Assembly: GCF_900149695.1 (NCBI RefSeq)
Contig: NZ_LT703004.1
Coordinates: 310,001-374,000, forward strand
Source of the DNA: Anderseniella sp. Alg231-50
GTDB lineage: Bacteria > Pseudomonadota > Alphaproteobacteria > Rhizobiales > Aestuariivirgaceae
Length of the DNA stretch: 64,000 bases
Direction of reading: 5' to 3'
Shown here: positions 1-64,000 of the stretch, piece after piece
Position numbering within the stretch: position 1 is the first letter of the stretch
Layout: each line of letters begins with the position of its first letter
The notes under the pieces: model-generated
What the model was told of the DNA's origin: nothing
Seen by the model: only the letters and a program-made list of their open reading frames with translations
The model's database searches: none
Position numbers and translations under genes: made by a program

Positions 1-705
1 TCGGTTCAGTTCGCCACACCGGTTTCCAAACTGCTCAAGGACCACCTGCTAAATACTGCGGTTCTGGGCGGCTTGGTCTTTGCAATAACGGTTTCAATTG
101 CCCTGGTGCTTGGCGTGCTGTCTGGCATTGCAGAAGGGTCTCCGCGCGATCGCGGCATCACGGTTCTGGCGGTGATCACCACATCTATTCCGGAATTTGC
201 GTCCGCAACCATCCTTGTCGCCATATTCGTTTTCTGGCTGGACTTGCTGCCGGGGACATCTCCGTTCAGTAACGGGCTGACATGGACTGACGCCAACCAG
301 CTGGTGCTGCCGGTGATGGTGCTGGTGATCTACAATTTCGGGTATTACACCCGCATGACACGCGCTTCGATGGCCGAGGTCATGACATCGCAGTATGTGC
401 GAACCGCCATCCTCAAGGGACTTCCCTACAAACGGGTCATCCTGCGGCACGGTTTGCGCAATGCGCTGATCGCGCCGTTTACCGTCATGATCCTGCAGCT
501 CAACTACCTGCTGTCGGGCGTTATCGTGACCGAGGTGTTCTTCTCCTACAAGGGCTTTGGCAAGCTGCTCTACGAGGCCGCCCTGTTCGGCGACATCTTC
601 GTCATTGAGGCCTGCGCAATGGTGGCCGTGTTCATCGCGGTGTTTTCCCAGTTTGTATCCGACATCGGATACACGCTTCTCAACCCACGAATCCGGTTCA
701 GCTGA
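1..705 (+). CDS. ABC transporter permease, DppB/OppB type (5' truncated)
   Basis: The frame is open from base 1 to a TGA at 703-705, so the N-terminus lies outside the window (about 234 codons remain of a family usually 310-340 residues long). Several hydrophobic helices are visible, together with the cytoplasmic EAA-like loop (GLPYKRVILRHGLRNA) that docks on the ATPase. The protein is an inner-membrane subunit of a peptide/opine/nickel-type importer. It sits 12 bp before a second permease and then a fused ATPase, so this is one transport operon whose binding protein is probably upstream of the window. The substrate cannot be read from the permease. The downstream osmolyte-catabolism genes suggest a small methylated or amino compound, which is inference. 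Confidence 0.9.
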   Translation, partial: SVQFATPVSKLLKDHLLNTAVLGGLVFAITVSIALVLGVLSGIAEGSPRDRGITVLAVITTSIPEFASATILVAIFVFWLDLLPGTSPFSNGLTWTDANQLVLPVMVLVIYNFGYYTRMTRASMAEVMTSQYVRTAILKGLPYKRVILRHGLRNALIAPFTVMILQLNYLLSGVIVTEVFFSYKGFGKLLYEAALFGDIFVIEACAMVAVFIAVFSQFVSDIGYTLLNPRIRFS

Positions 706-717
706 GGAAACAGGTCC

Positions 718-1674
718 ATGACAGATACAACAGCTGAACAAACCAACACCCCGGGCTCCTCGTCAGGATGGGGGCGTTTCTTGAAAGCATTTGGCCTGCT
801 GCGCGAAAGCTGGGTCGGCATGATCGGGCTGTTCCTGGTGTCATTCTGGGTGCTGGTCGCGATTTTCGTTGACCTGCTGCCATTGCAGGACCCGCTGGCC
901 CAGACCCGCGGCGCCATCAACCTGGCCATGCTGACTGAAGACAAGACCGGCGTGATGCACTGGATGGGCACCGATGATCGCGGCCGCGACCTGCTGGCGC
1001 GCCTGCTGCACGGCTCCCGGGTTGTGTTGTTCTGGTCGACGCTGGCGACAATAGTGGCCTATTCGGTCGGCATGATCATGGGGGTTACTGCCGGGTACCG
1101 CGGTGGCTGGTGGGACGAAATCATTTCGTTCATCGGCAATGTCCTGTTGTCGTTCCCGCAAATCGTTCTGCTGCTGGTGATCCTGACCGCATTCGGTCCG
1201 AATTCGAATATCGGCGTCTGGATGAACACGGCACTTGGGCTGGACAAGACAATCGTGTCCGGCGCCCTGATCATTGTCGCCATCACCTTTTCAACGGCAC
1301 CGCAGGTCGCGCGTATCGTGCGCGGCATCGTGCTCGACCTGAAAACCCGTGACTACATTGCAGCCGCTGAAGTGCGCGGCGAAGGTCCGTTATGGATCAT
1401 GCTGGTTGAACTTCTGCCGAATGCGCGCGGGCCGCTGATTGTGGACGCCTGCCTGCGCCTGGGCTACGTGATTATCACCATCGCCCTGCTCGGCTTCCTG
1501 TCGCTCGGCCTGCCGCCCCCGGATCCGGACTGGGGCAAGATGATCTCCGACGGGCGCCAGTGGGGCTATAATGGCCTGAACATGATGCTGTGGCCTGCCC
1601 TTGCGATCTCTTCGCTGGTACTGGGTTTGAACCTGCTGGCCGATGGCCTGCGTGAAATTTCGCTGAGGGATTGA
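718..1674 (+). CDS. ABC transporter permease, DppC/OppC type
   Basis: This 318-residue inner-membrane protein starts at an ATG after an AGGAAACAGG-like ribosome site. A soluble N-terminus of about 35 residues is followed by a first membrane helix, a periplasmic stretch with the family motif HWMGTDDRGRDLLARLLHG, and five further helices. The EAA loop (YIAAAEVRGEGPLWIM) is clear near residue 215. These are hallmarks of the second permease of dipeptide/oligopeptide-type ABC importers. It lies 12 bp after the first permease and 4 bp before the ATPase gene, so the three are almost certainly co-transcribed. Length and motif order are normal; only the substrate is unknown. Confidence 0.92.
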   Translation: MTDTTAEQTNTPGSSSGWGRFLKAFGLLRESWVGMIGLFLVSFWVLVAIFVDLLPLQDPLAQTRGAINLAMLTEDKTGVMHWMGTDDRGRDLLARLLHGSRVVLFWSTLATIVAYSVGMIMGVTAGYRGGWWDEIISFIGNVLLSFPQIVLLLVILTAFGPNSNIGVWMNTALGLDKTIVSGALIIVAITFSTAPQVARIVRGIVLDLKTRDYIAAAEVRGEGPLWIMLVELLPNARGPLIVDACLRLGYVIITIALLGFLSLGLPPPDPDWGKMISDGRQWGYNGLNMMLWPALAISSLVLGLNLLADGLREISLRD

Positions 1675-1678
1675 TCCT

Positions 1679-4216
1679 ATGGCCGCACCGGACATGAACA
1701 CACCTGTTCTGGAATGTAACAACGTCTCGATCTCGTACTATACGAGAGCCGGTGAAATACCCGCCGTGGTGGACTTCAATATGAAAGTGATGCCAGGCGA
1801 GGCGGTCGGCATTGTGGGTGAAAGCGGCTGTGGCAAGTCCACGGTTGCCCTCGCCATCATGCAGTACATGGGAAAGAACGGCGCCATTGTCGGCGGCGAG
1901 ATCAAGTTCATGGGACGCGACATGCGCACCATGTCGGAAGAAGAGTTGCGCGATATTCGCGGGTCGCGCATTTCGATGGTCTATCAGGAGCCAATGGCAT
2001 CCCTGAACCCGTCCATGCTGATCCGCGAACAGCTCAATGAAGTGCTGATTTTCCACGAAGGCATCAGTGACGAGGAAGCCTCCAAGCGGTCCATCGAAAT
2101 GCTGGATGCGGTGCGCCTGCCGGATCCTGAGCGATTGATGGATTCGTTCCCGCACCAGATATCAGGCGGCCAGCAGCAGCGCGTCGTCATTGCCATGGCG
2201 CTGCTGTCCAAGCCGCAATTACTGCTGCTGGATGAGCCGACCACCGCGCTCGACGTCACCGTCGAGGCAGGTGTGGTGGAACTGATCAAGGATATCTCGA
2301 AGCGCTTCGGCACGTCGATGATCTATATCTCGCACAACCTGGGCCTGATCCTGGAAACCTGCGACAAGATTGCCGTGATGTATTCCGGCGAGGCGGTTGA
2401 ATTCGGTTCGGTCAACCAGGTCTTCGATGAAATGCGCCACCCCTACACGCGTGGCCTGTTCAATTCCATTCCGCTGCCCGGTGCCGACCGGTATTCAAGG
2501 CCGCTGGTCCCGATCCGGGGACAGTTGCCGCTGCCGCACGAACGCCCGACAGGCTGCAATTTCGGTCCGCGCTGCGACCATTTCAAGGATGGTGTGTGCA
2601 ATGTAGAGGCTTTGCACATGCAAGAGGTTGCCGGGCAAAAAGGCCAACAGGTTCGCTGCGAGCGATATCTGAGCATCGACTGGGAAGCCGCCAAGCCGAA
2701 AGCCGTTGCCGGAGAGGGCGTCAACTACGGCAAGACCGTTCTGCAGGTAAAGAACATGCAGAAATATTACGAGGTTCACGACCGCTCGCTGAAGGCGCTG
2801 ATTTCTGGCAAGGCCTCCAAATTCGTGAAGGCAAATGAAAAGCTGGACTTCGAGGCTCGCGAAGCCGAAACCGTGGCAATCGTGGGCGAATCCGGCTGCG
2901 GCAAGTCAACTTTCGCCAAGGTGATGCTGGGCCTGGAGACCGCAACCGGCGGTGAAGTCATTCTCAACGGCCAGGAAATCGGGCAGATATCGGTCCACAA
3001 GCGCACGCCGCAAATGGTCGGTTCGATGCAGATGATCTTCCAGAACCCGTTTGAAACACTGAACCCGTCGCATACCGTCGGCAGTCAGATCAGTCGGGTG
3101 CTGCGCATGTTCGGCGTGGCAAAGAATAAGGAAGACGCGCTGGAGAAAACCTACAAGCTGCTTGATATGGTGAAGCTGCCGCGCGACTTCGCACAGCGTC
3201 GTCCACGCCAGTTGTCGGGCGGCCAGAAACAGCGCGTCGGCATTGCGCGTGCCTTTGCCGGCGAGGCCCAGGTGGTGGTTGCGGATGAACCGGTATCAGC
3301 GCTTGATGTGTCCGTGCAGGCTGCCGTGACCGGCCTTCTGACGGATATTCAGCGCGAACGGCGCACAACCATGCTGTTTATCTCGCATGACCTGTCGGTG
3401 GTGCGCTACCTCGCAGACCGTGTCGTGGTGATGTATCTCGGCCAGATCATGGAGCAGGGAAACACCGACGACATCTATTCACCGCCCTACCACCCGTACA
3501 CAGAAGCCCTGCTGTCGGCGGTACCGATTGCCGATACGTCGATCACCAAGAAGCACATCGTGCTCGAAGGCGAACTGCCGTCACCGATGAACCCGCCATC
3601 GGGTTGTCCGTTCCAGACCCGGTGCCCGCGCAAGATCGGCTCGATCTGCGAAACGGACCTGCCGGACGTCAAGGACCTGGGCAATGGCCACAAGATCATG
3701 TGCCACCTGAGTGAAGACGAGCTCAGGGCCATGGAACCTGTGATTGCGATGCCGTCGGACAAGAAGAAAAAGGCCACCGCTTCCACAAGCCCCGGACGTG
3801 CCAAGGCGGCACTTGCTGCAGCTTCGATCGCAACCGTGCCGGGATCGGCGGCGAAATCCGCCACGCCGGACAAACCGGCCGCAAAGGCCAAGGCCGCGAC
3901 CAAGAGCAAGCCTGCGAAAAAAGCTGCGGCCAAGAAACCGGCAGCAAAGAAACCGGCCGCAAAGAAAACCGCGGCCAGGAAAGCAGGCCCGGAGCGGCTC
4001 AAGAAAGCCCGTGGCAAGGCCGACGACCTGAAACTGATATCGGGCGTTGGACCGAAACTGGAGCAGACGCTCAACAAGCTGGGGTTCTGGCATTTCGACC
4101 AGATCGCCAGCTGGAAAAAGGCCGACATAGAGATTGTCGACGACGAGCTGTCGTTCAAGGGCCGTATCGAGCGGGACGACTGGATCAGGCAGGCCAAGGC
4201 ACTGGCACGCAAATAG
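1679..4216 (+). CDS. Fused double ATP-binding ABC transporter protein with C-terminal helix-hairpin-helix tail
   Basis: The 845-residue protein carries two complete ABC ATPases that correspond to DppD and DppF in one chain. The first Walker A is GESGCGKST at residues 47-55, with signature SGGQQQR and Walker B LLLLDEPTTALD. The second Walker A begins near residue 403, with LSGGQKQR and VVVADEPVSALD. Each half ends with the Cys-containing oligopeptide-transporter C-terminal domain (GCNFGPRCDHF; GCPFQTRCPRK). From about 694 to 780 there is a Lys/Ala/Pro low-complexity stretch with AAKKPAAKKP repeats. It is followed by a compact domain of about 60 residues starting DDLKLISGVGPKLEQTLNKLG. That domain resembles the H3TH-like module found at the C-terminus of some alphaproteobacterial NuoE proteins. 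ATPase function is secure; the tail is unusual and its role unknown. Confidence 0.93.
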   Translation: MAAPDMNTPVLECNNVSISYYTRAGEIPAVVDFNMKVMPGEAVGIVGESGCGKSTVALAIMQYMGKNGAIVGGEIKFMGRDMRTMSEEELRDIRGSRISMVYQEPMASLNPSMLIREQLNEVLIFHEGISDEEASKRSIEMLDAVRLPDPERLMDSFPHQISGGQQQRVVIAMALLSKPQLLLLDEPTTALDVTVEAGVVELIKDISKRFGTSMIYISHNLGLILETCDKIAVMYSGEAVEFGSVNQVFDEMRHPYTRGLFNSIPLPGADRYSRPLVPIRGQLPLPHERPTGCNFGPRCDHFKDGVCNVEALHMQEVAGQKGQQVRCERYLSIDWEAAKPKAVAGEGVNYGKTVLQVKNMQKYYEVHDRSLKALISGKASKFVKANEKLDFEAREAETVAIVGESGCGKSTFAKVMLGLETATGGEVILNGQEIGQISVHKRTPQMVGSMQMIFQNPFETLNPSHTVGSQISRVLRMFGVAKNKEDALEKTYKLLDMVKLPRDFAQRRPRQLSGGQKQRVGIARAFAGEAQVVVADEPVSALDVSVQAAVTGLLTDIQRERRTTMLFISHDLSVVRYLADRVVVMYLGQIMEQGNTDDIYSPPYHPYTEALLSAVPIADTSITKKHIVLEGELPSPMNPPSGCPFQTRCPRKIGSICETDLPDVKDLGNGHKIMCHLSEDELRAMEPVIAMPSDKKKKATASTSPGRAKAALAAASIATVPGSAAKSATPDKPAAKAKAATKSKPAKKAAAKKPAAKKPAAKKTAARKAGPERLKKARGKADDLKLISGVGPKLEQTLNKLGFWHFDQIASWKKADIEIVDDELSFKGRIERDDWIRQAKALARK

Positions 4217-4227
4217 GCCGCGCCGGC

Positions 4228-4662
4228 TCAGCGTTTCTTGTTCAGGTGATAGGTAAGGGCCAGCGCTATGCAATGGCGCAACGGCTTTTCGGGGACCTGT
4301 CCGTCCAGGTCGATCAGAATTGCCCGGCGACCCTCATATTCGAAAACACCGGAGTATAGTTGCTGGTAGTCGTCGGCCAGTGTCGAATTGCAGCTAAAAT
4401 AAAACCCGATCTTGCCAGCGCCGGTTGAGTGCTGGCCAAGGCGTATGGTGGTTCCGATGCGCGGTTTCACCGGCAGGTAACTCGGCTGGCCCCATTTCAG
4501 GGTTTCCTGCATCTCACCGATCTCGGGATGCCGGCCTGCCTCATCGATGATCATCTGCCTGAGCTCAAGCAAGCGCTCACGCACAGGCATGTCGAAACTC
4601 TCGAATACCTGCCGGATTTTCGCGTCCGCGAATTCCCGGCCTGAAACCGCTTTCGGGTTCAT
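4228..4662 (-). CDS. DUF1801-family protein
   Basis: The 144-residue soluble protein has the general features of the DUF1801/YdhG-like fold: an N-terminal helical part (VRERLLELRQMIIDEA), then ETLKWGQPSY, a core KIGFYFSC strand and an ending LTYHLNKKR. Family members are small alpha/beta proteins of unproven function, sometimes described as iron-chaperone (frataxin-like) folds. The gene lies on the reverse strand, downstream of the DUF1194 gene and 18 bp from it, so the two may share a transcript. It converges with the ABC operon, with only 11 bp between the stop codons. No signal peptide or membrane segment is present. Confidence 0.75.
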   Translation of the reverse strand: MNPKAVSGREFADAKIRQVFESFDMPVRERLLELRQMIIDEAGRHPEIGEMQETLKWGQPSYLPVKPRIGTTIRLGQHSTGAGKIGFYFSCNSTLADDYQQLYSGVFEYEGRRAILIDLDGQVPEKPLRHCIALALTYHLNKKR

Positions 4663-4680
4663 GGCAGGTCTCCTCCCCCC

Positions 4681-5394
4681 TTATTTCAGCCCAACGACCG
4701 GATCAGGATCGATTTCGCGCAGCAGCTTGCGCCGCATGGCTCGGGCGAAGTCATCATAATCTTCCGCCACCTCGACGAAACTGCCGTCGCCGACGGCAAG
4801 CCGCGCACGGTAATAGTCATCCAGTTCCTTGTCTTCATTCAGGATAGCCAACCCGTTCAGGGTCACATTGCGGGCGATCGCCATGGAGCGTGCTTCGCTC
4901 AGCACCGTCGAATACTGGCGTGGCGGTGTTTCACGGCCGTCACCCGACACATCCACGACACGCCGGTCGGACCGGATGGCGTTTTCATCAATCGACCTGA
5001 TGGCGTTTGCGACACCGTCACCAATGCCGGTGCCGCCGACCTGGTTACGCGGCATGGCAGCAATAATGGCCGCTACCCGGTCCACTTCCGCCTGGTCGGA
5101 CAGGATGAACCATCCGGTTTCATCCTTTGGCCGCCGGGCTTCCGCCCATATGAGTACGTTCAAAGCGATGCGTTTGTTCGGGCCTGCCGTGATGGCCCTG
5201 AGAACGGCCGGATCGCGCAAGGCGGTAGCAATGCCAGACAGCTGCAATCTGTACTCCGCATCATCAACGCTGCCCGATGCATCCACCGCGAGCACCAGCT
5301 CGAGATCAACTTCGTCACTGGCCAGTGCGGTGTGCGTTGCAGCACTTGCCAGCACAATCAGCACTGCTGTCAAAGCGCCAAAAAACTGTCTCAC
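4681..5394 (-). CDS. DUF1194 secreted von Willebrand A-like protein (copy 1)
   Basis: DUF1194 proteins are exported proteins with a von Willebrand factor A fold and no known biochemical role. The MIDAS-type metal site VDASGSVD follows a cleavable signal peptide, and DVSGDGRETPP and LNGLAILNED are family motifs. I place the start at the GTG of VRQFFGALTAVLIV (237 residues), because a signal peptide then begins immediately and about 100 bp are left for a promoter facing the divergent oxidoreductase gene. A longer reading from ATG at 5490 would leave only 5 bp between the divergent genes and bury the signal peptide. Two paralogues occur in this window, at 20710 and 39142. Confidence 0.85.
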   Translation of the reverse strand: MRQFFGALTAVLIVLASAATHTALASDEVDLELVLAVDASGSVDDAEYRLQLSGIATALRDPAVLRAITAGPNKRIALNVLIWAEARRPKDETGWFILSDQAEVDRVAAIIAAMPRNQVGGTGIGDGVANAIRSIDENAIRSDRRVVDVSGDGRETPPRQYSTVLSEARSMAIARNVTLNGLAILNEDKELDDYYRARLAVGDGSFVEVAEDYDDFARAMRRKLLREIDPDPVVGLK

Positions 5395-5495
5395 AGGGCC
5401 ATGTTCCGAAAGCCGTTGTCGCTTGCAGGCATGACTTGGCTTACCGCTAAGTGATTGCATCGCTGCATGGAATATTTTCATCAAGGACATGGGTC

Positions 5496-7928
5496 ATGAA
5501 ATCGCATTATCGCGCAATTGTCATCGGCGGCGGCGTCGTCGGCTGTTCAATTCTGTATCACCTGACGAAAAAAGGATGGTCGGACATTCTGCTGATCGAG
5601 CGCGATGAACTGACGTCAGGCTCGACCTGGCATGCGGCCGGCGGCTTCCATACGCTCAACGGCGACCCCAACGTGGCCAAGCTGCAGGAATACACCATCA
5701 ACCTCTACAAGGAGATTGAAGAGGTCTCTGAACAGTCGACCGGGTGCCATGTCACCGGCGGGGTCATGCTGGTGTCCAACAAGGATCGTTTCGACTGGCT
5801 GAAAATGGCTCATGCCCGCAACAAATATCTCGGCGTGGATACCCGCATGATCTCGGTGGAAGAAGCGGCTGAACATTTCCCGCTGATGGACAAGGACCAG
5901 TTTGTCGGTGCCATGTGGCACCCGCTCGAAGGCCATCTTGATCCGTCAGGCACCACCCATGCCTATGCCAAGGCGGCGCGGGTGAACGGGGCTGAAATCG
6001 TCCGCCAGAACCGGGTTCTGGAAACCAACCAGCTGCCCGACGGCACCTGGTCGGTGGTGACCGAAAAAGGCACCGTTACCTGTGAACACCTGGTCAATGC
6101 GGGTGGCCTGTGGGGCCGCGAGGTGGGTCGCATGGCGGGCCTTGAACTGCCGGTTCTGTGCATGGCGCACCAGTACCTCATCACCGAGGAGATGGAAGAA
6201 GTCGTTGCCTACAACAACGCCAATGACGGCAAGGAAATAGTCCACGCCATTGATTTCGACGGCGAGATCTACATGCGCCAGGAAGGCAAGGGCATGCTGA
6301 TGGGTACCTACGAGCCCAATGGCATTCCATGGTCGCCAACCGAAGCGCCGTGGGACTTTTCCACCGAACTGCTGCCGCCGGACCTGGACCAGATTGCCGA
6401 TAACCTGGAGCGCGGGTTCCAGCACCATCCGGCTTTCCAGTCTGCCGGCATCAAGAACATCATTAATGGCCCGTTCGCCTTCGGGCCGGACGGCAATCCG
6501 CTGATCGGACCGATCCGCGGCCTGCAGAATTACTGGGTAGCGTGCGGTGTCATGGCCGGATTCAGCCAGGGCGGCGGTGTCGGCCTGGCGCTGAGCAACT
6601 GGATCGTTGATTCCGATCCCGGCTTCGATGTATGGGCCATGGATATTGCGCGTTACGGATCCTACGCCAACATGGCCTACACCAATGAAAAGGTGCGTGA
6701 AAACTATGGCCGGCGCTTCCGCATCATGTTCCCCAATGAGGAGCTTCCCGCCGCGCGACCGCTGCGCACCACACCATTGTATGACCGGTTCAAGGCCATG
6801 GGAGCGTTCTTTGGCGCATCCTACGGTATTGAAAGCGCCCTGTGGTTTGCGCCAGAAGGCAAGAAGGCGGAAGAAGCCGTTACCTTCCGGCGCTCCGAAG
6901 CCTTTGATATCGTTGGCGATGAATGCCGCGCGGTGCGCAATTCGGTCGGCGTGCTGGAAATCTCCGGCTATGCCAAGTACGAGATCACCGGTTCCGGCGC
7001 CGAAGGCTGGCTGTCCCACATGCTGGCCAACAAGGTGCCCGCCAAGGGCCGCATGACGCTGGCCCCGATGCTGAAGGAAGACGGCAAGCTGATCGGCGAT
7101 TTCTCTCTCGCCAAGGCGGACGATGAGCGCTTCTACATATTCGGGTCCGGTGCGGCGGAAAACTATCACATGCGCTGGTTCGAACAGCACCTGCCCGATA
7201 ACGGGTCGGTCAAGGTGCACGCCTTCGGGCTGGAAATGTGCGGCCTGTCCATTGCCGGGCCAAACTCGCAGAAACTGTTGGCGAAACTGACCAATACCGA
7301 CGTGTCGACCAGCGCCCTTCCCTTCATGTCATTCCGTGAAGTCGACCTGGGGCTGGTGCCGGCAAAACTGGCGCGCGTCAGCTTTACCGGTGACCTGGGC
7401 TATGAGATCTGGGTCGCTGCGGAGTACCTCACCACGCTGCACACCATGATCATGGAGACCGGCGCCGAGTTCGACATCAAGCCGGTTGGCGGCCGGGCGC
7501 TCATGTCACTGCGCCTGGAGAAGAACTGGGGAACATGGGCGCGGGAGTACCGCCCGATCTACGGACCTTTCGAAGCCGGTCTCGGCCGCTTCGTCGCCTT
7601 GTCGAAGAACGACTTCATCGGCCGCGAAGCAGCTGCCAAGGAAAAGGAAACCGGAGGCGAGCGCACCATGACCGTGTTCACCGTGCACGGCAATGAGGTA
7701 GACGTCATCGGTGACGAACCCATCTATCACAATGACAAGTGCGTCGGCTGGATTACCTCAGGCGGTTACGCCCACGCGGCGGACCAGTCGGTGGCGATCG
7801 GGTTCCTGCCAACCGAAATGGCCGGTGAGACCGATGGATTTGAGATTGAAATTCTCGGCCAAAACTACAAGGCTAGCCCGCAGAGGGATCCGTTGTTTGA
7901 TGCCGACGCTTCACACATGAGGTCTTAG
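5496..7928 (+). CDS. FAD-dependent oxidoreductase-GcvT fusion, dimethylglycine/sarcosine dehydrogenase type (copy 1)
   Basis: The 810-residue protein has an N-terminal DAO-type FAD domain with dinucleotide fingerprint GGGVVGCS at residues 11-18. The motif STWHAAGG includes His46, the position that carries covalently bound FAD in mammalian dimethylglycine and sarcosine dehydrogenases. The C-terminal half is a GcvT/aminomethyltransferase domain (FTGDLGYEIWVAAEY; LEKNWGTWAREYRPIYGP) that in the family hands the oxidised methyl group to tetrahydrofolate. Expected chemistry is oxidative N-demethylation of a methylated glycine-like amine. The ATG at 5496 is preferred over an upstream ATG at 5451 because AAGGA lies 8 bases upstream of it and the family N-terminus begins MKSHYRAIVIGGG. 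It is followed 26 bp later by a close paralogue. Confidence 0.9.
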   Translation: MKSHYRAIVIGGGVVGCSILYHLTKKGWSDILLIERDELTSGSTWHAAGGFHTLNGDPNVAKLQEYTINLYKEIEEVSEQSTGCHVTGGVMLVSNKDRFDWLKMAHARNKYLGVDTRMISVEEAAEHFPLMDKDQFVGAMWHPLEGHLDPSGTTHAYAKAARVNGAEIVRQNRVLETNQLPDGTWSVVTEKGTVTCEHLVNAGGLWGREVGRMAGLELPVLCMAHQYLITEEMEEVVAYNNANDGKEIVHAIDFDGEIYMRQEGKGMLMGTYEPNGIPWSPTEAPWDFSTELLPPDLDQIADNLERGFQHHPAFQSAGIKNIINGPFAFGPDGNPLIGPIRGLQNYWVACGVMAGFSQGGGVGLALSNWIVDSDPGFDVWAMDIARYGSYANMAYTNEKVRENYGRRFRIMFPNEELPAARPLRTTPLYDRFKAMGAFFGASYGIESALWFAPEGKKAEEAVTFRRSEAFDIVGDECRAVRNSVGVLEISGYAKYEITGSGAEGWLSHMLANKVPAKGRMTLAPMLKEDGKLIGDFSLAKADDERFYIFGSGAAENYHMRWFEQHLPDNGSVKVHAFGLEMCGLSIAGPNSQKLLAKLTNTDVSTSALPFMSFREVDLGLVPAKLARVSFTGDLGYEIWVAAEYLTTLHTMIMETGAEFDIKPVGGRALMSLRLEKNWGTWAREYRPIYGPFEAGLGRFVALSKNDFIGREAAAKEKETGGERTMTVFTVHGNEVDVIGDEPIYHNDKCVGWITSGGYAHAADQSVAIGFLPTEMAGETDGFEIEILGQNYKASPQRDPLFDADASHMRS

Positions 7929-7954
7929 ACCTTCGCACCTGTCAGGAGCCGCCA

Positions 7955-10384
7955 ATGAAGTCGCATTACAGGGCCATAGTCATTGGCGGCGGCGTGGTTG
8001 GGTGCTCTGTGCTGTACCACCTGACCAAGGCGGGCTGGAGCGATGTCCTGCTGATCGAGCGGTCACAGCTGACATCCGGGTCGACGTGGCATGCAGCAGG
8101 CGGGTTTCTGACCCTGAACGGCGACCCCAACGTCGCCAAGCTGCAGGCTTACACAATTGAACTGTACGACGAGCTGGAACGCATCTCCGGACAATCCTGC
8201 GGCCTGCACCGGTGTGGCGGGCTGTTGATGGCAGACACCGAGGAACGCATGGACTGGCTCAAGATGGCCCATGCGCGGTCAGCCTATCTCGGGCTTGAAA
8301 CCGAGTTGCTGAGCCCGGCCGAAGCCAAGGCCCGCATGCCGCTGCTCGACGATGCCAAGTTCACCGGTGCCATGTGGGACGCAGCAGAAGGCAATCTTGA
8401 CCCGTCCGGCACGACCCATGCCTACGCCAAGTCGGCGCGCATCCAGGGCGCCGAGATCGTGCAGGAAAACCGTGTCGTCGAACTGACCCCGCGCGCCGAC
8501 GGCGGCTGGGATGTGGTGACCGAAAAAGGCACCGTCACTTGCGAGCACGTGATCAATTGCGGTGGCCTGTGGGCGCGTGAGGTTGGCCGCATGGTGGGCA
8601 TTGAACTGCCGGTGCTGGCCATGGAACACATGTACCTGGTCACCGACGACATGCCCGACGTCATCGCCTACAAGGAAGAACACGGCGCCGACATGCCGAT
8701 GATTGCCGACTTTGGCGCGGAGATCTACATGCGCCAGGAACGCGCCGGCATGTTGCTGGGCACCTATGAGCAGGACTGCCGGCCATGGTCGCCGAAGGAC
8801 ACGCCGTGGGACTTCGCAGCGGAACTGTTGCCGCCGGACCTGGATCGCATAACGCCTTCACTGGAAAAAACCTTCGAGAGCTACCCGGCCATGGGCCACG
8901 CCGGCATCAAGAATGTGGTCAATGGCCCGTTCACCTTTGCGCCTGACGGCAATCCGCTGGTAGGTCCGGTACAGGGACTGTCGAACTACTGGTGTGCCTG
9001 CGGGGTCATGGCGGGTTTCAGCCAGGGCGGCGGCGTCGGCCTGACGCTGGCCAACTGGATGGTGAACGGTGATCCCGGCGGCGACATCTGGGCCATGGAC
9101 ATAGCACGCTACGGCGACTGGGCAACCCGCAGTTATACCAATGAAAAGGTGCGCGAAAATTATTCCAAGCGGTTTTCCATCCGCTATCCGAACGAGGAAC
9201 GCCCGGCGGCGCGACCACACCAGACCACACCGCTGTATGACACCATGGTGAGCCAGGGCGCCGTCATGGGCGACAATTGGGGGCTCGAAGTGCCGTTATG
9301 GTTCGCACCTGAAGGTGTTGAGCCCGTCGACATCTTCTCGTTCCGCCGCTCCAATGATTTCGCCCATGTAAAGCGGGAAGTGCTGGGCACGCGTGAACGT
9401 GTCGGCGTCACCGAGATTGCAAATTTCGCCAAGTATGAATTCACCGGGCCGGGTGCGGAAAACTATCTGTCACGGCTGATGACCAACAAGATGCCGCGCA
9501 CCGGGCGCATCTGCCTGACACCGATGCTGAACGAGCAAGGCAAGCTGATCGGTGACTTCACCATCGCCAAGGCGGCGGAAGACAGGTTCATGATGTGGGG
9601 ATCGGCCCCGGCGCAGGTCTATCACATGCGCTGGTTTGAAAAACACCTGCCGGATGACCGGTCGGTGCGCGTCGAGCGGATCGACCTTGGTCTTGTCGGG
9701 CTGTCCATCGCGGGTCCAAAATCCCGTGACGTGCTGGCGGCACTGACCGATGAGGATCTGTCAAATGCCGGTTTCCGGTTCATGGATTACCGTGAAATCG
9801 ACGTGGCAAGTGTCCCCGCCAGGGTCAACCGCATCAGTTATACCGGTGACTTGGGGTATGAAATCTGGGTGAAACCGGAATATGAACGTCGGCTTTACAC
9901 GGCAATCATGCAGGCAGGCGAGGCCCACGGTATCGTCAATTTCGGCATGCGGGCGCTACTCACCATGCGGCTGGAAAAGAACTTCCCGACTTGGTACCGC
10001 GAACTGCGCCCGATCTACGGGCCATATGAAGCCGGCATGGATCGGTTTGTCGACCTCACCAAGAACGATTTCATCGGCCGCGGCAAGGCGCAGGAAGAAC
10101 ATGGCGGCGGCGGCAAGCTGGCACGAGTGACTTTTGTCGTGGATGCAGATGATGCGGACGTTATCGGCGATGAACCGGTTTCACATAATGGCAATGTTAT
10201 CGGCTGGGTAACGTCGGGCGGATACGGCCACTTCGTCGATGCTTCACTGGCGCAAGGCTATGTTCCAAAGCAACTGACTGCAGAAACATCCGGGTTTGAG
10301 ATCGAGATCATGGGCGAGATGCGCCCTGCACGCATCCAGCATGAACCGCTGTTCGACCCTGCCGGTGAACGGATGAGAGGGTAG
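7955..10384 (+). CDS. FAD-dependent oxidoreductase-GcvT fusion, dimethylglycine/sarcosine dehydrogenase type (copy 2)
   Basis: This 809-residue paralogue of the preceding gene has the same start (MKSHYRAIVIGGGVVGCS), the same covalent-FAD motif STWHAAGG with His46, and the same GcvT C-terminal domain (YTGDLGYEIWVKPEYERR; FPTWYRELRPIYGPYEAG). A ribosome site (CAGGAG) lies 9 bases before the ATG. The two copies are collinear over their full length but clearly diverged, for example HRCGGLLMAD here against HVTGGVMLVS in copy 1. This is an old tandem duplication that has probably split substrates, such as two successive demethylations or two different N-methyl compounds. The exact substrate is not readable from sequence. 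Confidence 0.9.
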   Translation: MKSHYRAIVIGGGVVGCSVLYHLTKAGWSDVLLIERSQLTSGSTWHAAGGFLTLNGDPNVAKLQAYTIELYDELERISGQSCGLHRCGGLLMADTEERMDWLKMAHARSAYLGLETELLSPAEAKARMPLLDDAKFTGAMWDAAEGNLDPSGTTHAYAKSARIQGAEIVQENRVVELTPRADGGWDVVTEKGTVTCEHVINCGGLWAREVGRMVGIELPVLAMEHMYLVTDDMPDVIAYKEEHGADMPMIADFGAEIYMRQERAGMLLGTYEQDCRPWSPKDTPWDFAAELLPPDLDRITPSLEKTFESYPAMGHAGIKNVVNGPFTFAPDGNPLVGPVQGLSNYWCACGVMAGFSQGGGVGLTLANWMVNGDPGGDIWAMDIARYGDWATRSYTNEKVRENYSKRFSIRYPNEERPAARPHQTTPLYDTMVSQGAVMGDNWGLEVPLWFAPEGVEPVDIFSFRRSNDFAHVKREVLGTRERVGVTEIANFAKYEFTGPGAENYLSRLMTNKMPRTGRICLTPMLNEQGKLIGDFTIAKAAEDRFMMWGSAPAQVYHMRWFEKHLPDDRSVRVERIDLGLVGLSIAGPKSRDVLAALTDEDLSNAGFRFMDYREIDVASVPARVNRISYTGDLGYEIWVKPEYERRLYTAIMQAGEAHGIVNFGMRALLTMRLEKNFPTWYRELRPIYGPYEAGMDRFVDLTKNDFIGRGKAQEEHGGGGKLARVTFVVDADDADVIGDEPVSHNGNVIGWVTSGGYGHFVDASLAQGYVPKQLTAETSGFEIEIMGEMRPARIQHEPLFDPAGERMRG

Positions 10385-10393
10385 TTCCAAATC

Positions 10394-11500
10394 ATGAAAA
10401 TCGCCAAACTGGAAACCTTTGCCAACGAATTCGTTGGTTTCGTACGGGTCACCACCGATACCGGCGACACAGGCTGGGGCCAGGTGTCTACCTATCATTC
10501 GGATATCACCGCGCAAATATTCCATCGCCAGGTGGCACCCTACTCGCTTGGCGAGGACGCTTACGATTTCGATGACCTGCTTGATCGTATTACCGAACGC
10601 GAACACAAGTTTCCGGGTTCCTACCTGCGCCGCGCCATGGCCGGGCTGGACACGGCATTATGGGACCTGCGCGGCCGGGTGGAAGGCAAACCTGTCGCGG
10701 CACTGCTCGGCGGTACGGCGGGACCGCTGCGCGCCTATGCGTCTTCCATGAAACGCGACATCACACCGGAAGATGAGGCTGCCCGGTTCGTCAAGCTGCG
10801 CGATGAGCTTGGCTTTGATGCGTTCAAGTTCCGCGTCGGTGCCGAGTGCGGCCGCGATGTGGATGAATGGCCGGGCCGCACCGAAGCCATTGTCTCCGTC
10901 GTGTGCAAGGCGCTGGGAGATGAAGCGGCCAAGCTGGTGGACGGCAATTCCGGGTTTTCCGCGGCACGTGCCATCGAAGTGGGCCGCGTGCTGGAAGCCG
11001 AAGGCGTTACGCACTTTGAAGAACCGTGTCCCTATTGGGAACCGGAGCAGACCAAGCGGGTAACCGACGCACTTGGAATTGATGTAACCGGCGGTGAGCA
11101 GGATTGCGACTTGTCCTGGTGGCGGCACACGATCGACATGCGCACGGTCGATGTCGTGCAACCGGACGTCATGTATATGGGCGGCATGAACCGAACGCTG
11201 CGTGTTGTGAAAATGGCCGCCGATGCCGGCCTGCCGTGCACGCCGCACTGCGCAAACCTTTCGCTGGTCACCTTGTGCACCATGCACCTGTTGCGCGCTA
11301 TTCCCAACGCCGGAAAGTACCTGGAATTCTCCATTGAAGGAGAGGACTACTACCCCTGGCAGGACGGTTTGTTTGTCGAAGATCCTTACACGATTGCCGA
11401 CGGCAAGGCGACGGTTACAGATGCGCCCGGCTGGGGTGTCGACATCAATCCGGCCTGGCTCGACAAGGCCACATACCAGGTAAGTGAGTTTGCAGCGTAA
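10394..11500 (+). CDS. Mandelate racemase/muconate lactonizing-family enzyme (enolase superfamily)
   Basis: The 368-residue enzyme has the enolase-superfamily layout: an N-terminal capping domain and a modified TIM barrel. Metal ligands are Asp183 (VDGNSG), Glu209 (FEEPCP) and Glu235 (GGEQD). The general-base candidates are Lys145 in a K-x-R motif (FKFRVG) and a His285/Asp258 dyad ([13 protein letters not shown]), which places it in the mandelate racemase subgroup. Members abstract a proton alpha to a carboxylate and act as racemases, epimerases or acid-sugar dehydratases. It starts 9 bp after the second demethylase-like gene. One attractive analogue is the 4-hydroxyproline-betaine 2-epimerase of marine alphaproteobacteria, but the K-x-R rather than K-x-K motif makes that uncertain. 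Confidence 0.88.
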
Positions 11501-11526
11501 ACAGCATCCAACCAGAAGGAAGCGCC

Positions 11527-12780
11527 ATGCTTGATGCCGTGTTCAGTGACGACCGCAAAAAATCCTATTTCAATCCTGAGGGCAAGGACAAGCCGATGCG
11601 CTCGCCGGTGCCGCATTCGGTACTGGTAAAGGCGCGCGACTATCGCCGCCAGCGCATGCTGGACCAGGTGATCAAGCACGATTGTGCTGCCATCTTGATG
11701 TATGACCCGCTCAACATCCGCTACACGTTCGACCTGTCCAACATGCAGTTGTGGGGCACGCACAATCCGTTTCACTACGCCATGCTGTTTGCCGACAGCC
11801 ATTCGATCAATTTCGAGTACCACGGTGCCGAACACTTGGCGGACGGTCTTGCAACCGTACGCGACATCAGGCCAGCCAAGAGCTGGTTCTATTTCTCTGC
11901 CGGCAACCGCCTGGATGAACGCGTCAACGCATGGGCCGATGAGGTGGTTGCCGAACTGAAAGCCCACGGCGGCGGCAATATGCGCCTGGCCGTCGACAAG
12001 CTGGAGCCAATGGGCACATTCGCCCTGGCGGAACGCGGGGTCACCATCGTCGAGGGCCAGGAGCTCACCGAACTGGCCCGCGAAATCAAGTCGGCAGACG
12101 AACTTGAACTGATGAAATGGACGATCCGTGTCTGCGAGGCGGGCATGGCGCGCATCTGGGAAAACTCGCTTCCCGGCAAGACCGAACAGGAAATCTGGGC
12201 CGAGCTTCATTATGAAAACATCCGCTCCGGCGGCGAGTGGATCGAAACCCGTCTGCTCACTATCGGCGAGCATTCCAATCCTTGGTTTTCCGAAGCTTCT
12301 GATTTCATTGCCAGCGAAGGTGACATCATCGCCTTTGATACGGACCTGATCGGACCTTACGGGTACTGCGCCGACATTTCGCGTACCTGGACCATCGGGC
12401 ATACCAAGTTCGATGCCAAGCAGCATGAACTGTACTCAGCCGCGCTTGAGCAGATCGAGCACAATTGCTCAATTCTCAAGGCCGGCATGACCGCACGGGA
12501 ATTCAACGAGAAGTCCTGGCAGATCCCCGAGAAGTACCAGCCGTGCCGGTACTCGGTGGCGCTGCACGGCGTTGGCCTGTGTGACGAGTACCCGTCCCTG
12601 CCGTTGCACCCGGACTTTGACAGAGCCTATGACTTCACCTTTGAGGAAAACAGCGTGATTTGCGTCGAAAGCCTGATCGGCGAAGAGGACGGAAAGGAAT
12701 GCGTCAAGCTCGAAACACAGGTGGTTGTAACCCCGAATGGCGTCGAGGCACTGGATACTTTCCCGTGGGAAGATATTTGA
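11527..12780 (+). CDS. M24-fold metalloprotein, DddP-like (candidate DMSP lyase)
   Basis: The 417-residue protein has a creatinase-type N-domain and a pita-bread M24 C-domain. Metal ligands are all present: Asp271, Asp273, Asp283, His347, Glu381 and Glu396. Their spacing (2, 10, 64, 34 and 15) agrees, within one residue, with the ligand numbering I recall for the DMSP lyase DddP (Asp295, Asp297, Asp307, His371, Glu406, Glu421). The DddP catalytic Asp377 and Tyr366 correspond to Asp353 in HGVGLCDE and Tyr342. Stretches such as DPLNIRY, NMQLW.THNPF, HGGGNMRLAVDK and GGEWIETRLL also match DddP. DddP cleaves dimethylsulfoniopropionate to DMS and acrylate; relatives without lyase activity and Xaa-Pro peptidases share the fold. 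It is the last gene of the operon, 26 bp after the enolase-family gene. Confidence 0.72.
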   Translation: MLDAVFSDDRKKSYFNPEGKDKPMRSPVPHSVLVKARDYRRQRMLDQVIKHDCAAILMYDPLNIRYTFDLSNMQLWGTHNPFHYAMLFADSHSINFEYHGAEHLADGLATVRDIRPAKSWFYFSAGNRLDERVNAWADEVVAELKAHGGGNMRLAVDKLEPMGTFALAERGVTIVEGQELTELAREIKSADELELMKWTIRVCEAGMARIWENSLPGKTEQEIWAELHYENIRSGGEWIETRLLTIGEHSNPWFSEASDFIASEGDIIAFDTDLIGPYGYCADISRTWTIGHTKFDAKQHELYSAALEQIEHNCSILKAGMTAREFNEKSWQIPEKYQPCRYSVALHGVGLCDEYPSLPLHPDFDRAYDFTFEENSVICVESLIGEEDGKECVKLETQVVVTPNGVEALDTFPWEDI

Positions 12781-12864
12781 CGTGTGCCAAAACAACCACT
12801 TGGTAAGGCTTGCTTAAGACTTTGAAAACCTTGCGTTAACCCGACTCGCAGCATCACTTTCAAC

Positions 12865-13152
12865 ATGAGTGATGTGATTGATTTTCAGCGTAAGTCGCGT
12901 GAGCGTGAGTTGTCCCGACGCAAGTTGAGCGAACCACCTGCAGCTATTGTCCTGTTGACCGAGGCCGGCAAGATTGCCGCCTGGGCAAACGGCCTGGATG
13001 AACGCATAGAGGACGTCTGGTTCGGCGAGGACCATGAGGTTCAGTGGCAACCGTTTTCGGTAGCAAAGGAAATGGCCGAGCAGTTGCGACGCCATCCCGC
13101 GGCCCAGGCCATGGCACAGGCAGGTTTCCGCATCGAGGCTGTGAGGATTTAA
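12865..13152 (+). CDS. Small hypothetical protein
   Basis: This 95-residue ORF begins MSDVIDFQRKSRERELSRRK, with a very basic N-terminal helix, and continues with an alpha/beta-looking body (AAIVLLTEAGKIAAWANGLDE; VAKEMAEQLRRHPAAQAMAQAG). I do not recognise a family. Codon usage resembles the neighbours and there is no antisense gene, which supports a real gene. The ribosome site is weak. A candidate promoter stretch (TTGAAA-type) lies in the 84-bp gap after the DddP-like gene. No signal peptide or membrane segment is present. The gene ends 8 bp before the first intergenic repeat element. Confidence 0.55.
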   Translation: MSDVIDFQRKSRERELSRRKLSEPPAAIVLLTEAGKIAAWANGLDERIEDVWFGEDHEVQWQPFSVAKEMAEQLRRHPAAQAMAQAGFRIEAVRI

Positions 13153-13160
13153 GATCATTT

Positions 13161-13386
13161 CGCTCACGCAAGCAGCCTTCGGCCGCGCTCCGCGGGGGCG
13201 GGCCTGGTTGAGTCATTCTGGTCGAACAGCTTTACTCAGCACTACGTGCTTCGTGCCGTTCTCCGACCCTGAGCAACCGTAGTGGTGAACTCCTCCGAAG
13301 CACGGAACGTGGTGACGCAAGGCCGACTGGCCGCCGCACGAAGTGCACCCTAGCGGAGCGCAGCCGCCAGGCTGCTTGCGTGAGCG
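13161..13386 (+). repeat. Intergenic repeat element, copy A (226 bp, terminal inverted repeats)
   Basis: The element begins CGCTCACGCAAGCAGCCTTC and ends with the near-perfect reverse complement of that sequence, giving terminal inverted repeats of roughly 33 bp with a few mismatches. Its reverse complement aligns along its whole length with copy D at 14154-14437, including the inner blocks CCGTGCTTCGGAGGAGTTCA and GCTGAGTAAAGCTGTTCGAC. It has no convincing coding capacity. The structure fits a non-autonomous MITE-like or large palindromic intergenic repeat family. Confidence 0.85.
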
Positions 13387-13471
13387 ATATCATGCAAACC
13401 TTGCCCACAACCACTTACGACAATTAAAGCACGGAGAACGGCCCGCCGAAGGCGGACAAGTTGTTCGACTA

Positions 13472-13499
13472 CAAAAACACCGCCGGAAATCTCCGGCGG
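13472..13499 (-). terminator. Rho-independent terminator of the small secreted protein gene
   Basis: An 8-bp perfect stem (CCGCCGGA / TCCGGCGG) with a 4-base loop lies at 13480-13499. Read on the minus strand, the stem is followed by TGTTTTTG, a U-rich tract. It lies 30 bp downstream of the minus-strand gene ending at 13530. Confidence 0.8.
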
Positions 13500-13529
13500 C
13501 GTCTTCATTTGATCTTTAGCGAGGCTCAA

Positions 13530-13814
13530 TCAGTACCCGCGGCGGTACATGCAGCGCTCCCAGCGGAATGTGTGCCAGCCGAACCGGCGTGCGCAACGGC
13601 GTGCTGAGCGGCGGTAGTGACGTCCGCCACGATAGCCATGGCCGTAGCCATCATAATATCCACCGTGGGCATGAGCACCAGCGATGGCAAAGGCAGTGCC
13701 AAGGCCAAGGCCGAGAGCAAACTTGCCCTTCTTGGAAAGGGCCTGTGCAGGTGAAGCCGATGCAGCAGCGATGGTCAGGGCGGCAATGGCGGCAATGGCG
13801 GTTTTCTTCAACAT
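13530..13814 (-). CDS. Small secreted basic Gly/Tyr/Arg-rich protein
   Basis: The 94-residue product has a clear Sec signal peptide (MLKKTAIAAIAALTIAAASA, likely cut after AQA). A short hydrophobic Gly-rich segment (LGLGLGTAFAIAGA) follows, then a His/Gly/Tyr/Arg-rich mature tail with three Cys and the ending RWERCMYRRGY. The architecture resembles small exported proteins common in Hyphomicrobiales that are related to, but not clearly members of, the BA14K family. Function is unknown; surface or lectin-like roles have been suggested for such proteins. An AGGAGACGAGAG ribosome site precedes the ATG. The gene is flanked on both sides by inverted copies of an intergenic repeat, and a terminator follows it. 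Confidence 0.75.
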   Translation of the reverse strand: MLKKTAIAAIAALTIAAASASPAQALSKKGKFALGLGLGTAFAIAGAHAHGGYYDGYGHGYRGGRHYRRSARRCARRFGWHTFRWERCMYRRGY

Positions 13815-13965
13815 CTCTCGTCTCCTAAAGTCTGGTTTGCAGTTCTTGTTTCGTGTGGCGCCCCGTCGCCGGAGCAGCTGGTCTTCAAATCAACTGTCCC
13901 CAATCTAGTCATAAGGCCCTGAACCGAACCTGAGCCGGACGTTCATGTCCGGTTCATGTGACATT

Positions 13966-14030
13966 TATGCTGTTCGAACAGCTTTCTTCGCTTCGCTCAG
14001 GCCGTTCTCCGATCCTGAATTGTTGTCTGT
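13966..14030 (+). repeat. Degenerate fragment of the intergenic repeat family (copy B)
   Basis: The stretch TGTTCGAACAGCTTTCTTCG...GCCGTTCTCCGATCCTGA resembles the middle of copy A (GGTCGAACAGCTTTACTCAG...GCCGTTCTCCGACCCTGA) in the same orientation but lacks the terminal repeats. It appears to be a decayed remnant. Confidence 0.55.
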
Positions 14031-14056
14031 TTTTCGAATCGGGATCTGGTTTATAT

Positions 14057-14133
14057 CGCTCACGCAAGCAGCCTTCGGCTGCGCTCCGCTGGGGCGCACT
14101 TCGTGCGGCGCGCAGTCGCGCTTGCCTCAGCAC
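14057..14133 (+). repeat. Partial intergenic repeat, copy C (77 bp)
   Basis: These 77 bases are, as far as I can read, identical to 14154-14230, the left end of copy D. They start CGCTCACGCAAGCAGCCTTC and end CTTGCCTCAGCAC. The two are direct repeats 97 bp apart. The perfect match suggests a recent partial duplication or nested insertion. Confidence 0.85.
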
Positions 14134-14153
14134 TAACGTGCAAGGGTTTATTC

Positions 14154-14437
14154 CGCTCACGCAAGCAGCCTTCGGCTGCGCTCCGCTGGGGCGCACTTCG
14201 TGCGGCGCGCAGTCGCGCTTGCCTCAGCACGTTCCGTGCTTCGGAGGAGTTCACCACTACGGTTGTTCGAGGTCGGAGAACGGCGCGAAGCACGCAGTGC
14301 TGAGTAAAGCTGTTCGACCAGAATAATGGACCACAACCCGCACCTGCCTGCGTGATGAACGCCCACTAGGCCCGACGGGCCTCGGGCCGGTCAGGCCCGC
14401 CCCCGCGGAGCGCAGCCGAAGGCTGCTGGCGTGAGCG
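14154..14437 (-). repeat. Intergenic repeat element, copy D (284 bp, inverted relative to copy A)
   Basis: This is copy A in opposite orientation. The ends CGCTCACGCAAGCAGCC...GGCTGCTGGCGTGAGCG form terminal inverted repeats. The inner block GTGCTTCGGAGGAGTTCACC...GAGTAAAGCTGTTCGACCAG matches the reverse complement of copy A. Copy D carries about 57 extra bases near 14337-14393 that include a GGCCCGACGGGCC palindrome. Together with copies A-C, this accounts for most of the otherwise gene-free stretch 13815-14450. Confidence 0.85.
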
Positions 14438-14450
14438 ATGTGAAGCCCGC

Positions 14451-15077
14451 CTAAACCAGAAGGGCGCGCTGCTTCACATCCTTCGTCCACACATATGCAC
14501 ACAACAACGGGTGCATCCCGACATTGGTGGCGTGCGGGACATAGGGCTCGTGCCAGATGGTTTCGCCCGGTTCGCGCGGGGAAAACTCCTCGTCGCGCAT
14601 CCGCCAGTCGCTCATGCCCGACAATACCCAGTACAACTCCGGGGCCGGATGCGAATGGTTGGGGTAATTCAGGCCAGGGCCCAGCAGGAACAGTCCCAGC
14701 AGAAAATCATCACCCGGATAAGCACCGTTCGGCCCGATGATCTCGGCATAGGCGTAATTGTCCATGTAATGGGGCTGGCCCATGGCTTCGTTCGAGTAGT
14801 TGGGGTTCTGGGCCCAGTGCAGGTCTTCCTCAACCGCTGCCAGCGATGCGGCCACATCCGGCGCGACCAATAAGGTCGAAGCGACCACATCCGGCAGAAA
14901 CCGGCAGGCCGGCAAGCGCCTCGGCGAAGGGGTTGTCAGTGCTGTTGCAGATGTATCCTGCTGAGCCAGGCGCGCCAGAGCCTCGTCAACACCGTCTTCA
15001 CCGGCATTGTTTGCCTGCAAGGTCGACCTGATTGCGCGGATCAGCCATTGTGCCGTGTCGTGGACATGCGATGTCAT
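14451..15077 (-). CDS. Cupin-fold DMSP lyase family protein, DddQ/DddL-like
   Basis: The 208-residue protein has a helical N-terminal half and a C-terminal cupin. The cupin metal motif is H141-x-H143-PAP-E147-L-Y149, followed by His182 in VPHATN. The order H-x3-E-x-Y and then His about 33 residues later matches the metal ligands and catalytic Tyr I recall for DMSP lyase DddQ (His125, Glu129, Tyr131, His163). The flanking GPGLNYPNHSHPAPELYWVL is typical of the DMSP-lyase cupin family, which cleaves dimethylsulfoniopropionate to DMS and acrylate. ATG at 15077 is chosen because GGGGAGAG lies just upstream; a longer frame to 15167 lacks such a site. A second, unrelated lyase candidate (DddP-like) lies 1.7 kb away. 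Substrate is inferred. Confidence 0.75.
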   Translation of the reverse strand: MTSHVHDTAQWLIRAIRSTLQANNAGEDGVDEALARLAQQDTSATALTTPSPRRLPACRFLPDVVASTLLVAPDVAASLAAVEEDLHWAQNPNYSNEAMGQPHYMDNYAYAEIIGPNGAYPGDDFLLGLFLLGPGLNYPNHSHPAPELYWVLSGMSDWRMRDEEFSPREPGETIWHEPYVPHATNVGMHPLLCAYVWTKDVKQRALLV

Positions 15078-15265
15078 GTGCTGCTCTCCCCCAATACCAA
15101 AGGCCGATGCTCCCACACAATCGATACCGTGTCCTGCCCCCTGTCCGACAGTAAAATTCACCAACAAGATTAACGCTGGCGGGTTTTCAGCAACCGCTTT
15201 TCAGATCATTGAAACCGGTCCATGCTGGTACCAGTTATTTCCACCAGCCAGGGTCAGGTGAAATC

Positions 15266-16588
15266 ATGGACGCAATCGACTTCGTACTGGGCCTTGAGGC
15301 ATCTCGCATCCCGGCAACCGCACGTCATCACGCCACCCGAACCCTGATCGACACGCTGGGAGTGGCAGCCGCGGCAACACAAACGGACAATTCACGTATT
15401 TTGCGTGACTTTGCCAGCACGGCTTTCGGCGCACCGGGCAAGGCGGCAAGGCTGTTGTTCGACGGACGCGCCGTTTCCCTGCCGGGCGCCGGGTTTGCCA
15501 ATTCGGGGTCCATCGATTCACTTGACGCTCATGACGGCCAGAAGAGCACCAAGGGCCATATGGGCGTGGTCGTCATCCCTGCCCTGTTTGCATTTGCAGA
15601 AGGTGAGATACCTGTGTCCGGCAGGGAGTTCATGACCCGGCTGGTGATCGGCTACGAGATTGCGACACGGGCCGGGCTGGCGCTGCATGCAAGCGTATCG
15701 GATTACCACACATCCGGGGCGTGGAACGCGGTTGCTGCTGCAGCCATCGGCGCACGGGCCCTGAAGCTTGATGCCGACTGGACCCGGCACGCGCTCGGCA
15801 TCGCCGAATACAATGGACCGCGCTCGCAGATGATGCGCTGCATCGATCACCCGACCATGGTCAAGGACGGCGCGACCTGGGGCGGCTTTACCGGCATCGC
15901 GGCTGCACAACTCGCACAGCTCGGCCACACCGGTGCACCGGCCGTCACCATGGAGAACCCGGACCTGGCATCGTACTGGAACGACCTCGGCGGGCGCTGG
16001 TATGTCAGCGACCAGTACGTCAAGCTCTACCCCGTGTGTCGCTGGGCGCAACCGGCCATCGCGGCTGCCTTGTCCCTGAGCGACCGGTTTGATGTGGCAG
16101 ACATATCCAGCATCCATATCGAGACATTTCACCAGGCAAAGCGCCTGCCGCTGGCGGAGCCGGAGAACACCGAACAGGCGCAGTATTCCATCAAGTTTCC
16201 GGTTGCTGCCGCCCTGGTGCGCGGGCGTATCGGCGTGGCAGAAGTAACCGGACCGGCGCTGCAGGACCCTGACATATTGCGGTTGGCCAACATGATCGAA
16301 GTGACAGAAGACGACGAAGCCAATGCGGCCTTTCCCGCAGACCGCCTGGCCCGCGTCCGCATATCACTGGCCGACGGGCGGACGCATGAAAGCGCGATGA
16401 TGAAGGCGGTCGGTGACCCGGAAAATCCGATCAGCGACGGCGACCTTCATGCCAAGTTCACCAGCCTCGCCGCACCGGTGCTGGGTGAGCGCCGGGCTGC
16501 CCGGTTGCTTGAAACGTGCAACGGGCTCTGGGAGGCTGATACCGCTTCAGACCTGGTTGAGCAGGCAATGCAACCGATTTCAGACTAG
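15266..16588 (+). CDS. MmgE/PrpD family protein
   Basis: The 440-residue protein has the all-helical MmgE/PrpD fold signatures: RHHATRTLIDTLGVAAAA near the N-terminus, SLDAHDGQKSTKGH (the active-site-like Asp/His region), HTSGAWNAVAAAAIGARAL and VKLYPVCRWAQPAI. Relatives include 2-methylcitrate dehydratase, cis-aconitate decarboxylase and iminodisuccinate epimerase, so the reaction is probably a dehydration, decarboxylation or epimerisation of a polycarboxylate. ATG at 15266 is chosen (GGTCAGGTGA upstream, family-like MDAIDFVLGL). The gene is divergent from the cupin gene with 188 bp between starts, and its stop overlaps the convergent flavin oxidoreductase stop. A link to propionate or acrylate metabolism is possible but unproven. 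Confidence 0.88.
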   Translation: MDAIDFVLGLEASRIPATARHHATRTLIDTLGVAAAATQTDNSRILRDFASTAFGAPGKAARLLFDGRAVSLPGAGFANSGSIDSLDAHDGQKSTKGHMGVVVIPALFAFAEGEIPVSGREFMTRLVIGYEIATRAGLALHASVSDYHTSGAWNAVAAAAIGARALKLDADWTRHALGIAEYNGPRSQMMRCIDHPTMVKDGATWGGFTGIAAAQLAQLGHTGAPAVTMENPDLASYWNDLGGRWYVSDQYVKLYPVCRWAQPAIAAALSLSDRFDVADISSIHIETFHQAKRLPLAEPENTEQAQYSIKFPVAAALVRGRIGVAEVTGPALQDPDILRLANMIEVTEDDEANAAFPADRLARVRISLADGRTHESAMMKAVGDPENPISDGDLHAKFTSLAAPVLGERRAARLLETCNGLWEADTASDLVEQAMQPISD

Positions 16589-18594
16589 GCGATCGCCAGT
16601 GCTGCCTTGCGGCCTTCGTAGATCGCCATGTGAGCCTTGCGCGGGGCGTTGCAGTCGCCGGCCACGGTGAACGGCGGGCAATCGCCGAGTGCCTGGATGT
16701 CGTCGGCAAACTCCGTGTTGGGGCTGGCCACGGTGGCAAGGACCAGGGTTTCAAAATTCTGTTCGAAGGTCTCACCGGTCAACAGGTTGATAAAGCGCGC
16801 TACAGAGCCTTCATTATCCGGTTTGCCCCATGACTGCAGCGCGGTGTCTGTCAACGCCACGCCGCCGTGGCGCGCAAATCGCGCGCGCGCCACATCGTCT
16901 GCCCCGGTTCCTGAAAGTTCTGCCGCCAATACGCCGTTGGCCGTCATGGCGGTCACCTTGTGACCGGCCTCGGCCAGGTATAGTGCCGTACCAATACCGC
17001 GCCAGGAATGCAGGTCGTCAAGCACCAGCACCCGCTCGCCGATCATCGCGCCGTTCTCGAGAACGGTGTGATAGCTGATGACATTCGCCTCGTCATGGCC
17101 CGGCAGCACATCGTTCATCGGCAAGGCGCGCTGGAACCCTGACGTTACCGGCTTGATGCCGGTTGCCGCAATGATGTGATCGGGGTGAAGGTGGCGTACC
17201 GTCAGCGGTGTTGCCGCTTCACCAAGCTTCACATCAACACCCAGGCGCTCCAGTTCATGGCCATACCATTTTATGTGTTCAGCAATTCTCGATCGTGTCG
17301 GCTGGCGCCCGGCAAGGTGCCACTGGCCGCCAATCATCGGACCGCGCTCGATCAGTGTGACCTTGTGGCCAGCTTCCGCTGCAACCCGTGCCGCTTCCAG
17401 GCCGGCCGGCCCGGCTCCCACCACCAGTACCGATTTGCGGCGTTCGGTCTTGGCTATCTTGTCGCCGCGCCATTCCCATTCGCGTCCCACGGACGGGTTG
17501 ACCAGGCAGGAAATCCAGTAGTCCTTGTAGCGGCGCGCAATGCACTGCTGATTGCAGTGAATGCAAGGCCGGATACTGGCTCCGTTGCCGGCTTGTGCCT
17601 TGTTGGCCAGATGCGGGTCGGCAATCTGGGCGCGCACCATGGAGCAGGTGTCGGCCTGGCCGGTAGAAATGACCTGTTCGGCCTTTTCCGGTGAATGAAT
17701 ACCGGCTTCCGCCTGCACCCGGGCATGGCGCATTTGATGCTTGAGATGGTCGGACAGATGTGCGCCTTCGACACCTTCGTGGATGTGGGTCGGGATAATC
17801 GGCTGGTCGCGGAAATAACTGCCGGTGCCGCAGGTCACATAATCCATCAGGCCGCGCTCGTCGTGCCAGGCGGCAATCTCGCTCAAGGCTTCCAGCGACA
17901 AAGCCGGTTCGGCCATCTGATCGACTGACACCGCCATGCCGATGATGAAGTCGGAACCGCACGCCTCGCGAATGCGCTTGAGGATTTCAGCCGAAAACCG
18001 CACCCGGTTTTCCAGGCTGCCGCCCCACTTGTCATCGCGCCGGTTGGACCAGGGCGTCCAGAACTGATCGACCAGGGAATGATAAGCGGCAAAGATTTCG
18101 ATGCCGTCAAAGCCTGCCTGCTGGGCGCGGTCGGCAGCAGCTACAAACGAGGCAATCAGTTCCTCGATCTCCGCCTCGCTGACCGCATGACCACCGTCTG
18201 AATCATGCATTGACGGCATGCCCGAGGCCGACCAATTGGCGTGGAAGGAGTTGGCGCCGTCACCATGTTGCCCGACATGGTAAAGCTGGTGCAGCATTAC
18301 CGTGTCATAGTTGCTGCAGGCCTCGTTAATCTTGCGCAGCGGCGCGATAATGGCGTCGTCATTGGCGCGGAAATTGCCGCGTGTCAGCACGCCGGATGCA
18401 TGCACCGGGACCGGCTCCACCACGATCATACCGGCGCCCCCCTTGGCGCGTTCGACGTAGTAGGCCTTGGTTCGGCGCGATGGCAGGCCATTCTCGGCCA
18501 TGTTGTTGGTATGGGCACCAAACACAATGCGGTTTTTCAACCGCTTGTGATTGATTGTAATCGGCGTAAACAAATGCGGATATGGATTGCTCAT
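16585..18594 (-). CDS. NADH:flavin oxidoreductase, trimethylamine dehydrogenase/DgcA-like
   Basis: The 669-residue enzyme has an N-terminal FMN TIM barrel of the Old Yellow Enzyme type (residues 1 to about 340), a [4Fe-4S] motif C-x2-C-x3-C-x11-C (CIHCNQQC...WISC), and a C-terminal FAD/NAD(P)-binding module (VVGAGPAGLEAARVAAEAGH). This is the layout of trimethylamine dehydrogenase, 2,4-dienoyl-CoA reductase, N-methylproline demethylase and the dimethylglycine catabolism protein DgcA. Close motifs (GAHTNNMAENGLPS) favour the amine/betaine demethylase side. I choose MSNPYPHLFTPITI as the start although its ribosome site is weak. A longer frame to 18732 overlaps the LysR stop by ATGA and would add 46 low-complexity residues. 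It fits the betaine-like catabolic neighbourhood. Confidence 0.87.
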   Translation of the reverse strand: MSNPYPHLFTPITINHKRLKNRIVFGAHTNNMAENGLPSRRTKAYYVERAKGGAGMIVVEPVPVHASGVLTRGNFRANDDAIIAPLRKINEACSNYDTVMLHQLYHVGQHGDGANSFHANWSASGMPSMHDSDGGHAVSEAEIEELIASFVAAADRAQQAGFDGIEIFAAYHSLVDQFWTPWSNRRDDKWGGSLENRVRFSAEILKRIREACGSDFIIGMAVSVDQMAEPALSLEALSEIAAWHDERGLMDYVTCGTGSYFRDQPIIPTHIHEGVEGAHLSDHLKHQMRHARVQAEAGIHSPEKAEQVISTGQADTCSMVRAQIADPHLANKAQAGNGASIRPCIHCNQQCIARRYKDYWISCLVNPSVGREWEWRGDKIAKTERRKSVLVVGAGPAGLEAARVAAEAGHKVTLIERGPMIGGQWHLAGRQPTRSRIAEHIKWYGHELERLGVDVKLGEAATPLTVRHLHPDHIIAATGIKPVTSGFQRALPMNDVLPGHDEANVISYHTVLENGAMIGERVLVLDDLHSWRGIGTALYLAEAGHKVTAMTANGVLAAELSGTGADDVARARFARHGGVALTDTALQSWGKPDNEGSVARFINLLTGETFEQNFETLVLATVASPNTEFADDIQALGDCPPFTVAGDCNAPRKAHMAIYEGRKAALAIA

Positions 18595-18728
18595 GGGAAA
18601 TTCAAATTCAGGTTGCCGTTGGAAATCAATTTCAAGTCGCCGTCGAAATTCAAGTCTCAGGGTGCCGCCCGTCACATTATTGTCATAGTTTTTCCACTGA
18701 TTTGCCAAGTCCTCGTTGCAATTTTTTC

Positions 18729-19652
18729 TCATTTCGGCTCAAAATCAACGGTCCATGGCGGTTTCGGGCGATATAGTTCTGCGATCCAGTCCATAAAACT
18801 GCGCACTTTCAAAGGCTCATAAAGCTTGCCGGCGCACAGGGCATAGATACCCAGTACACCCCCCGACCAGTCCGGAAGCACCCGCACCAGCTTGCCCGAT
18901 GCAATGTCCCGGTTGGCAATGAAGTCCGGCTGCAGTGCAAGCCCGCCTCCCGCAATGGCAATTTCTTCTATGGCATCACCGCTGTTGGCCGAGACCGCCG
19001 GCGATATACGCACCTGTTCAAGCGTGCCTTTACCGTCACGCAGCGACCATACATTGCCTTCATGGCCAAAAGTGTACCCAAGGCAACGATGGTCGATCAG
19101 GGCTTCCGGCGTTTCCGGGCAGCCATGGCTTGCAATGTAGCCGGGGCTCGCGCACAGGACCACTTCAACAGCGGCTATGCGCCTGGCAATCAGGTTGGAA
19201 TCCGCCAGCTTGCCGGTAATGCGGATCGCGACGTCGAACCCCTCTTCAACCAGATCCACGGTACGGTCATTCAGCGATATGTCCACGGCGACGTTGGGGT
19301 TTGCCGACGTGTACTGCCTGAGATAGGGCGCCACATGGCGCACCCCGAATGACATGGGCGCCGACAGCGCAAGCCGGCCCTGCGGGGTCAGGGTCTGAAG
19401 GCCGGCAACCCGGTCTGCCTCGTCAAGCTGTGCCAGAATCTCCCTGGCGCGTTCAATGTAGGCAGCGCCCGTGCTGGTCAGGCTGAGCGAGCGGGTTGTG
19501 CGGTTGAGCAGACGGGCGCCGAGATAGGCTTCAAGATCAGCCACATGGCGCGATGCCATATTGCGTGAAAGACCGAGAGCCTCAGCCGCCGCTGCGAAAC
19601 TGCCCTGATCGACAATGGTGACAAAAACCTCAATGGCGCGAAGACGATCCAT
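18729..19652 (-). CDS. LysR-family transcriptional regulator
   Basis: The 307-residue regulator has an N-terminal winged helix (RAIEVFVTIVDQGSFAAAAEALGLSRNMASRHVADLEAYLGARLLNRTTRSLSLT region, residues 5-60) and a periplasmic-binding-protein-like effector domain. The sequence belongs to the CrgA/AaeR-like LysR group. Its ATG lies inside a near-perfect 27-bp palindrome in the 109-bp gap to the divergent doxX-like gene, so autoregulation and control of doxX-VOC are likely. It is also upstream of, and on the same strand as, the NADH:flavin oxidoreductase gene, which it may co-express with or regulate. Confidence 0.92.
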   Translation of the reverse strand: MDRLRAIEVFVTIVDQGSFAAAAEALGLSRNMASRHVADLEAYLGARLLNRTTRSLSLTSTGAAYIERAREILAQLDEADRVAGLQTLTPQGRLALSAPMSFGVRHVAPYLRQYTSANPNVAVDISLNDRTVDLVEEGFDVAIRITGKLADSNLIARRIAAVEVVLCASPGYIASHGCPETPEALIDHRCLGYTFGHEGNVWSLRDGKGTLEQVRISPAVSANSGDAIEEIAIAGGGLALQPDFIANRDIASGKLVRVLPDWSGGVLGIYALCAGKLYEPLKVRSFMDWIAELYRPKPPWTVDFEPK

Positions 19653-19677
19653 ATTATCTCCTTTTAAGGGATAATAT
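19651..19677. promoter_or_regulatory. LysR-type operator palindrome in divergent promoter
   Basis: The 27 bases read ATATTATCtCcTT...AAgGgATAATAT, an interrupted dyad with 8-bp perfect outer arms. It overlaps the lysR start codon. A second half-site, ATTATCTCC, recurs at 19694-19702, 41 bp (about four helical turns) from the first at 19653-19661. This matches the primary plus activation-site arrangement of LysR regulators acting on a divergent gene. Confidence 0.7.
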
Positions 19678-19761
19678 ATCTCACAATCGCCAGATTATCT
19701 CCAGCAGCAAATGCACTACCTATGCGGTATCGAAACCCATTTCATCGAAAGGTTCACTGAA

Positions 19762-20181
19762 ATGAACAATGATCAACTGACTGCAAACGGTATCGCCCTG
19801 CTGCGCATCACCCTGGGCATCGCCGCCATCGCGCACGGGCTTCTAAAGGTCTTTGTCTTCACCCTGCCCGGCACGGCCGGGTTTTTCGAATCCCTCGGCC
19901 TGCCCGGATTCCTGGCCTACATCACCGCATTTGTCGAGATTGTCGGTGGCCTGGCCCTGGTCGCCGGTTTCCAGACCCGCCTGGTCTCTGTCGCCATGGT
20001 CCCCATCCTGCTCGGCGCAATGTGGGCTCATTCCGGCAATGGCTGGGTGTTCTCCAACCAGGGCGGCGGCTGGGAGTACCCCCTGTTCTGGGCGGTTGTC
20101 CTGATTGTGCAGGCCATGCTTGGCAGCGGCGCCTTTGCGGTAGATGATATGCAGGCCCGCAAGACATCGGCCAACGTGTAG
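19762..20181 (+). CDS. DoxX-family membrane protein
   Basis: The 139-residue integral membrane protein has four predicted helices and the DoxX signature: LLRITLGIAAIAHGLLKVFVF near the N-terminus, then FFESLGLPGFLAYITAFVEIVGGLALVAGF, and a final helix. DoxX-like proteins are quinol-linked or thiol-stress membrane proteins; the precise activity of this subgroup is undefined. I choose ATG 19762 (MNNDQLTANGIALL) rather than an upstream ATG at 19711, because an AAAGG site lies before it and the longer form would add an unlike N-terminus. It is divergent from LysR and 18 bp upstream of a VOC dioxygenase-like gene, a pairing often seen in LysR-controlled electrophile or quinone detoxification units. 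Confidence 0.85.
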   Translation: MNNDQLTANGIALLRITLGIAAIAHGLLKVFVFTLPGTAGFFESLGLPGFLAYITAFVEIVGGLALVAGFQTRLVSVAMVPILLGAMWAHSGNGWVFSNQGGGWEYPLFWAVVLIVQAMLGSGAFAVDDMQARKTSANV

Positions 20182-20199
20182 CCTCAGGAGTTTACCCCA

Positions 20200-20709
20200 A
20201 TGTTCAAGAATATCCCCCCTACTCCACAGGCACCGGTCGCGGCCGGTGTCCGCATCGGCCATGTTCACCTGAAGGTTGCCAACATTGACCGTGCGCTTGA
20301 GTTTTATGTCGGCGTACTGGGCTTCGGCGTAAAACAGCGCTATGGCGAACAGGCGGCGTTTATCGCTGCCGGTGACTACCATCACCATATCGGCCTCAAC
20401 ACCTGGGAAAGCGAGGGCGGCTCGCCGCCCCCGCGCGGCACCACCGGCCTGTTCCACCTGGCTATCGTGTATCCGGAACGGGCTGACCTGGCTGATGCCC
20501 TGAGGCGCGTCAGAAACGCCGGCTATGAGCTTGAAGGAGCATCCGATCACGGCGTGTCGCAGGCGCTCTACCTGCGCGATCCGGACGGCAACGGTGTCGA
20601 ACTGTACTGGGACCGGCCGCAAGCGGACTGGCCGCAAGATGAAGACGGAACGCTTGCCATGGTCACCGAACGGCTGGACCTGGATGCATTGTTGGAAGAA
20701 GCGGCCTGA
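20200..20709 (+). CDS. VOC-family protein, catechol 2,3-dioxygenase/glyoxalase-like
   Basis: The 169-residue protein contains a vicinal oxygen chelate domain. The likely metal ligands are His in IGHVHLKV, His in YHHHIGLNTW and Glu in NGVELYWDRP, in the order expected for catechol 2,3-dioxygenase (CatE) relatives. Length suits a single-module family member. It follows the doxX-like gene by 18 bp (AGGAG ribosome site) and is probably controlled by the divergent LysR protein. The substrate is unknown. Its stop codon directly abuts that of the convergent DUF1194 gene. Confidence 0.85.
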   Translation: MFKNIPPTPQAPVAAGVRIGHVHLKVANIDRALEFYVGVLGFGVKQRYGEQAAFIAAGDYHHHIGLNTWESEGGSPPPRGTTGLFHLAIVYPERADLADALRRVRNAGYELEGASDHGVSQALYLRDPDGNGVELYWDRPQADWPQDEDGTLAMVTERLDLDALLEEAA

Positions 20710-21453
20710 TCAGGACAGTCCCGGGCCGGTGATTTCCTTGAGCAGCTTGCGGTAGATCGCTTCGCGGTAAGCATCATAATCATTGGCGGGCAACACAAAG
20801 TGGTACGGCCCGCCAATGATCGATTTTCGAAAATAGTGATCAAGCGTCGGCCATTCGTTCAAAATGGCCAGTCCGTTGATGGTAATGCCGCGCGCAATCA
20901 CGTCATCACGTGCAACCTCGACAATCTCGCCCCGGTTGTTGCGGCCATCGGACGAGATGTCGATGACCCGCCGTTGCGCAGTGAACGGGGCTGCGGTTGC
21001 AGCGGCTGCGGCAAACTGCAGGGCAGCGCCGATTGCCGTCCCACCTTCGGCAAGTTGCCGCTGAACAGAAAAAATCTTCTGGGCAAAGGCATTGGCGGAA
21101 GCCGGGCCGTCGATCACGGTCCACGGCGTCGACAAAGCCTGGTTTTCGGCATCCGACCACTGAAACACCGTTACAGCGATGCGCCCGAGCGGCCCGCTCT
21201 CGATGGCGCGGTGCACTTCCCGGGTCTGGAACGCCTGACCGATCCCGTCCATCTGCAGCCGGAACTCGCGTGCATCCACCGAATAGGAACAGTCAACCGC
21301 CAGCACCAGTATCAGGTCTACCTCACCACCGGCCTGGGCCTTGCCGGGGCCGGCAAGGTGCACGGCACCAGCCGCGCCGCCGGCTGCCGCAGCACCCGAC
21401 AGAACCAGCATCCGCCTGCGCGATAAGAGCTGACGAATGCTGTTACGGTTCAT
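20710..21453 (-). CDS. DUF1194 secreted von Willebrand A-like protein (copy 2)
   Basis: The 247-residue protein starts with a twin-arginine-like signal (LLSRRRMLVLSGAAAAGGAA), unlike the Sec-type signals of the other copies. It has the DUF1194 MIDAS-type motif VDCSYSVD and the family core motifs DISSDGRNNRGE and INGLAILNEWPTLDHYF. DUF1194 proteins are predicted periplasmic VWA-fold proteins of unknown function. Convergent with the VOC gene and separated by 29 bp from the end of the polyamine-type ABC operon on the same strand, so it could be read from its own promoter or by run-on in the reverse direction upstream. Confidence 0.88.
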   Translation of the reverse strand: MNRNSIRQLLSRRRMLVLSGAAAAGGAAGAVHLAGPGKAQAGGEVDLILVLAVDCSYSVDAREFRLQMDGIGQAFQTREVHRAIESGPLGRIAVTVFQWSDAENQALSTPWTVIDGPASANAFAQKIFSVQRQLAEGGTAIGAALQFAAAAATAAPFTAQRRVIDISSDGRNNRGEIVEVARDDVIARGITINGLAILNEWPTLDHYFRKSIIGGPYHFVLPANDYDAYREAIYRKLLKEITGPGLS

Positions 21454-21482
21454 GGTGATATCGTGTCTCTGCCTGTATGTCT

Positions 21483-22550
21483 TTAACCGGGCGACAAGCC
21501 GCGAAGGCGTTCAGAGCGACGACGTAGCAGTTCCAATGTCGTCAACAGGCAAATAGAGATCAGCACCAACACCGTCGCAACCGCAAGAATGGTTGGTGAG
21601 ATCTGCTCGCGAATGCCGGAGAACATCTGCCGGGGAATCGTGACCTGATGCACATCTGCCAGGAAGATCACAGCAACCACTTCATCCAGTGAAGTGATGA
21701 AGGCAAACAGTGCGCCGGAGATCATACCCGGCATAATCAAAGGCATGATAACACGGCGGAACGTGGTCCAGCCATTTGCACCAAGGCTTTTCGAAGCACG
21801 TATCAGTGAATTATCGAAACCGGTCAGGGTTGCGGTGACAGTAATGATTACAAACGGCACTCCCAGCGTGGCATGAGCCAGAACAATACCCAGATCTTCA
21901 TTAATGAGGCCCCGGGGGAAGAACGGAAACGTGTCCTTCTTTGCATAAAAGAAGAACATGCCAGTTGCCGTGATCACCAGTGGCACAATCATCGGCGAAA
22001 TCAACAAGCTTGTTATGGCTGATCTCCACGGCATTTCGGGGCGTGACAACCCAAGTGCTGCCAGAGTGCCGAAGAACGTCGCCATGATGGTGGCCAGAAC
22101 GGCAAACTTGAATGAATTGAACGCGGCTTTCACCCAGGTCGCATTGTTCCACATGTCAGACCACCAGCCTTCGACACGATTGGGGTCATTCATGCCGAAC
22201 AGCATGATGTCCTGATACCAGCGCGTCGAAAAAGCATTCGGGTCAAGTGACATCATCCCCTGCGTAAAGCTGAAATAGGGTTCCGAATTAAACGACAACG
22301 GCATTATTATAAGCACCGGCGTGATGAGAAAAATAAAGATCATCGTGCAAATCAGCAGGAATATGTACTGACCGATTTTCTCCAGCCACGTCGTGTAGGG
22401 CGGCATTTCACTCATGAAATACAGGGGCAGTCCTACAATCAGCGCGAAACCGATTGTGGCCACCAGTGTACCGGTGAACAGAAAAGCTATAACGCACGCC
22501 ACCGCGAAAGCGATGTAACCGGGTGCTGGCAATTTATCCAAAGCAGTCAT
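21483..22550 (-). CDS. Polyamine-type ABC transporter permease, PotC-like
   Basis: The 355-residue inner-membrane protein has two extra N-terminal helices (GYIAFAVACVIAFLFTGTLVATIGFALIVG) before the usual six-helix core. The EAA loop (IRASKSLGANGWTTFRRVIMPLIMPG) is conserved, as is the family region AFITSLDEVVAVIFLADV. It forms the translocation pore with the PotB-like subunit encoded 10 bp upstream. The extra N-terminal helices make it about 80 residues longer than E. coli PotC. It is the last gene of a four-gene reverse-strand operon (ATPase, binding protein, permease, permease). Confidence 0.9.
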   Translation of the reverse strand: MTALDKLPAPGYIAFAVACVIAFLFTGTLVATIGFALIVGLPLYFMSEMPPYTTWLEKIGQYIFLLICTMIFIFLITPVLIIMPLSFNSEPYFSFTQGMMSLDPNAFSTRWYQDIMLFGMNDPNRVEGWWSDMWNNATWVKAAFNSFKFAVLATIMATFFGTLAALGLSRPEMPWRSAITSLLISPMIVPLVITATGMFFFYAKKDTFPFFPRGLINEDLGIVLAHATLGVPFVIITVTATLTGFDNSLIRASKSLGANGWTTFRRVIMPLIMPGMISGALFAFITSLDEVVAVIFLADVHQVTIPRQMFSGIREQISPTILAVATVLVLISICLLTTLELLRRRSERLRGLSPG

Positions 22551-22560
22551 GACTTGCTCC

Positions 22561-23841
22561 TCACCCGAACTTCAGATTGTCGACGCCGACAAGCTTGTTG
22601 TAGATCCAATAGAAGATCAGCACTATTGCGAGCAGAATGGCACCAAGCGCTGACCCCAAACTCCAGTTGAGCGTCTTCTTGATGTGATCTGCGATGAGGT
22701 TTGAGATCAACAATCCATCGCTGCCGCCCACAAGTGCCGGTGTGATGTAGTAGCCGATTGCCAGAATGAACACGAGCAGAGTGCCGGCTGCAATTCCCGG
22801 TATGGTCTGCGGGAAATACACTTTGACAAATGAATAGGTCCCTGTGGCGCCAAGCGAACGCGCCGCGCGCATGTAATAGGGCGGAATGGTTTTCATGACC
22901 GAATACAGCGGCAGGATCATGAACGGCAACAAAATGTGCACCATCGCGACAATCGTACCGGTCTGATTGTAGATCATCTGAATTCGGCTTTCCTCGGATA
23001 TGACCCGGGTGAAAACCAATATGTTGTTTACAATGCCTTCGGTCTGCAGCATCGCAATCCAGGCGGTCGTGCGCACCAGAAGCGATGTCCAGAACGGCAA
23101 CAGAACCATGATCATCAGCAGGTTTGACGTTCTCAATGGCAATGTCGCCAGCAGGTAAGACACCGGATAGGCGACCAGCAGGCAAATGAACGTAATCAAA
23201 GCTGACAGCCACAATGTCTTGCCCAGAATTGGCAGGTAAATCTGGTACAACGGATCAGCCCGGACGATTTCGTTGTTCTCGTCATACTTCCTGTCCGTCG
23301 CGGCCAGATAGAACGAACCCGTGTAATTGCCTGAAATCCGCTGCAGTGTCCGCCAGATGTGCTGGTTTTCCCAACGCTTGTCCAACTCAATCAGGGCTTC
23401 CTTGTAGGGGCCCTCGGTAATGTTCTTGACCTTGCGGGCGGACTTGGTGAACAGCCCACGCGAACCGGGTATCTCGTAGTTCACTCGCGTTGCCAGATTG
23501 CCGACGGTCTTGCCGATTTCATTGCTCTTCTTGGCTTCCGTCATGTCCTTGACAAACACCTCGAACATGGCCTCAGGCGGGAGATCTTCACCATCCCACT
23601 CATGAATCACTTTTGAGAAGTTCGGCAACACATTTGGACCGATCGGACTATATATTGACCGGAACAACATCTCACCAATCGGCAGGACAAATGCGACCAG
23701 AAGGAACAGAAGCAAGGGCAGCACCAGCAGCAGCGCCTGCATGCGTTGGCGCCTGGTGGCGCGTGCCAAAGAAACCTTAAGTGGCACACCATCACTGGTG
23801 GTTATGCTTTCCGGCACGCCAGATGCAGGTACATCGGTCAT
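22561..23841 (-). CDS. Polyamine-type ABC transporter permease, PotB-like, with long periplasmic insertion
   Basis: The 426-residue permease has a first helix near residues 35-57 (LLLVLPLLLFLLVAFVLPIG), then about 150 mostly polar residues before the second helix. The remaining core helices and the EAA loop (MRAARSLGATGTYSFVKVYFPQTIPG) are normal. E. coli PotB has about 280 residues, so the insertion between helices 1 and 2 is the main difference; it should face the periplasm, where it could contact the binding protein. The gene lies 10 bp upstream of the second permease gene and 122 bp downstream of the binding-protein gene, a gap that contains a stable hairpin. Confidence 0.88.
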   Translation of the reverse strand: MTDVPASGVPESITTSDGVPLKVSLARATRRQRMQALLLVLPLLLFLLVAFVLPIGEMLFRSIYSPIGPNVLPNFSKVIHEWDGEDLPPEAMFEVFVKDMTEAKKSNEIGKTVGNLATRVNYEIPGSRGLFTKSARKVKNITEGPYKEALIELDKRWENQHIWRTLQRISGNYTGSFYLAATDRKYDENNEIVRADPLYQIYLPILGKTLWLSALITFICLLVAYPVSYLLATLPLRTSNLLMIMVLLPFWTSLLVRTTAWIAMLQTEGIVNNILVFTRVISEESRIQMIYNQTGTIVAMVHILLPFMILPLYSVMKTIPPYYMRAARSLGATGTYSFVKVYFPQTIPGIAAGTLLVFILAIGYYITPALVGGSDGLLISNLIADHIKKTLNWSLGSALGAILLAIVLIFYWIYNKLVGVDNLKFG

Positions 23842-23919
23842 GATATGCCTTCTTCCCCATCCCTGTCGGCAGGCTTTTAAACAACCCGTCCAACCATTTC
23901 AAAAAAGTACTCAATGAGA

Positions 23920-23946
23920 CCGGACGGATGACAAGCACCCGTCCGG
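23920..23946 (-). promoter_or_regulatory. Intercistronic hairpin between binding-protein and permease genes
   Basis: An 8-bp perfect stem (CCGGACGG / CCGTCCGG) with an 11-base loop lies 18 bp downstream of the binding-protein stop on the transcribed strand. No U-run follows, so it is more likely an mRNA 3'-end stabiliser than a full terminator. Such structures commonly raise binding-protein levels above those of the permeases. Confidence 0.6.
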
Positions 23947-23963
23947 CCCAGGCTAAATAAGCC

Positions 23964-25049
23964 CTATTTTGCGAGCCAGGCGTTGAAACGCTCGTTCAAC
24001 GCATCCTGGTTGTCTGCCCACCATTCAAAGTCGTTCTGAACAGCGTTGGTCAAGTTGTTTGCCGCGGTCGGCATCTGCGGACCCATGTCGATCTTGCCGT
24101 CTTCATATTTGCCCACGAGAGGCGCTGAAGACATGCGAGCCGGGCCGTACGCAATGTACTTGGCCTGGTTGGCAAGTTGCTGGGTTTCCGTGGAGAACTT
24201 CAGGAACTCCATGGCCTTGTCCTTGTTTGGAGCACCCTTTGGAATTGCCCAAAGGTCGATGTCCCAAACCTGACCATCCCACACGATGACGAATGGCTTG
24301 TTCTCTGCTGCAACGGCGTTGAAGATACGGCCATTGTAAGCCGTGGTCATCAGCACTTCACCATCAGCCAGAAGCTGTGGCGGCTGTGCGCCGGCTTCCC
24401 ACCATACAGCGTCACCCTTGATGGTGGCGAGTTTGGCGAATGCACGGTCGATTGCTTCAGGCTTAGCCAGTTCAGCGTAAACGTCCTTGGCAGCGATACC
24501 GTCAGCGATCAAAGCAAACTCGAGGTTCGGCTTTGGACCTTTACGCAGACCGCGCTTGCCGGCCCAGGTCTTGGTGTCGAAGAAGTCAGCCATGGTGGTT
24601 GGCTTCTTGTCGCCGATCTTGGTGTCGTCATAGGCATAGATGGTTGACCACACGATGTTTGCCACTGCGCACTCATGCAGTGTACCGGGCAGGAAATCTT
24701 CCTGAGCCGGTTTACCGTCAGCACCTGCAGGCAGGGTTGATGCATCGATCTTTTCGAAGATGCCTTCATCGCAACCGCGAACAGCGTCGGACAACTCAAC
24801 GTCAACGATGTCCCAGGACACATTGCCGGCTTCAACCTGGGCTTTCACTTCGGCAATACCGCCGGAGTAATCAACCGAATTGATCTTGGTGCCGGTCTTG
24901 GCGGTGAAAGGCTCATGATAGGCTTTCACCTGGCTCTTCGTGTAGGCGCCGCCCCACGATACAGCCGTAAGCGAGCCATCAGCGCTGGCAGCTGTAGAGA
25001 CAGCTCCAAGTGCCAGAATCGACAGGCTTGTTGTTAAAAATTTCTTCAT
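23964..25049 (-). CDS. Periplasmic substrate-binding protein, spermidine/putrescine (PotD-like) type
   Basis: The 361-residue protein begins with a Sec signal peptide (MKKFLTTSLSILALGAVSTAASA) and continues with a type II binding-protein fold (GSLTAVSWGGAYTKSQVKAY; WDIVDVELSDAVRGCDEG; VLMTTAYNGRIFNA). These motifs are typical of the alphaproteobacterial ABC binding proteins annotated for spermidine/putrescine, but many members bind other small cationic or amino compounds, and the ligand here is not defined. It is the second gene of the operon, flanked on both sides by RNA hairpins. Confidence 0.9.
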   Translation of the reverse strand: MKKFLTTSLSILALGAVSTAASADGSLTAVSWGGAYTKSQVKAYHEPFTAKTGTKINSVDYSGGIAEVKAQVEAGNVSWDIVDVELSDAVRGCDEGIFEKIDASTLPAGADGKPAQEDFLPGTLHECAVANIVWSTIYAYDDTKIGDKKPTTMADFFDTKTWAGKRGLRKGPKPNLEFALIADGIAAKDVYAELAKPEAIDRAFAKLATIKGDAVWWEAGAQPPQLLADGEVLMTTAYNGRIFNAVAAENKPFVIVWDGQVWDIDLWAIPKGAPNKDKAMEFLKFSTETQQLANQAKYIAYGPARMSSAPLVGKYEDGKIDMGPQMPTAANNLTNAVQNDFEWWADNQDALNERFNAWLAK

Positions 25050-25105
25050 CCAGACTTACTCCCTTTGGTAGAACGGTGGCTCAACAAAACCCCCGGTAAA
25101 CCGCC

Positions 25106-25127
25106 CTGCTCTCACTATTGAGAGCAG
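25106..25127 (-). promoter_or_regulatory. Intercistronic hairpin between ATPase and binding-protein genes
   Basis: A 9-bp perfect stem (CTGCTCTCA / TGAGAGCAG) with a 4-base loop sits 21 bp after the ATPase stop and 57 bp before the binding-protein start. On the minus strand it is followed by a G/T-rich stretch rather than a clean U-tract. It may act as a partial terminator or a processing site that uncouples binding-protein expression from the ATPase. Confidence 0.55.
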
Positions 25128-25147
25128 AACAGAATTCTATAATTCAA

Positions 25148-26260
25148 TCAGGCTGCCATATCATCCAGCGCCCGGCAATCCTCAGCCTGCCAGCCCAAAG
25201 TCGTGGTCTGGCCCTGGGTGAGTTCGTGATGCTCGGCATTGTTGGGCACTTTGACAATAAAGTCGGTGTGACCGGCAACCGACATGCGCGTGCGAATGTG
25301 GTCGCCCAGATAAATCAGTTCCTCAACCTTGCCGGTCAGCGTAACTGTGTTCTTGGTTTTCTTCGGCTCAATTGCAACGCGTTCTGGGCGAACCGACAAC
25401 AGTGTACGCTCTCCCTTGGCACTAATGCCAACTGCCAGCGCTTTGACGATATCACCAGAATCCAGCTTCACGGTGGCCAGCCTGTCCCTGCCAACCTCCT
25501 GCACCGTGCCGCGCAGCTTGTTGTTCTCGCCTATGAACTGGGCCACGAAGGAGTTCTCCGGGCGTTCATAGAGCTCTTCCGGGCTCGACAATTGCTGAAT
25601 TATTCCATCCTCGAAGACTGCAACGCGATCCGACATGGTCAGCGCTTCAGACTGGTCATGGGTGACATAGACCACGGTCACACCGAGTGACTCGTGAATA
25701 TGCTTGATTTCATACTGCATCTGCTCGCGCAGCTGTTTGTCGAGCGCGCCAAGCGGCTCGTCCATCAATACGAGATCAGGTTCAAACACCAGCGCGCGGG
25801 CAACCGCTACACGCTGCTGCTGGCCGCCTGAAAGCTGTGCCGGGCGCCGGCCGCCGAATTCCGGCAGCTCCACCATTTCCAGTACTTTCTTTACCCGCTC
25901 TTCCTGTTCGGCCTTCGACTGGCCTCTGACAGCCAGTGGAAACGCCAGGTTTTCCGCAACCGACATATGTGGAAACAGGGCATAGTTCTGGAACACCATG
26001 CCAATGCCGCGCTTGTGCGGCGGCACGTTGTTGATCGGATTGCCGTTGAGATAAATCTCGCCGTGCGTGGCAGGTTCAAAACCTGCAAGCATCATCAGCG
26101 TTGTTGTCTTGCCGGAGCCCGACGGGCCCAACATGGTGACAAACTCGCCTTGGGCGATATCGAGATTCAGATCTTTTACGACCAGCGTTTCGCCGTCATA
26201 ACTTTTCTGAACGTTTTGAAAGCGAACCATCGGTTCGCCGGAAGCACCAGCATTACCCAT
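25148..26260 (-). CDS. ABC transporter ATP-binding protein, PotA-like
   Basis: The 370-residue ATPase has Walker A (GPSGSGKTT), Q-loop, signature (LSGGQQQR), Walker B (LVLMDEPLGALD) and H-loop (VTHDQSEA). A C-terminal TOBE/MOP-like regulatory domain starts near residue 280 (LLSVRPERVAIEP). This is the energy-coupling subunit of the polyamine-type importer encoded downstream. It is the first gene of the reverse-strand operon. An AT-rich promoter-like region lies upstream in 26261-26420. The protein is complete and normal in length. Confidence 0.92.
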   Translation of the reverse strand: MGNAGASGEPMVRFQNVQKSYDGETLVVKDLNLDIAQGEFVTMLGPSGSGKTTTLMMLAGFEPATHGEIYLNGNPINNVPPHKRGIGMVFQNYALFPHMSVAENLAFPLAVRGQSKAEQEERVKKVLEMVELPEFGGRRPAQLSGGQQQRVAVARALVFEPDLVLMDEPLGALDKQLREQMQYEIKHIHESLGVTVVYVTHDQSEALTMSDRVAVFEDGIIQQLSSPEELYERPENSFVAQFIGENNKLRGTVQEVGRDRLATVKLDSGDIVKALAVGISAKGERTLLSVRPERVAIEPKKTKNTVTLTGKVEELIYLGDHIRTRMSVAGHTDFIVKVPNNAEHHELTQGQTTTLGWQAEDCRALDDMAA

Positions 26261-26568
26261 TCAACACCCCGAACAACGTTCCACCCAGCTGACCATGCAA
26301 TTTGACGCACGGTCTCGTTTTTTGTTGCGGCAAACATAAACTCTTGCCTGACAATTTAGCAACAGTGATCATTTTTTCACCATAATCAACAGCGGAAACG
26401 CCTTTTCCTGTTCAAATTGCGCCATATTGGCCAGATTGGTTAATCCCACGCAACAAGCGTGCCAATCAGGCCCTTGCAATCCGGGCATCATTCCACTGTG
26501 CGGCAGGGTTTTTCAAAACTGGCCGTTGCAGCTTGACGAGACCGTTTGCGGTCGCCAAATATGTCGGC
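26261..26568. other. Divergent intergenic region (potA-like / moaA)
   Basis: About 300 bp separate the start of the reverse ABC operon from moaA. The ABC-proximal half is AT-rich (around 26310-26400: TTTTTTGTTGC, ATTTTTTCACC) and probably holds its promoter. I see no convincing small gene, RNA or riboswitch fold. Confidence 0.5.
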
Positions 26569-27600
26569 ATGAGCACATCCATACAAATGCCAGCCGATGC
26601 GGCGTCTGAAATGATCGATCCGTTCGGGCGCCATGTGAGTTATCTAAGGGTATCGGTTACCGACCGCTGTGATTTCCGCTGTGTCTATTGCATGTCGGAA
26701 AACATGACCTTCCTGCCCAAGAAAGACATCCTCACGCTGGAAGAACTCGACCGGCTGTGCACCGTGTTTGTCGAAAAGGGTGTCAAGAAACTGCGCCTGA
26801 CCGGCGGTGAACCACTGGTTCGCCGCAATATAATGTCGCTGTTTGAAAACCTGTCGCGGCACCTGAAGTCCGGCGCGCTGGAAGAACTGACCCTGACAAC
26901 CAATGGCTCGCAGCTTGAGAAGTACGCTTCGCAGATGGTCGACCACGGCGTCAGGCGGATCAATGTGTCGCTCGATACCATTGATGCCAAAAAATTCAAG
27001 GACATCACCCGCTGGGGCGACCTGGACAAGGTGATGGGCGGAATCCGGGCTGCGCAGGCCGCAGGCCTTGCAATCAAGATCAACATGGTCGCCCTGAAGA
27101 ATTTCAACGAAGACGAAATCGAACCGATGATGAAGTGGTGTCACGGTGAAGGCATGGACCTGACATTGATCGAAACCATGCCGCTCGGCGAGATAGAAGA
27201 AGACCGTACAGACCAGTACCTGCCCTTGTCAGTGGTCCGCGCCAACCTGCTGGACAAATACTCGCTGGAAGACATCCCCTACAAGACCGGCGGTCCGGCC
27301 CGGTATGTCGAGGTCAGGGAAACCGGCGGCAGGCTGGGCTTCATTACACCAATGACCCATAATTTCTGCGAAAGCTGCAACCGGGTGCGGCTGACCTGCA
27401 CCGGCACGCTTTACATGTGCCTCGGCCAGGACGATGCGGCCGACCTGCGAGACCCGCTGCGTGCATCTGAAGGCAACGAACTGGTGAGCGCCGCCATTGA
27501 TGAAGCCATTGGCCGCAAACCGAAGGGCCATGACTTTATCATTGACCGGCGCACCAAGTCTCCCGCCGTGACCCGCCACATGAGTGTGACCGGCGGCTAG
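26569..27600 (+). CDS. moaA: GTP 3',8-cyclase MoaA (molybdenum cofactor biosynthesis)
   Basis: MoaA is a radical-SAM enzyme that, with MoaC, converts GTP into cyclic pyranopterin monophosphate, the first intermediate of molybdopterin. The N-terminal radical-SAM cluster motif C-x3-C-x2-C (CDFRCVYC) follows YLRVSVTDR. The C-terminal cluster motif is C-x2-C-x13-C (CESCNRVRL...MC), and the protein ends with the essential Gly-Gly (SVTGG). The start is probably ATG 26569 ([10 protein letters not shown]), giving 343 residues; 26533 and 26611 are less likely alternatives. It stands alone here, but molybdopterin is needed by the formate dehydrogenase encoded at the window's right end. Confidence 0.95.
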
Positions 27601-27784
27601 GGTACGGACTCCCGGCAACAATCGGTGCACTGAGAGACGGCAATTAAGTATACTTGTATTCGCTTGCCGTATTTTCGCCCAAAACCGACTCGGTGCCATT
27701 GACTTATCGCGGCTGGAAACCGAAACAGAAGCGGGGAAAATATTCCAAGCCTGACGGCCATGGGAAATTCAGGGAGACGTACCG

Positions 27785-28804
27785 GTGACAATGAACCGAC
27801 GCAGGGCCATCACGCTTATTGGAGGAGCCGCTGCAACAGCAGGTCTGGCGACGCCGGCCCTGTCTCAGAACAGAAAGATCACCGTAGGCGCATTGCGCTT
27901 CACCAGTCACTCAGGAAGCTTCATCGCCTTTGAACGGGGATATTTTGCCGACGCCGGTCTGGATGTGGAACTGAAGTTCTTTCAGGCCGCCCAACCCATG
28001 GCCATCGCGATCGCATCAGGTAGTATCGATTACGCTGTTACAGCCGTTTCAGGCGGTTTGATCTCGCTGGCTCAAAAAGGTGCGGTGAAGGTCATCGGCG
28101 GCGCGCTTTCCGAGGAGCCGGGCATAGACGGGCAAAAGATCCTGGCCTCGGATGCCGCGTTCAAGGCAGGCCTGACCTCCCCGAAGAAGCTGGACGGCAA
28201 AATCTTCGGCATGTCCACGGCCGGGTCCAGCTTTCACTATATGGGCTCGAAGGTCGCCACAGCCGAAGGCGTATCCATGAAGTTCAAACCGCTGCAAAAA
28301 GTGGGGGCGATCATCGGCGCGCTGAAATCCGGTCAGATCGACGCCTGGTCCATCGTGCCGCACATCGCCAAGCCGCTGGCCAAATCCGGCGCGGCGCACA
28401 TCATCGGCAGCGTTTCGGACTACCTGCCCAATTATCAGATTACGACGGTGTTCACCTCGGCCCGCAACGCTGCGGAACAGAAAACCATGACAGGTGACTT
28501 CCTGACCGGATTTTCCAAAGGGGTTGCCGACTATAACGCAACAATGATTGCCCGAACTCTCGGCAAGGACGGTGTCGACGACATGGTCCGGCTGATCCAT
28601 AAATATGTCTACGCGGATCGCCCGCTGGCAAAGGCAGCCCCTTCCATCATCAACGGCACCATGCGACTGAACGAGGGAGCCGCGTTGAACGTGGCTTCGA
28701 TCCAGGACCAGTTGAAGTGGTTTCAGTCCGAAGCGCTGGTCGATGCCGATGTAACAATGGATACACTTGTCGATACGAGTTATGTGAAAACGATCCGCGC
28801 CTAG
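27785..28804 (+). CDS. ABC transporter substrate-binding protein, SsuA/TauA (NitT/TauT) type
   Basis: The 339-residue protein has an N-terminal Arg-rich signal (MNRRRAITLIGGAAATAGLA, Tat-like). A type II periplasmic binding fold follows (ITVGALRFTSHSGSFIAFERGYFADAGLDVELKFFQ) of the kind that binds sulfonates, taurine, nitrate or pyrimidine precursors. GTG 27785 is favoured because GGGAGA lies 8 bases upstream; ATG 27791 is the alternative. The stop codon lies in TAGAGTCAGGACCC, which resembles one end of the MITE-like element further downstream. The ATPase gene follows after 42 bp. The ligand is unknown. Confidence 0.88.
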   Translation: MTMNRRRAITLIGGAAATAGLATPALSQNRKITVGALRFTSHSGSFIAFERGYFADAGLDVELKFFQAAQPMAIAIASGSIDYAVTAVSGGLISLAQKGAVKVIGGALSEEPGIDGQKILASDAAFKAGLTSPKKLDGKIFGMSTAGSSFHYMGSKVATAEGVSMKFKPLQKVGAIIGALKSGQIDAWSIVPHIAKPLAKSGAAHIIGSVSDYLPNYQITTVFTSARNAAEQKTMTGDFLTGFSKGVADYNATMIARTLGKDGVDDMVRLIHKYVYADRPLAKAAPSIINGTMRLNEGAALNVASIQDQLKWFQSEALVDADVTMDTLVDTSYVKTIRA

Positions 28805-28846
28805 AGTCAGGACCCTGGGACCACCACCACCGCCGGAGCACTGTTC

Positions 28847-29614
28847 ATGGATATCCGTCTATCAGGGATCAGTCATTCCTACGGCGACTTCGAGGTCCTG
28901 CGTAACATCTCGCTGGACATTCCATCGGGCAAGATCGTCTGCATTGTCGGGCCTACGGGCTGCGGCAAGTCAACACTGCTCAGGCTGATCGGCGGGCTTG
29001 AGAATCCCGCCAAGGGCAGTGTCCTGCAACTGGGTGAGCCTGCTGAAGACTGCCTGAACCCGCTGACCTATGTGTTCCAGGATTTTGCCCTGCTGCCGTG
29101 GAGAACGGTTGCGGGGAACATTTCCCTGGTGCTGGAAGATCACGACCTTGCACGTGCAGACAATAAGAAGACCATCGCCGATGTGCTGGCCCGTACCAAG
29201 CTGACGGATTTTGCCCGTGCCCTGCCCAAGCAGCTTTCAGGCGGCATGAAACAGCGTGTGGCCATTGCCCGGGCGCTGGCAGTGAAGCCTGCCGTCATGC
29301 TGATGGACGAACCTCTGTCGGCACTGGACAGCCAGACACGTGAGCTGCTGATGGACGACCTGGTTGCGCTGTGGACGCGACAGCCTTTCACGGCCGTCTA
29401 TGTAACCCACAACCTGGACGAGGCGGTTCGCATGGGGCATTCGATCGTCGTTCTGTCGCGCTGCCCCGGCCAGATACGGGAGATCGTGCATCTGGAGAAA
29501 CCGCTGGATGAACGCAGTTACGGCGATAGTGACCTCCAGTTCCGGCAGAAGTATCTGTGGAATCTGATGCGCGACGAGGCGCAGGCTGCAGCTTCGGAGT
29601 TGATCAATGTCTAG
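28847..29614 (+). CDS. ABC transporter ATP-binding protein, SsuB/TauB type
   Basis: The 255-residue ATPase has Walker A (GPTGCGKST), signature (LSGGMKQR), Walker B (VMLMDEPLSALD) and H-loop (VTHNLDEA). It energises import by the permease encoded 250 bp downstream. Its terminal TAG codon forms the first bases of the left arm of an inverted-repeat element (29612-29880). The protein ends in AASELINV, a normal length for the family, so the insertion did not visibly truncate it, but it sits exactly at the gene's end. Confidence 0.92.
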   Translation: MDIRLSGISHSYGDFEVLRNISLDIPSGKIVCIVGPTGCGKSTLLRLIGGLENPAKGSVLQLGEPAEDCLNPLTYVFQDFALLPWRTVAGNISLVLEDHDLARADNKKTIADVLARTKLTDFARALPKQLSGGMKQRVAIARALAVKPAVMLMDEPLSALDSQTRELLMDDLVALWTRQPFTAVYVTHNLDEAVRMGHSIVVLSRCPGQIREIVHLEKPLDERSYGDSDLQFRQKYLWNLMRDEAQAAASELINV

Positions 29615-29880
29615 GGTCAGGGCCCATTAATCTTATGCAATTCTGTTTAAAAGAAAACAGTCGAATGATGTTGAAAAAGCGCAAGGCAAGGCTTTGTGCC
29701 TTGTCGAGCATTTTTCGACTTCAGGCGGGTGTTTTCTTTCAAACCCGAAGGGCGGGGTTTATTTTGCTTCTGACCGCGTTGAAAGGGCTTGAAAACCGGA
29801 CGGTTTCCTGCGCCCTTTCGCCTTGTCAGAAGCAAAATATCCTCCCGCAGAATGGATAAGATTAATGGGTCCTGACCCTA
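29612..29880. mobile_element. MITE-like element inserted between ATPase and permease genes (269 bp)
   Basis: The left end, TAGGGTCAGGGCCCATTAAT at 29612-29645, is the inverted repeat of the right end at 29848-29880 over about 33 bp, with two mismatches and one gap. Inner inverted repeats add structure: ATTTTGCTTCTGAC / GTCAGAAGCAAAAT (14 bp perfect) enclosing GAAAGGGC / GCCCTTTC, and GCGCAAGGCAAGGC / GCCTTGTCG. No transposase ORF is present, so it would be non-autonomous. The ATPase stop lies in the left arm and the permease ATG in the right arm. No target-site duplication is obvious. Confidence 0.75.
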
Positions 29881-30683
29881 ATACGGAAGAAACAGGCATT
29901 GCCCGCCAGGTCGCTTTTCGCGGCGGCGGCTTCGCGCCGACACCTTATCGCTGGATCGGACTGGCGGTATTCGTGGTGCTGGTTGGCCTGGCTGAAATCG
30001 GTACGCGTACCGGTGTGATTTCACCGCTGACACTGCCGAAGCCGTCGGACGTCCTGCTGACATTCCGAGAACTCTACGATTCCGGTTTATTGTGGACCCA
30101 TCTGGCCCCTTCCCTGACGCGTCTTGCGGTCGGCGCTGCGCTTGGCGCAACGCTTGGCGTGGGCATGGGCGTGCTGATCGGCCTGTTTTCCTATATCCGC
30201 GCCGGCATGGTGCCGTTGGTAGCAGCCATATTCCCGATACCCAAGATCGCCCTCTTGCCGCTGTTCGTCATCTGGTTCGGTATTGATGAAGCCTCGAAGT
30301 ATGCGTTGATCGCGTTCGGCACCTTCACCCCGACAGTTGTTGCCACCTATGGCGCGGTCGACAATGTGGACCGCACCCTGATCCGCATGGGGCAAAGCTT
30401 CGGCATGAGCTGGAAGTCAATTGTCCGCAAGATCATCCTGCCCGGCGCAATGCCGGGCATCCTGTCGGGTTTGCGGATTTCGCTTGCCATCGCCATCATC
30501 CTGCTGGTTGCCGCCGAAATGCTGGGCGCGGAACACGGCATCGGCGCCTACATCCTGGAGGCAGGCTCGCTGTATAATCTTGAGCGCCTGTTTGCGGGTG
30601 TTGTTATCCTGTCGCTGCTGGGCGTGCTGCTCAGTGCCGTAATCGGCGCGATTGAGCGCTATGTGCTGCGCTGGCGAACCTGA
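29865..30683 (+). CDS. ABC transporter permease, SsuC/TauC type
   Basis: The 272-residue inner-membrane permease has six helices and the EAA loop (MGQSFGMSWKSIVRKIILPGAMPG). It belongs with the upstream binding protein and ATPase. The most plausible start, ATG 29865 (MGPDPNTEETGIARQ), lies inside the right arm of the MITE-like element, so the first five codons (MGPDP, spelled by GGGTCCTGACCC) are element sequence. The ribosome site there is weak (GGATAAG). A TTG at 29823 is an alternative without support. The core protein is intact from the first helix on, so the transporter may still work with reduced or altered translation. Confidence 0.87.
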   Translation: MGPDPNTEETGIARQVAFRGGGFAPTPYRWIGLAVFVVLVGLAEIGTRTGVISPLTLPKPSDVLLTFRELYDSGLLWTHLAPSLTRLAVGAALGATLGVGMGVLIGLFSYIRAGMVPLVAAIFPIPKIALLPLFVIWFGIDEASKYALIAFGTFTPTVVATYGAVDNVDRTLIRMGQSFGMSWKSIVRKIILPGAMPGILSGLRISLAIAIILLVAAEMLGAEHGIGAYILEAGSLYNLERLFAGVVILSLLGVLLSAVIGAIERYVLRWRT

Positions 30684-30699
30684 AACGGTCCGGCATCAT

Positions 30700-31452
30700 T
30701 CACCGGCCACCGGTTACATCCAGCAATACACCGTTGACGTAGGACGCCGCCGGCGACAACAGCCAGACAACGCTCTCCGCCACCTCTTCCGCAGTCCCTC
30801 CCCTGCCCATCGGCACCTGGCCCTGCAAGCGCTCCACCCGATCCGGTTGGCCGGATGAGGCATGTATGTCAGTGTGGATCAGGCCGGGACGCACCGCATT
30901 CACCCGGATGCCCTGGCCCGCGACCTCCTTCGACAGCCCCAGCGTCATGGCATCAATGGCGCCCTTGGACGCGGCGTAGTCGATGAACTCGTTGGGCGAA
31001 CCGATGCGTGCTGCCGCCGACGACAGGTTGACGATCACGCCTCCCTCGCCGCCCCGTTCGGTGCTCAAGCGGCGCACGGCTTCGCGCGCGCACAGGAAGC
31101 TGCCGGTCACATTGACCCGCAAGGTCTCGTTGATACGCTCGGCATCGAAGTCTTCAAGCCGGGCTTTTTCAAACAATACACCTGCATTGTTGACCAGCCC
31201 GGCGAGCGGCGGCATGGCCTCATCGATGTGCGCGAACATGTCCGTGACTTCGGTCTCCGAACCCACATCCGCCCTGACGGCGATACTGTGGCCTCCCATC
31301 GCCTTGACCTCACCGGCCAGTTTTTCTGCTTCAGCGGCAGAGCGGGCGTAATTCACAGCAACATCAAAGCCATCACGCGCCAGCAGTCTTACACACGCTG
31401 CACCAATGCCCCTGCTGCCGCCGGTTACCAGAACTGTGCCCTTGGATGTCAT
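30700..31452 (-). CDS. Short-chain dehydrogenase/reductase, FabG-like
   Basis: The 250-residue Rossmann protein has the NAD(P) motif [10 protein letters not shown] at residues 9-18, NNAGVL, the catalytic Ser ([10 protein letters not shown]) and the Tyr-x3-Lys pair (YAASKGA). It has the classical SDR length and the C-terminal [13 protein letters not shown]. An Arg in the GSRGIG motif hints at NADP(H) preference, and an oxo-group reductase role is likely. Its start overlaps the 5' flank of the divergent rlpA-like gene's reading frame, and it is convergent with the permease (16 bp). Confidence 0.9.
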
Positions 31453-31577
31453 CTGAATTGTACCCTGCCATGTCGTTAACCGGTCTCAGGGCTATCAGGA
31501 AAACTCCCCAAACACGACAAGAATTAGCCTCAATCGAGGCGTTTAAGGAGGTTCAGCGTAAAAACCGGGGACTTCAA

Positions 31578-31934
31578 ATGAACAAATACCTGTTTGCAGC
31601 CGGCGTTCTCAGCGCCTGCGCCGTCTTGCTGCTGGCAATGGCGCCTGCCAACGCGGCAGAGACCGGCAAGGCGTCGTGGTACAAGATGGGCACCAAAACC
31701 GCCAGTGGCGAGCGCTTCAGACCCAACGGGCTGACCGCGGCGCACCGCACCCTGCCGTTCGGCACCAAGGTGCGTGTCAAAAATCTGCGCAACGGCAAAT
31801 CTGTTGTTGTGCGTATCAATGATCGCGGACCGTTCATCAAGTCCCGCATCATCGACGTATCAAAGGGCGCTGCACAGAAAATCGGCCTGGTCCGTGCCGG
31901 TGTGACCAATGTGTCGATCCAGGTGGTAAATTAG
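31578..31934 (+). CDS. RlpA-like double-psi beta-barrel protein
   Basis: The 118-residue exported protein has a Sec signal peptide ([20 protein letters not shown]) and then a compact double-psi beta-barrel domain: [40 protein letters not shown], ending VRINDRGPF and [11 protein letters not shown]. RlpA proteins are septal or cell-wall-associated and some cleave naked glycan strands. The conserved catalytic-region Asp of IINDRGPF-type motifs is present. This version lacks a SPOR domain and a lipobox Cys, so septal targeting is uncertain. ATG 31578 is chosen because GGGGA lies 6 bases upstream and the signal peptide begins there. Confidence 0.88.
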
Positions 31935-31983
31935 TCTCAATAAGCACTGGCAGTGGCGCCCGTCTCGCCATAAGTTGCCGGGC

Positions 31984-33033
31984 ATGACAAAACAAATCGC
32001 AACCCTTGAAGATGTTCCGGCGTTTGCGCCCAACCCAGCTTCACCCCTCGCCCTGCTGGCAGCATGTCCGGCTTACGAATCCACGCCGCTGATCACCAAG
32101 ACAGGCCCCACCGGGCGGACCATGCTGGTCAAGGACGAAACCAGGCGCATGAACCTGGGTGCCTTCAAGGCGCTGGGCGGCGTCTACGCCGTGGCCCGCA
32201 TGATCGGCGACGCCTGGCAGGCCGCAGGCAATGATCCTCTCAGCCCAGAAGACTACATGTCCGATGCCGTCAAGGCATTTGCAGCAGAGATGACATTCGT
32301 GTGCGCCACGGCCGGCAATCACGGCATGGCAGTTGCCGCCGGTGCACGTATCTTTGGTGCACAAGCGCGCATTTACCTGGCGCGTGAAGTGCCGGCCGGG
32401 TTTGAGGCTCGCCTGAAAGAAACCCAGGATGCGCAGGTGGTGCGCGCCGGCGATGATTACGCGCAAAGCCTGGAGGCGGCCGAGGCAGACGCCGTCGAGA
32501 CCGGCGCCATATTGCTGGCGGACGGATCATGGCCGGGATACAGCGAGCGGCCGCTGCTGGTAATGGAAGGCTATACCGTCATTGCCGAGGAACTGCGCGA
32601 AGCATTCGAGCAAAGCAATGACTGGCCCTCACACGTGTTCCTGCAGGCCGGCGTCGGCGGTATTGCGGGAGCGGTCACTCACATGATCCGGGAAAACTGG
32701 GCGGTGCAGCCGGAGATCATTATCGTTGAACCCAATGAGGCGCCCTGCCTGACAGAGAGCCACGCGGCGGGATACCCCGTGCAGGTGCAGGGCGGCGTGT
32801 CCAATATGGGCAGGCTCGATTGCAAGGAACCGTCCCTCATCGCGTTCGGCATTTTTGAGCGAACCGGCGTTCACTTCATGACCGTCTCCGACGCTGAAGC
32901 CCAGGACGCCGCCAACCGGCTGACCAGCCAGGGCATCGCGACCACGCCATCGGGTGCCGCCGGGCTTGCCGGCCTCAAGGCATTCGGCGAGGCCGATCGG
33001 CCCCTGATCATCGCCACCGAAGGAGCCGTGTGA
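31984..33033 (+). CDS. PLP-dependent diaminopropionate ammonia-lyase-like enzyme
   Basis: The 349-residue protein is a fold-type II PLP enzyme. The PLP Lys is Lys62 in KDETRRMNLGAFKALGG, the family motif of diaminopropionate ammonia-lyase (DpaL). CATAGNHGMAVAAGARIFGA is the phosphate/substrate loop, and LQAGVGGIAGAV is the Gly-rich phosphate-binding turn. DpaL converts 2,3-diaminopropionate to pyruvate and ammonia and is somewhat longer (about 400 residues), so a threonine/serine dehydratase-like substrate cannot be excluded. ATG 31984 is used; an upstream TTG is unlikely. The next gene starts at the base after its TGA, so the two are translationally coupled. Confidence 0.85.
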   Translation: MTKQIATLEDVPAFAPNPASPLALLAACPAYESTPLITKTGPTGRTMLVKDETRRMNLGAFKALGGVYAVARMIGDAWQAAGNDPLSPEDYMSDAVKAFAAEMTFVCATAGNHGMAVAAGARIFGAQARIYLAREVPAGFEARLKETQDAQVVRAGDDYAQSLEAAEADAVETGAILLADGSWPGYSERPLLVMEGYTVIAEELREAFEQSNDWPSHVFLQAGVGGIAGAVTHMIRENWAVQPEIIIVEPNEAPCLTESHAAGYPVQVQGGVSNMGRLDCKEPSLIAFGIFERTGVHFMTVSDAEAQDAANRLTSQGIATTPSGAAGLAGLKAFGEADRPLIIATEGAV

Positions 33034-33786
33034 ATGGATGCCAGCGCGCTGAAGGGTAAGACAGTCCTGGTCACCGGTGCTGCACGCGGCCTGGGTGCTG
33101 CCTTTGCAGCCGTGCTGGCCGATGCCGGAGCCGATGTCATCATGACCGGTCGGCTGACTGAAATGCTTGAAGGCACGGCGGAAGCGATCCGGCTGCGCTG
33201 CGGCACCAAGCCGGAAACCCACCTGCTGGACCTGTCCGATCCAGGCTCCGTCAACGAGTTTGGCGAAATGATCGCCAAGGCTCATCCGAAACTCGATATC
33301 CTGATCAACAACGGCGCGCAGTGGCTGTCCGGTTCAATGGACGACTATGATGCCTACTCAGTCGTCAGCACCATCAATGCGGCGGCGACAGGCACATTCC
33401 TGCTGACCCGGCACTTGCTGCCGTCTCTGCTGGCGACCGGTGCCGGCGACATCGTCAATATCGTCTCCATATGCGGCATCGCAAACAGTGCCCTTCAAAC
33501 TGCAGCGGTGCCCTATTTAATGGCCAAGCATGCACAGACCGGCATGACCGACGGGTTGCGCCAGGAACTGAAGGGAAAACCAGTGCGCGTGCACGCGCTT
33601 TACCCGCCCTACCTGGAAACCATCTCGCCGTTGAATGAAGAAGACTGGAATGCGGAACGTGGCGATGTGGCCATGACCACATCACGCGACGTCGTGGAAG
33701 CAGGCATCTTTGCACTGACCCGCCCGCGCCATGTCACCATGGCGTCGATCGTGCTCGACGCCGATGAAGGCGGGTTGTTCGGATAA
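33034..33786 (+). CDS. Short-chain dehydrogenase/reductase
   Basis: The 250-residue SDR has the cofactor motif TGAARGLGAAFA, NNGAQ in place of the usual NNAG, and the Tyr-x3-Lys pair in VPYLMAKHAQTG. The catalytic Ser position is in VNIVSICGIANS. The end (VTMASIVLDADEGGLFG) is unlike the typical VTGQ...DGG of classical members, so it belongs to a divergent subgroup. Its ATG directly abuts the stop of the ammonia-lyase-like gene, implying a shared transcript and perhaps consecutive steps on an amino- or keto-acid substrate. Confidence 0.88.
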   Translation: MDASALKGKTVLVTGAARGLGAAFAAVLADAGADVIMTGRLTEMLEGTAEAIRLRCGTKPETHLLDLSDPGSVNEFGEMIAKAHPKLDILINNGAQWLSGSMDDYDAYSVVSTINAAATGTFLLTRHLLPSLLATGAGDIVNIVSICGIANSALQTAAVPYLMAKHAQTGMTDGLRQELKGKPVRVHALYPPYLETISPLNEEDWNAERGDVAMTTSRDVVEAGIFALTRPRHVTMASIVLDADEGGLFG

Positions 33787-33793
33787 ACAACAA

Positions 33794-34705
33794 TCACTCT
33801 TCGCCTTTGCGGCTTGGTTTGATGAGTGCGAGACCGGCCATGATCAACGCCAGTGCCAGCACGATCGACAAGGAAAGCGTTTCGGACAACAGCACCACGC
33901 CCCACATCACGGCTGCCGGTGAAACGATGTAGGAAACCTGGCTTGCGAACACCACGCCGCCATGACTGAGCATGTACAGCAGCCCGGAATAGGCGCCCAG
34001 GTGCACCACCGCCATCAGCAGGATCGCCAGTTCCGCCGTACTGGCGTCAAACGGCAGCAGGTATGGCGCATCGGCCAGCCACAATGTGACCAGCAGCATC
34101 AAGGTGCCGGCGACAGTCATGCCCCAAAGCGCGGTCACGGCGTCAAGCGCGGCAGGGCGTTTCAGGCTGATATAGACGTTTTCCACCGCATAGCTGGTTG
34201 CAGCCGCCAGTGACACCAGCGTCCAGAACACCTGGCCCGGCAACGGCACCTCAACACCGGGCAGGAACATGACCAGCATGGCCAGCAACCCCAGCAGGAT
34301 ACCGGTGAAGCGACGCGTGTTGGCCTTTTCCATGGACAGCATGATCGACAGCAACAGGGTGATCATCGGGATCAGCGCAAACACGATGGCCCGCATGCCT
34401 GCCGGCAGGTAAATGGCCGCATAGAATGACAACGCATGCGGGAACGCCGTGCCGAGAAACCCGGTCGCCAGATAAAATCGAAGATGCGCGGCGTCCATCG
34501 ACGGGCGCTTGCGACGCACAAGCAATACAACGCTCAGGCCCAGAGCACCTGCAAGAGCAGACCACAAGGCCACGGTCAGCGGCTCAATTCCGGACGCGGT
34601 GGCAAGGGTTGCCAGGGAAATGGTCAGCCCCCAGCCGAGCCCGGTGAGCAGCAGAATCACAAGCAGCCAGAGCGACTTTGGTGACTGGATTGATGTTGCC
34701 GACAT
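33794..34705 (-). CDS. DMT-superfamily (EamA) exporter
   Basis: The 303-residue protein has ten hydrophobic helices in two EamA repeats (LLLTGLGWGLTISLATLATA at the N-terminus; VSYIVSPAAVMWGVVLLSETLSLSIVLALALIMAGL at the end, where the ESLS-type helix-10 motif lies). EamA transporters export amino acids, purines or other metabolites; the substrate is unknown. I choose MSATSIQSPKSLWLL because a longer reading would run through the tRNA-Leu gene. The gene lies about 108 bp downstream of that tRNA on the same strand and converges with the SDR gene. Confidence 0.9.
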   Translation of the reverse strand: MSATSIQSPKSLWLLVILLLTGLGWGLTISLATLATASGIEPLTVALWSALAGALGLSVVLLVRRKRPSMDAAHLRFYLATGFLGTAFPHALSFYAAIYLPAGMRAIVFALIPMITLLLSIMLSMEKANTRRFTGILLGLLAMLVMFLPGVEVPLPGQVFWTLVSLAAATSYAVENVYISLKRPAALDAVTALWGMTVAGTLMLLVTLWLADAPYLLPFDASTAELAILLMAVVHLGAYSGLLYMLSHGGVVFASQVSYIVSPAAVMWGVVLLSETLSLSIVLALALIMAGLALIKPSRKGEE

Positions 34706-34812
34706 GAGTTGAGAACTTTCTGGCCGAAGCTGAAACAGAATTGACGCTGTGTGCCGGACACATGCGTACAGTTCTTCGCATGGCAGATTTGATCTGGCCG
34801 GAATTGTAATGT

Positions 34813-34898
34813 TGGTGCGGACGGCGGGACTTGAACCCGCACAGCCTTTCGGCCGAGGGATTTTAAGTCCCTTGCGTCTACCATTTCGCCACGTCCGC
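34813..34898 (-). tRNA. tRNA-Leu(UAA)
   Basis: Read on the minus strand, the acceptor GCGGACG pairs with CGTCCGC. The anticodon arm is GGGAC-TTAAAAT-CCC with a 7-base loop CTTAAAA and anticodon TAA. A long variable arm typical of tRNA-Leu (CTCGGCCGAAAGGCTG) and a T-arm GCGGGTTCAAGTCCCGC follow. The CCA end is encoded, at 34813-34815. Class II architecture and anticodon agree. Confidence 0.96.
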
Positions 34899-34913
34899 TT
34901 ATTTTCCGGCACT

Positions 34914-36494
34914 CTATAACAGGGAAATACGGTCCTCTACCAGCTTTTGTGCGCCTGCGTAATCCGCCTTTCCAGACCCCAATACCGGAATGGCGTCAAC
35001 CACCATGATCGCCTTGGGCACCCACAGTTCCGGCACGCCCTCCTGCTTGGCGTAGCTCAGCATTTCAGGGCGGGCGGCCGTCTCCTGATCGGTGACCAGC
35101 ACAATGCGCTCGCCCTTGCGGCCGTCATTGATGGTCACGGCTATGTGGCTGTGCTCCGGCCATAACCCAGAGGCAAGCGCCTCGATGGCGCCCAGCGACA
35201 CCATCTCGCCGCCCAGCTTTGCAAAGCGCTTGGCGCGGCCCTTGATGGTCACGAAGCGATCATCGCTCACGGTGACGATATCACCGGTGTCGTGCCAGCC
35301 GTCTTCCGGCGGCACCAGGTTGCCGTCACCACCCGGCAGCAGATACCCCAGCATGACATTGCCGCCACGCACCGCGAGCCTGCCGCCTTCATGGATACCC
35401 TTGACCGGTTCAAGACGATGTTCAATGCCGGGCAAGAGCTGGCCGACGCTGCCCGGCCGGTTGGTCTCCGGCGTGTTGAGCGCCACCACCGGCGCGCATT
35501 CCGTCGCGCCATAGCCCTCGACAATTTCAGTGCCGTACTTCTCCCACAGTGCGCGGGTTTCATCCTTGACCCGTTCCGCCCCCGCAACGATCATCTTCAC
35601 CGATTTCAGGTCCTGCGGCGCGGCAGCCCGGGCGTAGCCTGCAATAAACGTGTCGGTTCCGAAAAGAAGATCCGCCTTGATCTCACCGACCAGTTTCGGG
35701 ATCTCGCGATAGTGCAACGGACTTGGGTATTGCACGGCCCGGATACCCTCGATCAGCGGCAACAGCAACCCGCCGGTCATGCCGACCGAATGGAACACCG
35801 GCAGCGGGTTGAAGAAGGTCTTGAACCTGGACAGGTCGATGTGCTCGGCAATCTGGGCAATGTTGGACAGGATGTTGCTGTGGCTCAACACGACACCCTT
35901 GGGCTCGCCTTCCGATCCGGAGGTGAACAGGATGATGGCGGCATCGTCTGGTCCGGCTCCGCTTCGGGCCGCTATGGAGGCTGCCCGCAGCTTGTCGAAA
36001 ACACCGCGCGCCTTGGCCAACAGCGACAGGGACTTGCGCACGTCTTCCAGATAGACCACGCGCACCTTGTCGCCCAGCGCCTCGATGACCGGTTCAAGCC
36101 CGGCCTTGGCGACGAAGACCCTGGATGTGATGACCAGCTTGATATTGGCTGTCGCGCAAGCTGACAGAATGTTTTTCTGGCCGGCAGAAAAATTCAGCAT
36201 GGCCGCAGTGCGCCCGTGCCACAGAAGACCAAACAGGGTGACCGCCGTTGCGTTGACATTGGGCAGCAGCAGGCCAACCACCTCGCCCTTACCGGTCTGC
36301 CGGGCGAATACCCGGCCCAGCACCTGAGCGCCCAGCACCAGCCGGTCATAGGAGATGGGTTGCCGGGTCTGGTCTTCCAGAATGGCCATTGACTTGCCGT
36401 GCCTGGCAGCAGCGTTCAGCAGAGCCTGCGGCAATGTCAGATCAACGGGGCCTTGATATCGGGCGGTCACGGTTGGTTTGTCTTCCTGGTTCAC
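34914..36494 (-). CDS. AMP-dependent acyl-CoA/acyl-ACP synthetase
   Basis: The 526-residue adenylate-forming enzyme contains the P-loop (IILFTSGSEGEPKGVVLSH), the A5 motif (EGYGATECAP), the A7 motif (WHDTGDIV) and the terminal catalytic Lys region (LGSGKADY). It most resembles the synthetase half of 2-acylglycerophosphoethanolamine acyltransferase/acyl-ACP synthetase (Aas), with HSVGMTGGLLLPLIEGIRAVQYPSPLHYR. It should activate fatty acids for membrane-lipid recycling or exogenous fatty-acid use. The companion PlsC-like acyltransferase domain of Aas is absent. The gene lies just downstream of gpt on the same strand (9 bp) and 15 bp upstream of the tRNA-Leu. Confidence 0.88.
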   Translation of the reverse strand: MNQEDKPTVTARYQGPVDLTLPQALLNAAARHGKSMAILEDQTRQPISYDRLVLGAQVLGRVFARQTGKGEVVGLLLPNVNATAVTLFGLLWHGRTAAMLNFSAGQKNILSACATANIKLVITSRVFVAKAGLEPVIEALGDKVRVVYLEDVRKSLSLLAKARGVFDKLRAASIAARSGAGPDDAAIILFTSGSEGEPKGVVLSHSNILSNIAQIAEHIDLSRFKTFFNPLPVFHSVGMTGGLLLPLIEGIRAVQYPSPLHYREIPKLVGEIKADLLFGTDTFIAGYARAAAPQDLKSVKMIVAGAERVKDETRALWEKYGTEIVEGYGATECAPVVALNTPETNRPGSVGQLLPGIEHRLEPVKGIHEGGRLAVRGGNVMLGYLLPGGDGNLVPPEDGWHDTGDIVTVSDDRFVTIKGRAKRFAKLGGEMVSLGAIEALASGLWPEHSHIAVTINDGRKGERIVLVTDQETAARPEMLSYAKQEGVPELWVPKAIMVVDAIPVLGSGKADYAGAQKLVEDRISLL

Positions 36495-36503
36495 ATGCAG
36501 ACG

Positions 36504-37016
36504 TTACACTTTGGCACCGTCGCGGATTGGCGGGGCAAACTGCAGGGTCATATCCCACGGCAGGTAAATCCAGGTATCCTGGCTGACTTCAGTGACAAAC
36601 GTATCAACAAGCGGGCACCCGGACGGCTTGGCATATATGGTTGCAAAGTGGGCATTCGGCAACAGGTCGCGCACCGCCTTTGCGGTTTTACCGGTGTCAA
36701 CCAGGTCATCGATGATCAGCACCCCCTTGCCGCCTTCCGCAGACAGGTCCTGTTTCACTTCCTTCAGGACCTGCAGATCGCCCTGGGCACCATAATCATA
36801 CGACGCCACACAAATCGTATCGATAACCCGCAAGCCCAGCTCCCGGGCAACAATGGCCGCCGGAACAAGGCCGCCCCGGGTAATGGCGACAACTGCATGA
36901 AACGGACCATACTCGGCCAGCCGCCAGGTCAGTGCGCGCGCATCCCGGTGAAACTGTTCCCAGGAAACCGGGAACGCCTTGTCGTATCGATCATCTACAT
37001 TGCCACCCTCAACCAT
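36504..37016 (-). CDS. gpt: Xanthine-guanine phosphoribosyltransferase
   Basis: The 170-residue enzyme transfers the phosphoribosyl group of PRPP to xanthine or guanine in purine salvage. The PRPP motif [20 protein letters not shown] is clear, as are [15 protein letters not shown] and the base-recognition end [11 protein letters not shown] 37016 ([15 protein letters not shown]) is chosen because GGAGGAGG lies 6 bases upstream. Upstream ATGs at 37034 and 37070 have no such site. The gene precedes the acyl-ACP synthetase gene by 9 bp. Size and motifs match alphaproteobacterial Gpt. Confidence 0.92.
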
Positions 37017-37183
37017 GTCTGCCTCCTCCGCCATTTTAGAGTTTTTTTGTCGTGCCCTAGCTCTTCGCACAAGGCAGACCTGCGCGCAACGCTTGACGCA
37101 CCTGCAAAAACGGCATCTGGCGCGATCCCGGGCGATGGCCTATTGGTGATGACAGGCAGAGTGTTTTTTGCATGAAGGACGTC

Positions 37184-38116
37184 ATGAGCACGTCACCCGC
37201 CAGTTCGACAGACGATCAGGCCGCATTGCCGCCGGCAGTGCGAGGCGGGACACTGATGTCAGTTGCCATGCTGTGCTTCGTGCTCAATGACACCGTGGCA
37301 AAAACCCTGTCAGACCAGGTCAATGTCGGCGAGTTCATTGCCATCCGCGGTCTGTTTGCCAGCGCCATCATCGCCGTGCTGGTCATAGCGACAGGCCATG
37401 TGCGCGACATTCCGAAAGCGCTGTCCAGGCAGGTCCTCGTGCGTACCATGTTTGACGTGGTGTCGACTTTCCTGTTCATCATCGCCCTGTTTCACCTGCC
37501 GTTGCCCAATGTTACCGCCGTGCTGCAGGCGGTGCCGCTGGTGGTTACCGTCATGGCGGCCGCCTTCCTGGGCGAAGCCGTCGGCTGGAGGCGGCTCAGC
37601 GCCATTCTGATCGGATTTGCCGGCGTGTTGCTGATCGTCAAACCCGGCAGTGACGGTTTCAACAGCTACATCTGGCTGGCGTTAGCCGCCGTTTTCACCG
37701 TTTCCATAAGAGACCTCGCGACCCGGAAGCTTAACCTGACCGTGCCATCGATCATCGTGGCTTTTACAAACTCGATCTGTGTCATGCTGGGCGGTGTGTT
37801 GTGGATGTCGTTTGAGGGCTTTGAACCGATTACAGCGGCGCAAACCGGTTGGGTCGCGCTTGGTTCGATATTCCTGGTGGGCGGTTATCTGTTCACCGTC
37901 ATGTCGCTGCGCGGCACCGAAGTGGCCTATACCGCGCCGTTCCGGTACACGCTGATCATCTATGCCCTGATCCTCGGTTATGTGGTGTTCGGAGACATAC
38001 CGGACACCTGGTCGATGCTGGGTATCGTCTTGATTGTCGGCTCAGGCCTGTTCACGCTGTATCGCGAACAGCGCCTGAAAAAGCGCATTGGTTTTGGCAA
38101 ACGGCCGGTCAGGTAA
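37184..38116 (+). CDS. DMT-superfamily (EamA) exporter
   Basis: The protein of about 310 residues has ten membrane helices and two EamA domains: GGTLMSVAMLCFVLNDTVAKTLSDQ at the start, PLPNVTAVLQAVPLVVTVMAAAFLGEAVGWRR in the first repeat, and YTAPFRYTLIIYALILGYVVFGDIP in the second. It is related to the RhaT/riboflavin or S-adenosylmethionine-type DMT exporters. ATG 37184 is used because AAGGA lies 5 bases upstream; ATG 37172, four codons earlier, is the alternative. The substrate is unknown. A MOSC-domain gene follows 19 bp downstream. Confidence 0.9.
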   Translation: MSTSPASSTDDQAALPPAVRGGTLMSVAMLCFVLNDTVAKTLSDQVNVGEFIAIRGLFASAIIAVLVIATGHVRDIPKALSRQVLVRTMFDVVSTFLFIIALFHLPLPNVTAVLQAVPLVVTVMAAAFLGEAVGWRRLSAILIGFAGVLLIVKPGSDGFNSYIWLALAAVFTVSIRDLATRKLNLTVPSIIVAFTNSICVMLGGVLWMSFEGFEPITAAQTGWVALGSIFLVGGYLFTVMSLRGTEVAYTAPFRYTLIIYALILGYVVFGDIPDTWSMLGIVLIVGSGLFTLYREQRLKKRIGFGKRPVR

Positions 38117-38135
38117 AAGGTGATCAAACAGGCAC

Positions 38136-39224
38136 ATGACAGTTCGCGTTGAATACATCTATCGCTATCCGGTGAAAGGATTTCGGGCCGAGCGGCTCAA
38201 GCGCGGCGCGCTTGCCGCCGGTGCCGGGCTTGCCTGGGACCGGGCATTTGCGTTTACCTCCGGCAACCAGCCGCCGCCTGAAAACAATACTGACTGGACC
38301 CAGGCCCGCAGCTTCATCCAGATGACGGTCTATCCGCAACTGGCAGGGTTCAGTGCACAGGTGAACGAAACCGAGGACACGCTGCACATCAAGTCACCAG
38401 ACGACATCGAGGCAGCAACCGGTTTGGGCAGCGGCGACGACAGCGCTGTAAATGCCTTGATGAACCGGCATTTCAACCCCGGACCGCTGGGCTCCATCCA
38501 ACTTCACCGTTTGGCCAACGCCCATGGCCACTGGGATTTCAGCGACACCAGCATTTCGATTATCAACCTGGCAACGGTGGAATGGCTTGAATGGGTCAGC
38601 GGGATGACGCTCTCTCACCTGCGGTTCCGGGGCAATCTGTACGTGACGGGGCTGGAACCATTTGAGGAGTTCACTCTGGCCGGCCAGACAATTCGATTCG
38701 GATCCGTGACAATGAAAGTGCTGCGGCCCGCCCTGCGTTGCGCCGCGACGGCTGCCGACCCGTGGAGCGGTGATACCAGCATCGATGTGGTCAACATTCT
38801 GCGCACTTATACAGGGCATGCCTTCTGCGGCATGTACGCTGAAGTCCTCACCAGCGGCGAACTTTTCGAAGACGATCACCTTCGGCCGGTGGAAGCCGAC
38901 CTGTTCAATCCGTCCGGCATCATGCCTGATCGCACGCCTGATCCCGTGCTATGGCCGCGTCCGGCTGTTGTCCAGCGCACCAGCGAGGGTAGCGTCAACT
39001 TCAAGCCTGCAGATGCAAGCTGGCCGTTCGTACCGGCAAATGCAGGGGCGCGGGCCACACTGCATCCCGGGCTCGACTACACACGCGAACCGGTTAGACT
39101 TACCCTCAGCGAGCGTGGCGACCATGAGGTGATGCCGGTCAGTGGTGAGGCTCTTGAAGAACTGGTGGACGGGTCCCGGGTCATTTTGTCAGGCCCGGTG
39201 GAACGCCGTTCGGGCCGCGCTTGA
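38136..39224 (+). CDS. MOSC-domain protein (mARC-like)
   Basis: The 362-residue protein has an N-terminal MOSC beta-barrel (YIYRYPVKGFRAERL) and a C-terminal MOSC domain with the family Cys in PALRCAATAADPWSGD. The end of the protein, FNPSGIMPDRTPD and later, is a family-variable tail. MOSC proteins bind molybdenum cofactor (YcbX, mARC: reduction of N-hydroxylated compounds) or transfer sulfur to it. A molybdenum-cofactor link suits a genome carrying moaA and formate dehydrogenase. The last 83 bp overlap the upstream end of the DUF1194 reading frame. Confidence 0.85.
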   Translation: MTVRVEYIYRYPVKGFRAERLKRGALAAGAGLAWDRAFAFTSGNQPPPENNTDWTQARSFIQMTVYPQLAGFSAQVNETEDTLHIKSPDDIEAATGLGSGDDSAVNALMNRHFNPGPLGSIQLHRLANAHGHWDFSDTSISIINLATVEWLEWVSGMTLSHLRFRGNLYVTGLEPFEEFTLAGQTIRFGSVTMKVLRPALRCAATAADPWSGDTSIDVVNILRTYTGHAFCGMYAEVLTSGELFEDDHLRPVEADLFNPSGIMPDRTPDPVLWPRPAVVQRTSEGSVNFKPADASWPFVPANAGARATLHPGLDYTREPVRLTLSERGDHEVMPVSGEALEELVDGSRVILSGPVERRSGRA

Positions 39225-39963
39225 GGCGCGCCTGCCGGCGTCCGGCAAAATCAATCCGGCGTTCATTGCCGCGCTGTGCCTGCTGCCGGCTCAAGCTCCG
39301 GCAATTGCGCAACCGGTCGCGATCGAACTGGTGCTCGCCGTGGATACATCGGCCAGCGTCGATGACATGGAATACGCCCTGCAAATGCGCGGAATAGCTG
39401 CTGCGCTGGAAAGCGATGACATCATTACAGCCATCGGCCAGCACAAGAACGGTGTCGCGATTGCCGTGTTGCAATGGAGCGGTGGCCTGCTCGGCAAGGT
39501 TGCCGTCGACTGGACCGTCGTGTCTTCCGAAACCTCCATAAGAGCACTTGCCGCAGAAATCGTTCAGGCACCGCGCGCCAATACCGGTAATTTCACCGCC
39601 ATCAGCACCGCCATCAACCGGTCTGTGGAAATGCTTGAAACCAATGCCCAGGTCGGCGAATACCGCCGCATAGACATTTCCGGCGATGGCCGCAACAATT
39701 CCGGCCAGCACCCGTCAGAAGCACGCAGCGTGGCGATTTCAAAAGGCATCACCATCAACGGGCTGGCGATCCTTGACGGCGATGCGGGCCTTGCTGCCTA
39801 TTATCGTGTCAACGTGACCGGAGGGCCAGGATCATTCGTCATAAGTGCGGACGACTTTGAGGATTTTGCAAAAGCCATGAAACGAAAACTGGGCCGCGAA
39901 TTGAGCATACAATTGTCTTCCGCGCCCGCCTTCAAACCGGATGATCGTCATGCCGCACGATGA
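39142..39963 (+). CDS. DUF1194 secreted von Willebrand A-like protein (copy 3)
   Basis: The frame carries the DUF1194 signatures: a signal-like segment (FIAALCLLPAQAPAIAQ), MIDAS-type VDTSASVD, DISGDGRNNSGQHPSEARSVA and INGLAILDGD. These proteins are predicted periplasmic VWA folds of unknown function. No ATG is available before the signal segment. The nominal start is GTG 39142, which overlaps the MOSC gene by 83 bp, and GTG 39145 and TTG 39154 are equally possible, so the start is uncertain. The mature domain is unaffected. The 3' end overlaps the next gene's start by about 22 bp. Confidence 0.82.
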   Translation: MVRLLKNWWTGPGSFCQARWNAVRAALEARLPASGKINPAFIAALCLLPAQAPAIAQPVAIELVLAVDTSASVDDMEYALQMRGIAAALESDDIITAIGQHKNGVAIAVLQWSGGLLGKVAVDWTVVSSETSIRALAAEIVQAPRANTGNFTAISTAINRSVEMLETNAQVGEYRRIDISGDGRNNSGQHPSEARSVAISKGITINGLAILDGDAGLAAYYRVNVTGGPGSFVISADDFEDFAKAMKRKLGRELSIQLSSAPAFKPDDRHAAR

Positions 39964-40975
39964 AACCCTCTCACTCGCCGACATCACCGATCTCGCGCAT
40001 GGCGCACTGAAAGGATCAGGCGCGCGCGGCATCCAGCTTGAGCAGGCGACGCTTGCCATTGTCGAAGCGGAGGCCGATGGGCTTCGCACTGTCGGCCTCG
40101 GCTACCTGCCGAGCTATTGCGAACACCTGAGGTGCAGCAAGATTGCCGGCGGTGCGCAACCTACCCATGAACAGGTTGCCGGCTCCGCCATTGCCAGCGA
40201 TGCGGCACAGGGGTTCTCGTTTGCGGCATTTCACGAGGCCATGGACGACTTCCACGCGCTCAGCCGCACACAGGGCATTGCCGCACTTGCCATCCGGCGC
40301 TCATCATCCGCCGGCATCCTGGGCTGGTTCGTGGAGCGCACGGCAAGCGCAGGCCTGATCGGCATCGGCTTTGCCAACTCGTCAACACTGATGGCGCCTC
40401 ATGGCGGCAGCACGGCCTTTTTCGGCACCAACCCGCTGGCCTTTGCCGTACCGCGAGGCGACGGCCGCCCTGCCCTGATCGGTGACATGGCAACATCCCA
40501 GGTGGCCTATGTGACAGTGAAGCAACACGCGGCAGAAGGTAAACCGATCCCGCTCGGATGGGGACTGGATAAACACGGAGTGCCCACCACTGATCCCCAT
40601 GAGGTTTTAAACGGTGGTGCCATGGCACCGGCGGGTGGGTACAAGGGCTCACTGCTGGCATTGCTGGTCGATGTACTGGCAGGCGGACTGGCCGGCCCCA
40701 ACTTTTCGTTCCAGGCATCCCTGTTCGGCAACAATGAGGGCGGGCCGTGCGATGTGGGCCAGATGTTCATTGCACTTGCGCCCCAGGTGTTCACCGGCAT
40801 CCAGGCAGGTCCGGGCCCGTTTGCCGAGCGCCTGGAAGTCATGTTGTCGGCACTTGCCGAAGATGACGGCGTGCGCCTGCCCGGCACCAGCCGTCATGCA
40901 CATCGCGAAAAGGCAGCAGCGCATGGTGTCGCTGTGCCTTCCGACCTGATTGCCCGGCTGCAAACCTACGTGTGA
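39941..40975 (+). CDS. Ldh-family (malate/L-lactate dehydrogenase type) oxidoreductase
   Basis: The 344-residue protein matches the NAD(P)-dependent Ldh2/MDH2 family, a non-Rossmann oxidoreductase fold that includes ureidoglycolate dehydrogenase and delta-1-piperideine/pyrroline-2-carboxylate reductases. Motifs are GLGYLPSYCEHLRC, the family Gly-rich GGSTAFFGTNPLAFAVP, and MAPAGGYKGSLLALLVDVLAGGL. Members reduce or oxidise 2-oxo, imino or hydroxy acids. The start is ATG 39941 or 39950; the overlap with the DUF1194 gene suggests translational coupling. The gene ends 10 bp inside the convergent MocR regulator gene's 3' end. Confidence 0.88.
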   Translation: MIVMPHDETLSLADITDLAHGALKGSGARGIQLEQATLAIVEAEADGLRTVGLGYLPSYCEHLRCSKIAGGAQPTHEQVAGSAIASDAAQGFSFAAFHEAMDDFHALSRTQGIAALAIRRSSSAGILGWFVERTASAGLIGIGFANSSTLMAPHGGSTAFFGTNPLAFAVPRGDGRPALIGDMATSQVAYVTVKQHAAEGKPIPLGWGLDKHGVPTTDPHEVLNGGAMAPAGGYKGSLLALLVDVLAGGLAGPNFSFQASLFGNNEGGPCDVGQMFIALAPQVFTGIQAGPGPFAERLEVMLSALAEDDGVRLPGTSRHAHREKAAAHGVAVPSDLIARLQTYV

Positions 40976-42405
40976 AGCAGGCCGGAAAGCTGTGCGCAAG
41001 CTGCATCCAGCTCCGTTTCATCAAACCCGGAATACCCCATCAGCAACCCCTGGTGCCCGGCAGACCCTGCGCAGTACCCGGACAAGGCGGGCAACACCAG
41101 CCCGGCTTCACGAGCCTTGCGCGACACCTGCACATCATTCATCCGCTTGGCAAGGGGGACAGAAAGCCGGGCCGTCAGGTGCATGCCGCCGGCTTCTGCC
41201 TGCACAACCAGCAACCCGTCAAGATGACGCGAGACACTCTCGATAAGCGCCTGCTGACGTACACTGTACACCCGTCGCATGCGCCTGATATGGGTGGCGA
41301 AGCGACCGGAGGCCATGAACCGCGCCAGCGCCGGCTGGGCAATTGCCGAGGCCAGCGGGCCACGCTCGTTCAACACGTTTTCAAAAGCTGAGGCCAATGG
41401 TTCAGGCACCACCAGATAGCCCAGGCGCAATTGCGGCGTGAAGACTTTCGAGAACGAACCCATATAGAGCACCCGGTCATTGTCGGCCAGCCCGATCAGC
41501 GTGGGAAGCGGTGTTCCGCGATAGCGGTACTCGCTGTCAAAGTCATCTTCCAAGATGAGAGCCTGATGCCGGTCGCTCCAGGCCAGCAGATCCAGACGCC
41601 TTGCCAACGGCATGGTCACGCCGGTCGGATAATGTCGCGACGGAGTGATGATCGCCAGCCGGGCCGCCGGCATTGCCGCAGGATCCAATCCGTCCTCGTC
41701 CACCGCAACCGGAACCACTCCAACACCCTGCTGGGTTAGTTCACTGGCAAACAGTGGATAGCCGGGATCTTCCAGCACAACGTCATGACCGACCAGACCG
41801 ATGGCCCGGATGATCAGTTGCGTGGTATCACCGCCGCCTGCTGTCACGAACACCTGCGACGGTTGGCAACGCAGTCCGCGCCATTCGTGAAGGTGGTGTG
41901 CAATGGCTTCGCGCAGGCCCGGATGGCCGCATGTGTCAATTCCCGTCGCTGCGCCATGATCCGGGTTCCGCCAGGTTTGTTCCAGCAGCTTGGCCCATTC
42001 ATCGTGTGGAAACAGGCGCGCATCGTGGGCCGCCGGTTGAAACGGCACCGGAGATGATTGCTCCGCCTCGATGGGATGAATTTCAAACGGTTCGCCAAAT
42101 CCGGCGATCTTGAGCGATGTATCAGGCAGATGAGGCGCCACGAACAGCCCCTTGCCATGGCGGCCTTCGGCAAACCCTTCCGCCACCAGTTGATCCATGG
42201 AGGTCGTGACGGTGATGCGCGACACGCCGAGGTCGCCGGCAAATGCGCGGCTGCCCGGCAGCCGCCCGCCTGGCGCGATGCGACCCGAAAGGATCATGTC
42301 GCGCAACTGTCCGGTCAACTGCACATGCAAGGGTGCAGCACTGGCGCGATCAAGCGCGATTGCGGCAATGGCCGCGTCCGTAGTGGATATATTGAATTTA
42401 TCCAT
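40966..42405 (-). CDS. MocR/PdxR-type transcriptional regulator (GntR-aminotransferase fusion)
   Basis: The 479-residue protein has an N-terminal GntR winged helix (LTGQLRDMILSGRIAPGGRLPGSRAFAGDLGVSRITVTTSMDQL) and a C-terminal fold-type I aminotransferase domain. The PLP Lys is Lys320 in YMGSFSKVFTP, and the aspartate-type motif LEDDFDSEYRYRG is present. MocR proteins use PLP as a sensor; PdxR activates pyridoxal-phosphate synthesis genes and GabR and TauR control amino-compound catabolism. It is divergent from three FMN split-barrel genes with a 72-bp gap, so it probably regulates that operon and itself. Confidence 0.9.
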   Translation of the reverse strand: MDKFNISTTDAAIAAIALDRASAAPLHVQLTGQLRDMILSGRIAPGGRLPGSRAFAGDLGVSRITVTTSMDQLVAEGFAEGRHGKGLFVAPHLPDTSLKIAGFGEPFEIHPIEAEQSSPVPFQPAAHDARLFPHDEWAKLLEQTWRNPDHGAATGIDTCGHPGLREAIAHHLHEWRGLRCQPSQVFVTAGGGDTTQLIIRAIGLVGHDVVLEDPGYPLFASELTQQGVGVVPVAVDEDGLDPAAMPAARLAIITPSRHYPTGVTMPLARRLDLLAWSDRHQALILEDDFDSEYRYRGTPLPTLIGLADNDRVLYMGSFSKVFTPQLRLGYLVVPEPLASAFENVLNERGPLASAIAQPALARFMASGRFATHIRRMRRVYSVRQQALIESVSRHLDGLLVVQAEAGGMHLTARLSVPLAKRMNDVQVSRKAREAGLVLPALSGYCAGSAGHQGLLMGYSGFDETELDAACAQLSGLLHT

Positions 42406-42477
42406 ATTGGCCCTTTCTTCAAGGCCATTATTACGTTGATCTGGCGCAAAGTCGATATATCAGGAGAAGTAAATACA
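42406..42477. promoter_or_regulatory. Divergent promoter region, MocR regulator / FMN-binding operon
   Basis: The 72-bp gap between divergent starts holds a short dyad, TGGCC-N10-GGCCA (42408-42427), next to the regulator ATG, and an AGGAGAAG ribosome site (42462-42469) for the forward gene. An operator role for the dyad is inference; MocR sites are usually direct repeats. Confidence 0.35.
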
Positions 42478-43134
42478 ATGGCCCGGAAAACAGATGCACC
42501 AAGTGAACGCACCCGGCTCAGGCGGACACACGATCGCGGTCACTTTGATGCAGCATCAATCCACGCGGTCCTGGACGCCATGCCGTTGTGCCATGTCGGC
42601 TACCAGCTTGACGGAGCCCCGGTGGTGACACCGACGATGCAATGGCGCGAAGGTGACCATGTCTACTGGCACGGCTCGTCCGCAAGCCGGTTCCTGCGTG
42701 CCGCGAATGCCTGCCAGGCCTGTCTCACGGTTACACTGTGGGACGGCATGGTCATGGCGCGATCCGGCTTTCACCATTCCGCCAATTACCGGTCGTGCAT
42801 GGTGTTTGGCGAGGTGGAAATTGTTGAAGACCGCGGCGACAAGGAAGCCCGGTTGAAGGCCATGTTCGATCTCTGGTTTCCGGGCCGCTGGGACGGACTG
42901 CGGGCCATGAATGACCAGGAACTGAAAGCCACGACCGTGCTGCGCCTGCCGCTCGACGAGACATCCGTCAAAATCCGCACTGGACCGCCTGTTGATGATG
43001 AGGAAGACTATGAACTGCCGATCTGGGCCGGCGTCGTGCCGCTGACGGTTACAACCGGTTTGCCGATCAACGACCCGCGCAACCATGACGGACTGACGGC
43101 GCCGGACCATGCGATAAACTTCAAGGCCGGATAG
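42478..43134 (+). CDS. FMN-binding split-barrel protein, pyridoxamine 5'-phosphate oxidase-like (1)
   Basis: The 218-residue protein belongs to the PNPOx-like FMN-binding split-barrel superfamily, in a subgroup resembling Nim-type nitroimidazole-resistance and flavin reductase-like proteins: DAMPLCHVGYQLDGAPVVTPT, YWHGSSASRFLRA and SGFHHSANYRSCMVFGE. Biochemical function is unknown; pyridoxine-phosphate oxidase, quinone/nitro reductase or haem-binding roles occur in the superfamily. ATG 42478 with AGGAGAAG upstream is clear. A longer upstream frame exists only through the reverse-strand regulator gene. It is the first of three consecutive split-barrel genes under the MocR regulator. Confidence 0.85.
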   Translation: MARKTDAPSERTRLRRTHDRGHFDAASIHAVLDAMPLCHVGYQLDGAPVVTPTMQWREGDHVYWHGSSASRFLRAANACQACLTVTLWDGMVMARSGFHHSANYRSCMVFGEVEIVEDRGDKEARLKAMFDLWFPGRWDGLRAMNDQELKATTVLRLPLDETSVKIRTGPPVDDEEDYELPIWAGVVPLTVTTGLPINDPRNHDGLTAPDHAINFKAG

Positions 43135-43148
43135 GAGCCGACCCGCAA

Positions 43149-43595
43149 ATGCTTACCGACGAAATGCAAACGCTGATCCGCACCCACACTGCCGGATTTG
43201 TAGCAACCGTGCGGGCTGACGGATCCGCCGCGGTTTCACCCAAGGCGACCTTCGTGGTTGTGGATGAGCGCACAATTGCCTGCGGCAATATCCGCTCACC
43301 CGGCACGCTGGCAAACCTGCGGCGCCATCCGGCGTGCGAAATCTGCTTTCTTGATCCGCTGACGCGAAAGGCCGTGCGGGTATGCGGCACCGGCACCGTG
43401 ATAGCCAAGGCGGTCGCGTCGCATGAACTGACCCGAGTGTTCGAGGAGTACTGGGCCGACTTCGTACAGCATATGACCGGCTTCATGGTGTTTGACCTCA
43501 CATCAGCGGAACTGATCCTGTCACCTGCCTATGATCACGGCGCGACAGAGCAGGAACTGGCGAGCGCCAACAAAGCAAAGATGGCTGCCCTTTGA
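43149..43595 (+). CDS. FMN-binding split-barrel protein, pyridoxamine 5'-phosphate oxidase-like (2)
   Basis: The 148-residue single-domain protein is a short PNPOx-family flavin-binding barrel (LIRTHTAGFVATVRADGSAAVSPKATFVVVDE; IACGNIRSPGTLANLRRHP). It has the compact form typical of general stress and F420/FMN split-barrel proteins. It begins 14 bp after the first split-barrel gene and overlaps the next reading frame by about 4 bp, so it is in the same operon. Function is unknown beyond likely flavin binding. Confidence 0.85.
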   Translation: MLTDEMQTLIRTHTAGFVATVRADGSAAVSPKATFVVVDERTIACGNIRSPGTLANLRRHPACEICFLDPLTRKAVRVCGTGTVIAKAVASHELTRVFEEYWADFVQHMTGFMVFDLTSAELILSPAYDHGATEQELASANKAKMAAL

Positions 43596-43621
43596 CAGGC
43601 TGGGCCGTTCAGGAGATCCCC

Positions 43622-44284
43622 ATGGCTGATATTGTCTATGCACGCGACACGTCGCGCGAAACCAGCCAGCCGGTGCTGCTGGAAGCCGCTCGCGCCATTC
43701 AACTCGCAGCTCTGGTTACATCAACATCCGATGGCAGTTTGAAAGTGTCGCACCTGCCATTGCTGGTCAGCGAACTGGCGGATGGCACGATCCGCTTGTG
43801 CGGCCATTTCGCCCGCGCCAACGATCACTGGAAAATTATCGAAAGCGGCGATGCATTGACCGTGGCCATATTCCAGGGGCCGCACACCTACCTGTCTCCA
43901 TCCAACTATGCGAGCAAACAGGAAACCGGCAAGGTGGTGCCGACCTGGGCCTATGTGATTGTGCATGCACACGGTGTCGCCGGCACGGTGCATGATGCCG
44001 ACCGGCTGTTGGCCCACGTCAACGCCCTGACCGACCGTAACGAAGCTGAACAACCTGCCCCGTGGAAAGTATCCGATGCGCCGGACGACTATGTTGCCAA
44101 GATGCTGCGCGGCATTGTCGGTGTCGAGCTCAGCGTCAGCCGGCTTGAAGGCGTGTGGAAGATGAACCAGCACAGATCGGATGCAGACAAGGCAAGCACC
44201 ACTGCCGGGCTTGCTGCTTCCAATAACGATCGCGACCGCCAGCTGGGTCGGGTGATGACCGACACCCTTGCAACATTACGTTAA
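43622..44284 (+). CDS. FMN-binding negative transcriptional regulator-like protein, PaiB type
   Basis: The 220-residue protein matches the PaiB family: FMN split-barrel proteins first described as negative regulators of sporulation in Bacillus, also found in proteobacteria with no confirmed DNA binding. Motifs are QLAALVTSTSDGSLKVSHLPLLV, GAHF-like CGHFARANDHWK and SPSNYASKQETGKVVPTWAYVIVHAHG. ATG 43622 is used because AGGAG lies just upstream; the longer reading (43592) is less likely. It is the third gene of the MocR-controlled operon. Confidence 0.88.
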   Translation: MADIVYARDTSRETSQPVLLEAARAIQLAALVTSTSDGSLKVSHLPLLVSELADGTIRLCGHFARANDHWKIIESGDALTVAIFQGPHTYLSPSNYASKQETGKVVPTWAYVIVHAHGVAGTVHDADRLLAHVNALTDRNEAEQPAPWKVSDAPDDYVAKMLRGIVGVELSVSRLEGVWKMNQHRSDADKASTTAGLAASNNDRDRQLGRVMTDTLATLR

Positions 44285-44310
44285 CGAAACGAATCAAGAA
44301 GATGCATAAA

Positions 44311-44331
44311 ATCACATAATTTCAATGTGAT
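44311..44331 (+). terminator. Possible weak terminator hairpin after paiB-like gene
   Basis: A 7-bp A/T-rich stem (ATCACAT / ATGTGAT) with a 7-base loop lies 27 bp after the stop, in the 83-bp gap between convergent genes. The following sequence (ACAAGTGTTTC) is only moderately U-rich, so termination is uncertain. Confidence 0.35.
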
Positions 44332-44367
44332 ACAAGTGTTTCTCGACTACATCCCACTCGAGTTTTC

Positions 44368-44778
44368 CTACCGGCTCTTCCTGATAAGTTCCACCATGAA
44401 GGCTGTCGACCAGCCGAACATCAAGAACCCGTTGGCGCCGATCAAGGCGGACAGCAAGCGCCATTCGGTCGGCAGTGTTATGTCTCCGAAACCCAGCGTC
44501 GTGAAACACACGAGCGCGAAATAGACCGCCGGCTCAAGCGCTGTCACAGCACCTGTGGCGAGCAGCACGAAGGCCCACAACCATACTTCAATGGTCATGG
44601 TGAACAGCACCACCAGCATGGCCACGGTGATAAAGGCAGTGCCTGAGAAGCGGCGAAACTTGGTGCGCGTCCAGGTCAGAAACGGTTCATGCTTGCGGGT
44701 CAGCAGCGCAAACATTTCAGCCTGAATGGCAACTGTTGCAATAATGACAATGGACCCGATGATAAGCTGTTTGAGCAT
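44368..44778 (-). CDS. Small potassium-channel-like protein
   Basis: The 136-residue protein has an N-terminal helix, two further helices and the pore selectivity filter TLGFGDITLP flanked by the pore helix (VYFALVCFTTLGFGD). This is the two-helix Ion_trans_2 design. The sequence is short, so it is a minimal channel subunit that probably assembles as a tetramer; no regulatory domain is present. It lies 18 bp downstream of the M20 peptidase gene on the reverse strand. Confidence 0.82.
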   Translation of the reverse strand: MLKQLIIGSIVIIATVAIQAEMFALLTRKHEPFLTWTRTKFRRFSGTAFITVAMLVVLFTMTIEVWLWAFVLLATGAVTALEPAVYFALVCFTTLGFGDITLPTEWRLLSALIGANGFLMFGWSTAFMVELIRKSR

Positions 44779-44796
44779 GCCCGGTGTTCAGCCCTT

Positions 44797-46185
44797 CTAA
44801 CCCGCCAGTTCACCGATCACCCTCACCCAGCTTCTGATGCCTTTGTGGAAGCTCTGGAGATTGTACTTCTCATTGGGCGAATGCAACGCGTCGTCCGGCA
44901 ACCCGAAGCCGACCAGCAGACTCTGCATGCCAAGGATGTCCTCGAACGAACGCACCACGGGGATCGAGCCGCCGCAGCCCATCAACACGGCAGGCTTGCC
45001 CCATTCATCCTCAAGCGCCTTGGCTGCCTTTTTCAGATGCGGATTGTCTTCGGCAATCTCGATGGCCGGAGAACCGTCCGCATCGCCGCCATAACGAACC
45101 GAGCAGCCGTCCGGGAGCCGGTCTTCGACGAACTTTCGGAACACCTTCAGAACGTGCTTCGGATCCTGCTGGCTTACGAGCCGCATCGACACCTTGGCCG
45201 TGGCTTCGGACGGAATGACGGTCTTGGTGCCGGTGGATGTGTAGCCGCCGAATATACCATTTACCTCAAGTGTCGGCCGCGACCAGATCATCTCGAGCAC
45301 ACTGCGCCCCTTCTCGCCTGCGGGGCCTTTCAGACCGATGTCGCCAAGGAACTCATCCTCATCAAAATTGAGCCCCTGCCACTGGGCAGCTGTTTCCGGC
45401 GGCAATTCCGGCACACCGTCATAAAAGCCGGGGATGGTGATGCGACCATCATCATCGCGCATGTCGGACAGAATCCTGGTCAGCACATGAATGGCATTGA
45501 AGGCGGCACCGCCATAAAAACCAGAGTGGAGGTCAATGCGCGGGCCAATAATGGTGATCTCGTCATGGGCAAGACCCCGCAGCCGGGTCGAGATGGCCGG
45601 GGTATCTGGATCCCACATATTGGTGTCGCAGACCAGCGCCACTTCGCGGGTCAGTTCAGCTGCATTTTCGGTGAGAAACGGATCGAGACTCGGGCTGCCG
45701 CTTTCCTCCTCACCCTCGCACAACACCGTCACCGAGAAAGGTAATCCACCTGTTGTCTTGATCCACGCGCGACTGGCCTCTATGAAGGTCATCAGTTGGC
45801 CCTTGTCGTCATTTGCGCCGCGGGCATATATGCGCTCTATTCCATCATCACCCGTCACGCGCTCCGGCTCGAATGGCGGGGTTTTCCATTTGTCGAGCGG
45901 TTCGGCAGGCTGGACATCATAGTGACCATAGAACAAGACATGCGGGCTTCCCGCAGGACCATCGTAGTGGCCGACCACCATCGGGTGGCCGGGCGTGTCG
46001 CGAAGGCTTGCGTCAAACCCCATGCCGGCCAGTTCGTCAGTGACCCATTGTCCCGCCATGCGGCATTCGTCGATGTATTGCGGATCGGTCGAAATGGATG
46101 GGATGCGCAACAGATCAAACCACCTGTCGAGACTGGCGTCGAGCTGGTCGTCAACATGGTCAAGAATTGCATCGAGTTTTGTCAT
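44797..46185 (-). CDS. M20-family metallopeptidase (dipeptidase)
   Basis: The 462-residue zinc enzyme has the M20 metal motifs GHYDVQP, ANDDKGQL (Asp), CEGEEESGS (Glu pair) and the dimerisation or lid domain. It is of the ArgE/DapE/carnosinase-like type and should hydrolyse dipeptides or N-acyl amino acids in the cytoplasm. It starts with MTKLDAILDHVDDQLDAS and is full length. It is followed by the potassium channel gene and is divergent from the SLC13 transporter gene (86 bp between starts), so a peptide or dicarboxylate uptake-plus-hydrolysis link is possible but unproven. Confidence 0.9.
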   Translation of the reverse strand: MTKLDAILDHVDDQLDASLDRWFDLLRIPSISTDPQYIDECRMAGQWVTDELAGMGFDASLRDTPGHPMVVGHYDGPAGSPHVLFYGHYDVQPAEPLDKWKTPPFEPERVTGDDGIERIYARGANDDKGQLMTFIEASRAWIKTTGGLPFSVTVLCEGEEESGSPSLDPFLTENAAELTREVALVCDTNMWDPDTPAISTRLRGLAHDEITIIGPRIDLHSGFYGGAAFNAIHVLTRILSDMRDDDGRITIPGFYDGVPELPPETAAQWQGLNFDEDEFLGDIGLKGPAGEKGRSVLEMIWSRPTLEVNGIFGGYTSTGTKTVIPSEATAKVSMRLVSQQDPKHVLKVFRKFVEDRLPDGCSVRYGGDADGSPAIEIAEDNPHLKKAAKALEDEWGKPAVLMGCGGSIPVVRSFEDILGMQSLLVGFGLPDDALHSPNEKYNLQSFHKGIRSWVRVIGELAG

Positions 46186-46271
46186 CAGGCGGTTTTCCGT
46201 TCATGGCGAGTAACTGTATTTAGCGGCTCCGACCCTGTCACAGGCACGCAGAGCATCGCAAGGGGGATTGC

Positions 46272-47813
46272 ATGAGCGATACCGATTTTCAGCTGGCCCG
46301 CGACAGCCTCCAGGCTGACTATGGCGAACACCGCCTGCACCGGCTGCAACGGCACGGGTATCAGCGCTGGGTCCACTTGCGCAGCCAGGTCAATCTTTAT
46401 TACTTCTGGGAAAAGCGCTGGTTCTTCATCGCCATCATGCTGGCTTTTGCATTCCTTCAGACAGGGCCATATGAAGGACTGACCCGCGAAGGCCAGATCG
46501 TGCTGACCATGTCGCTGTTTGCCACCATCCTGTTCATCACCGAGCCGGTGCCGCTGCCAACGGTGGCGTTGATGATCGTTGTCGGGCAAGTGATCCTGCT
46601 GGGAATCGAATCCACAACCGTGGCCAAGAGTCTGATGACGGATTCCGTCCTGTTCATCATGGGCGCCCTGATGCTTGCGGTTGCCGTGGTCAAGCAGAAG
46701 CTCGACAGACGGATTGCCTGGGCGATCGTGCGGGTTACCGGCACAAGTACCTTCCGTATCAGTTTCGGCATTACGCTTACCTGCGGTGTACTCGCCTCGT
46801 TCATCGGTGAGCACACGGTTGCCGCAATGATGCTGCCGGTCGGCATCACGCTGATATCCCTCACATCCAACGAGCCGAAGAAAGTGAAGAACCTGGCCGC
46901 GGTCCTGCTGCTGTCGATCTCATACGGCTGTGCAATCGCCGGTATCGGTACACCGTCAGGTGGTGCGCGTAACGCCATCATGATCGGATACTGGAAAGAC
47001 TTTTTCTTCGATCCGACCAACCCCGAGACCCGTCGCTTCCTCGTCGATTACGTGACCTGGATGATGTATGCCTACCCGATCTTCCTGATCCAGCTGCCGG
47101 TTGTCACGACAATACTGTTCTGGACCTTCAAGCCGGAATACCCAGATCTGTCGCGCGCGGTGTCGAGGCTGCGCACACAGGTGATCATGGACGGCCCGAT
47201 CAGACCGGCCCAGTGGATGGCCATTCTGGTGTTCTTCCTTACCGTGGTTGGCTGGATTGCATTTTCCGAACAACTGGGCCTCGGGATTGTCGCCATCGCC
47301 GGTGCGATTGCGTTCCTGGTGGCTGGCCTGGTGCGCTGGGAGGACGTAAATTCCGGCGTCAACTGGGGTGTCGTGCTGCTGTATGCCGCTGCGATTTCCC
47401 TTGGTGTTCAGATGAAAGACACCGGCGCAGCAGAATGGGTCGCCCGGAACTTCGTGGAGCTCCTGCGTCCGATCGGCATGGCCACCGGTTACGGGTTGGA
47501 GATGGCCATCGCGATATTGACGACCTTCGTCACCAATACGATGACGGCAGGTGCCGCGGTTGCGGTTCTCGGACCGATTGTGCTGAAAACGGCAACCGCC
47601 GGTGGCGCCGACCCGCTGGCCGTTGGCTTCGTGACTGCAATCTCATCGGCGTTTGCCTATATCACCGCTGCGGCACACCCGGCCTTTACGATCATCTATG
47701 CTTCAGGCTATCTCACAGGCAAGGACTTCCTGAAATCCGGCTGGCGCATGACAATCGCGTCACTGCTTCTGCTCATGCTGTCCGCCTATTTCTACTGGCC
47801 GCTGCTGCGATAG
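46272..47813 (+). CDS. SLC13/DASS-family divalent anion:Na+ symporter
   Basis: The 513-residue inner-membrane protein has about 12 helices and the DASS family motifs: PLPTVALMIVVGQ-like Na+/substrate helix-hairpin region, IAGIGTPSGGARNAI (first SNT-like site) and ILTTFVTNTMTAGAAVAVLGPIVL (second). Members import succinate, malate, citrate or sulfate with sodium. A preference is not readable. A 70-residue soluble N-terminus precedes the first helix (LYYFWEKRWFFIAIM). It is followed 10 bp later by a tandem universal stress protein, a common pairing for regulated anion transporters. Confidence 0.9.
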   Translation: MSDTDFQLARDSLQADYGEHRLHRLQRHGYQRWVHLRSQVNLYYFWEKRWFFIAIMLAFAFLQTGPYEGLTREGQIVLTMSLFATILFITEPVPLPTVALMIVVGQVILLGIESTTVAKSLMTDSVLFIMGALMLAVAVVKQKLDRRIAWAIVRVTGTSTFRISFGITLTCGVLASFIGEHTVAAMMLPVGITLISLTSNEPKKVKNLAAVLLLSISYGCAIAGIGTPSGGARNAIMIGYWKDFFFDPTNPETRRFLVDYVTWMMYAYPIFLIQLPVVTTILFWTFKPEYPDLSRAVSRLRTQVIMDGPIRPAQWMAILVFFLTVVGWIAFSEQLGLGIVAIAGAIAFLVAGLVRWEDVNSGVNWGVVLLYAAAISLGVQMKDTGAAEWVARNFVELLRPIGMATGYGLEMAIAILTTFVTNTMTAGAAVAVLGPIVLKTATAGGADPLAVGFVTAISSAFAYITAAAHPAFTIIYASGYLTGKDFLKSGWRMTIASLLLLMLSAYFYWPLLR

Positions 47814-47823
47814 GATCCAGACG

Positions 47824-48834
47824 ATGTCACTGTTCAAGAAAACTGTGCTGAGTGAACGTACCGAACGCGCGGTACAAAAGACACTCGCAAACGTCTATGC
47901 GCAGCGGCGCAAGCGCTTCCGGGTACTTGCCTGCATCGACGAGACCGATGAATCGTTCTGCACCGTCCGAATGGCGGCAAGGCTGGCCAAGACGGATGAT
48001 TGCGACATCATCGTGCTGTATGTCCGCTCCATCGACCAGGGCTTGTGGTCGGGCGGCCTGCAGGTTCGTGTTGCACGCCAGAACATGCTTGAAGCAGGCC
48101 TGGAACTGCCGGGCATCAACCGGTTGCGCATGGCGCTGGACGTTTTGCGCGAAGAAGGCATCGCGGCAGAGGACTGGACCCGCAGCACCGGCCACCAGGA
48201 CGCCTGGGGAGACCCGCTGGGGGACAACAAGGTCGAGTTCATTTCCGACGAAGGCCGGTCGGTGGTGCTGAAGCTGAAAACCGCGCCGGACCCGGCAGCC
48301 GGCATTCTGGACCAGTATGAGCTTGGCCCGTACAACCTGATGATCATGGGCGAGCCGTCACGCTGGCGTGGCGAAATCCACTCGCTGTTTGATGCAGGGA
48401 TCGTGCAACAGGTCACGGTGCATGCACCGTCATCGGTTCTCATTGTCCGCGAACCGCTGGACAAATCCGGCTTTTTCATCTGCACGGACGGGACGTCGCG
48501 TTCCATGCAGGCCGTGCGCCGTGCCGCGGTACTGGCGCATTCGGCTGGCGAACCCATCACACTGTTTTCCGCCAGTGCCCAGGAAGCAGGCCTACCTGCT
48601 GCAGAAGAGAACGTGAAGAATGCCCGCGCCCTGCTCAAGGCGATGGGGATCAAGGTCAAGGACGTCATAACTGCGGTTGGCCCGGCAGCACAGAAAATCG
48701 CCGAACTTGGTTCTGACCACAGCATCATCGTGGTGACTGACGAAGGCCGGTCGCGTCTGCAGCGCGCCATCAGGGGTTCAACCGCCGTTGACGTCGTGCG
48801 CACCGCGCAAACCTCGGTGCTGGACGTGCGTTGA
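47824..48834 (+). CDS. Tandem universal stress protein-like protein
   Basis: The 336-residue cytoplasmic protein contains two UspA-like modules: residues about 30-210 (RFRVLACIDETDES; YNLMIMGEPSRWRGEI) and about 215-336 (SGFFICTDGTSRSMQAV; HSIIVVTDEGRSRL). Both end with SVLIVR / SVLDVR strands typical of UspA. Usp proteins bind ATP and respond to stress; paired with a transporter they are often regulatory. The gene is in the same operon as the SLC13 symporter. Confidence 0.85.
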   Translation: MSLFKKTVLSERTERAVQKTLANVYAQRRKRFRVLACIDETDESFCTVRMAARLAKTDDCDIIVLYVRSIDQGLWSGGLQVRVARQNMLEAGLELPGINRLRMALDVLREEGIAAEDWTRSTGHQDAWGDPLGDNKVEFISDEGRSVVLKLKTAPDPAAGILDQYELGPYNLMIMGEPSRWRGEIHSLFDAGIVQQVTVHAPSSVLIVREPLDKSGFFICTDGTSRSMQAVRRAAVLAHSAGEPITLFSASAQEAGLPAAEENVKNARALLKAMGIKVKDVITAVGPAAQKIAELGSDHSIIVVTDEGRSRLQRAIRGSTAVDVVRTAQTSVLDVR

Positions 48835-48909
48835 AGCAGCATGGATTCGAAGCGAACTGATTTGGTCTGAGAGGCTTCTGTTCGCCGAGCAATACCTCGT
48901 CTGAAATGA

Positions 48910-48937
48910 AAAGGGCTGCACCAGCGTGCAGCCCTTT
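48910..48937. terminator. Bidirectional terminator between convergent genes
   Basis: An 11-bp perfect stem (AAAGGGCTGCA / TGCAGCCCTTT) with a 6-base loop lies between the Usp gene (+) and the acidic membrane protein gene (-). On the minus strand it is followed by TTCATTTC; the stem's own A/T ends serve as U-tracts for both directions. Confidence 0.85.
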
Positions 48938-48967
48938 CCATCACTTGCATGATTTCGCCGGAAAACT

Positions 48968-50137
48968 TCAGGCAGTCGCCCGCATGGCATCGAGGTATTC
49001 CTCGACATGCTCGACGTTCTCGAACCGCATCCAGCCCTCATCGGTTTCAGCTTCAACCGTTCCATCCGACAACAGGCGCGCCGGACGTTCGCGAATAACA
49101 CGCTCCTCGACCACGAACAGTTCATCTTCCTGCGGCAAGGCTTCGGGAGCGCTTTCGGCATCCGCTGGCGCCGTATCAGCCGCCGGTGCCGCTTCAGCTG
49201 CCGGTTGCGTTTCGACCTCCACCTCATCGGAACCTGCGGCAACACCTGCAGCAGCGTCTTCGTCCACGGGCACCGCCAGCGGCGCGTCATCCGCAGGGGT
49301 TGCACTTGTTGTGGCCGTGTCTGCCGTGGTTGCGTCCGCGTCACCGTCCTCGGCCTTGACGGGTGGAGCTCCGGCGAAGATGCTGGTGCTGCCTGCGTCG
49401 GCGTCCATGCTGGTTTCAGGCGTTTCCGGCTTTGTCTCTGCTTCAGCTTCGGCTTCTGCTGCTACCACAGCGTCCGGTTTCACATCGGGTGTCGATGCGA
49501 ATGCCGGTCGCGGCGCGGCTTCAGGTGCCGCGCTGGTATCGGCAGGTTTGGAAAAAAAGGACGACAGATCGTCGCGAGCCTTGCCGACGGTGTCAGAGGT
49601 CACCTCTTCAACCTTGTCGGCTGCATCACCGGCGACTTCTTCTACCTCTTCGACCACCTCGTCAGCGACCCCGGCGGCTTTGCCGGTCACAGAGCTGAAA
49701 ATGGAACCGGCAGACTCCGCAACCGGTTTCACCTCCGTCTTGATGTCATCCAATATATCATCCGCGACGTCGGCTGATGCGTCTGCCGTATTTTCCGCGG
49801 TGTCTCTCAATGCGCTTGCACCTGCGACGACACCGGCGGTTGCACCCGCGGCGGCGGCAGATGCCGGTGCCATGAAGTCAGGCAGGTCAGATTCTGCCGC
49901 CGGGGCCGGCGCATAATCTTCAGCCGCTGCTTCGTCCGGCTGGCGCCGGGTCATCGCTGACAGGTTACCGGCGACAACAGCAAGACCAAGCAGTACGCAA
50001 CCTCCGGTAAACAGGGTTGCCGCCACATCCAGGTTCAAACCGACCGTCACGGTTCCCGGCGAAAAAATGTTTATCAGTCCAACCGCCCAGCCCGCGGCGA
50101 TCAGCACAATAGCCAAAAATATCAATAGTGTTTTCAT
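48968..50137 (-). CDS. Acidic, Ala-rich membrane-anchored protein
   Basis: The 389-residue protein starts with two hydrophobic helices (MKTLLIFLAIVLIAAGWAVG; LDVAATLFTGGCVLLGLAVVAG). A long intrinsically disordered region dominated by Ala, Asp, Glu, Pro and Thr follows, with short amphipathic repeats of the VADEVVEEVEEVAGDAADKVEEV kind near 155-185. The C-terminus (LLSDGTVEAETDEGWMRFENVEHVEEYLDAM) is folded-looking and conserved-like. I do not recognise a family. It may tether something to the inner membrane. The gene stands alone with a terminator after it. Its composition is unlike the neighbours, but its GC content is not. Confidence 0.7.
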   Translation of the reverse strand: MKTLLIFLAIVLIAAGWAVGLINIFSPGTVTVGLNLDVAATLFTGGCVLLGLAVVAGNLSAMTRRQPDEAAAEDYAPAPAAESDLPDFMAPASAAAAGATAGVVAGASALRDTAENTADASADVADDILDDIKTEVKPVAESAGSIFSSVTGKAAGVADEVVEEVEEVAGDAADKVEEVTSDTVGKARDDLSSFFSKPADTSAAPEAAPRPAFASTPDVKPDAVVAAEAEAEAETKPETPETSMDADAGSTSIFAGAPPVKAEDGDADATTADTATTSATPADDAPLAVPVDEDAAAGVAAGSDEVEVETQPAAEAAPAADTAPADAESAPEALPQEDELFVVEERVIRERPARLLSDGTVEAETDEGWMRFENVEHVEEYLDAMRATA

Positions 50138-50426
50138 GCCTCTATACCCCTCAGTACCAACAGTGCCAACGCATGTCAGAAACCTTAGTACGCGCCGTCT
50201 GCAATATTACGCTAGCCCATATTACTACTGCAAGCGAGACACAACAGGCAAACACGCCCTGTTTTCCCAGTGACATTGACCAAGCTACAGTACCAACTCA
50301 AGCCCACACAAGATCGGTATGGATTTTGATCGTATCAATCAAAAGCCGAAAAACTGATCGTATCCATGGTGCCAGAGCAACTTTACCGGCTCAACTGAAC
50401 CCCGTCGCCCCAGTGTTGAATGGCCG
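50138..50426. other. Intergenic region without a recognised gene
   Basis: About 290 bp, more A/T-rich than its neighbours, upstream of the acidic membrane protein gene and downstream of the DUF3306 gene. TGATCGTATC occurs twice, about 30 bp apart, near 50323-50366. I see no convincing small gene or RNA. Confidence 0.4.
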
Positions 50427-51116
50427 TCACGACTTCAGTTTAACGTCGTTTTGCGGCACTGCAATGGCCGTTTCGTCAACCTGCTGTTCCTGAAGGTCTT
50501 TAACTGCCGTATCAGCGTCGTCTGGCTGGACGCCATCTGCCTGCCCGTCATCATCCGGCAATGCCGCTTCCTCGCCTTCAAACTCGGGCAGATCATCTTC
50601 GCCTGCACCATGTTCATCATCGTCCAACACCTCGGCGAGCTTCTCGGCAACGTCCTCCAATGCCTTGTACCCGCTGCCCGGCACATAGCTGGACACCACC
50701 TTGCCTGCCTGCATGGCCGCATCTGTGTAGTCCAGGTCGTAATCGTTCAGCCCGTCCAGCACGGCAAGGGCCGGGTTGGTCGTCCACAGTTTGCGCAGGG
50801 CGCGCTGGCGCAACGGACCCGGCACCCAGGACTTCATGAATATGGTGAAGTCATTGTCATAGGTGAGCGTATCGATATCAACGGCTTCCAGTTCCTCGAT
50901 CCAGCGCTGGCGCGTTTCGTCGTCGGGCGGCACGTCGCGGGCATCTTCATCGACGACGGCAGGCTGGCCATTGTCCGCATTCGCCGGCATGCCCCCTTCA
51001 CCGGGCTGCGGTGCAAGCGCGGTCTTGCGCTCTTCGGTCTCGCGGGCCTCAGTTTCGCGGACATCTGCCTTGCGTTTCGCCCAGCGCGACAGGAAACCGT
51101 CTTCTCGCGAGCTCAA
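50427..51116 (-). CDS. DUF3306-domain protein
   Basis: The 229-residue protein has the DUF3306 core: GFLSRWAKRKADV near the N-terminus, LTYDNDFTIFMKSWVPGPLRQRALRKLW and the family ending LDGLNDYDLDYTDAA, followed by an acidic tail. DUF3306 genes occur with formate dehydrogenase accessory clusters. TTG 51116 is taken as the start because its TTGA overlaps the stop of the DUF3305 gene and AAGGAGAA lies 6 bases upstream. A longer reading to 51275 only runs antisense to nothing and overlaps the DUF3305 gene by 160 bp. Its biochemical role is unknown. Confidence 0.85.
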   Translation of the reverse strand: MSSREDGFLSRWAKRKADVRETEARETEERKTALAPQPGEGGMPANADNGQPAVVDEDARDVPPDDETRQRWIEELEAVDIDTLTYDNDFTIFMKSWVPGPLRQRALRKLWTTNPALAVLDGLNDYDLDYTDAAMQAGKVVSSYVPGSGYKALEDVAEKLAEVLDDDEHGAGEDDLPEFEGEEAALPDDDGQADGVQPDDADTAVKDLQEQQVDETAIAVPQNDVKLKS

Positions 51117-51694
51117 TGCAATTCTCCTTCCGGCTTGCCGGACGCCAGCATGCGGCGTCGAAGCTCCACCAGGCTCTCCTGACCGAACTTGTACTCCTCG
51201 GTGTTGAGCTTGTCCCGGCGGCGCTTCTTGAACGTGCTGTCCTTGTAGTGCAGCGCTACAAACGCCTCGAGCCATTCACGTACATCGTCCGGCATGACCA
51301 GCTTGCCGATCAGCGCATCATCACCGGACATGTATTCTTCAGCCTCGTAGGAACTCATTGTCACAAGATGAGTGGTCCATATCAGACCATCCGCGACAGG
51401 GTCATCCAGTTCATGGGCCACCGTATACACGGACGGTTGCGGCGAGGTCAGATTATAGACATACGCATCAAGGTCTGTTCTGTGCAGGTCAAGCCGTGAC
51501 GGTTCACCCAGCCAGCGGCACATCGTTTCGGCGCGTTCCAGCAGACGGGGTGGCGAATTGGTGTCGCTATCTGCCACCGGCATCATGCCGCAGACCGACC
51601 ACTCCCAGTCCAGCCATGGATGGGAAGACGCTATGCGCTCATACACAAGCGACAGATGAATACTGTTACCTTCAGACAATGCCGTCTCCCACAT
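51113..51694 (-). CDS. DUF3305-domain protein
   Basis: The 193-residue protein has DUF3305 motifs: LSLVYERIASSHPWLDWEWSVCGMMPV near the N-terminus, ETMCRWLGEPSRLDLHRTD and VREWLEAFVALHYKDSTFKKRRRD near the end. The family is found in formate dehydrogenase operons of alphaproteobacteria and is presumed to help assemble or regulate the enzyme. It is the first gene of a two-gene operon translationally coupled to DUF3306 through a TTGA overlap, and divergent from the ferredoxin-like gene (119 bp). Confidence 0.85.
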   Translation of the reverse strand: MWETALSEGNSIHLSLVYERIASSHPWLDWEWSVCGMMPVADSDTNSPPRLLERAETMCRWLGEPSRLDLHRTDLDAYVYNLTSPQPSVYTVAHELDDPVADGLIWTTHLVTMSSYEAEEYMSGDDALIGKLVMPDDVREWLEAFVALHYKDSTFKKRRRDKLNTEEYKFGQESLVELRRRMLASGKPEGELH

Positions 51695-51813
51695 GGCGGA
51701 TTTTTATACTGCATAGCACAACACAGATAGGCTACATCACATCATACCACATTGCGAAACGGGCAAGATCGCGTGGTAACTTGGTATTTCTGCCCAATCT
51801 CTAAGGCCAGGCG

Positions 51814-53874
51814 ATGAAACTGAACGACTATGAAACCCTGATCTGCAATTGCGAGCGCACCATGACGCTTGACGGCAAGAAGATATGCAAGGCAGCTGCG
51901 GGAGATGACGAGCCCGATGTCTTCAGCAATCTGTGCCGCGCCGAGGTCGGCAAGTTTGCAGAAGCCTTGTCAGGCAATGACAAGGTACTCGTGGCCTGTA
52001 CACAGGAAGCCCCCCTGTTTGCCGAGCTTGCCGGGGAGCAGACGTTTGAAGGCGAGTTGAGGTTCGCAAATGTCCGCGAGCGCGCGGGCTGGAGCTCGGA
52101 CAAGGCGGCAAACTCCGCAAAAGTCGCGGCCTTGCTGGCAGATGCGGCCCATTCCAGTGAACCGGCCGGATCAATCAGCGTAACCTCCAGCGGGCAGTGC
52201 CTTGTCTATGGTGCCGGCCAGCAGGCGCTTGATGCCGCGCGCAAGCTGAACCAGCGCATACCGACCACCTTGCTGTTGAGCGATGCCGGTGATGTCATTC
52301 CGCCCGTCAGTGCGGATGTCGCCGTGTTCAAGGGCAAGATCGCCAGGGCAGCCGGCCATTTGGGCGCGTTTGAAATCGTTGTCGACGGATATGCCCCGCT
52401 CATGCCGTCAGCAAAGCAATCAGCAGATTTCGTCATGGCCCGTGACGGTGCCTCATCGACCTGCGCGCTGATCCTGGATCTGTCCGACGGACCGTCCCTG
52501 TTTACCGGCGGCCACCTTCGCGACGGCTACAAGAAGGTGGATGCAGGTGATCCGGCCCGCGTCATGGAAGCCATGTTTGAACTGGCCGATATGGCCGGTG
52601 AATTCGAAAAACCGCTTTATGTGAACTATGATTCCGATATCTGCGCCCATTCGCGCAGCCTGAAAACCGGTTGCACTCGGTGCCTGGATGTCTGTCCGGC
52701 CGGCGCGATCACCTCGATCGGCGACATGGTCGAGTTTGACCCGATCATCTGCGGTGGCTGCGGGTCATGTTCGGCTGTTTGCCCGACCGGTGCGGCATCT
52801 TACGCCATGCCGCAACGGGCCGACGTGATCGGGCGGATTGATGCACTGGTTTCGACCTATCGCGGCGCCGGCGGCAAGACGCCGGAAATCCTGGTGCATG
52901 ATAACAGTTTCGGCCTCGAACTGATCGCCATGAGCGCCCGCTTTGGCAAGGGCCTGCCGGTGCATGTACTGCCGCTGGGGGTCAACGAGATTACCCAGAT
53001 CGGCCATGACGGACTGCTCGCCATGATGGCGGCAGGTGTGGCGCGCATTCACCTGATTGCAAACCCTGCCAAGGCGGATGAACTGTCCGGCAGCGAGGCA
53101 CAAATCGAACTGACCAGGGCCATGGCGGAGGGCCTGGGATATGACTGTGCCATCAACATGATCTGCGAGGCGGACCCGGACGCGCTGGAGGCTGCCGTGT
53201 GGACAGACAAGCGCGCGCCTGCGCTTAAGCCGCATGCCATATCCGGTGTCGGCTCAAAGCGTGATGTCACCCGCACCATGCTGGGCCTGCTGCATGATGA
53301 CGCTCCTGCGCCCAAGGACATCATCGCCCTGCCCAACGACGCGCCATACGGACAGATCATCGTCAACACCGACACCTGCACCTTGTGCCAGGCTTGCGTC
53401 GGGGCCTGTCCGGTCAATGCCATTGCGGACAGCCCGGACAAGCCGCAACTGAGCTTCACCGAAGCAGCCTGTGTGCAGTGCGGCTTGTGCAGCACGACAT
53501 GTCCCGAAGGCGCCATCACACTGGACCCACGTTACAATTTTGCCGCTTCGGCCCTGTCACCGGTGATCCTGAATGAAGAAGAGCCGTTCGCCTGCATATC
53601 GTGCGGCAAGGAGTTCGGCACCAAGAGCACGATAGAGAGAATCTCCGCCCAACTGGCCGGCAAGCACGCCATGTTTGCCGACTCAGAAGCCTCGAAACTG
53701 ATCCAGATGTGTGACAACTGCCGCATCGAGCACCAGGCCAACTCCAGCAACGACCCGTTCAGCGCAGGTACCCGTCCGGCCATCCGCAGAACCGAGGATT
53801 ACATCGAGGCTGAAAGGAAAACCGCCGCCGGTGAACCACGCAGCGCCGATGACTTCCTGATAGATGACGACTGA
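51814..53874 (+). CDS. Multi-cluster 4Fe-4S ferredoxin-domain protein, formate dehydrogenase-associated
   Basis: The 686-residue protein has two pairs of 4Fe-4S cluster motifs. The first pair, at about 285-335, is CTRCLDVCPAG and CGGCGSCSAVCPTGA; the second, at about 525-575, is CTLCQACVGACP and CVQCGLCSTTCPEGA. A Cys-containing N-terminal motif (LICNCERTM) and a C-terminal Cys pair (CISCGKEF; CDNCRIEH) add further possible metal sites. The middle looks like a Rossmann-type domain. It is typically encoded beside DUF3305/DUF3306 in formate dehydrogenase regions and is presumed an electron-transfer or maturation factor. It is divergent from that pair here. Confidence 0.85.
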   Translation: MKLNDYETLICNCERTMTLDGKKICKAAAGDDEPDVFSNLCRAEVGKFAEALSGNDKVLVACTQEAPLFAELAGEQTFEGELRFANVRERAGWSSDKAANSAKVAALLADAAHSSEPAGSISVTSSGQCLVYGAGQQALDAARKLNQRIPTTLLLSDAGDVIPPVSADVAVFKGKIARAAGHLGAFEIVVDGYAPLMPSAKQSADFVMARDGASSTCALILDLSDGPSLFTGGHLRDGYKKVDAGDPARVMEAMFELADMAGEFEKPLYVNYDSDICAHSRSLKTGCTRCLDVCPAGAITSIGDMVEFDPIICGGCGSCSAVCPTGAASYAMPQRADVIGRIDALVSTYRGAGGKTPEILVHDNSFGLELIAMSARFGKGLPVHVLPLGVNEITQIGHDGLLAMMAAGVARIHLIANPAKADELSGSEAQIELTRAMAEGLGYDCAINMICEADPDALEAAVWTDKRAPALKPHAISGVGSKRDVTRTMLGLLHDDAPAPKDIIALPNDAPYGQIIVNTDTCTLCQACVGACPVNAIADSPDKPQLSFTEAACVQCGLCSTTCPEGAITLDPRYNFAASALSPVILNEEEPFACISCGKEFGTKSTIERISAQLAGKHAMFADSEASKLIQMCDNCRIEHQANSSNDPFSAGTRPAIRRTEDYIEAERKTAAGEPRSADDFLIDDD

Positions 53875-53970
53875 AGCCGGACAGATGCACCAGGCACAAC
53901 ATCAAGCCGGCGCGGACCGGTTCATGGCACCACCCAGGTTGCAGGCGGTTTACGTGCAAAAGAGACACCG

Positions 53971-54612
53971 TTAGCGTTCGGCCCCGGTCAACAGGTTCAG
54001 TCCTTCGCGGAACAGGAGGATTGCAAATATTACCAGGGCAAGCGCAAGACCGCGCATGAGATAAGGGTAAACCCGCCCCGTCAGCAGGTTCCGGTAGCGT
54101 CCGGCAAGGGCCGCTACCGCAGCTTTCGAACCGACCAGGAGCAGATAAAAACCGACGATGAACCCCCAGGGTGCCAAGACCGACTTTTGATGTGCAGCCA
54201 ATACGTAAGGCACACCCACCGTGATCCAGAACAGATAAGGGTGTGGGCTCAGGAAATTGGCAAGAGCCCCTCTACGCAGGGATGCCGGCGCAGATGCCGA
54301 GGCAGCGTCTCCCAAAGATTCGGCCCTGGCGGTTTCGTAAGCCAAGAAGAGTGCATAAAAAGCTCCCACCATGCCAAGCACGCCAAGTACCTGGCCGGGG
54401 AGTTCCCGAAGCACAAAAAACAGCAGCAGTACGATGGGAATATCTGTTACGAGCGGAGCAGCGGCTACCAACAATCCCTCCCTGAGACCATGGCGTACCG
54501 TCTGGGTGATGGCCAGTGTCATCAATGGCCCCGGTGCCATACCGGCCGCCAACCCCAGCGTGATACCGGTCAGAGCCGCCGAGAGAAGTTCGGTCAAGCA
54601 ATAGTCTCCCAT
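53971..54612 (-). CDS. LysE-family amino-acid exporter
   Basis: The protein of 213 residues has six helices and the LysE/RhtB motif GITLGLAAGMAPGPLMTLAITQTVRHGLREG near the N-terminus and FLSPHPYLFWITVGVPYV in the middle. Members export amino acids or related metabolites. The start is ATG 54612 (MGDYCLTELLSAAL), or TTG 54597, which has GGGAGA 8 bases before it. It lies downstream of the YraQ-like permease gene with an empty 200-bp gap and converges with the ferredoxin-like gene. Confidence 0.88.
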   Translation of the reverse strand: MGDYCLTELLSAALTGITLGLAAGMAPGPLMTLAITQTVRHGLREGLLVAAAPLVTDIPIVLLLFFVLRELPGQVLGVLGMVGAFYALFLAYETARAESLGDAASASAPASLRRGALANFLSPHPYLFWITVGVPYVLAAHQKSVLAPWGFIVGFYLLLVGSKAAVAALAGRYRNLLTGRVYPYLMRGLALALVIFAILLFREGLNLLTGAER

Positions 54613-54639
54613 TTCAAGCTGAATCCGGGCGCAGAACAC

Positions 54640-54844
54640 ATCCGGCTATTTTCAGTCTCCTGGCAGAGCCACTCCGCCGATACCCGTCGTCAAGTGTTCG
54701 TCAGTGTAAAACCGCAACAGCGCTGTGGCAAACCCTGAGAGGGCCAAGCCATGGTTGCGAGCGGTTTCCAAACCCAGGTGCCCTGCAATCCACCTGGGGT
54801 GAAGATGAGCACACTGGGAGGCACAACAAGTCCGCCGACTTGCT
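54640..54844. other. Intergenic gap, nothing recognised
   Basis: About 205 bp between the LysE gene and the permease gene. A short minus-strand reading frame (54652-54870) overlaps the permease end, lacks a ribosome site and has no recognised family, so I do not call a gene. Confidence 0.4.
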
Positions 54845-55879
54845 TCAAACAAGCATCTGGAAGATGACACCTGAGATGATTGCTCCTGAGACGCCGAGGC
54901 AAAGATAGGCGGCGAAGACCCGCTTCTTCACCAGCGACCAGACCGCGGCCATTGCCGGGACTGAACTCACCGCGCCGGCGACCATGAAGGACATGGCAGC
55001 GCCTGCGCTCATGCCCTGTTCCATCAATCCGGAAAGCAAAGGCGGGGCTATATAGGAGTTCAGGTAGGCCGGCATGCCGACCAGGGCTGCCGTGGCAATC
55101 GGCACCACGCCTTCACCGCCAACAAGGTTGGCAATCATGGAGGCGGGAATATAGGTGATCAGCAGTGCTTCCAGGACGTAGGCCAGAGCCAGCCACTTGA
55201 TCAGGAACAGTGCGTTGTTGATGAACTCGGTGTTGAACACCTGCCTGCGGCTCTCTTCGCGCCAGAACGACCACACCGGCTTTCCGTCGAACGGGTTTGG
55301 ACCACAGCCGCAGCCTGACGCGATTTGTTCTCGCAACGGCTCGCCAAACCAGCCGCCCTTCAGCAACAGTTTTATGGCAAAGCCGCCGAACAGTCCCAGC
55401 CCGATGGCCGACACCGCCTTGCCAATGGCAAACGGCCAGCCCAGCGCAGCGGCTGTAATCAACAGCGTCGGCGGATCAATCAGTGGAGATGACAGCCAGA
55501 ACGCCATCACTGCGGACAATGGCGCTCCCAATGCCAAGAGGCCGGCGATGAACGGGATGACCTCGCACGAACAAAACGGCGCCAGCCCGCCAAACAGTGC
55601 TGCCAGTATGATCATGCGGTTCTCACGGCCCTTGAACGCATTGGCAATGACAGCCTCTGCGCCCGCAGCCTTCAGCCCTGCAATCAGGAATACTGCAAAG
55701 GCGATGTAAGGCAGTGTTCCCAGAAACGCCTTCGCCGCAAAACTGATGACCGGAACCAGGTTGGGGAAATCCAGCACGGCAACCGCAATGGGCGCCAGCA
55801 TGGTGATCGTCCACGGCGTGGCGAGACGGGACTTAATTTCATCTGCAAGCGGCAACTGCTCACGGGATACATCGCTCAT
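54845..55879 (-). CDS. YraQ/UPF0718-family permease
   Basis: The 344-residue inner-membrane protein has about eight helices and the family features: ...APFCSCEVIPFIAGLLALGAPL with the conserved Cys/Ser-Cys in the first half, a cytoplasmic loop with GCGCGPNPFDG, and a second half with VPIATAALVGMPAYLNSYIAPPLLSGL. UPF0718 permeases are often next to ArsR regulators and are suspected to move metal or thiol compounds. ATG 55879 is chosen (CAGGAG upstream); it overlaps the ArsR stop by ATGA, so the two are translationally coupled. Confidence 0.87.
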   Translation of the reverse strand: MSDVSREQLPLADEIKSRLATPWTITMLAPIAVAVLDFPNLVPVISFAAKAFLGTLPYIAFAVFLIAGLKAAGAEAVIANAFKGRENRMIILAALFGGLAPFCSCEVIPFIAGLLALGAPLSAVMAFWLSSPLIDPPTLLITAAALGWPFAIGKAVSAIGLGLFGGFAIKLLLKGGWFGEPLREQIASGCGCGPNPFDGKPVWSFWREESRRQVFNTEFINNALFLIKWLALAYVLEALLITYIPASMIANLVGGEGVVPIATAALVGMPAYLNSYIAPPLLSGLMEQGMSAGAAMSFMVAGAVSSVPAMAAVWSLVKKRVFAAYLCLGVSGAIISGVIFQMLV

Positions 55880-56184
55880 GTCTCGATCTCCTGGTCTGCA
55901 CAACACTCTTCCAGGATGAAAGCTGCCAGAGCCTGCAGATGCTGATAATTGGCCTGATTGATAATGGTGCGGCCCTGCCGGTTCTGCACGATCAGATCAG
56001 CCGACGTGAGAAACTTCAGGTGATGGGCAAGGGTTGAGCCCGGAATACCGGTACGCTGCTGGATATCACCTACCAGCAACCCGTTGTCCCCTGCCCTGAC
56101 CAGGGATTGCAAAACCTCCAAGCGGGATTCTGACCCCATGGCCGAAAACCCCTGAGCAGCTGTGACACGGTCCATCTCGATCAT
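55876..56184 (-). CDS. ArsR-family transcriptional regulator
   Basis: The 102-residue winged-helix repressor has the helix-turn-helix IQQRTGIPGSTLAHHLKFLTSADLIVQNRQGR. A vicinal Cys pair near the C-terminus (LEECCADQEIET) could sense metal, arsenite or a thiol stress. It is the first gene of a two-gene operon with the YraQ-like permease. A palindrome lies just upstream of its start, consistent with autoregulation. A sensor ligand cannot be assigned. Confidence 0.88.
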   Translation of the reverse strand: MIEMDRVTAAQGFSAMGSESRLEVLQSLVRAGDNGLLVGDIQQRTGIPGSTLAHHLKFLTSADLIVQNRQGRTIINQANYQHLQALAAFILEECCADQEIET

Positions 56185-56188
56185 CCTT

Positions 56189-56212
56189 ATATTTCGATAA
56201 AACTAGAAATAT
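56189..56212. promoter_or_regulatory. ArsR operator palindrome
   Basis: A 7-bp perfect inverted repeat (ATATTTC-N10-GAAATAT) starts 5 bp upstream of the arsR-like start codon in an A/T-rich stretch. Shape and position fit an ArsR/SmtB-family operator overlapping the promoter. Confidence 0.65.
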
Positions 56213-56312
56213 AGAATTGATATCTTGCTGTCAACCCGGCCTTGCGGACAAATCAATGAAACACCTGCTATGAAAAACCGTAGACGGACGGCTGATATCG
56301 CAAAGAGCTGAC

Positions 56313-56684
56313 ATGACCCAATTCATTGCAAGCATCATCGGGCCTTACCTGCTGGTCACGGGCCTCGGCATGGTGTTGTCTCGCCGGTTTTATCTGCGGA
56401 TGATGTCGGGGAATGACAGCGCAGACCCCATTCTGCTCAATCTTTCCGGTGCCGTGCACTTCGTGCTGGGCATGATTGTCCTGCGAAATCACTTCCTGTG
56501 GAACAATCTTGAGGCAGCATTGGTGAGCCTGTTCGGGGTCCTGCTGGTGCTTAAGGGAGTAGTCCTGATTGCCGTTCCCGAGAGGGCCGTGCAAACCACC
56601 GAAAAGATCGGCAATACACTCAGTGTCTCAACCGCCGGCTTCCTGATCGTCGGGTTGTACTTCTGCTACATCGGTTATCGGTGA
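56313..56684 (+). CDS. Small membrane protein of unknown function
   Basis: The 123-residue protein has four hydrophobic helices (FIASIIGPYLLVTGLGMVLS; ILLNLSGAVHFVLGMIVLRNHFLWN; LVSLFGVLLVLKGVVLIAVP; VSTAGFLIVGLYFCYIGYR). It is of the general DUF-type small integral membrane class; I do not recognise the family. The ATG is at 56313 with a GAGCTGAC-like ribosome site. It is divergent from ArsR (about 128 bp) and followed by an SDR gene 97 bp downstream. Confidence 0.6.
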   Translation: MTQFIASIIGPYLLVTGLGMVLSRRFYLRMMSGNDSADPILLNLSGAVHFVLGMIVLRNHFLWNNLEAALVSLFGVLLVLKGVVLIAVPERAVQTTEKIGNTLSVSTAGFLIVGLYFCYIGYR

Positions 56685-56781
56685 ATGTCAGGAGACTTGC
56701 TGCACTCCCGTAAATCGGGTCGATCATTGCGCCGGGCGTTCCTATCCAGAGATCACATTCGAAACCTTTGGAGATCAGGCC

Positions 56782-57534
56782 ATGCAACTCAACGACAAGA
56801 TTATCATCATCACCGGCGCCAGCAGCGGCATAGGCGAGACCGCAGCTGTTCTGTTTGCCGCTGAAGGCGCGAACGTTGTTCTCGGCGCGCGCCGCGAAAA
56901 ACGACTTCAACAACTTGCAAAGAGGATCAACGACAGCGGCGGCAGCGCGGCTTTTCTGGCAGGAGATGTTCGGACGGAAGCCTATGCGGACGGGCTGGTT
57001 CAACTGGCAACAGCGGAATTCGGCGGCCTTGACGGTGCCTTCAACAATGCCGGGATGATGGGAGAAACGGTGCCGGTTCCCGACATGGAAAGAGCCAACT
57101 GGAACGAGGTTATCGCCACCAACCTGACCAGTGCGTTCTTTGCGGCAAAGTACCAGATACCGGCGCTGAAAAAGCGCGGGCGCGGATCCATCGTGTTCAC
57201 CTCATCGTTTGTCGGATACGCCAATGGCGGCATGCCCGGCATGGGGGCCTATGCGGCTTCAAAGGCAGGTCTGATCGGCCTGGCGCAGTCCTTGTCAGCC
57301 GAACATGGCGCTGACGGTATTCGGGTAAACACCCTGTTGCCCGGCGGCACCAGAACGGCCATGTCCGGAGACGATGCTGAAATACACGAGTATATCGCAA
57401 GCCTTCATCCGCTCGGGCGCATGGCAGACCCGGAAGAAATAGCGGAAGCCGCCTTGTTCCTGATGTCCAACCGGGCGTCTTTCGTCACCGGCAGCGCACT
57501 GACGGTAGACGGCGGCATTTCGATCAGGCTCTAG
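56782..57534 (+). CDS. Short-chain dehydrogenase/reductase
   Basis: The 250-residue classical SDR has the TGASSGIGE cofactor motif, NNAGMM, the catalytic Ser (IVFTSSFVGY), the Tyr-x3-Lys pair (YAASKAGLIGLAQSL) and a typical ending (VTGSALTVDGGISIRL). An Arg pair (GARREKR) after the second strand suggests NADP preference. The substrate is unknown. Its stop overlaps by 3-4 bp that of the convergent hypothetical gene. Confidence 0.9.
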   Translation: MQLNDKIIIITGASSGIGETAAVLFAAEGANVVLGARREKRLQQLAKRINDSGGSAAFLAGDVRTEAYADGLVQLATAEFGGLDGAFNNAGMMGETVPVPDMERANWNEVIATNLTSAFFAAKYQIPALKKRGRGSIVFTSSFVGYANGGMPGMGAYAASKAGLIGLAQSLSAEHGADGIRVNTLLPGGTRTAMSGDDAEIHEYIASLHPLGRMADPEEIAEAALFLMSNRASFVTGSALTVDGGISIRL

Positions 57535-57857
57535 CTCTCCGGCGGAAACATGCCGGCGCAGGTCTGCAGGGCATTGGCCAGGAAGTCATCGTGCTTGGCC
57601 TGGTCAATGACACCCTTTTTCAGCATGTCGGCAATATCGCCGCTACGCTTGGTGCGGCATTCTTCAAACTTCGGGTTAACCGCCGGCGCACTGACGGTGC
57701 CTGCACCGATTACACCGGCCGAGGAAGCCGGACGGCCAGCCGTATCGGTGTTGTTCTGCTTGTGCCAGGTAAGAGCCAGGCCGGACAGGGCCAGGACACA
57801 GATCAGGCCTGCTAAAAACCTGGCACCGTTTCTGTCCAGAAAATGACGACTATCCAT
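57531..57857 (-). CDS. Hypothetical membrane-anchored small protein
   Basis: The 108-residue product starts MDSRHFLDRNGARFLAGLIC, with a single hydrophobic helix, then a Ser/Ala/Gly-rich linker and a C-terminal motif (FEECRTKRSGDIADMLKKGVIDQAKHDDFLANALQTCAGMF) containing two Cys that could form a disulfide in the periplasm. I do not recognise a family. ATG 57857 is preferred because GGGGAGGAA lies 8 bases upstream. The gene lies 86 bp downstream of a DUF6352-like gene on the same strand. Confidence 0.65.
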   Translation of the reverse strand: MDSRHFLDRNGARFLAGLICVLALSGLALTWHKQNNTDTAGRPASSAGVIGAGTVSAPAVNPKFEECRTKRSGDIADMLKKGVIDQAKHDDFLANALQTCAGMFPPES

Positions 57858-57943
57858 TGCGCAGTTCCTCCCCGCGTTTACCCCAGTTTTCGACTTCGCA
57901 AAACCTGTCCCTGCCCGTTGCGAAGCCTGCACACTGTATTGGC

Positions 57944-58963
57944 TCAACTGCCACGCTGCAATGGCATGTTGATCAGCAGGTTCTGCGGCTTCATGTTCAG
58001 TTTGCCGGACTGTGATTTCGCCAGTCCAAGCCAGACCGGTTTTCCGCGGGCGCGCTCGATAACCGATTGCTGATCCAGAATATCCATGCGGAACAGGCCG
58101 ATAATGCTGATTTCTTCCTCAAGCGACAGCTCTGCGCCTTCGTACAATTTGTTCAGCAACCGGGTGGCCTGCGCATCCATGCCGATATGCCAGGTCCATT
58201 TTTCATCATCAATGCGCTGCATCGGCTGAACCCGCACACTGACACCGGTAAAATGGTTGATCCAGTGCTCGATGACCCGGGCAAAGGCATCATTGGCGGG
58301 CTGGGTGAAGCGGAAATCGACAACCGTGTCAAAGCGCTCTGCCCGAGCCCAGTACATCTGCTTGTTGTCTTCATCGAGCACGTCCAGCTCGACCTGCTTG
58401 AGCGGTGTTTCCGCTTCCATGACCAGTTGGCCAAGCGCGCCCATGCCGCCGGTGTCAGCGAACATGTCGACAACTTCCTCATCCGCGAGCATGAGTTGAC
58501 CGTCATCGGCAGACACGTTTTGCGACCGGAAGAAAACTTCAGCCGCGCGCCACCGCATCGGGTCGGTCTGGCCGTGCAGAATGCTGGCCAGAATGGCGTG
58601 CACGATCTGCTCGACAAACAGCGGCGGCACATTACCGGCTTCGCCGCGCACTATGGACAGGTAAGCCTTTTCAAGTGTCTTCGACGCTACCAGCAGATCA
58701 CGGAAAGCCAAGAACACCTTGTAGTTCTGACCTGCATCCACGTCTTCAAACTCGGACAACTCCTGGTGCGAGAACTGCAAATATGGATCGTCAACCAGCC
58801 GGGCATGGGCCACGCGTTCTGCCTCGCAGCTTTCCTCGATCGGGGCCAGTTCGGGGCGCGCGAAATAGGCACGCAGATAATCCGCCGTCACTTCCAGTCC
58901 GCCGCGACCCGGCAGGCGGTTGAGCAGATACGCGCCGGATGAATGCCATGCACGTTCACTCAT
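57944..58963 (-). CDS. DUF6352-like hypothetical protein
   Basis: The 339-residue soluble protein contains the stretch HSSGAYLLNRLPGRGGLEVTADYLRAYFARPELAPIEESC and YKVFLAFRDLLVASKTLEKAYL. It matches my recollection of the DUF6352 family found beside formate dehydrogenase genes in alphaproteobacteria. No signal peptide or catalytic motif is evident; the protein is helix-rich. The start overlaps the upstream DUF6505-like gene by 8 bp, so they are co-translated. Function unknown. Confidence 0.7.
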   Translation of the reverse strand: MSERAWHSSGAYLLNRLPGRGGLEVTADYLRAYFARPELAPIEESCEAERVAHARLVDDPYLQFSHQELSEFEDVDAGQNYKVFLAFRDLLVASKTLEKAYLSIVRGEAGNVPPLFVEQIVHAILASILHGQTDPMRWRAAEVFFRSQNVSADDGQLMLADEEVVDMFADTGGMGALGQLVMEAETPLKQVELDVLDEDNKQMYWARAERFDTVVDFRFTQPANDAFARVIEHWINHFTGVSVRVQPMQRIDDEKWTWHIGMDAQATRLLNKLYEGAELSLEEEISIIGLFRMDILDQQSVIERARGKPVWLGLAKSQSGKLNMKPQNLLINMPLQRGS

Positions 58964-59441
58964 CAGCTATATCCCAGATACGTGTATGCGGGCGTTCCTG
59001 CCCGGGCGGTGTGATTTCGCGGTACTCTTCATGGATCGCACCTTCTTCCGTGAGCGTGCGGTGCACGGTCAGCAAGGTGTTGAGCGGCTTGCCGTCAGCC
59101 AGTTCGCATGCAAAGTCGATTTCTTCGCGCGCAGCGTCGCAGGCGACGGTGTGATCGGGTGCCTCGTAGTCTTCCACAAACAGCCGGGCCAGCGCCTCCA
59201 CGGCCTCGGAGACTTCACTCTCGTCCGCCTCACCGACGGACACAAAAGTCGCCCGTCCCAGACTCGGCAACGCCAGAAATCCGTTGGCAAATGCCTGGCG
59301 TGTCTTTCCCCTGATTTCCTCGGCACCGATGCCGGCAAAAGCAAATGCGCCGGACAGGGCAATCTCATCCGGCCCTGCCGGCGTTACAAACACATTGTCG
59401 TCCGAACTGTCAAACCGGATGGTGCGCAATATCTTGGTCAT
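58956..59441 (-). CDS. DUF6505-like hypothetical protein
   Basis: The 161-residue soluble protein (MTKILRTIRFDSSDDNVFVT; VACDAAREEIDFACELADGKPLNTLLTVHRTLTEEGAIHEEYREITPP) is similar to the DUF6505 family found in formate dehydrogenase neighbourhoods. It shows no membrane segment or known motif. It is 3 bp downstream of the biotin/lipoate-ligase-like gene and overlaps the following DUF6352-like gene, so it is in a tight operon. Confidence 0.68.
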   Translation of the reverse strand: MTKILRTIRFDSSDDNVFVTPAGPDEIALSGAFAFAGIGAEEIRGKTRQAFANGFLALPSLGRATFVSVGEADESEVSEAVEALARLFVEDYEAPDHTVACDAAREEIDFACELADGKPLNTLLTVHRTLTEEGAIHEEYREITPPGQERPHTRIWDIADE

Positions 59442-59444
59442 GGC

Positions 59445-60182
59445 TTAAGCATGCCCTTCCACCGTCTCCACGAGCGCAAAGGCCTGCACCGGCTTGTCTG
59501 CCGGCGTAAACAGCAGGTTGCCCTCTTCATCCATGCCGGTCACCCGCCCGGACACGGTGATCCCGGCATGGGAAACCGTAATATCCTCGTCCGATCCCAT
59601 GGCGCGGCCCAGCCAGTTTTCATGCACGCCCTTGAAACCTTCATTCATCCAGCCATCGATCCAGGTCAGGAAATGGCGTGAAACGGACTCAAGCAACATG
59701 GTGCGGGTAACTTCACCTGCACCTTCTTCATGCAAGGTGGTACGATCCGGCAGTTCGCCCGGGTTTTCGACGGACAGGTCAAGCGTAATGGCCACGTCAA
59801 GGCCGAGCACCATCCATTGCGGCTCATCATCTGCTGCGAGCCCGGCCGGGACATCCAGCGTGATGGCACCAGCCCGGGCGCCATTGACCAGGATGTCGCC
59901 CGGCCAGCGATAGTGAATACCTATTTCCGGCGGCGAGATGGCGCCAAAGGCATCACCAAACGCCACCGCCAGAACATGACGCACCTGAACAGCGCGCGAC
60001 AGGGGCACATCCGGTTCCAGCACCACCGCCATATTGAGGCGGTCTTCCGACTGCGACCAGTACAGGTCGCCGGCACCTGCCTCACCTGCCATTGCAGCGG
60101 CGGTTGCCATCCGGGCAGTATCGGTTCCAGGCGCAACGGCAATGCCGTTCAGCAATGGCGGAAAAACCGGTTCTTCATTCAT
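59445..60182 (-). CDS. Biotin/lipoate-protein-ligase-fold protein, degenerate
   Basis: The 245-residue protein has a recognisable BPL/LplA-like core (RWPGDILVNGARAGAI, compare KWPND-type ...NG-K motifs of biotin ligase) plus a C-terminal barrel-like part (SHAGITVSGRVTGMDEEGNLLFT). The GRGRRGR biotin loop is not visible and the usual catalytic Lys after the Asn-Gly motif is replaced. The protein is probably not a standard ligase and may have a different binding role. It lies in the formate dehydrogenase block, between DUF6494-like and DUF6505-like genes. Confidence 0.75.
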   Translation of the reverse strand: MNEEPVFPPLLNGIAVAPGTDTARMATAAAMAGEAGAGDLYWSQSEDRLNMAVVLEPDVPLSRAVQVRHVLAVAFGDAFGAISPPEIGIHYRWPGDILVNGARAGAITLDVPAGLAADDEPQWMVLGLDVAITLDLSVENPGELPDRTTLHEEGAGEVTRTMLLESVSRHFLTWIDGWMNEGFKGVHENWLGRAMGSDEDITVSHAGITVSGRVTGMDEEGNLLFTPADKPVQAFALVETVEGHA

Positions 60183-60210
60183 GAGGATAACCTGCAGGCC
60201 TGGCGCGGCA

Positions 60211-60402
60211 TCACCCGAGGTCGATCTTGCCGGTCACTGTGTGATCCAGCGAAACGTCACCACATGTGATCGTCGCCGTTACCTCGACACTCCCGGAAGA
60301 CTTGCCGGACGCACGGACCGCCTCTTCGATTTTCTGCTGCGATGTCACGCCGACCTGCTTGAGGAACTTGCGCATCGACATGTTGAACTTGTCGTCATCC
60401 AT
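60211..60402 (-). CDS. DUF6494-like small protein
   Basis: The 63-residue protein (MDDDKFNMSMRKFLKQVGVT; SVEVTATITCGDVSLDHTVTG) resembles the DUF6494 family, small soluble proteins encoded in formate dehydrogenase regions. It has one Cys and no signal. A ribosome site is present (AGGGAATACGG) before the ATG. It lies 28 bp before the biotin-ligase-like gene. Confidence 0.65.
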   Translation of the reverse strand: MDDDKFNMSMRKFLKQVGVTSQQKIEEAVRASGKSSGSVEVTATITCGDVSLDHTVTGKIDLG

Positions 60403-60492
60403 TTCCCGTATTCCCTGTTGTTGTTAGAGGCATCACTTCAGCAACGATCATGCTCATGGCTACTGAGCACAGCAACCAGAACCGGTCGCGTT

Positions 60493-60615
60493 CTATTGGC
60501 GAACATTGTCAGTTGCGTACACATTGCTCGCCGAAAATTGCAGCGAAGCCAGCCCGAAATGCGCGCCGACACCGATCACAGCCATGGCCGCGCATGCCAG
60601 TACAAATGCTTTCAT
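60493..60615 (-). CDS. 40-residue hypothetical single-helix peptide
   Basis: The reading frame starts at an ATG preceded by AGGAAGG (10 bases upstream) and encodes 40 residues (MKAFVLACAAMAVIGVGAHF, then GLASLQFSASNVYATDNVRQ) before TAG. The first half is a membrane helix or uncleaved signal and the second is polar. Its ribosome site and its position in the formate dehydrogenase block argue that it is real. No homologue is recognised; it may be a small accessory membrane peptide. Confidence 0.6.
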   Translation of the reverse strand: MKAFVLACAAMAVIGVGAHFGLASLQFSASNVYATDNVRQ

Positions 60616-60722
60616 TGTCTTGACCCTTCCTGTTTCCCCTTTAGCCGCAGCCGGTCAGGGCCGCTGCTCTTGCCATTGCCCTACTGATATAGGGACGCCA
60701 CGCACCTATGTGCAAACTGTTT

Positions 60723-62132
60723 TCACTTGGCTGTCTGATCCTGCGGCGTTTTAGTTTGCTCTTTCAGCCACACGATCATGGCGTCGCGTTCTTCGGTGTT
60801 GGACATTTTCTGCAACGGCATCTTGGTGCCGGGCACCAGGTGCTGCGGGCCTTTTTCGAACAACTGGCCAATTGTATCTGCATTCCACACAATATCAGAC
60901 TCAAGCAAGGCCTTCGAATAGGCATACCCCGTCAAAGTACCGGCCTTGCGGCCGAACACACCATAAAGGGTCGGCCCGGCGCGATTGGCGTCATCCGGTG
61001 ACAGGGTATGGCAGACGGAGCATTTGCGGGCGAACTGGCGTTCACCGACGCTCAGGCCCTCATCGGCTTGAAAGCGGCGCGGAAACTTGCCGCGCGCCGG
61101 TTCAAAATCACGGCCCGGGCGGAATTGCCAGTAATGTACCGTGTCATCGAGCCCGCCCAGATAAAGCGTGTCGCCGTCACCGGAAAACGTCAGCGCCCAG
61201 ATCGGGCCGTACGGATTGTCGAGCAGTTTCACCGGTGTCCAGTCGGTCATGTCATGTACCGACACAATGCCGTCGCCGCCACCGAACGCCAGAACCTTGT
61301 GTTCCGGCGACACCGCAACCGACAGGATGGGGCGGTCGCGCTGTGCCAGTTGATGAGCAATTTCACCGCTTTCAATATCCAGCACGGCCGCGGTTCCGTT
61401 GAGCGCACCAAAAGCCAGCTCCGTGCCGCCGGGCAAGGCAGCCAGCACGTTGATGCCCCAGCCATTGCGATAGATTACCCGTTCTTCAGCCCCGTCGCTG
61501 ACCTGCCATTTACGGACGGTGGCGTCGGTGCCTGTGGAATAGACAAATTTTCCGTCGGTCGAAAATACCGCCGCGTTGACCGTGTTGCGGTGGCCCTTGA
61601 GCACATGCAGCAGCCGCTTTTCGGCCAGCGACCAGATCCGCAGCGTGCGATCCCACGACGCGGACACCAAAAGCCTGCCGTCCGGTGATACGGCGAGAGA
61701 GACCACCTTGAGATCATGGCCCTTGAAAACGTGCTCAACTTCCCCGGACTTAAGATCCAGCAGCCGCACCATGCCATCGTCGCTGCCGGTGACCGCGTGC
61801 CCGCCATCGGGCAGGACAGCCACCGCATTCACCGCGCCGTCATGATCAGAGAAGCGCTTGCGCATGGCGGGCTTTGTCGCATCGGCGACATCCCAATACA
61901 TCATCGAATAGTCAAAGCTGCCGGAAACGATGCCGATACCGTCGGGAGACGTGGCAACCGACTTGACCGGACCGCCATGGCCTTTTAGATCGCCCTCACC
62001 GGGCTTGATCTCAGCCATGACCGGCAGGCTAAGCGTCGCAATCAGCGTGACGATTGCCACCTGCGCAATCCTGACCGACCGGATCTTCAGCAGGCTAAAG
62101 GCAAGAGCTTCGAAAACGCGATCACCGGTCAA
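60723..62132 (-). CDS. WD40-repeat protein fused to c-type cytochrome domain
   Basis: The 469-residue exported protein has an N-terminal signal or anchor, a WD40 beta-propeller (GHGGPVKSVATSPDG; GHDLKVVSLAVSPDGRLLVSASWDRTLRIWSL; GHRNTVNAAVFSTDGKFVYSTGTDATVRKW) and a C-terminal monohaem cytochrome c domain. Haem attachment is CSVCH at residues 371-375, with the likely axial Met in GTKMP. It should be periplasmic. It lies 18 bp downstream of the formate dehydrogenase gamma subunit gene, so it may take electrons from, or scaffold, that enzyme, which is inference. Confidence 0.87.
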   Translation of the reverse strand: MTGDRVFEALAFSLLKIRSVRIAQVAIVTLIATLSLPVMAEIKPGEGDLKGHGGPVKSVATSPDGIGIVSGSFDYSMMYWDVADATKPAMRKRFSDHDGAVNAVAVLPDGGHAVTGSDDGMVRLLDLKSGEVEHVFKGHDLKVVSLAVSPDGRLLVSASWDRTLRIWSLAEKRLLHVLKGHRNTVNAAVFSTDGKFVYSTGTDATVRKWQVSDGAEERVIYRNGWGINVLAALPGGTELAFGALNGTAAVLDIESGEIAHQLAQRDRPILSVAVSPEHKVLAFGGGDGIVSVHDMTDWTPVKLLDNPYGPIWALTFSGDGDTLYLGGLDDTVHYWQFRPGRDFEPARGKFPRRFQADEGLSVGERQFARKCSVCHTLSPDDANRAGPTLYGVFGRKAGTLTGYAYSKALLESDIVWNADTIGQLFEKGPQHLVPGTKMPLQKMSNTEERDAMIVWLKEQTKTPQDQTAK

Positions 62133-62150
62133 GTTTTTAACCTCGGCAAG

Positions 62151-63260
62151 CTATTCCGCCGGCTGACCGGCGGAGGAGCCGGCAGCAGGCGCCGACTTGG
62201 CCTTCTGCTCCTCCTCTTCAACCCACAGGCTGTGATGTTCTCGCGCCCAGTTGGTATCAACCTCTCCGGACCCCATCGCGTCGAATGCGCCTTCCATGCC
62301 AACGGACCCGATATAGATGTGCCCCAGTATAATGATGATGAAGACAACGCCGACTATGCCATGCCAGATCTGGTTGAGTTGCTGTTCCTGGATCGGGGTC
62401 ACGCTGGTCGGCAGCTCAAAGCCGATTGCGTTCAGGGCGGCAAAGGTCTTTGCCATGAACGCCGTTTCGAACGGGAACATCAGCGCAATGCCGGACAGGG
62501 ATATGGAAATTGTCAGGACAACAACGCTCCAGAACAGGATTTTCTGACCCGCATTGAATTTCTTTGCCGGTGGGTGTGAGCCCCTGGTGAACAGTCCGCC
62601 ACCTTTCAACAGCCAGACCAGGTCGTGCCGGTTCGGGAAGTTGTGAACAACCCACAAAATGAAGGCCAGCGCCACGCCCAGCATGAAGGCGAATGAGAGA
62701 TAGTTGTGCAGGTACTTGCCCCACAAGGTGATGAACGCAAATGTTTCCTTGCCGATCACCGGCATCAGCGCATAACGGCCAAACAGCATGTTCAGGCCGG
62801 AAAGTGCAAGGATCACAAACGACCCAGCCATCAGCCAGTGGGCAAATCGTTCAAGGCCGTTAAAGCGCTGCATGGTCACGCCTGACCGGCCGTGGTCGAT
62901 CTTGATGCGGCCGCGCAGCAGGAAGTACAAAGCCAGCAGGAACAGGATCGCGAGGAGCCCATAGGTTGCATACAGCTTCAGCGGGCCGTTGCGAAACGAC
63001 CGATAGGCGGTATCGCCTTCCGACTGGATCAGCACACCGGCATTCTTGTCCGGGATGGAAACATTGCCGGTAGCCCCTTTTCGGATCTGGCTCCAGAAAC
63101 CGGTATTCAGGTCCGTGCTCTGGGCTTCAGTCGCCACGTCCGGGCTGGTTGTCTGGGCAATTGCGGGCGTGCTGTTACCGCCGATCGCAAGCATTGCTAC
63201 CGCAATGAGAGCCAAGCATACAGTACGTATGGATTTCACTAGGTCTGTGCTGGATTTCAT
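62151..63260 (-). CDS. Formate dehydrogenase gamma subunit (cytochrome b556)
   Basis: The 369-residue protein has an N-terminal signal-like helix and then a cytochrome b556 core with membrane helices and conserved His for two b haems (MQRFNGLERFAHWLMAGSFVILALSGLNMLFG; HNYLSFAFMLG; LVWLLKGGGL). It anchors formate dehydrogenase to the inner membrane and passes electrons to quinone. A cytoplasmic acidic/Lys tail follows (EEEEQKAKSAPAAG). It lies downstream of the beta subunit and a small lipoprotein gene on the reverse strand, so it belongs to the same operon. Confidence 0.92.
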   Translation of the reverse strand: MKSSTDLVKSIRTVCLALIAVAMLAIGGNSTPAIAQTTSPDVATEAQSTDLNTGFWSQIRKGATGNVSIPDKNAGVLIQSEGDTAYRSFRNGPLKLYATYGLLAILFLLALYFLLRGRIKIDHGRSGVTMQRFNGLERFAHWLMAGSFVILALSGLNMLFGRYALMPVIGKETFAFITLWGKYLHNYLSFAFMLGVALAFILWVVHNFPNRHDLVWLLKGGGLFTRGSHPPAKKFNAGQKILFWSVVVLTISISLSGIALMFPFETAFMAKTFAALNAIGFELPTSVTPIQEQQLNQIWHGIVGVVFIIIILGHIYIGSVGMEGAFDAMGSGEVDTNWAREHHSLWVEEEEQKAKSAPAAGSSAGQPAE

Positions 63261-63347
63261 AACGCTGATCCCCTTGGATTGCCCGTGTCAGGTATAAGAT
63301 TGTCCCCTGCCTGATCTCTTTCTGTCAATCAGGCCTGTATGCCGTTG

Positions 63348-63545
63348 TTACACACCGCCGCCGCGCTGGATTTTCATGCGCCTGCGCAATTGCTCCCTGG
63401 TGTCATCATTCAATTCCTCATCCGCCGTGCCGCTGTAAACCCCTTTTTCTTTCAAAAACGGATTGTCGGCTTCCCGCTCCTGGCAACCGGCCAGCAGGCC
63501 GAGAAGTATCGCCAGCATGAAAAACCGAATGGTTCGCGTATCCAT
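63348..63545 (-). CDS. Small lipoprotein in the formate dehydrogenase operon
   Basis: The 65-residue product starts MDTRTIRFFMLAILLGLLAGC, with a lipobox (LLAGC), then a short charged periplasmic tail (ADEELNDDTREQLRRRMKIQRGG). ATG 63545 is used because AAGGGG lies about 9 bases upstream. Such small lipoproteins appear between FDH subunit genes in related genomes. No enzyme function is evident. Confidence 0.75.
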   Translation of the reverse strand: MDTRTIRFFMLAILLGLLAGCQEREADNPFLKEKGVYSGTADEELNDDTREQLRRRMKIQRGGGV

Positions 63546-63640
63546 GAACAAAGTCACCCCTTCCAGGTGTGGCACGGCAAAACCATTGCCGGTGAAATTT
63601 CAACAAGTGCAGTCCGGCAATAGTGCAAGCTTGTGGACCA

Positions 63641-63664
63641 AGGGCGGCGATTTCTCGCCGCCCT
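63641..63664. other. Stable hairpin upstream of lipoprotein gene
   Basis: A 10-bp perfect stem (AGGGCGGCGA / TCGCCGCCCT) with a 4-base loop lies 96 bp upstream of the lipoprotein start on the transcribed strand. It is probably an mRNA structure in the FDH operon leader between the beta subunit and lipoprotein genes. Confidence 0.6.
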
Positions 63665-63704
63665 GTCCGGACATCATCGACATGTCCATATCATCGATGT
63701 GACC

Positions 63705-63731
63705 GTCAGGAACCGCTATGCGGTTCCTGAC
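63705..63731. other. Stable intercistronic hairpin after fdh beta subunit gene
   Basis: A 12-bp perfect stem (GTCAGGAACCGC / GCGGTTCCTGAC) with a 3-base loop lies 17 bp downstream of the beta subunit stop on the transcribed strand. No U-run follows in that direction, so it is a candidate transcript-processing or attenuation site rather than a full terminator. Confidence 0.65.
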
Positions 63732-63747
63732 TGTTTCATGTCGGCGG

Positions 63748-64000
63748 TTAAGAGCCGGAACCGGGATAGGCCTTGCCCCATCCCCAGGCACCGGAACCGA
63801 AGCCACGGCCAACCACACGCTCGCGGTAAATGTTGGCGACCTGGTCGCCATCACCTGCAAGCAGCGCCTTGGTCGAACACATTTCTGCACAAAGCGGCAG
63901 TTTGCCTTCGGCCAGACGGTTGCGGCCATACTTCTTGAACTCCTTGTCGGAGTTGGCTTCCTCGGGACCACCGGCGCAGAAGGTACATTTGTCCATCTTG
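63748..64000 (-). CDS. Formate dehydrogenase iron-sulfur (beta) subunit, 5' truncated by window
   Basis: The reading frame enters from the right window edge and ends at 63748. The visible part contains CTFCAGG, CAEMCSTKALLAGDG and the FDH beta C-terminus (YRERVVGRGFGSGAWGWGKAYPG). These are the ferredoxin-type cluster-binding motifs of the periplasmic beta subunit that passes electrons from the catalytic alpha subunit to the b-type cytochrome. The N-terminal half lies outside the window. It is the first gene of the reverse-strand operon seen here. Confidence 0.9.
   Translation of the reverse strand, partial: KMDKCTFCAGGPEEANSDKEFKKYGRNRLAEGKLPLCAEMCSTKALLAGDGDQVANIYRERVVGRGFGSGAWGWGKAYPGSGS

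Follow-up and report, generated by a model that had tools for sequence, protein, structure and literature searches.

A DddP-like M24-fold metalloenzyme of Anderseniella sp. Alg231-50 belongs to a clade separate from DddP and has a putative role in betaine breakdown

The window analysed here, a stretch of 64,000 nucleotides from Anderseniella sp. Alg231-50, contains at 11527-12780 (+) an open reading frame with an ATG start that encodes a DddP-like M24-fold metalloenzyme of 417 amino acids, designated P0001. The protein falls into a clade of relatives, clade A, that is related to DddP but separate from it, and clade-A genes recurrently lie beside genes for demethylases and oxygenases. A role of P0001 in betaine catabolism is likely, and we give about even chances to the proposal as a whole, that this member of a separate clade acts as a putative enzyme in the breakdown of an N-methylated carboxylate of the betaine type.

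The catalytic residues of P0001 are those of DddP. In an alignment of 169 sequences, D295, D297, D307, H371, E406 and E421 of RlDddP (4rzy) map one-for-one to D271, D273, D283, H347, E381 and E396 of P0001, RlDddP Y366 and D377 correspond to Y342 and D353, and RlDddP W95 is W76. An earlier sequence-only reading had named all six metal ligands and the Tyr/Asp pair at exactly these numbers, and both sets are confirmed. Judged by its ligands, P0001 is expected to be a metalloenzyme that holds two metals. DddP structures 4b28 and 4rzy are its top PDB matches (E around 1e-93), and its AlphaFold model (mean pLDDT 89.4) has a predicted fold whose top Foldseek match is again 4b28 (40% identity, rmsd 1.9), with Xaa-Pro peptidases ranking after DddP at about 20% identity. 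P0001 shares the M24 domain and fold with M24 peptidases (prolidase, aminopeptidase P), creatinase and the ectoine hydrolase DoeA, but it is only 14-23% identical to such proteins in the structural matches shown and has lost both catalytic His of M24 peptidases and hydrolases. Their places are taken by F254 and D353, the Phe and Asp expected of a DddP. The review PMC5395565, in the part relevant here, reports the His replacement as the change behind DddP and a sixth ligand as what sets DddP-type enzymes apart from other M24 enzymes. Neither catalytic His occurs in any of the 61 clade-A sequences: position 254 is Tyr in 34, Phe in 25 and Met in two, and position 353 is Asp in 60, with one gap.

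These residues do not single out DddP. The DddP model matches 78 of 385 genomes of the class at E<=1e-60, and only 12 of them exceed its cut-off. The 169 aligned sequences, a non-random sample, were drawn from matches to P0001, to a P0001-led alignment or to the DddP model, either from the top of ranked lists (the best 80 of 560 in one case) or by hand. BLAST matches with fewer than 250 aligned residues, such as a broken copy at locus L126, and one M24 fragment of 266 amino acids were left out. The sample divides in the tree into clade A (61), the DddP clade (36), an intermediate group, Bint (13), and other relatives, the rest group (59). Each of the six ligands is present in at least 168 of the 169 sequences, as is Tyr342; Asp353 is found in 156 (47 of 59 in the rest group) and the Trp of W76/W95 in 153, so that none of them is diagnostic. 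In terms of sequence, the ligands, the Tyr/Asp pair and the His replacement are marks of the wider DddP-like family and not of DddP alone. Because most of that family has them, the catalytic residues cannot identify a DMSP lyase. Within the same sample, loci L165, L207 and L211 carry tandem pairs of DddP-like genes that fall into two parallel lineages of three sequences each, as if an old duplication had been kept together. A clade-A gene from the record of an actinomycete (Streptomyces sp. B-S-A6, L113) groups with Rhizobium sequences, by either horizontal transfer or contamination.

In the tree of all 169 sequences, P0001 lies within clade A (SH-aLRT 100), apart from the DddP clade (99), which includes 4b28, 4rzy and the Oceanimonas and Oceanisphaera proteins. 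A second tree of 54 sequences, from which 11 long-branch or distant sequences and near-copies were omitted, supports clade A and the DddP clade with 100/99 and 100/100; it is unrooted and its deepest branches are weak. The AU test rejects trees in which P0001 is forced together with DddP (p-AU 3.4e-5) or in which DddP and all 12 clade-A sequences form one clade (p-AU 0.005), for groups that were already visible in the first tree beforehand. P0001 reaches 396.6 bits against the NCBIfam DddP model NF043017, below the equivalog cut-off of 600, which is passed by the proteins of Oceanisphaera (626.5 bits; 46% identical to P0001), Paracoccus yeei (853 bits) and Loktanella (870 bits). Note that several members of the DddP clade score 509-592 bits, so the cut-off does not coincide with the limit of the clade.

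Sequence marks agree with this division. They were derived in the present analysis and not taken from a paper. An N-terminal xEIGPT motif occurs in 29 of the 36 DddP-clade sequences (two sequences of the clade are PDB cores without the N-terminus) and in none of the other 133, P0001 included. RlDddP Ala103 is conserved in 36 of 36 DddP-clade sequences and its counterpart Tyr84 in 61 of 61 of clade A; RlDddP Ala407 is found in 31 of 36 and its counterpart Ser382 in 58 of 61. Further differences between RlDddP and P0001 are Phe155/Trp136, Cys217/Trp198, Gly282/Ser258 and His333/Gln309. From the alignment we infer a possible functional role for Tyr84, Ser382 and the other marks. The rest group mostly shares the clade-A state (Tyr at 84 in 47 of 59, Ser at 382 in 51 of 59), and because clade A thus agrees with most of these relatives, the alignment suggests that DddP is the changed branch at both positions. 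An assignment of P0001 to DddP therefore fails on clade, cut-off and marks alike. The sequence-only reading had named a grouping with non-lyase relatives as an outcome that would speak against it; P0001 does group with relatives of DddP that are not verified lyases, which is not to say that these are established as non-lyases.

P0001 ends a tight same-strand run of four genes, as the earlier reading had described: two DMGDH-like genes, an enolase-superfamily gene and P0001, separated by 26, 9 and 26 bases. The first two genes (5451-7928 and 7955-10384, both +) encode putative FAD/THF N-demethylases that are 60% identical to each other and have the same DAO, FAO_M, GCV_T and GCV_T_C architecture. 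Their top PDB matches are dimethylglycine dehydrogenases (E 1.8e-157 and 3.3e-174, respectively), from which no substrate follows. The true start of the first gene may lie further in, because its listed GTG start overlaps an opposite-strand gene for a DUF1194 (VWA-like) protein (4681-5490, -). Such DUF1194 genes recur near clade-A genes, being present within 8 kb of 10 of 47 compared with one of 40 control regions, and the window has another at 20710-21453 (-). The third gene of the run (10394-11500, +) encodes an enolase-superfamily (MR_MLE) protein; its close PDB relatives 3t9p, 3t8q, 3u4f and 3tcs bear family names only. It was considered as a key to the substrate and dropped. The protein matches 26 of 372 genomes of the class at E<=1e-100 (28 matches including that of the window), no DddP-like or DMGDH gene was seen in the roughly 1.5 kb shown on each side of the other 27, and the MR_MLE proteins of other clusters, with 26-28% identity where BLAST aligned them, are not orthologous to it.

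Upstream, the window starts within the gene for permease 1 of an Opp/Dpp-type transporter (1-705, +; complete at L005:9635-10705), followed by permease 2 (718-1674, +) and a fused OppD/OppF-type ABC ATPase (1679-4216, +). Downstream of P0001 lie a cupin gene (14451-15167, -), discussed below, and, divergent from it, a gene for an MmgE/PrpD-family protein (15209-16588, +) that is kept in three same-genus loci. These are followed by genes for an NADH:flavin oxidoreductase with a dinucleotide-binding domain (16585-18732, -) and a LysR-family regulator (18729-19652, -). The order of the P0001 cluster is retained in L069 and L070, where the DddP-like gene is 96% identical, and in L071 (73% identity), where an additional gene precedes the DddP-like one. 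Because these three same-genus loci retain the order, the cluster is more than chance. Promoter and terminator scans yielded nothing exceeding shuffled sequences.

For the family as a whole, neighbouring genes were scored by BLAST against labelled reference genes and compared with 40 control regions from 20 large contigs of 17 searched genomes; three draws were replaced by hand, and one control region falls inside the window, 17 kb from P0001. All such counts are to be read with the proviso that the references stem partly, and those for Fe/2OG oxygenases wholly, from clade-A loci, which favours clade A. Counts within 8 kb were restricted to loci with at least 10 kb of total flank (47 of 61 for clade A, 7 of 13 for Bint, 26 of 34 for the DddP clade and 40 of 59 for the rest group). 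A demethylation gene was found within this distance of 26 of 47 clade-A genes, 4 of 7 Bint genes, 7 of 26 DddP-clade genes and 21 of 40 rest genes, compared with 6 of 40 control regions. After collapsing at 80% identity, the values were 10 of 23 for clade A (p=0.015), 15 of 34 for the rest group (p=0.006), 3 of 6 for Bint (p=0.08) and 7 of 21 for the DddP clade (p=0.09) against the same 6 of 40; at 70% identity, clade A retained 6 of 13 (p=0.03). By this measure the excess in clade A is modest. Direct adjacency (less than 300 bp, same strand) of a demethylase-type or Fe/2OG gene gave 19 of 33 collapsed clade-A genes (p=8e-8 versus control, p=0.0002 versus DddP), compared with 3 of 10 for Bint, 3 of 27 for the DddP clade, 10 of 49 for the rest group and 1 of 40 for the control. 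Without Fe/2OG and Rieske genes the clade-A value is 6 of 33, a small excess over the control (1 of 40, p=0.03) and none over DddP (p=0.35). The gene in the window is not among the 19, as the MR_MLE gene stands directly next to it and the DMGDH-like genes are two and three genes upstream. The sequence-only reading had further held that this context differs from described ddd loci. This holds against what PMC3338564, in the part that concerns dddP loci, says of them, but a few genes of the DddP clade itself also adjoin a Rieske, Sox, DMGDH-like or MR_MLE gene.

Clade A is also coupled with a HalD/BesD-family Fe/2OG oxygenase: 17 of its 61 genes are immediately preceded by a same-strand gene for such an enzyme, nine of them with a gap of 0 bp. 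Loci with a directly upstream Fe/2OG gene include L104, L105, L108, L111, L112, L122, L127, L128, L131, L085 and L071, among others. Eight such proteins, two of which come from rest loci, were scanned with Pfam, and each matched HalD. The gene adjoins 2 of 59 rest genes, whereas the DddP clade, Bint and the 40 controls have no such gene within 8 kb. While the shared Pfam family links these proteins to the HalD/BesD-family amino-acid oxygenases 6nie and 7u6i, they are very distant from these solved halogenases (E 3e-4 and 0.17) and show an aligned HxD..H pattern, which is of the hydroxylase type; a halogenase role was rejected because of this pattern. In L071, whose cluster is the one seen in the window, the oxygenase gene separates the MR_MLE gene from the DddP-like gene. 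No copy was found in the window itself.

The genes directly adjacent in clade A span the MttB, Bmt, DMGDH, Rieske-plus-reductase and Fe/2OG oxygenase families, and named records give examples of such neighbourhoods. In Terrarubrum flagellatum (64% identity) the series runs from genes for sarcosine oxidase subunits through those for a DMGDH-like enzyme, Bmt, an MttB-family protein and an MR_MLE protein to the DddP-like gene. The S. meliloti relative (37% identity) has genes for MttB, an isochorismatase, a glycine-betaine transporter and an MR_MLE protein in its vicinity. Five Rhizobium plasmid records (57-60% identity) show the series LysR regulator, Rieske oxygenase, reductase and DddP-like gene, and all five have glutathione-formaldehyde genes. 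Three of them (BT03, TAL182, CIAT 652) also encode a GlxA/AraC-type regulator, a 4-hydroxyproline epimerase/proline racemase, a ProXWV-type transporter and putA, and in three (WSM1689, TAL182, AB2/73) the annotation of one gene reads DMSP lyase or DMSP-lyase family. The clade-A gene of WSM1689 is matched by 77 plasmid records, 76 of them from Rhizobium. Public annotation names the Rhizobium DddP-like protein an Xaa-Pro peptidase family protein in four records and a putative proline dipeptidase in the fifth; since both catalytic His are gone, we disfavour a pure Xaa-Pro peptidase. These neighbours belong to families known from betaine demethylation pathways (GbcAB/Stc2 Rieske enzymes, MttB/MtgB, Bmt/MtgE, DMGDH, sarcosine oxidase). 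In the text consulted of a paper on glycine betaine (PMC12478193), the terms 'DddP', 'M24' and 'peptidase' do not occur and no such step is named. In L100 and L106, the lineages nearest to the genus of the window, a conserved protein is encoded directly upstream of the DddP-like gene (277 amino acids in L106; 65% identity between both), for which the L106 copy gave no Pfam match and only chance-level PDB matches (E around 0.5). An AcnX hydroxyproline-dehydratase-like neighbour was set aside, as it occurs at a single locus (L105) and reaches 193 of 700 bits.

The cupin gene mentioned above lies 1.7 kb downstream of P0001, and its true start may be the ATG at residue 30. Its product belongs to the DddQ family (Pfam DMSP_lyase, PF16867, E 1.6e-32), has DddQ structures among its five PDB matches and gave no NCBIfam match. 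Like the DMSP lyase DddQ (4la2, 5jso) and the relative 5cu1, it carries the set Y120/H123/H125/E129/Y131/H163 (the first five located with a Y..H.H....E.Y-type pattern, the last His by eye), for which the residue list was taken from the relevant part of PMC4437653. By this pattern it is of a putative DMSP lyase type. Unlike DddQ, PF16867 cupins occur in betaine-type clusters in the genome of the window and in Rhizobium, and the pair of cupin and DddP-like genes recurs in the three same-genus loci and in some of the Rhizobium clusters. Within 8 kb, PF16867 cupins accompany 12 of 47 clade-A genes, none of 73 other family genes and none of 40 controls; the collapsed values are 4 of 23 (p=0.015) and, at 70% identity, 2 of 13 (p=0.057). 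Besides this gene, the host genome has a second PF16867 gene over the cut-off, located on a different contig, and one AcuI/YhdH homologue over the cut-off, and its best DmdA score, 380.5 bits, is below the required 410. The DmdA model has 17 matches in this genome alone, of which 13 lie in open frames of at least 800 amino acids, i.e. many DMGDH/sarcosine-oxidase-like enzymes.

How might an enzyme of this kind act on a betaine? For DddP, the portions of PMC5395565 and PMC4108388 concerned with its mechanism propose that DMSP is bound through its carboxylate at the metals and that an Asp removes the alpha-proton. By analogy, the metal pair of P0001 would bind the substrate carboxylate, D353 would take the alpha-proton, and Y342 and W76 would hold the onium end. 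The outcome could be elimination of the beta-group, with cleavage of a C-N or C-O bond, or a proton shift. In this genome the two DMGDH-like enzymes would then transfer methyl groups of the tertiary or secondary amine so formed to folate, and in other bacteria the clade-A enzyme would be paired with alternative oxidisers or demethylases of the Rieske, MttB, Fe/2OG oxygenase or DMGDH type. A precedent for C-N chemistry is given by the cupin DMSP lyase DddK, described in the pertinent part of PMC12582016 as adding amines to acrylate. The earlier suggestion of 'DMSP or a betaine analogue' as substrate thus fares differently in its two halves: the neighbours across clade A speak for a betaine, while tree, cut-off and marks speak against DddP and DMSP. 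Against the betaine reading itself count the MR_MLE relatives without a link near the 27 other matches and the small excess that is left without Fe/2OG and Rieske genes. To our knowledge, moreover, the established routes for glycine betaine or proline betaine need no such enzyme. In a library of open-licence papers we found nothing that joins DddP, glycine betaine and dimethylglycine dehydrogenase, nothing that joins an M24 peptidase with a betaine operon and, for 'DddP-like', only a single paper, which concerns primers.

The same cluster could also be explained by other functions. P0001 might be an M24-type hydrolase that splits a peptide-, creatine- or ectoine-like conjugate with an amide, ester or amidine linkage, imported by Opp, and hands an N-methyl amino acid to the DMGDH-like enzymes. 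The cluster encodes an Opp/Dpp-type importer, and such genes are also found near 6 of 23 collapsed clade-A genes, which fits this explanation, as do the fold common to creatinase, DoeA and prolidases and the isochorismatase-family gene adjoining the S. meliloti relative. We nevertheless regard hydrolysis as rather unlikely, as all 61 clade-A sequences lack both M24 catalytic His, a change proposed in the cited part of PMC5395565 to have ended peptidase activity in DddP, and as neighbours of the MttB, Rieske and ProXWV types speak for a quaternary substrate. That P0001 is a lyase releasing DMS from DMSP (or DMSO from DMSOP) together with acrylate, with the demethylase neighbours serving related osmolytes, appears improbable. 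It is consistent with the complete DddP residue set, the nearby cupin with the DddQ pattern and the AcuI/YhdH homologue. The fungal FgDddP, which is absent from our trees, shares only 32% identity with RdDddP and yet makes DMS according to the section on it in PMC4108388; sequence distance by itself is thus no argument against lyase activity. Set against this are the position of P0001 outside the DddP clade and below the equivalog cut-off, the missing EIGPT motif, Ala103 and Ala407, the lack of a DmdA over the cut-off in the host genome and the commonness of genes about 57-60% identical on Rhizobium plasmids. R. leguminosarum J391, which served as a host in that work, has been reported, in the part of PMC10686828 that deals with it, to be unable to catabolise DMSOP, which bears on P0001 only if this strain carries a clade-A gene. 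DMSP lysis as a side activity is a different matter, and P0001 may have it.

With a proton shift instead of an elimination, P0001 would racemise, epimerise or otherwise isomerise a betaine at its alpha-proton, and the MR_MLE neighbour would work at a different centre or on a different substrate. HpbD acts as an epimerase on hydroxyproline betaine, and a search of the same open-licence library for HpbD and hydroxyproline betaine found nothing. An isomerase would use the same alpha-proton machinery. Hydroxyproline epimerase-family genes are neighbours in Rhizobium, the AcnX-like gene is a neighbour in L105, and in both the window and Terrarubrum an MR_MLE gene adjoins the DddP-like gene, with just 26% identity between these two MR_MLE genes. 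We know of no M24-fold enzyme that is a racemase, however, and the MR_MLE protein would make P0001 redundant, and we consider this explanation very unlikely. The betaine-breakdown proposal is the one we prefer.

A broader idea can be put forward only tentatively and at low confidence: DddP may be one branch of a large metal-dependent family that breaks or rearranges N-betaines. Clade A would then provide a new step that eliminates a C-N (or C-O) bond in hydroxylated or partly demethylated betaines and is coupled to Fe/2OG, Rieske, MttB or DMGDH enzymes and to DddQ-like cupins. Whatever the substrate, the accepted residue signature of DddP is common to a wider family that is also present in forest-soil and root-nodule bacteria, often beside betaine demethylases. 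This calls for caution, as about 65% of the ddd genes in the sea are dddP according to the relevant passage of PMC10686828 and DMSP lysis should not be called from the catalytic set alone; sequence marks now separate DddP from its relatives, and the origin of two DMSP-lyase folds becomes testable. If the broader idea is true, these two folds of roseobacters would have been recruited from nitrogen-betaine catabolism.
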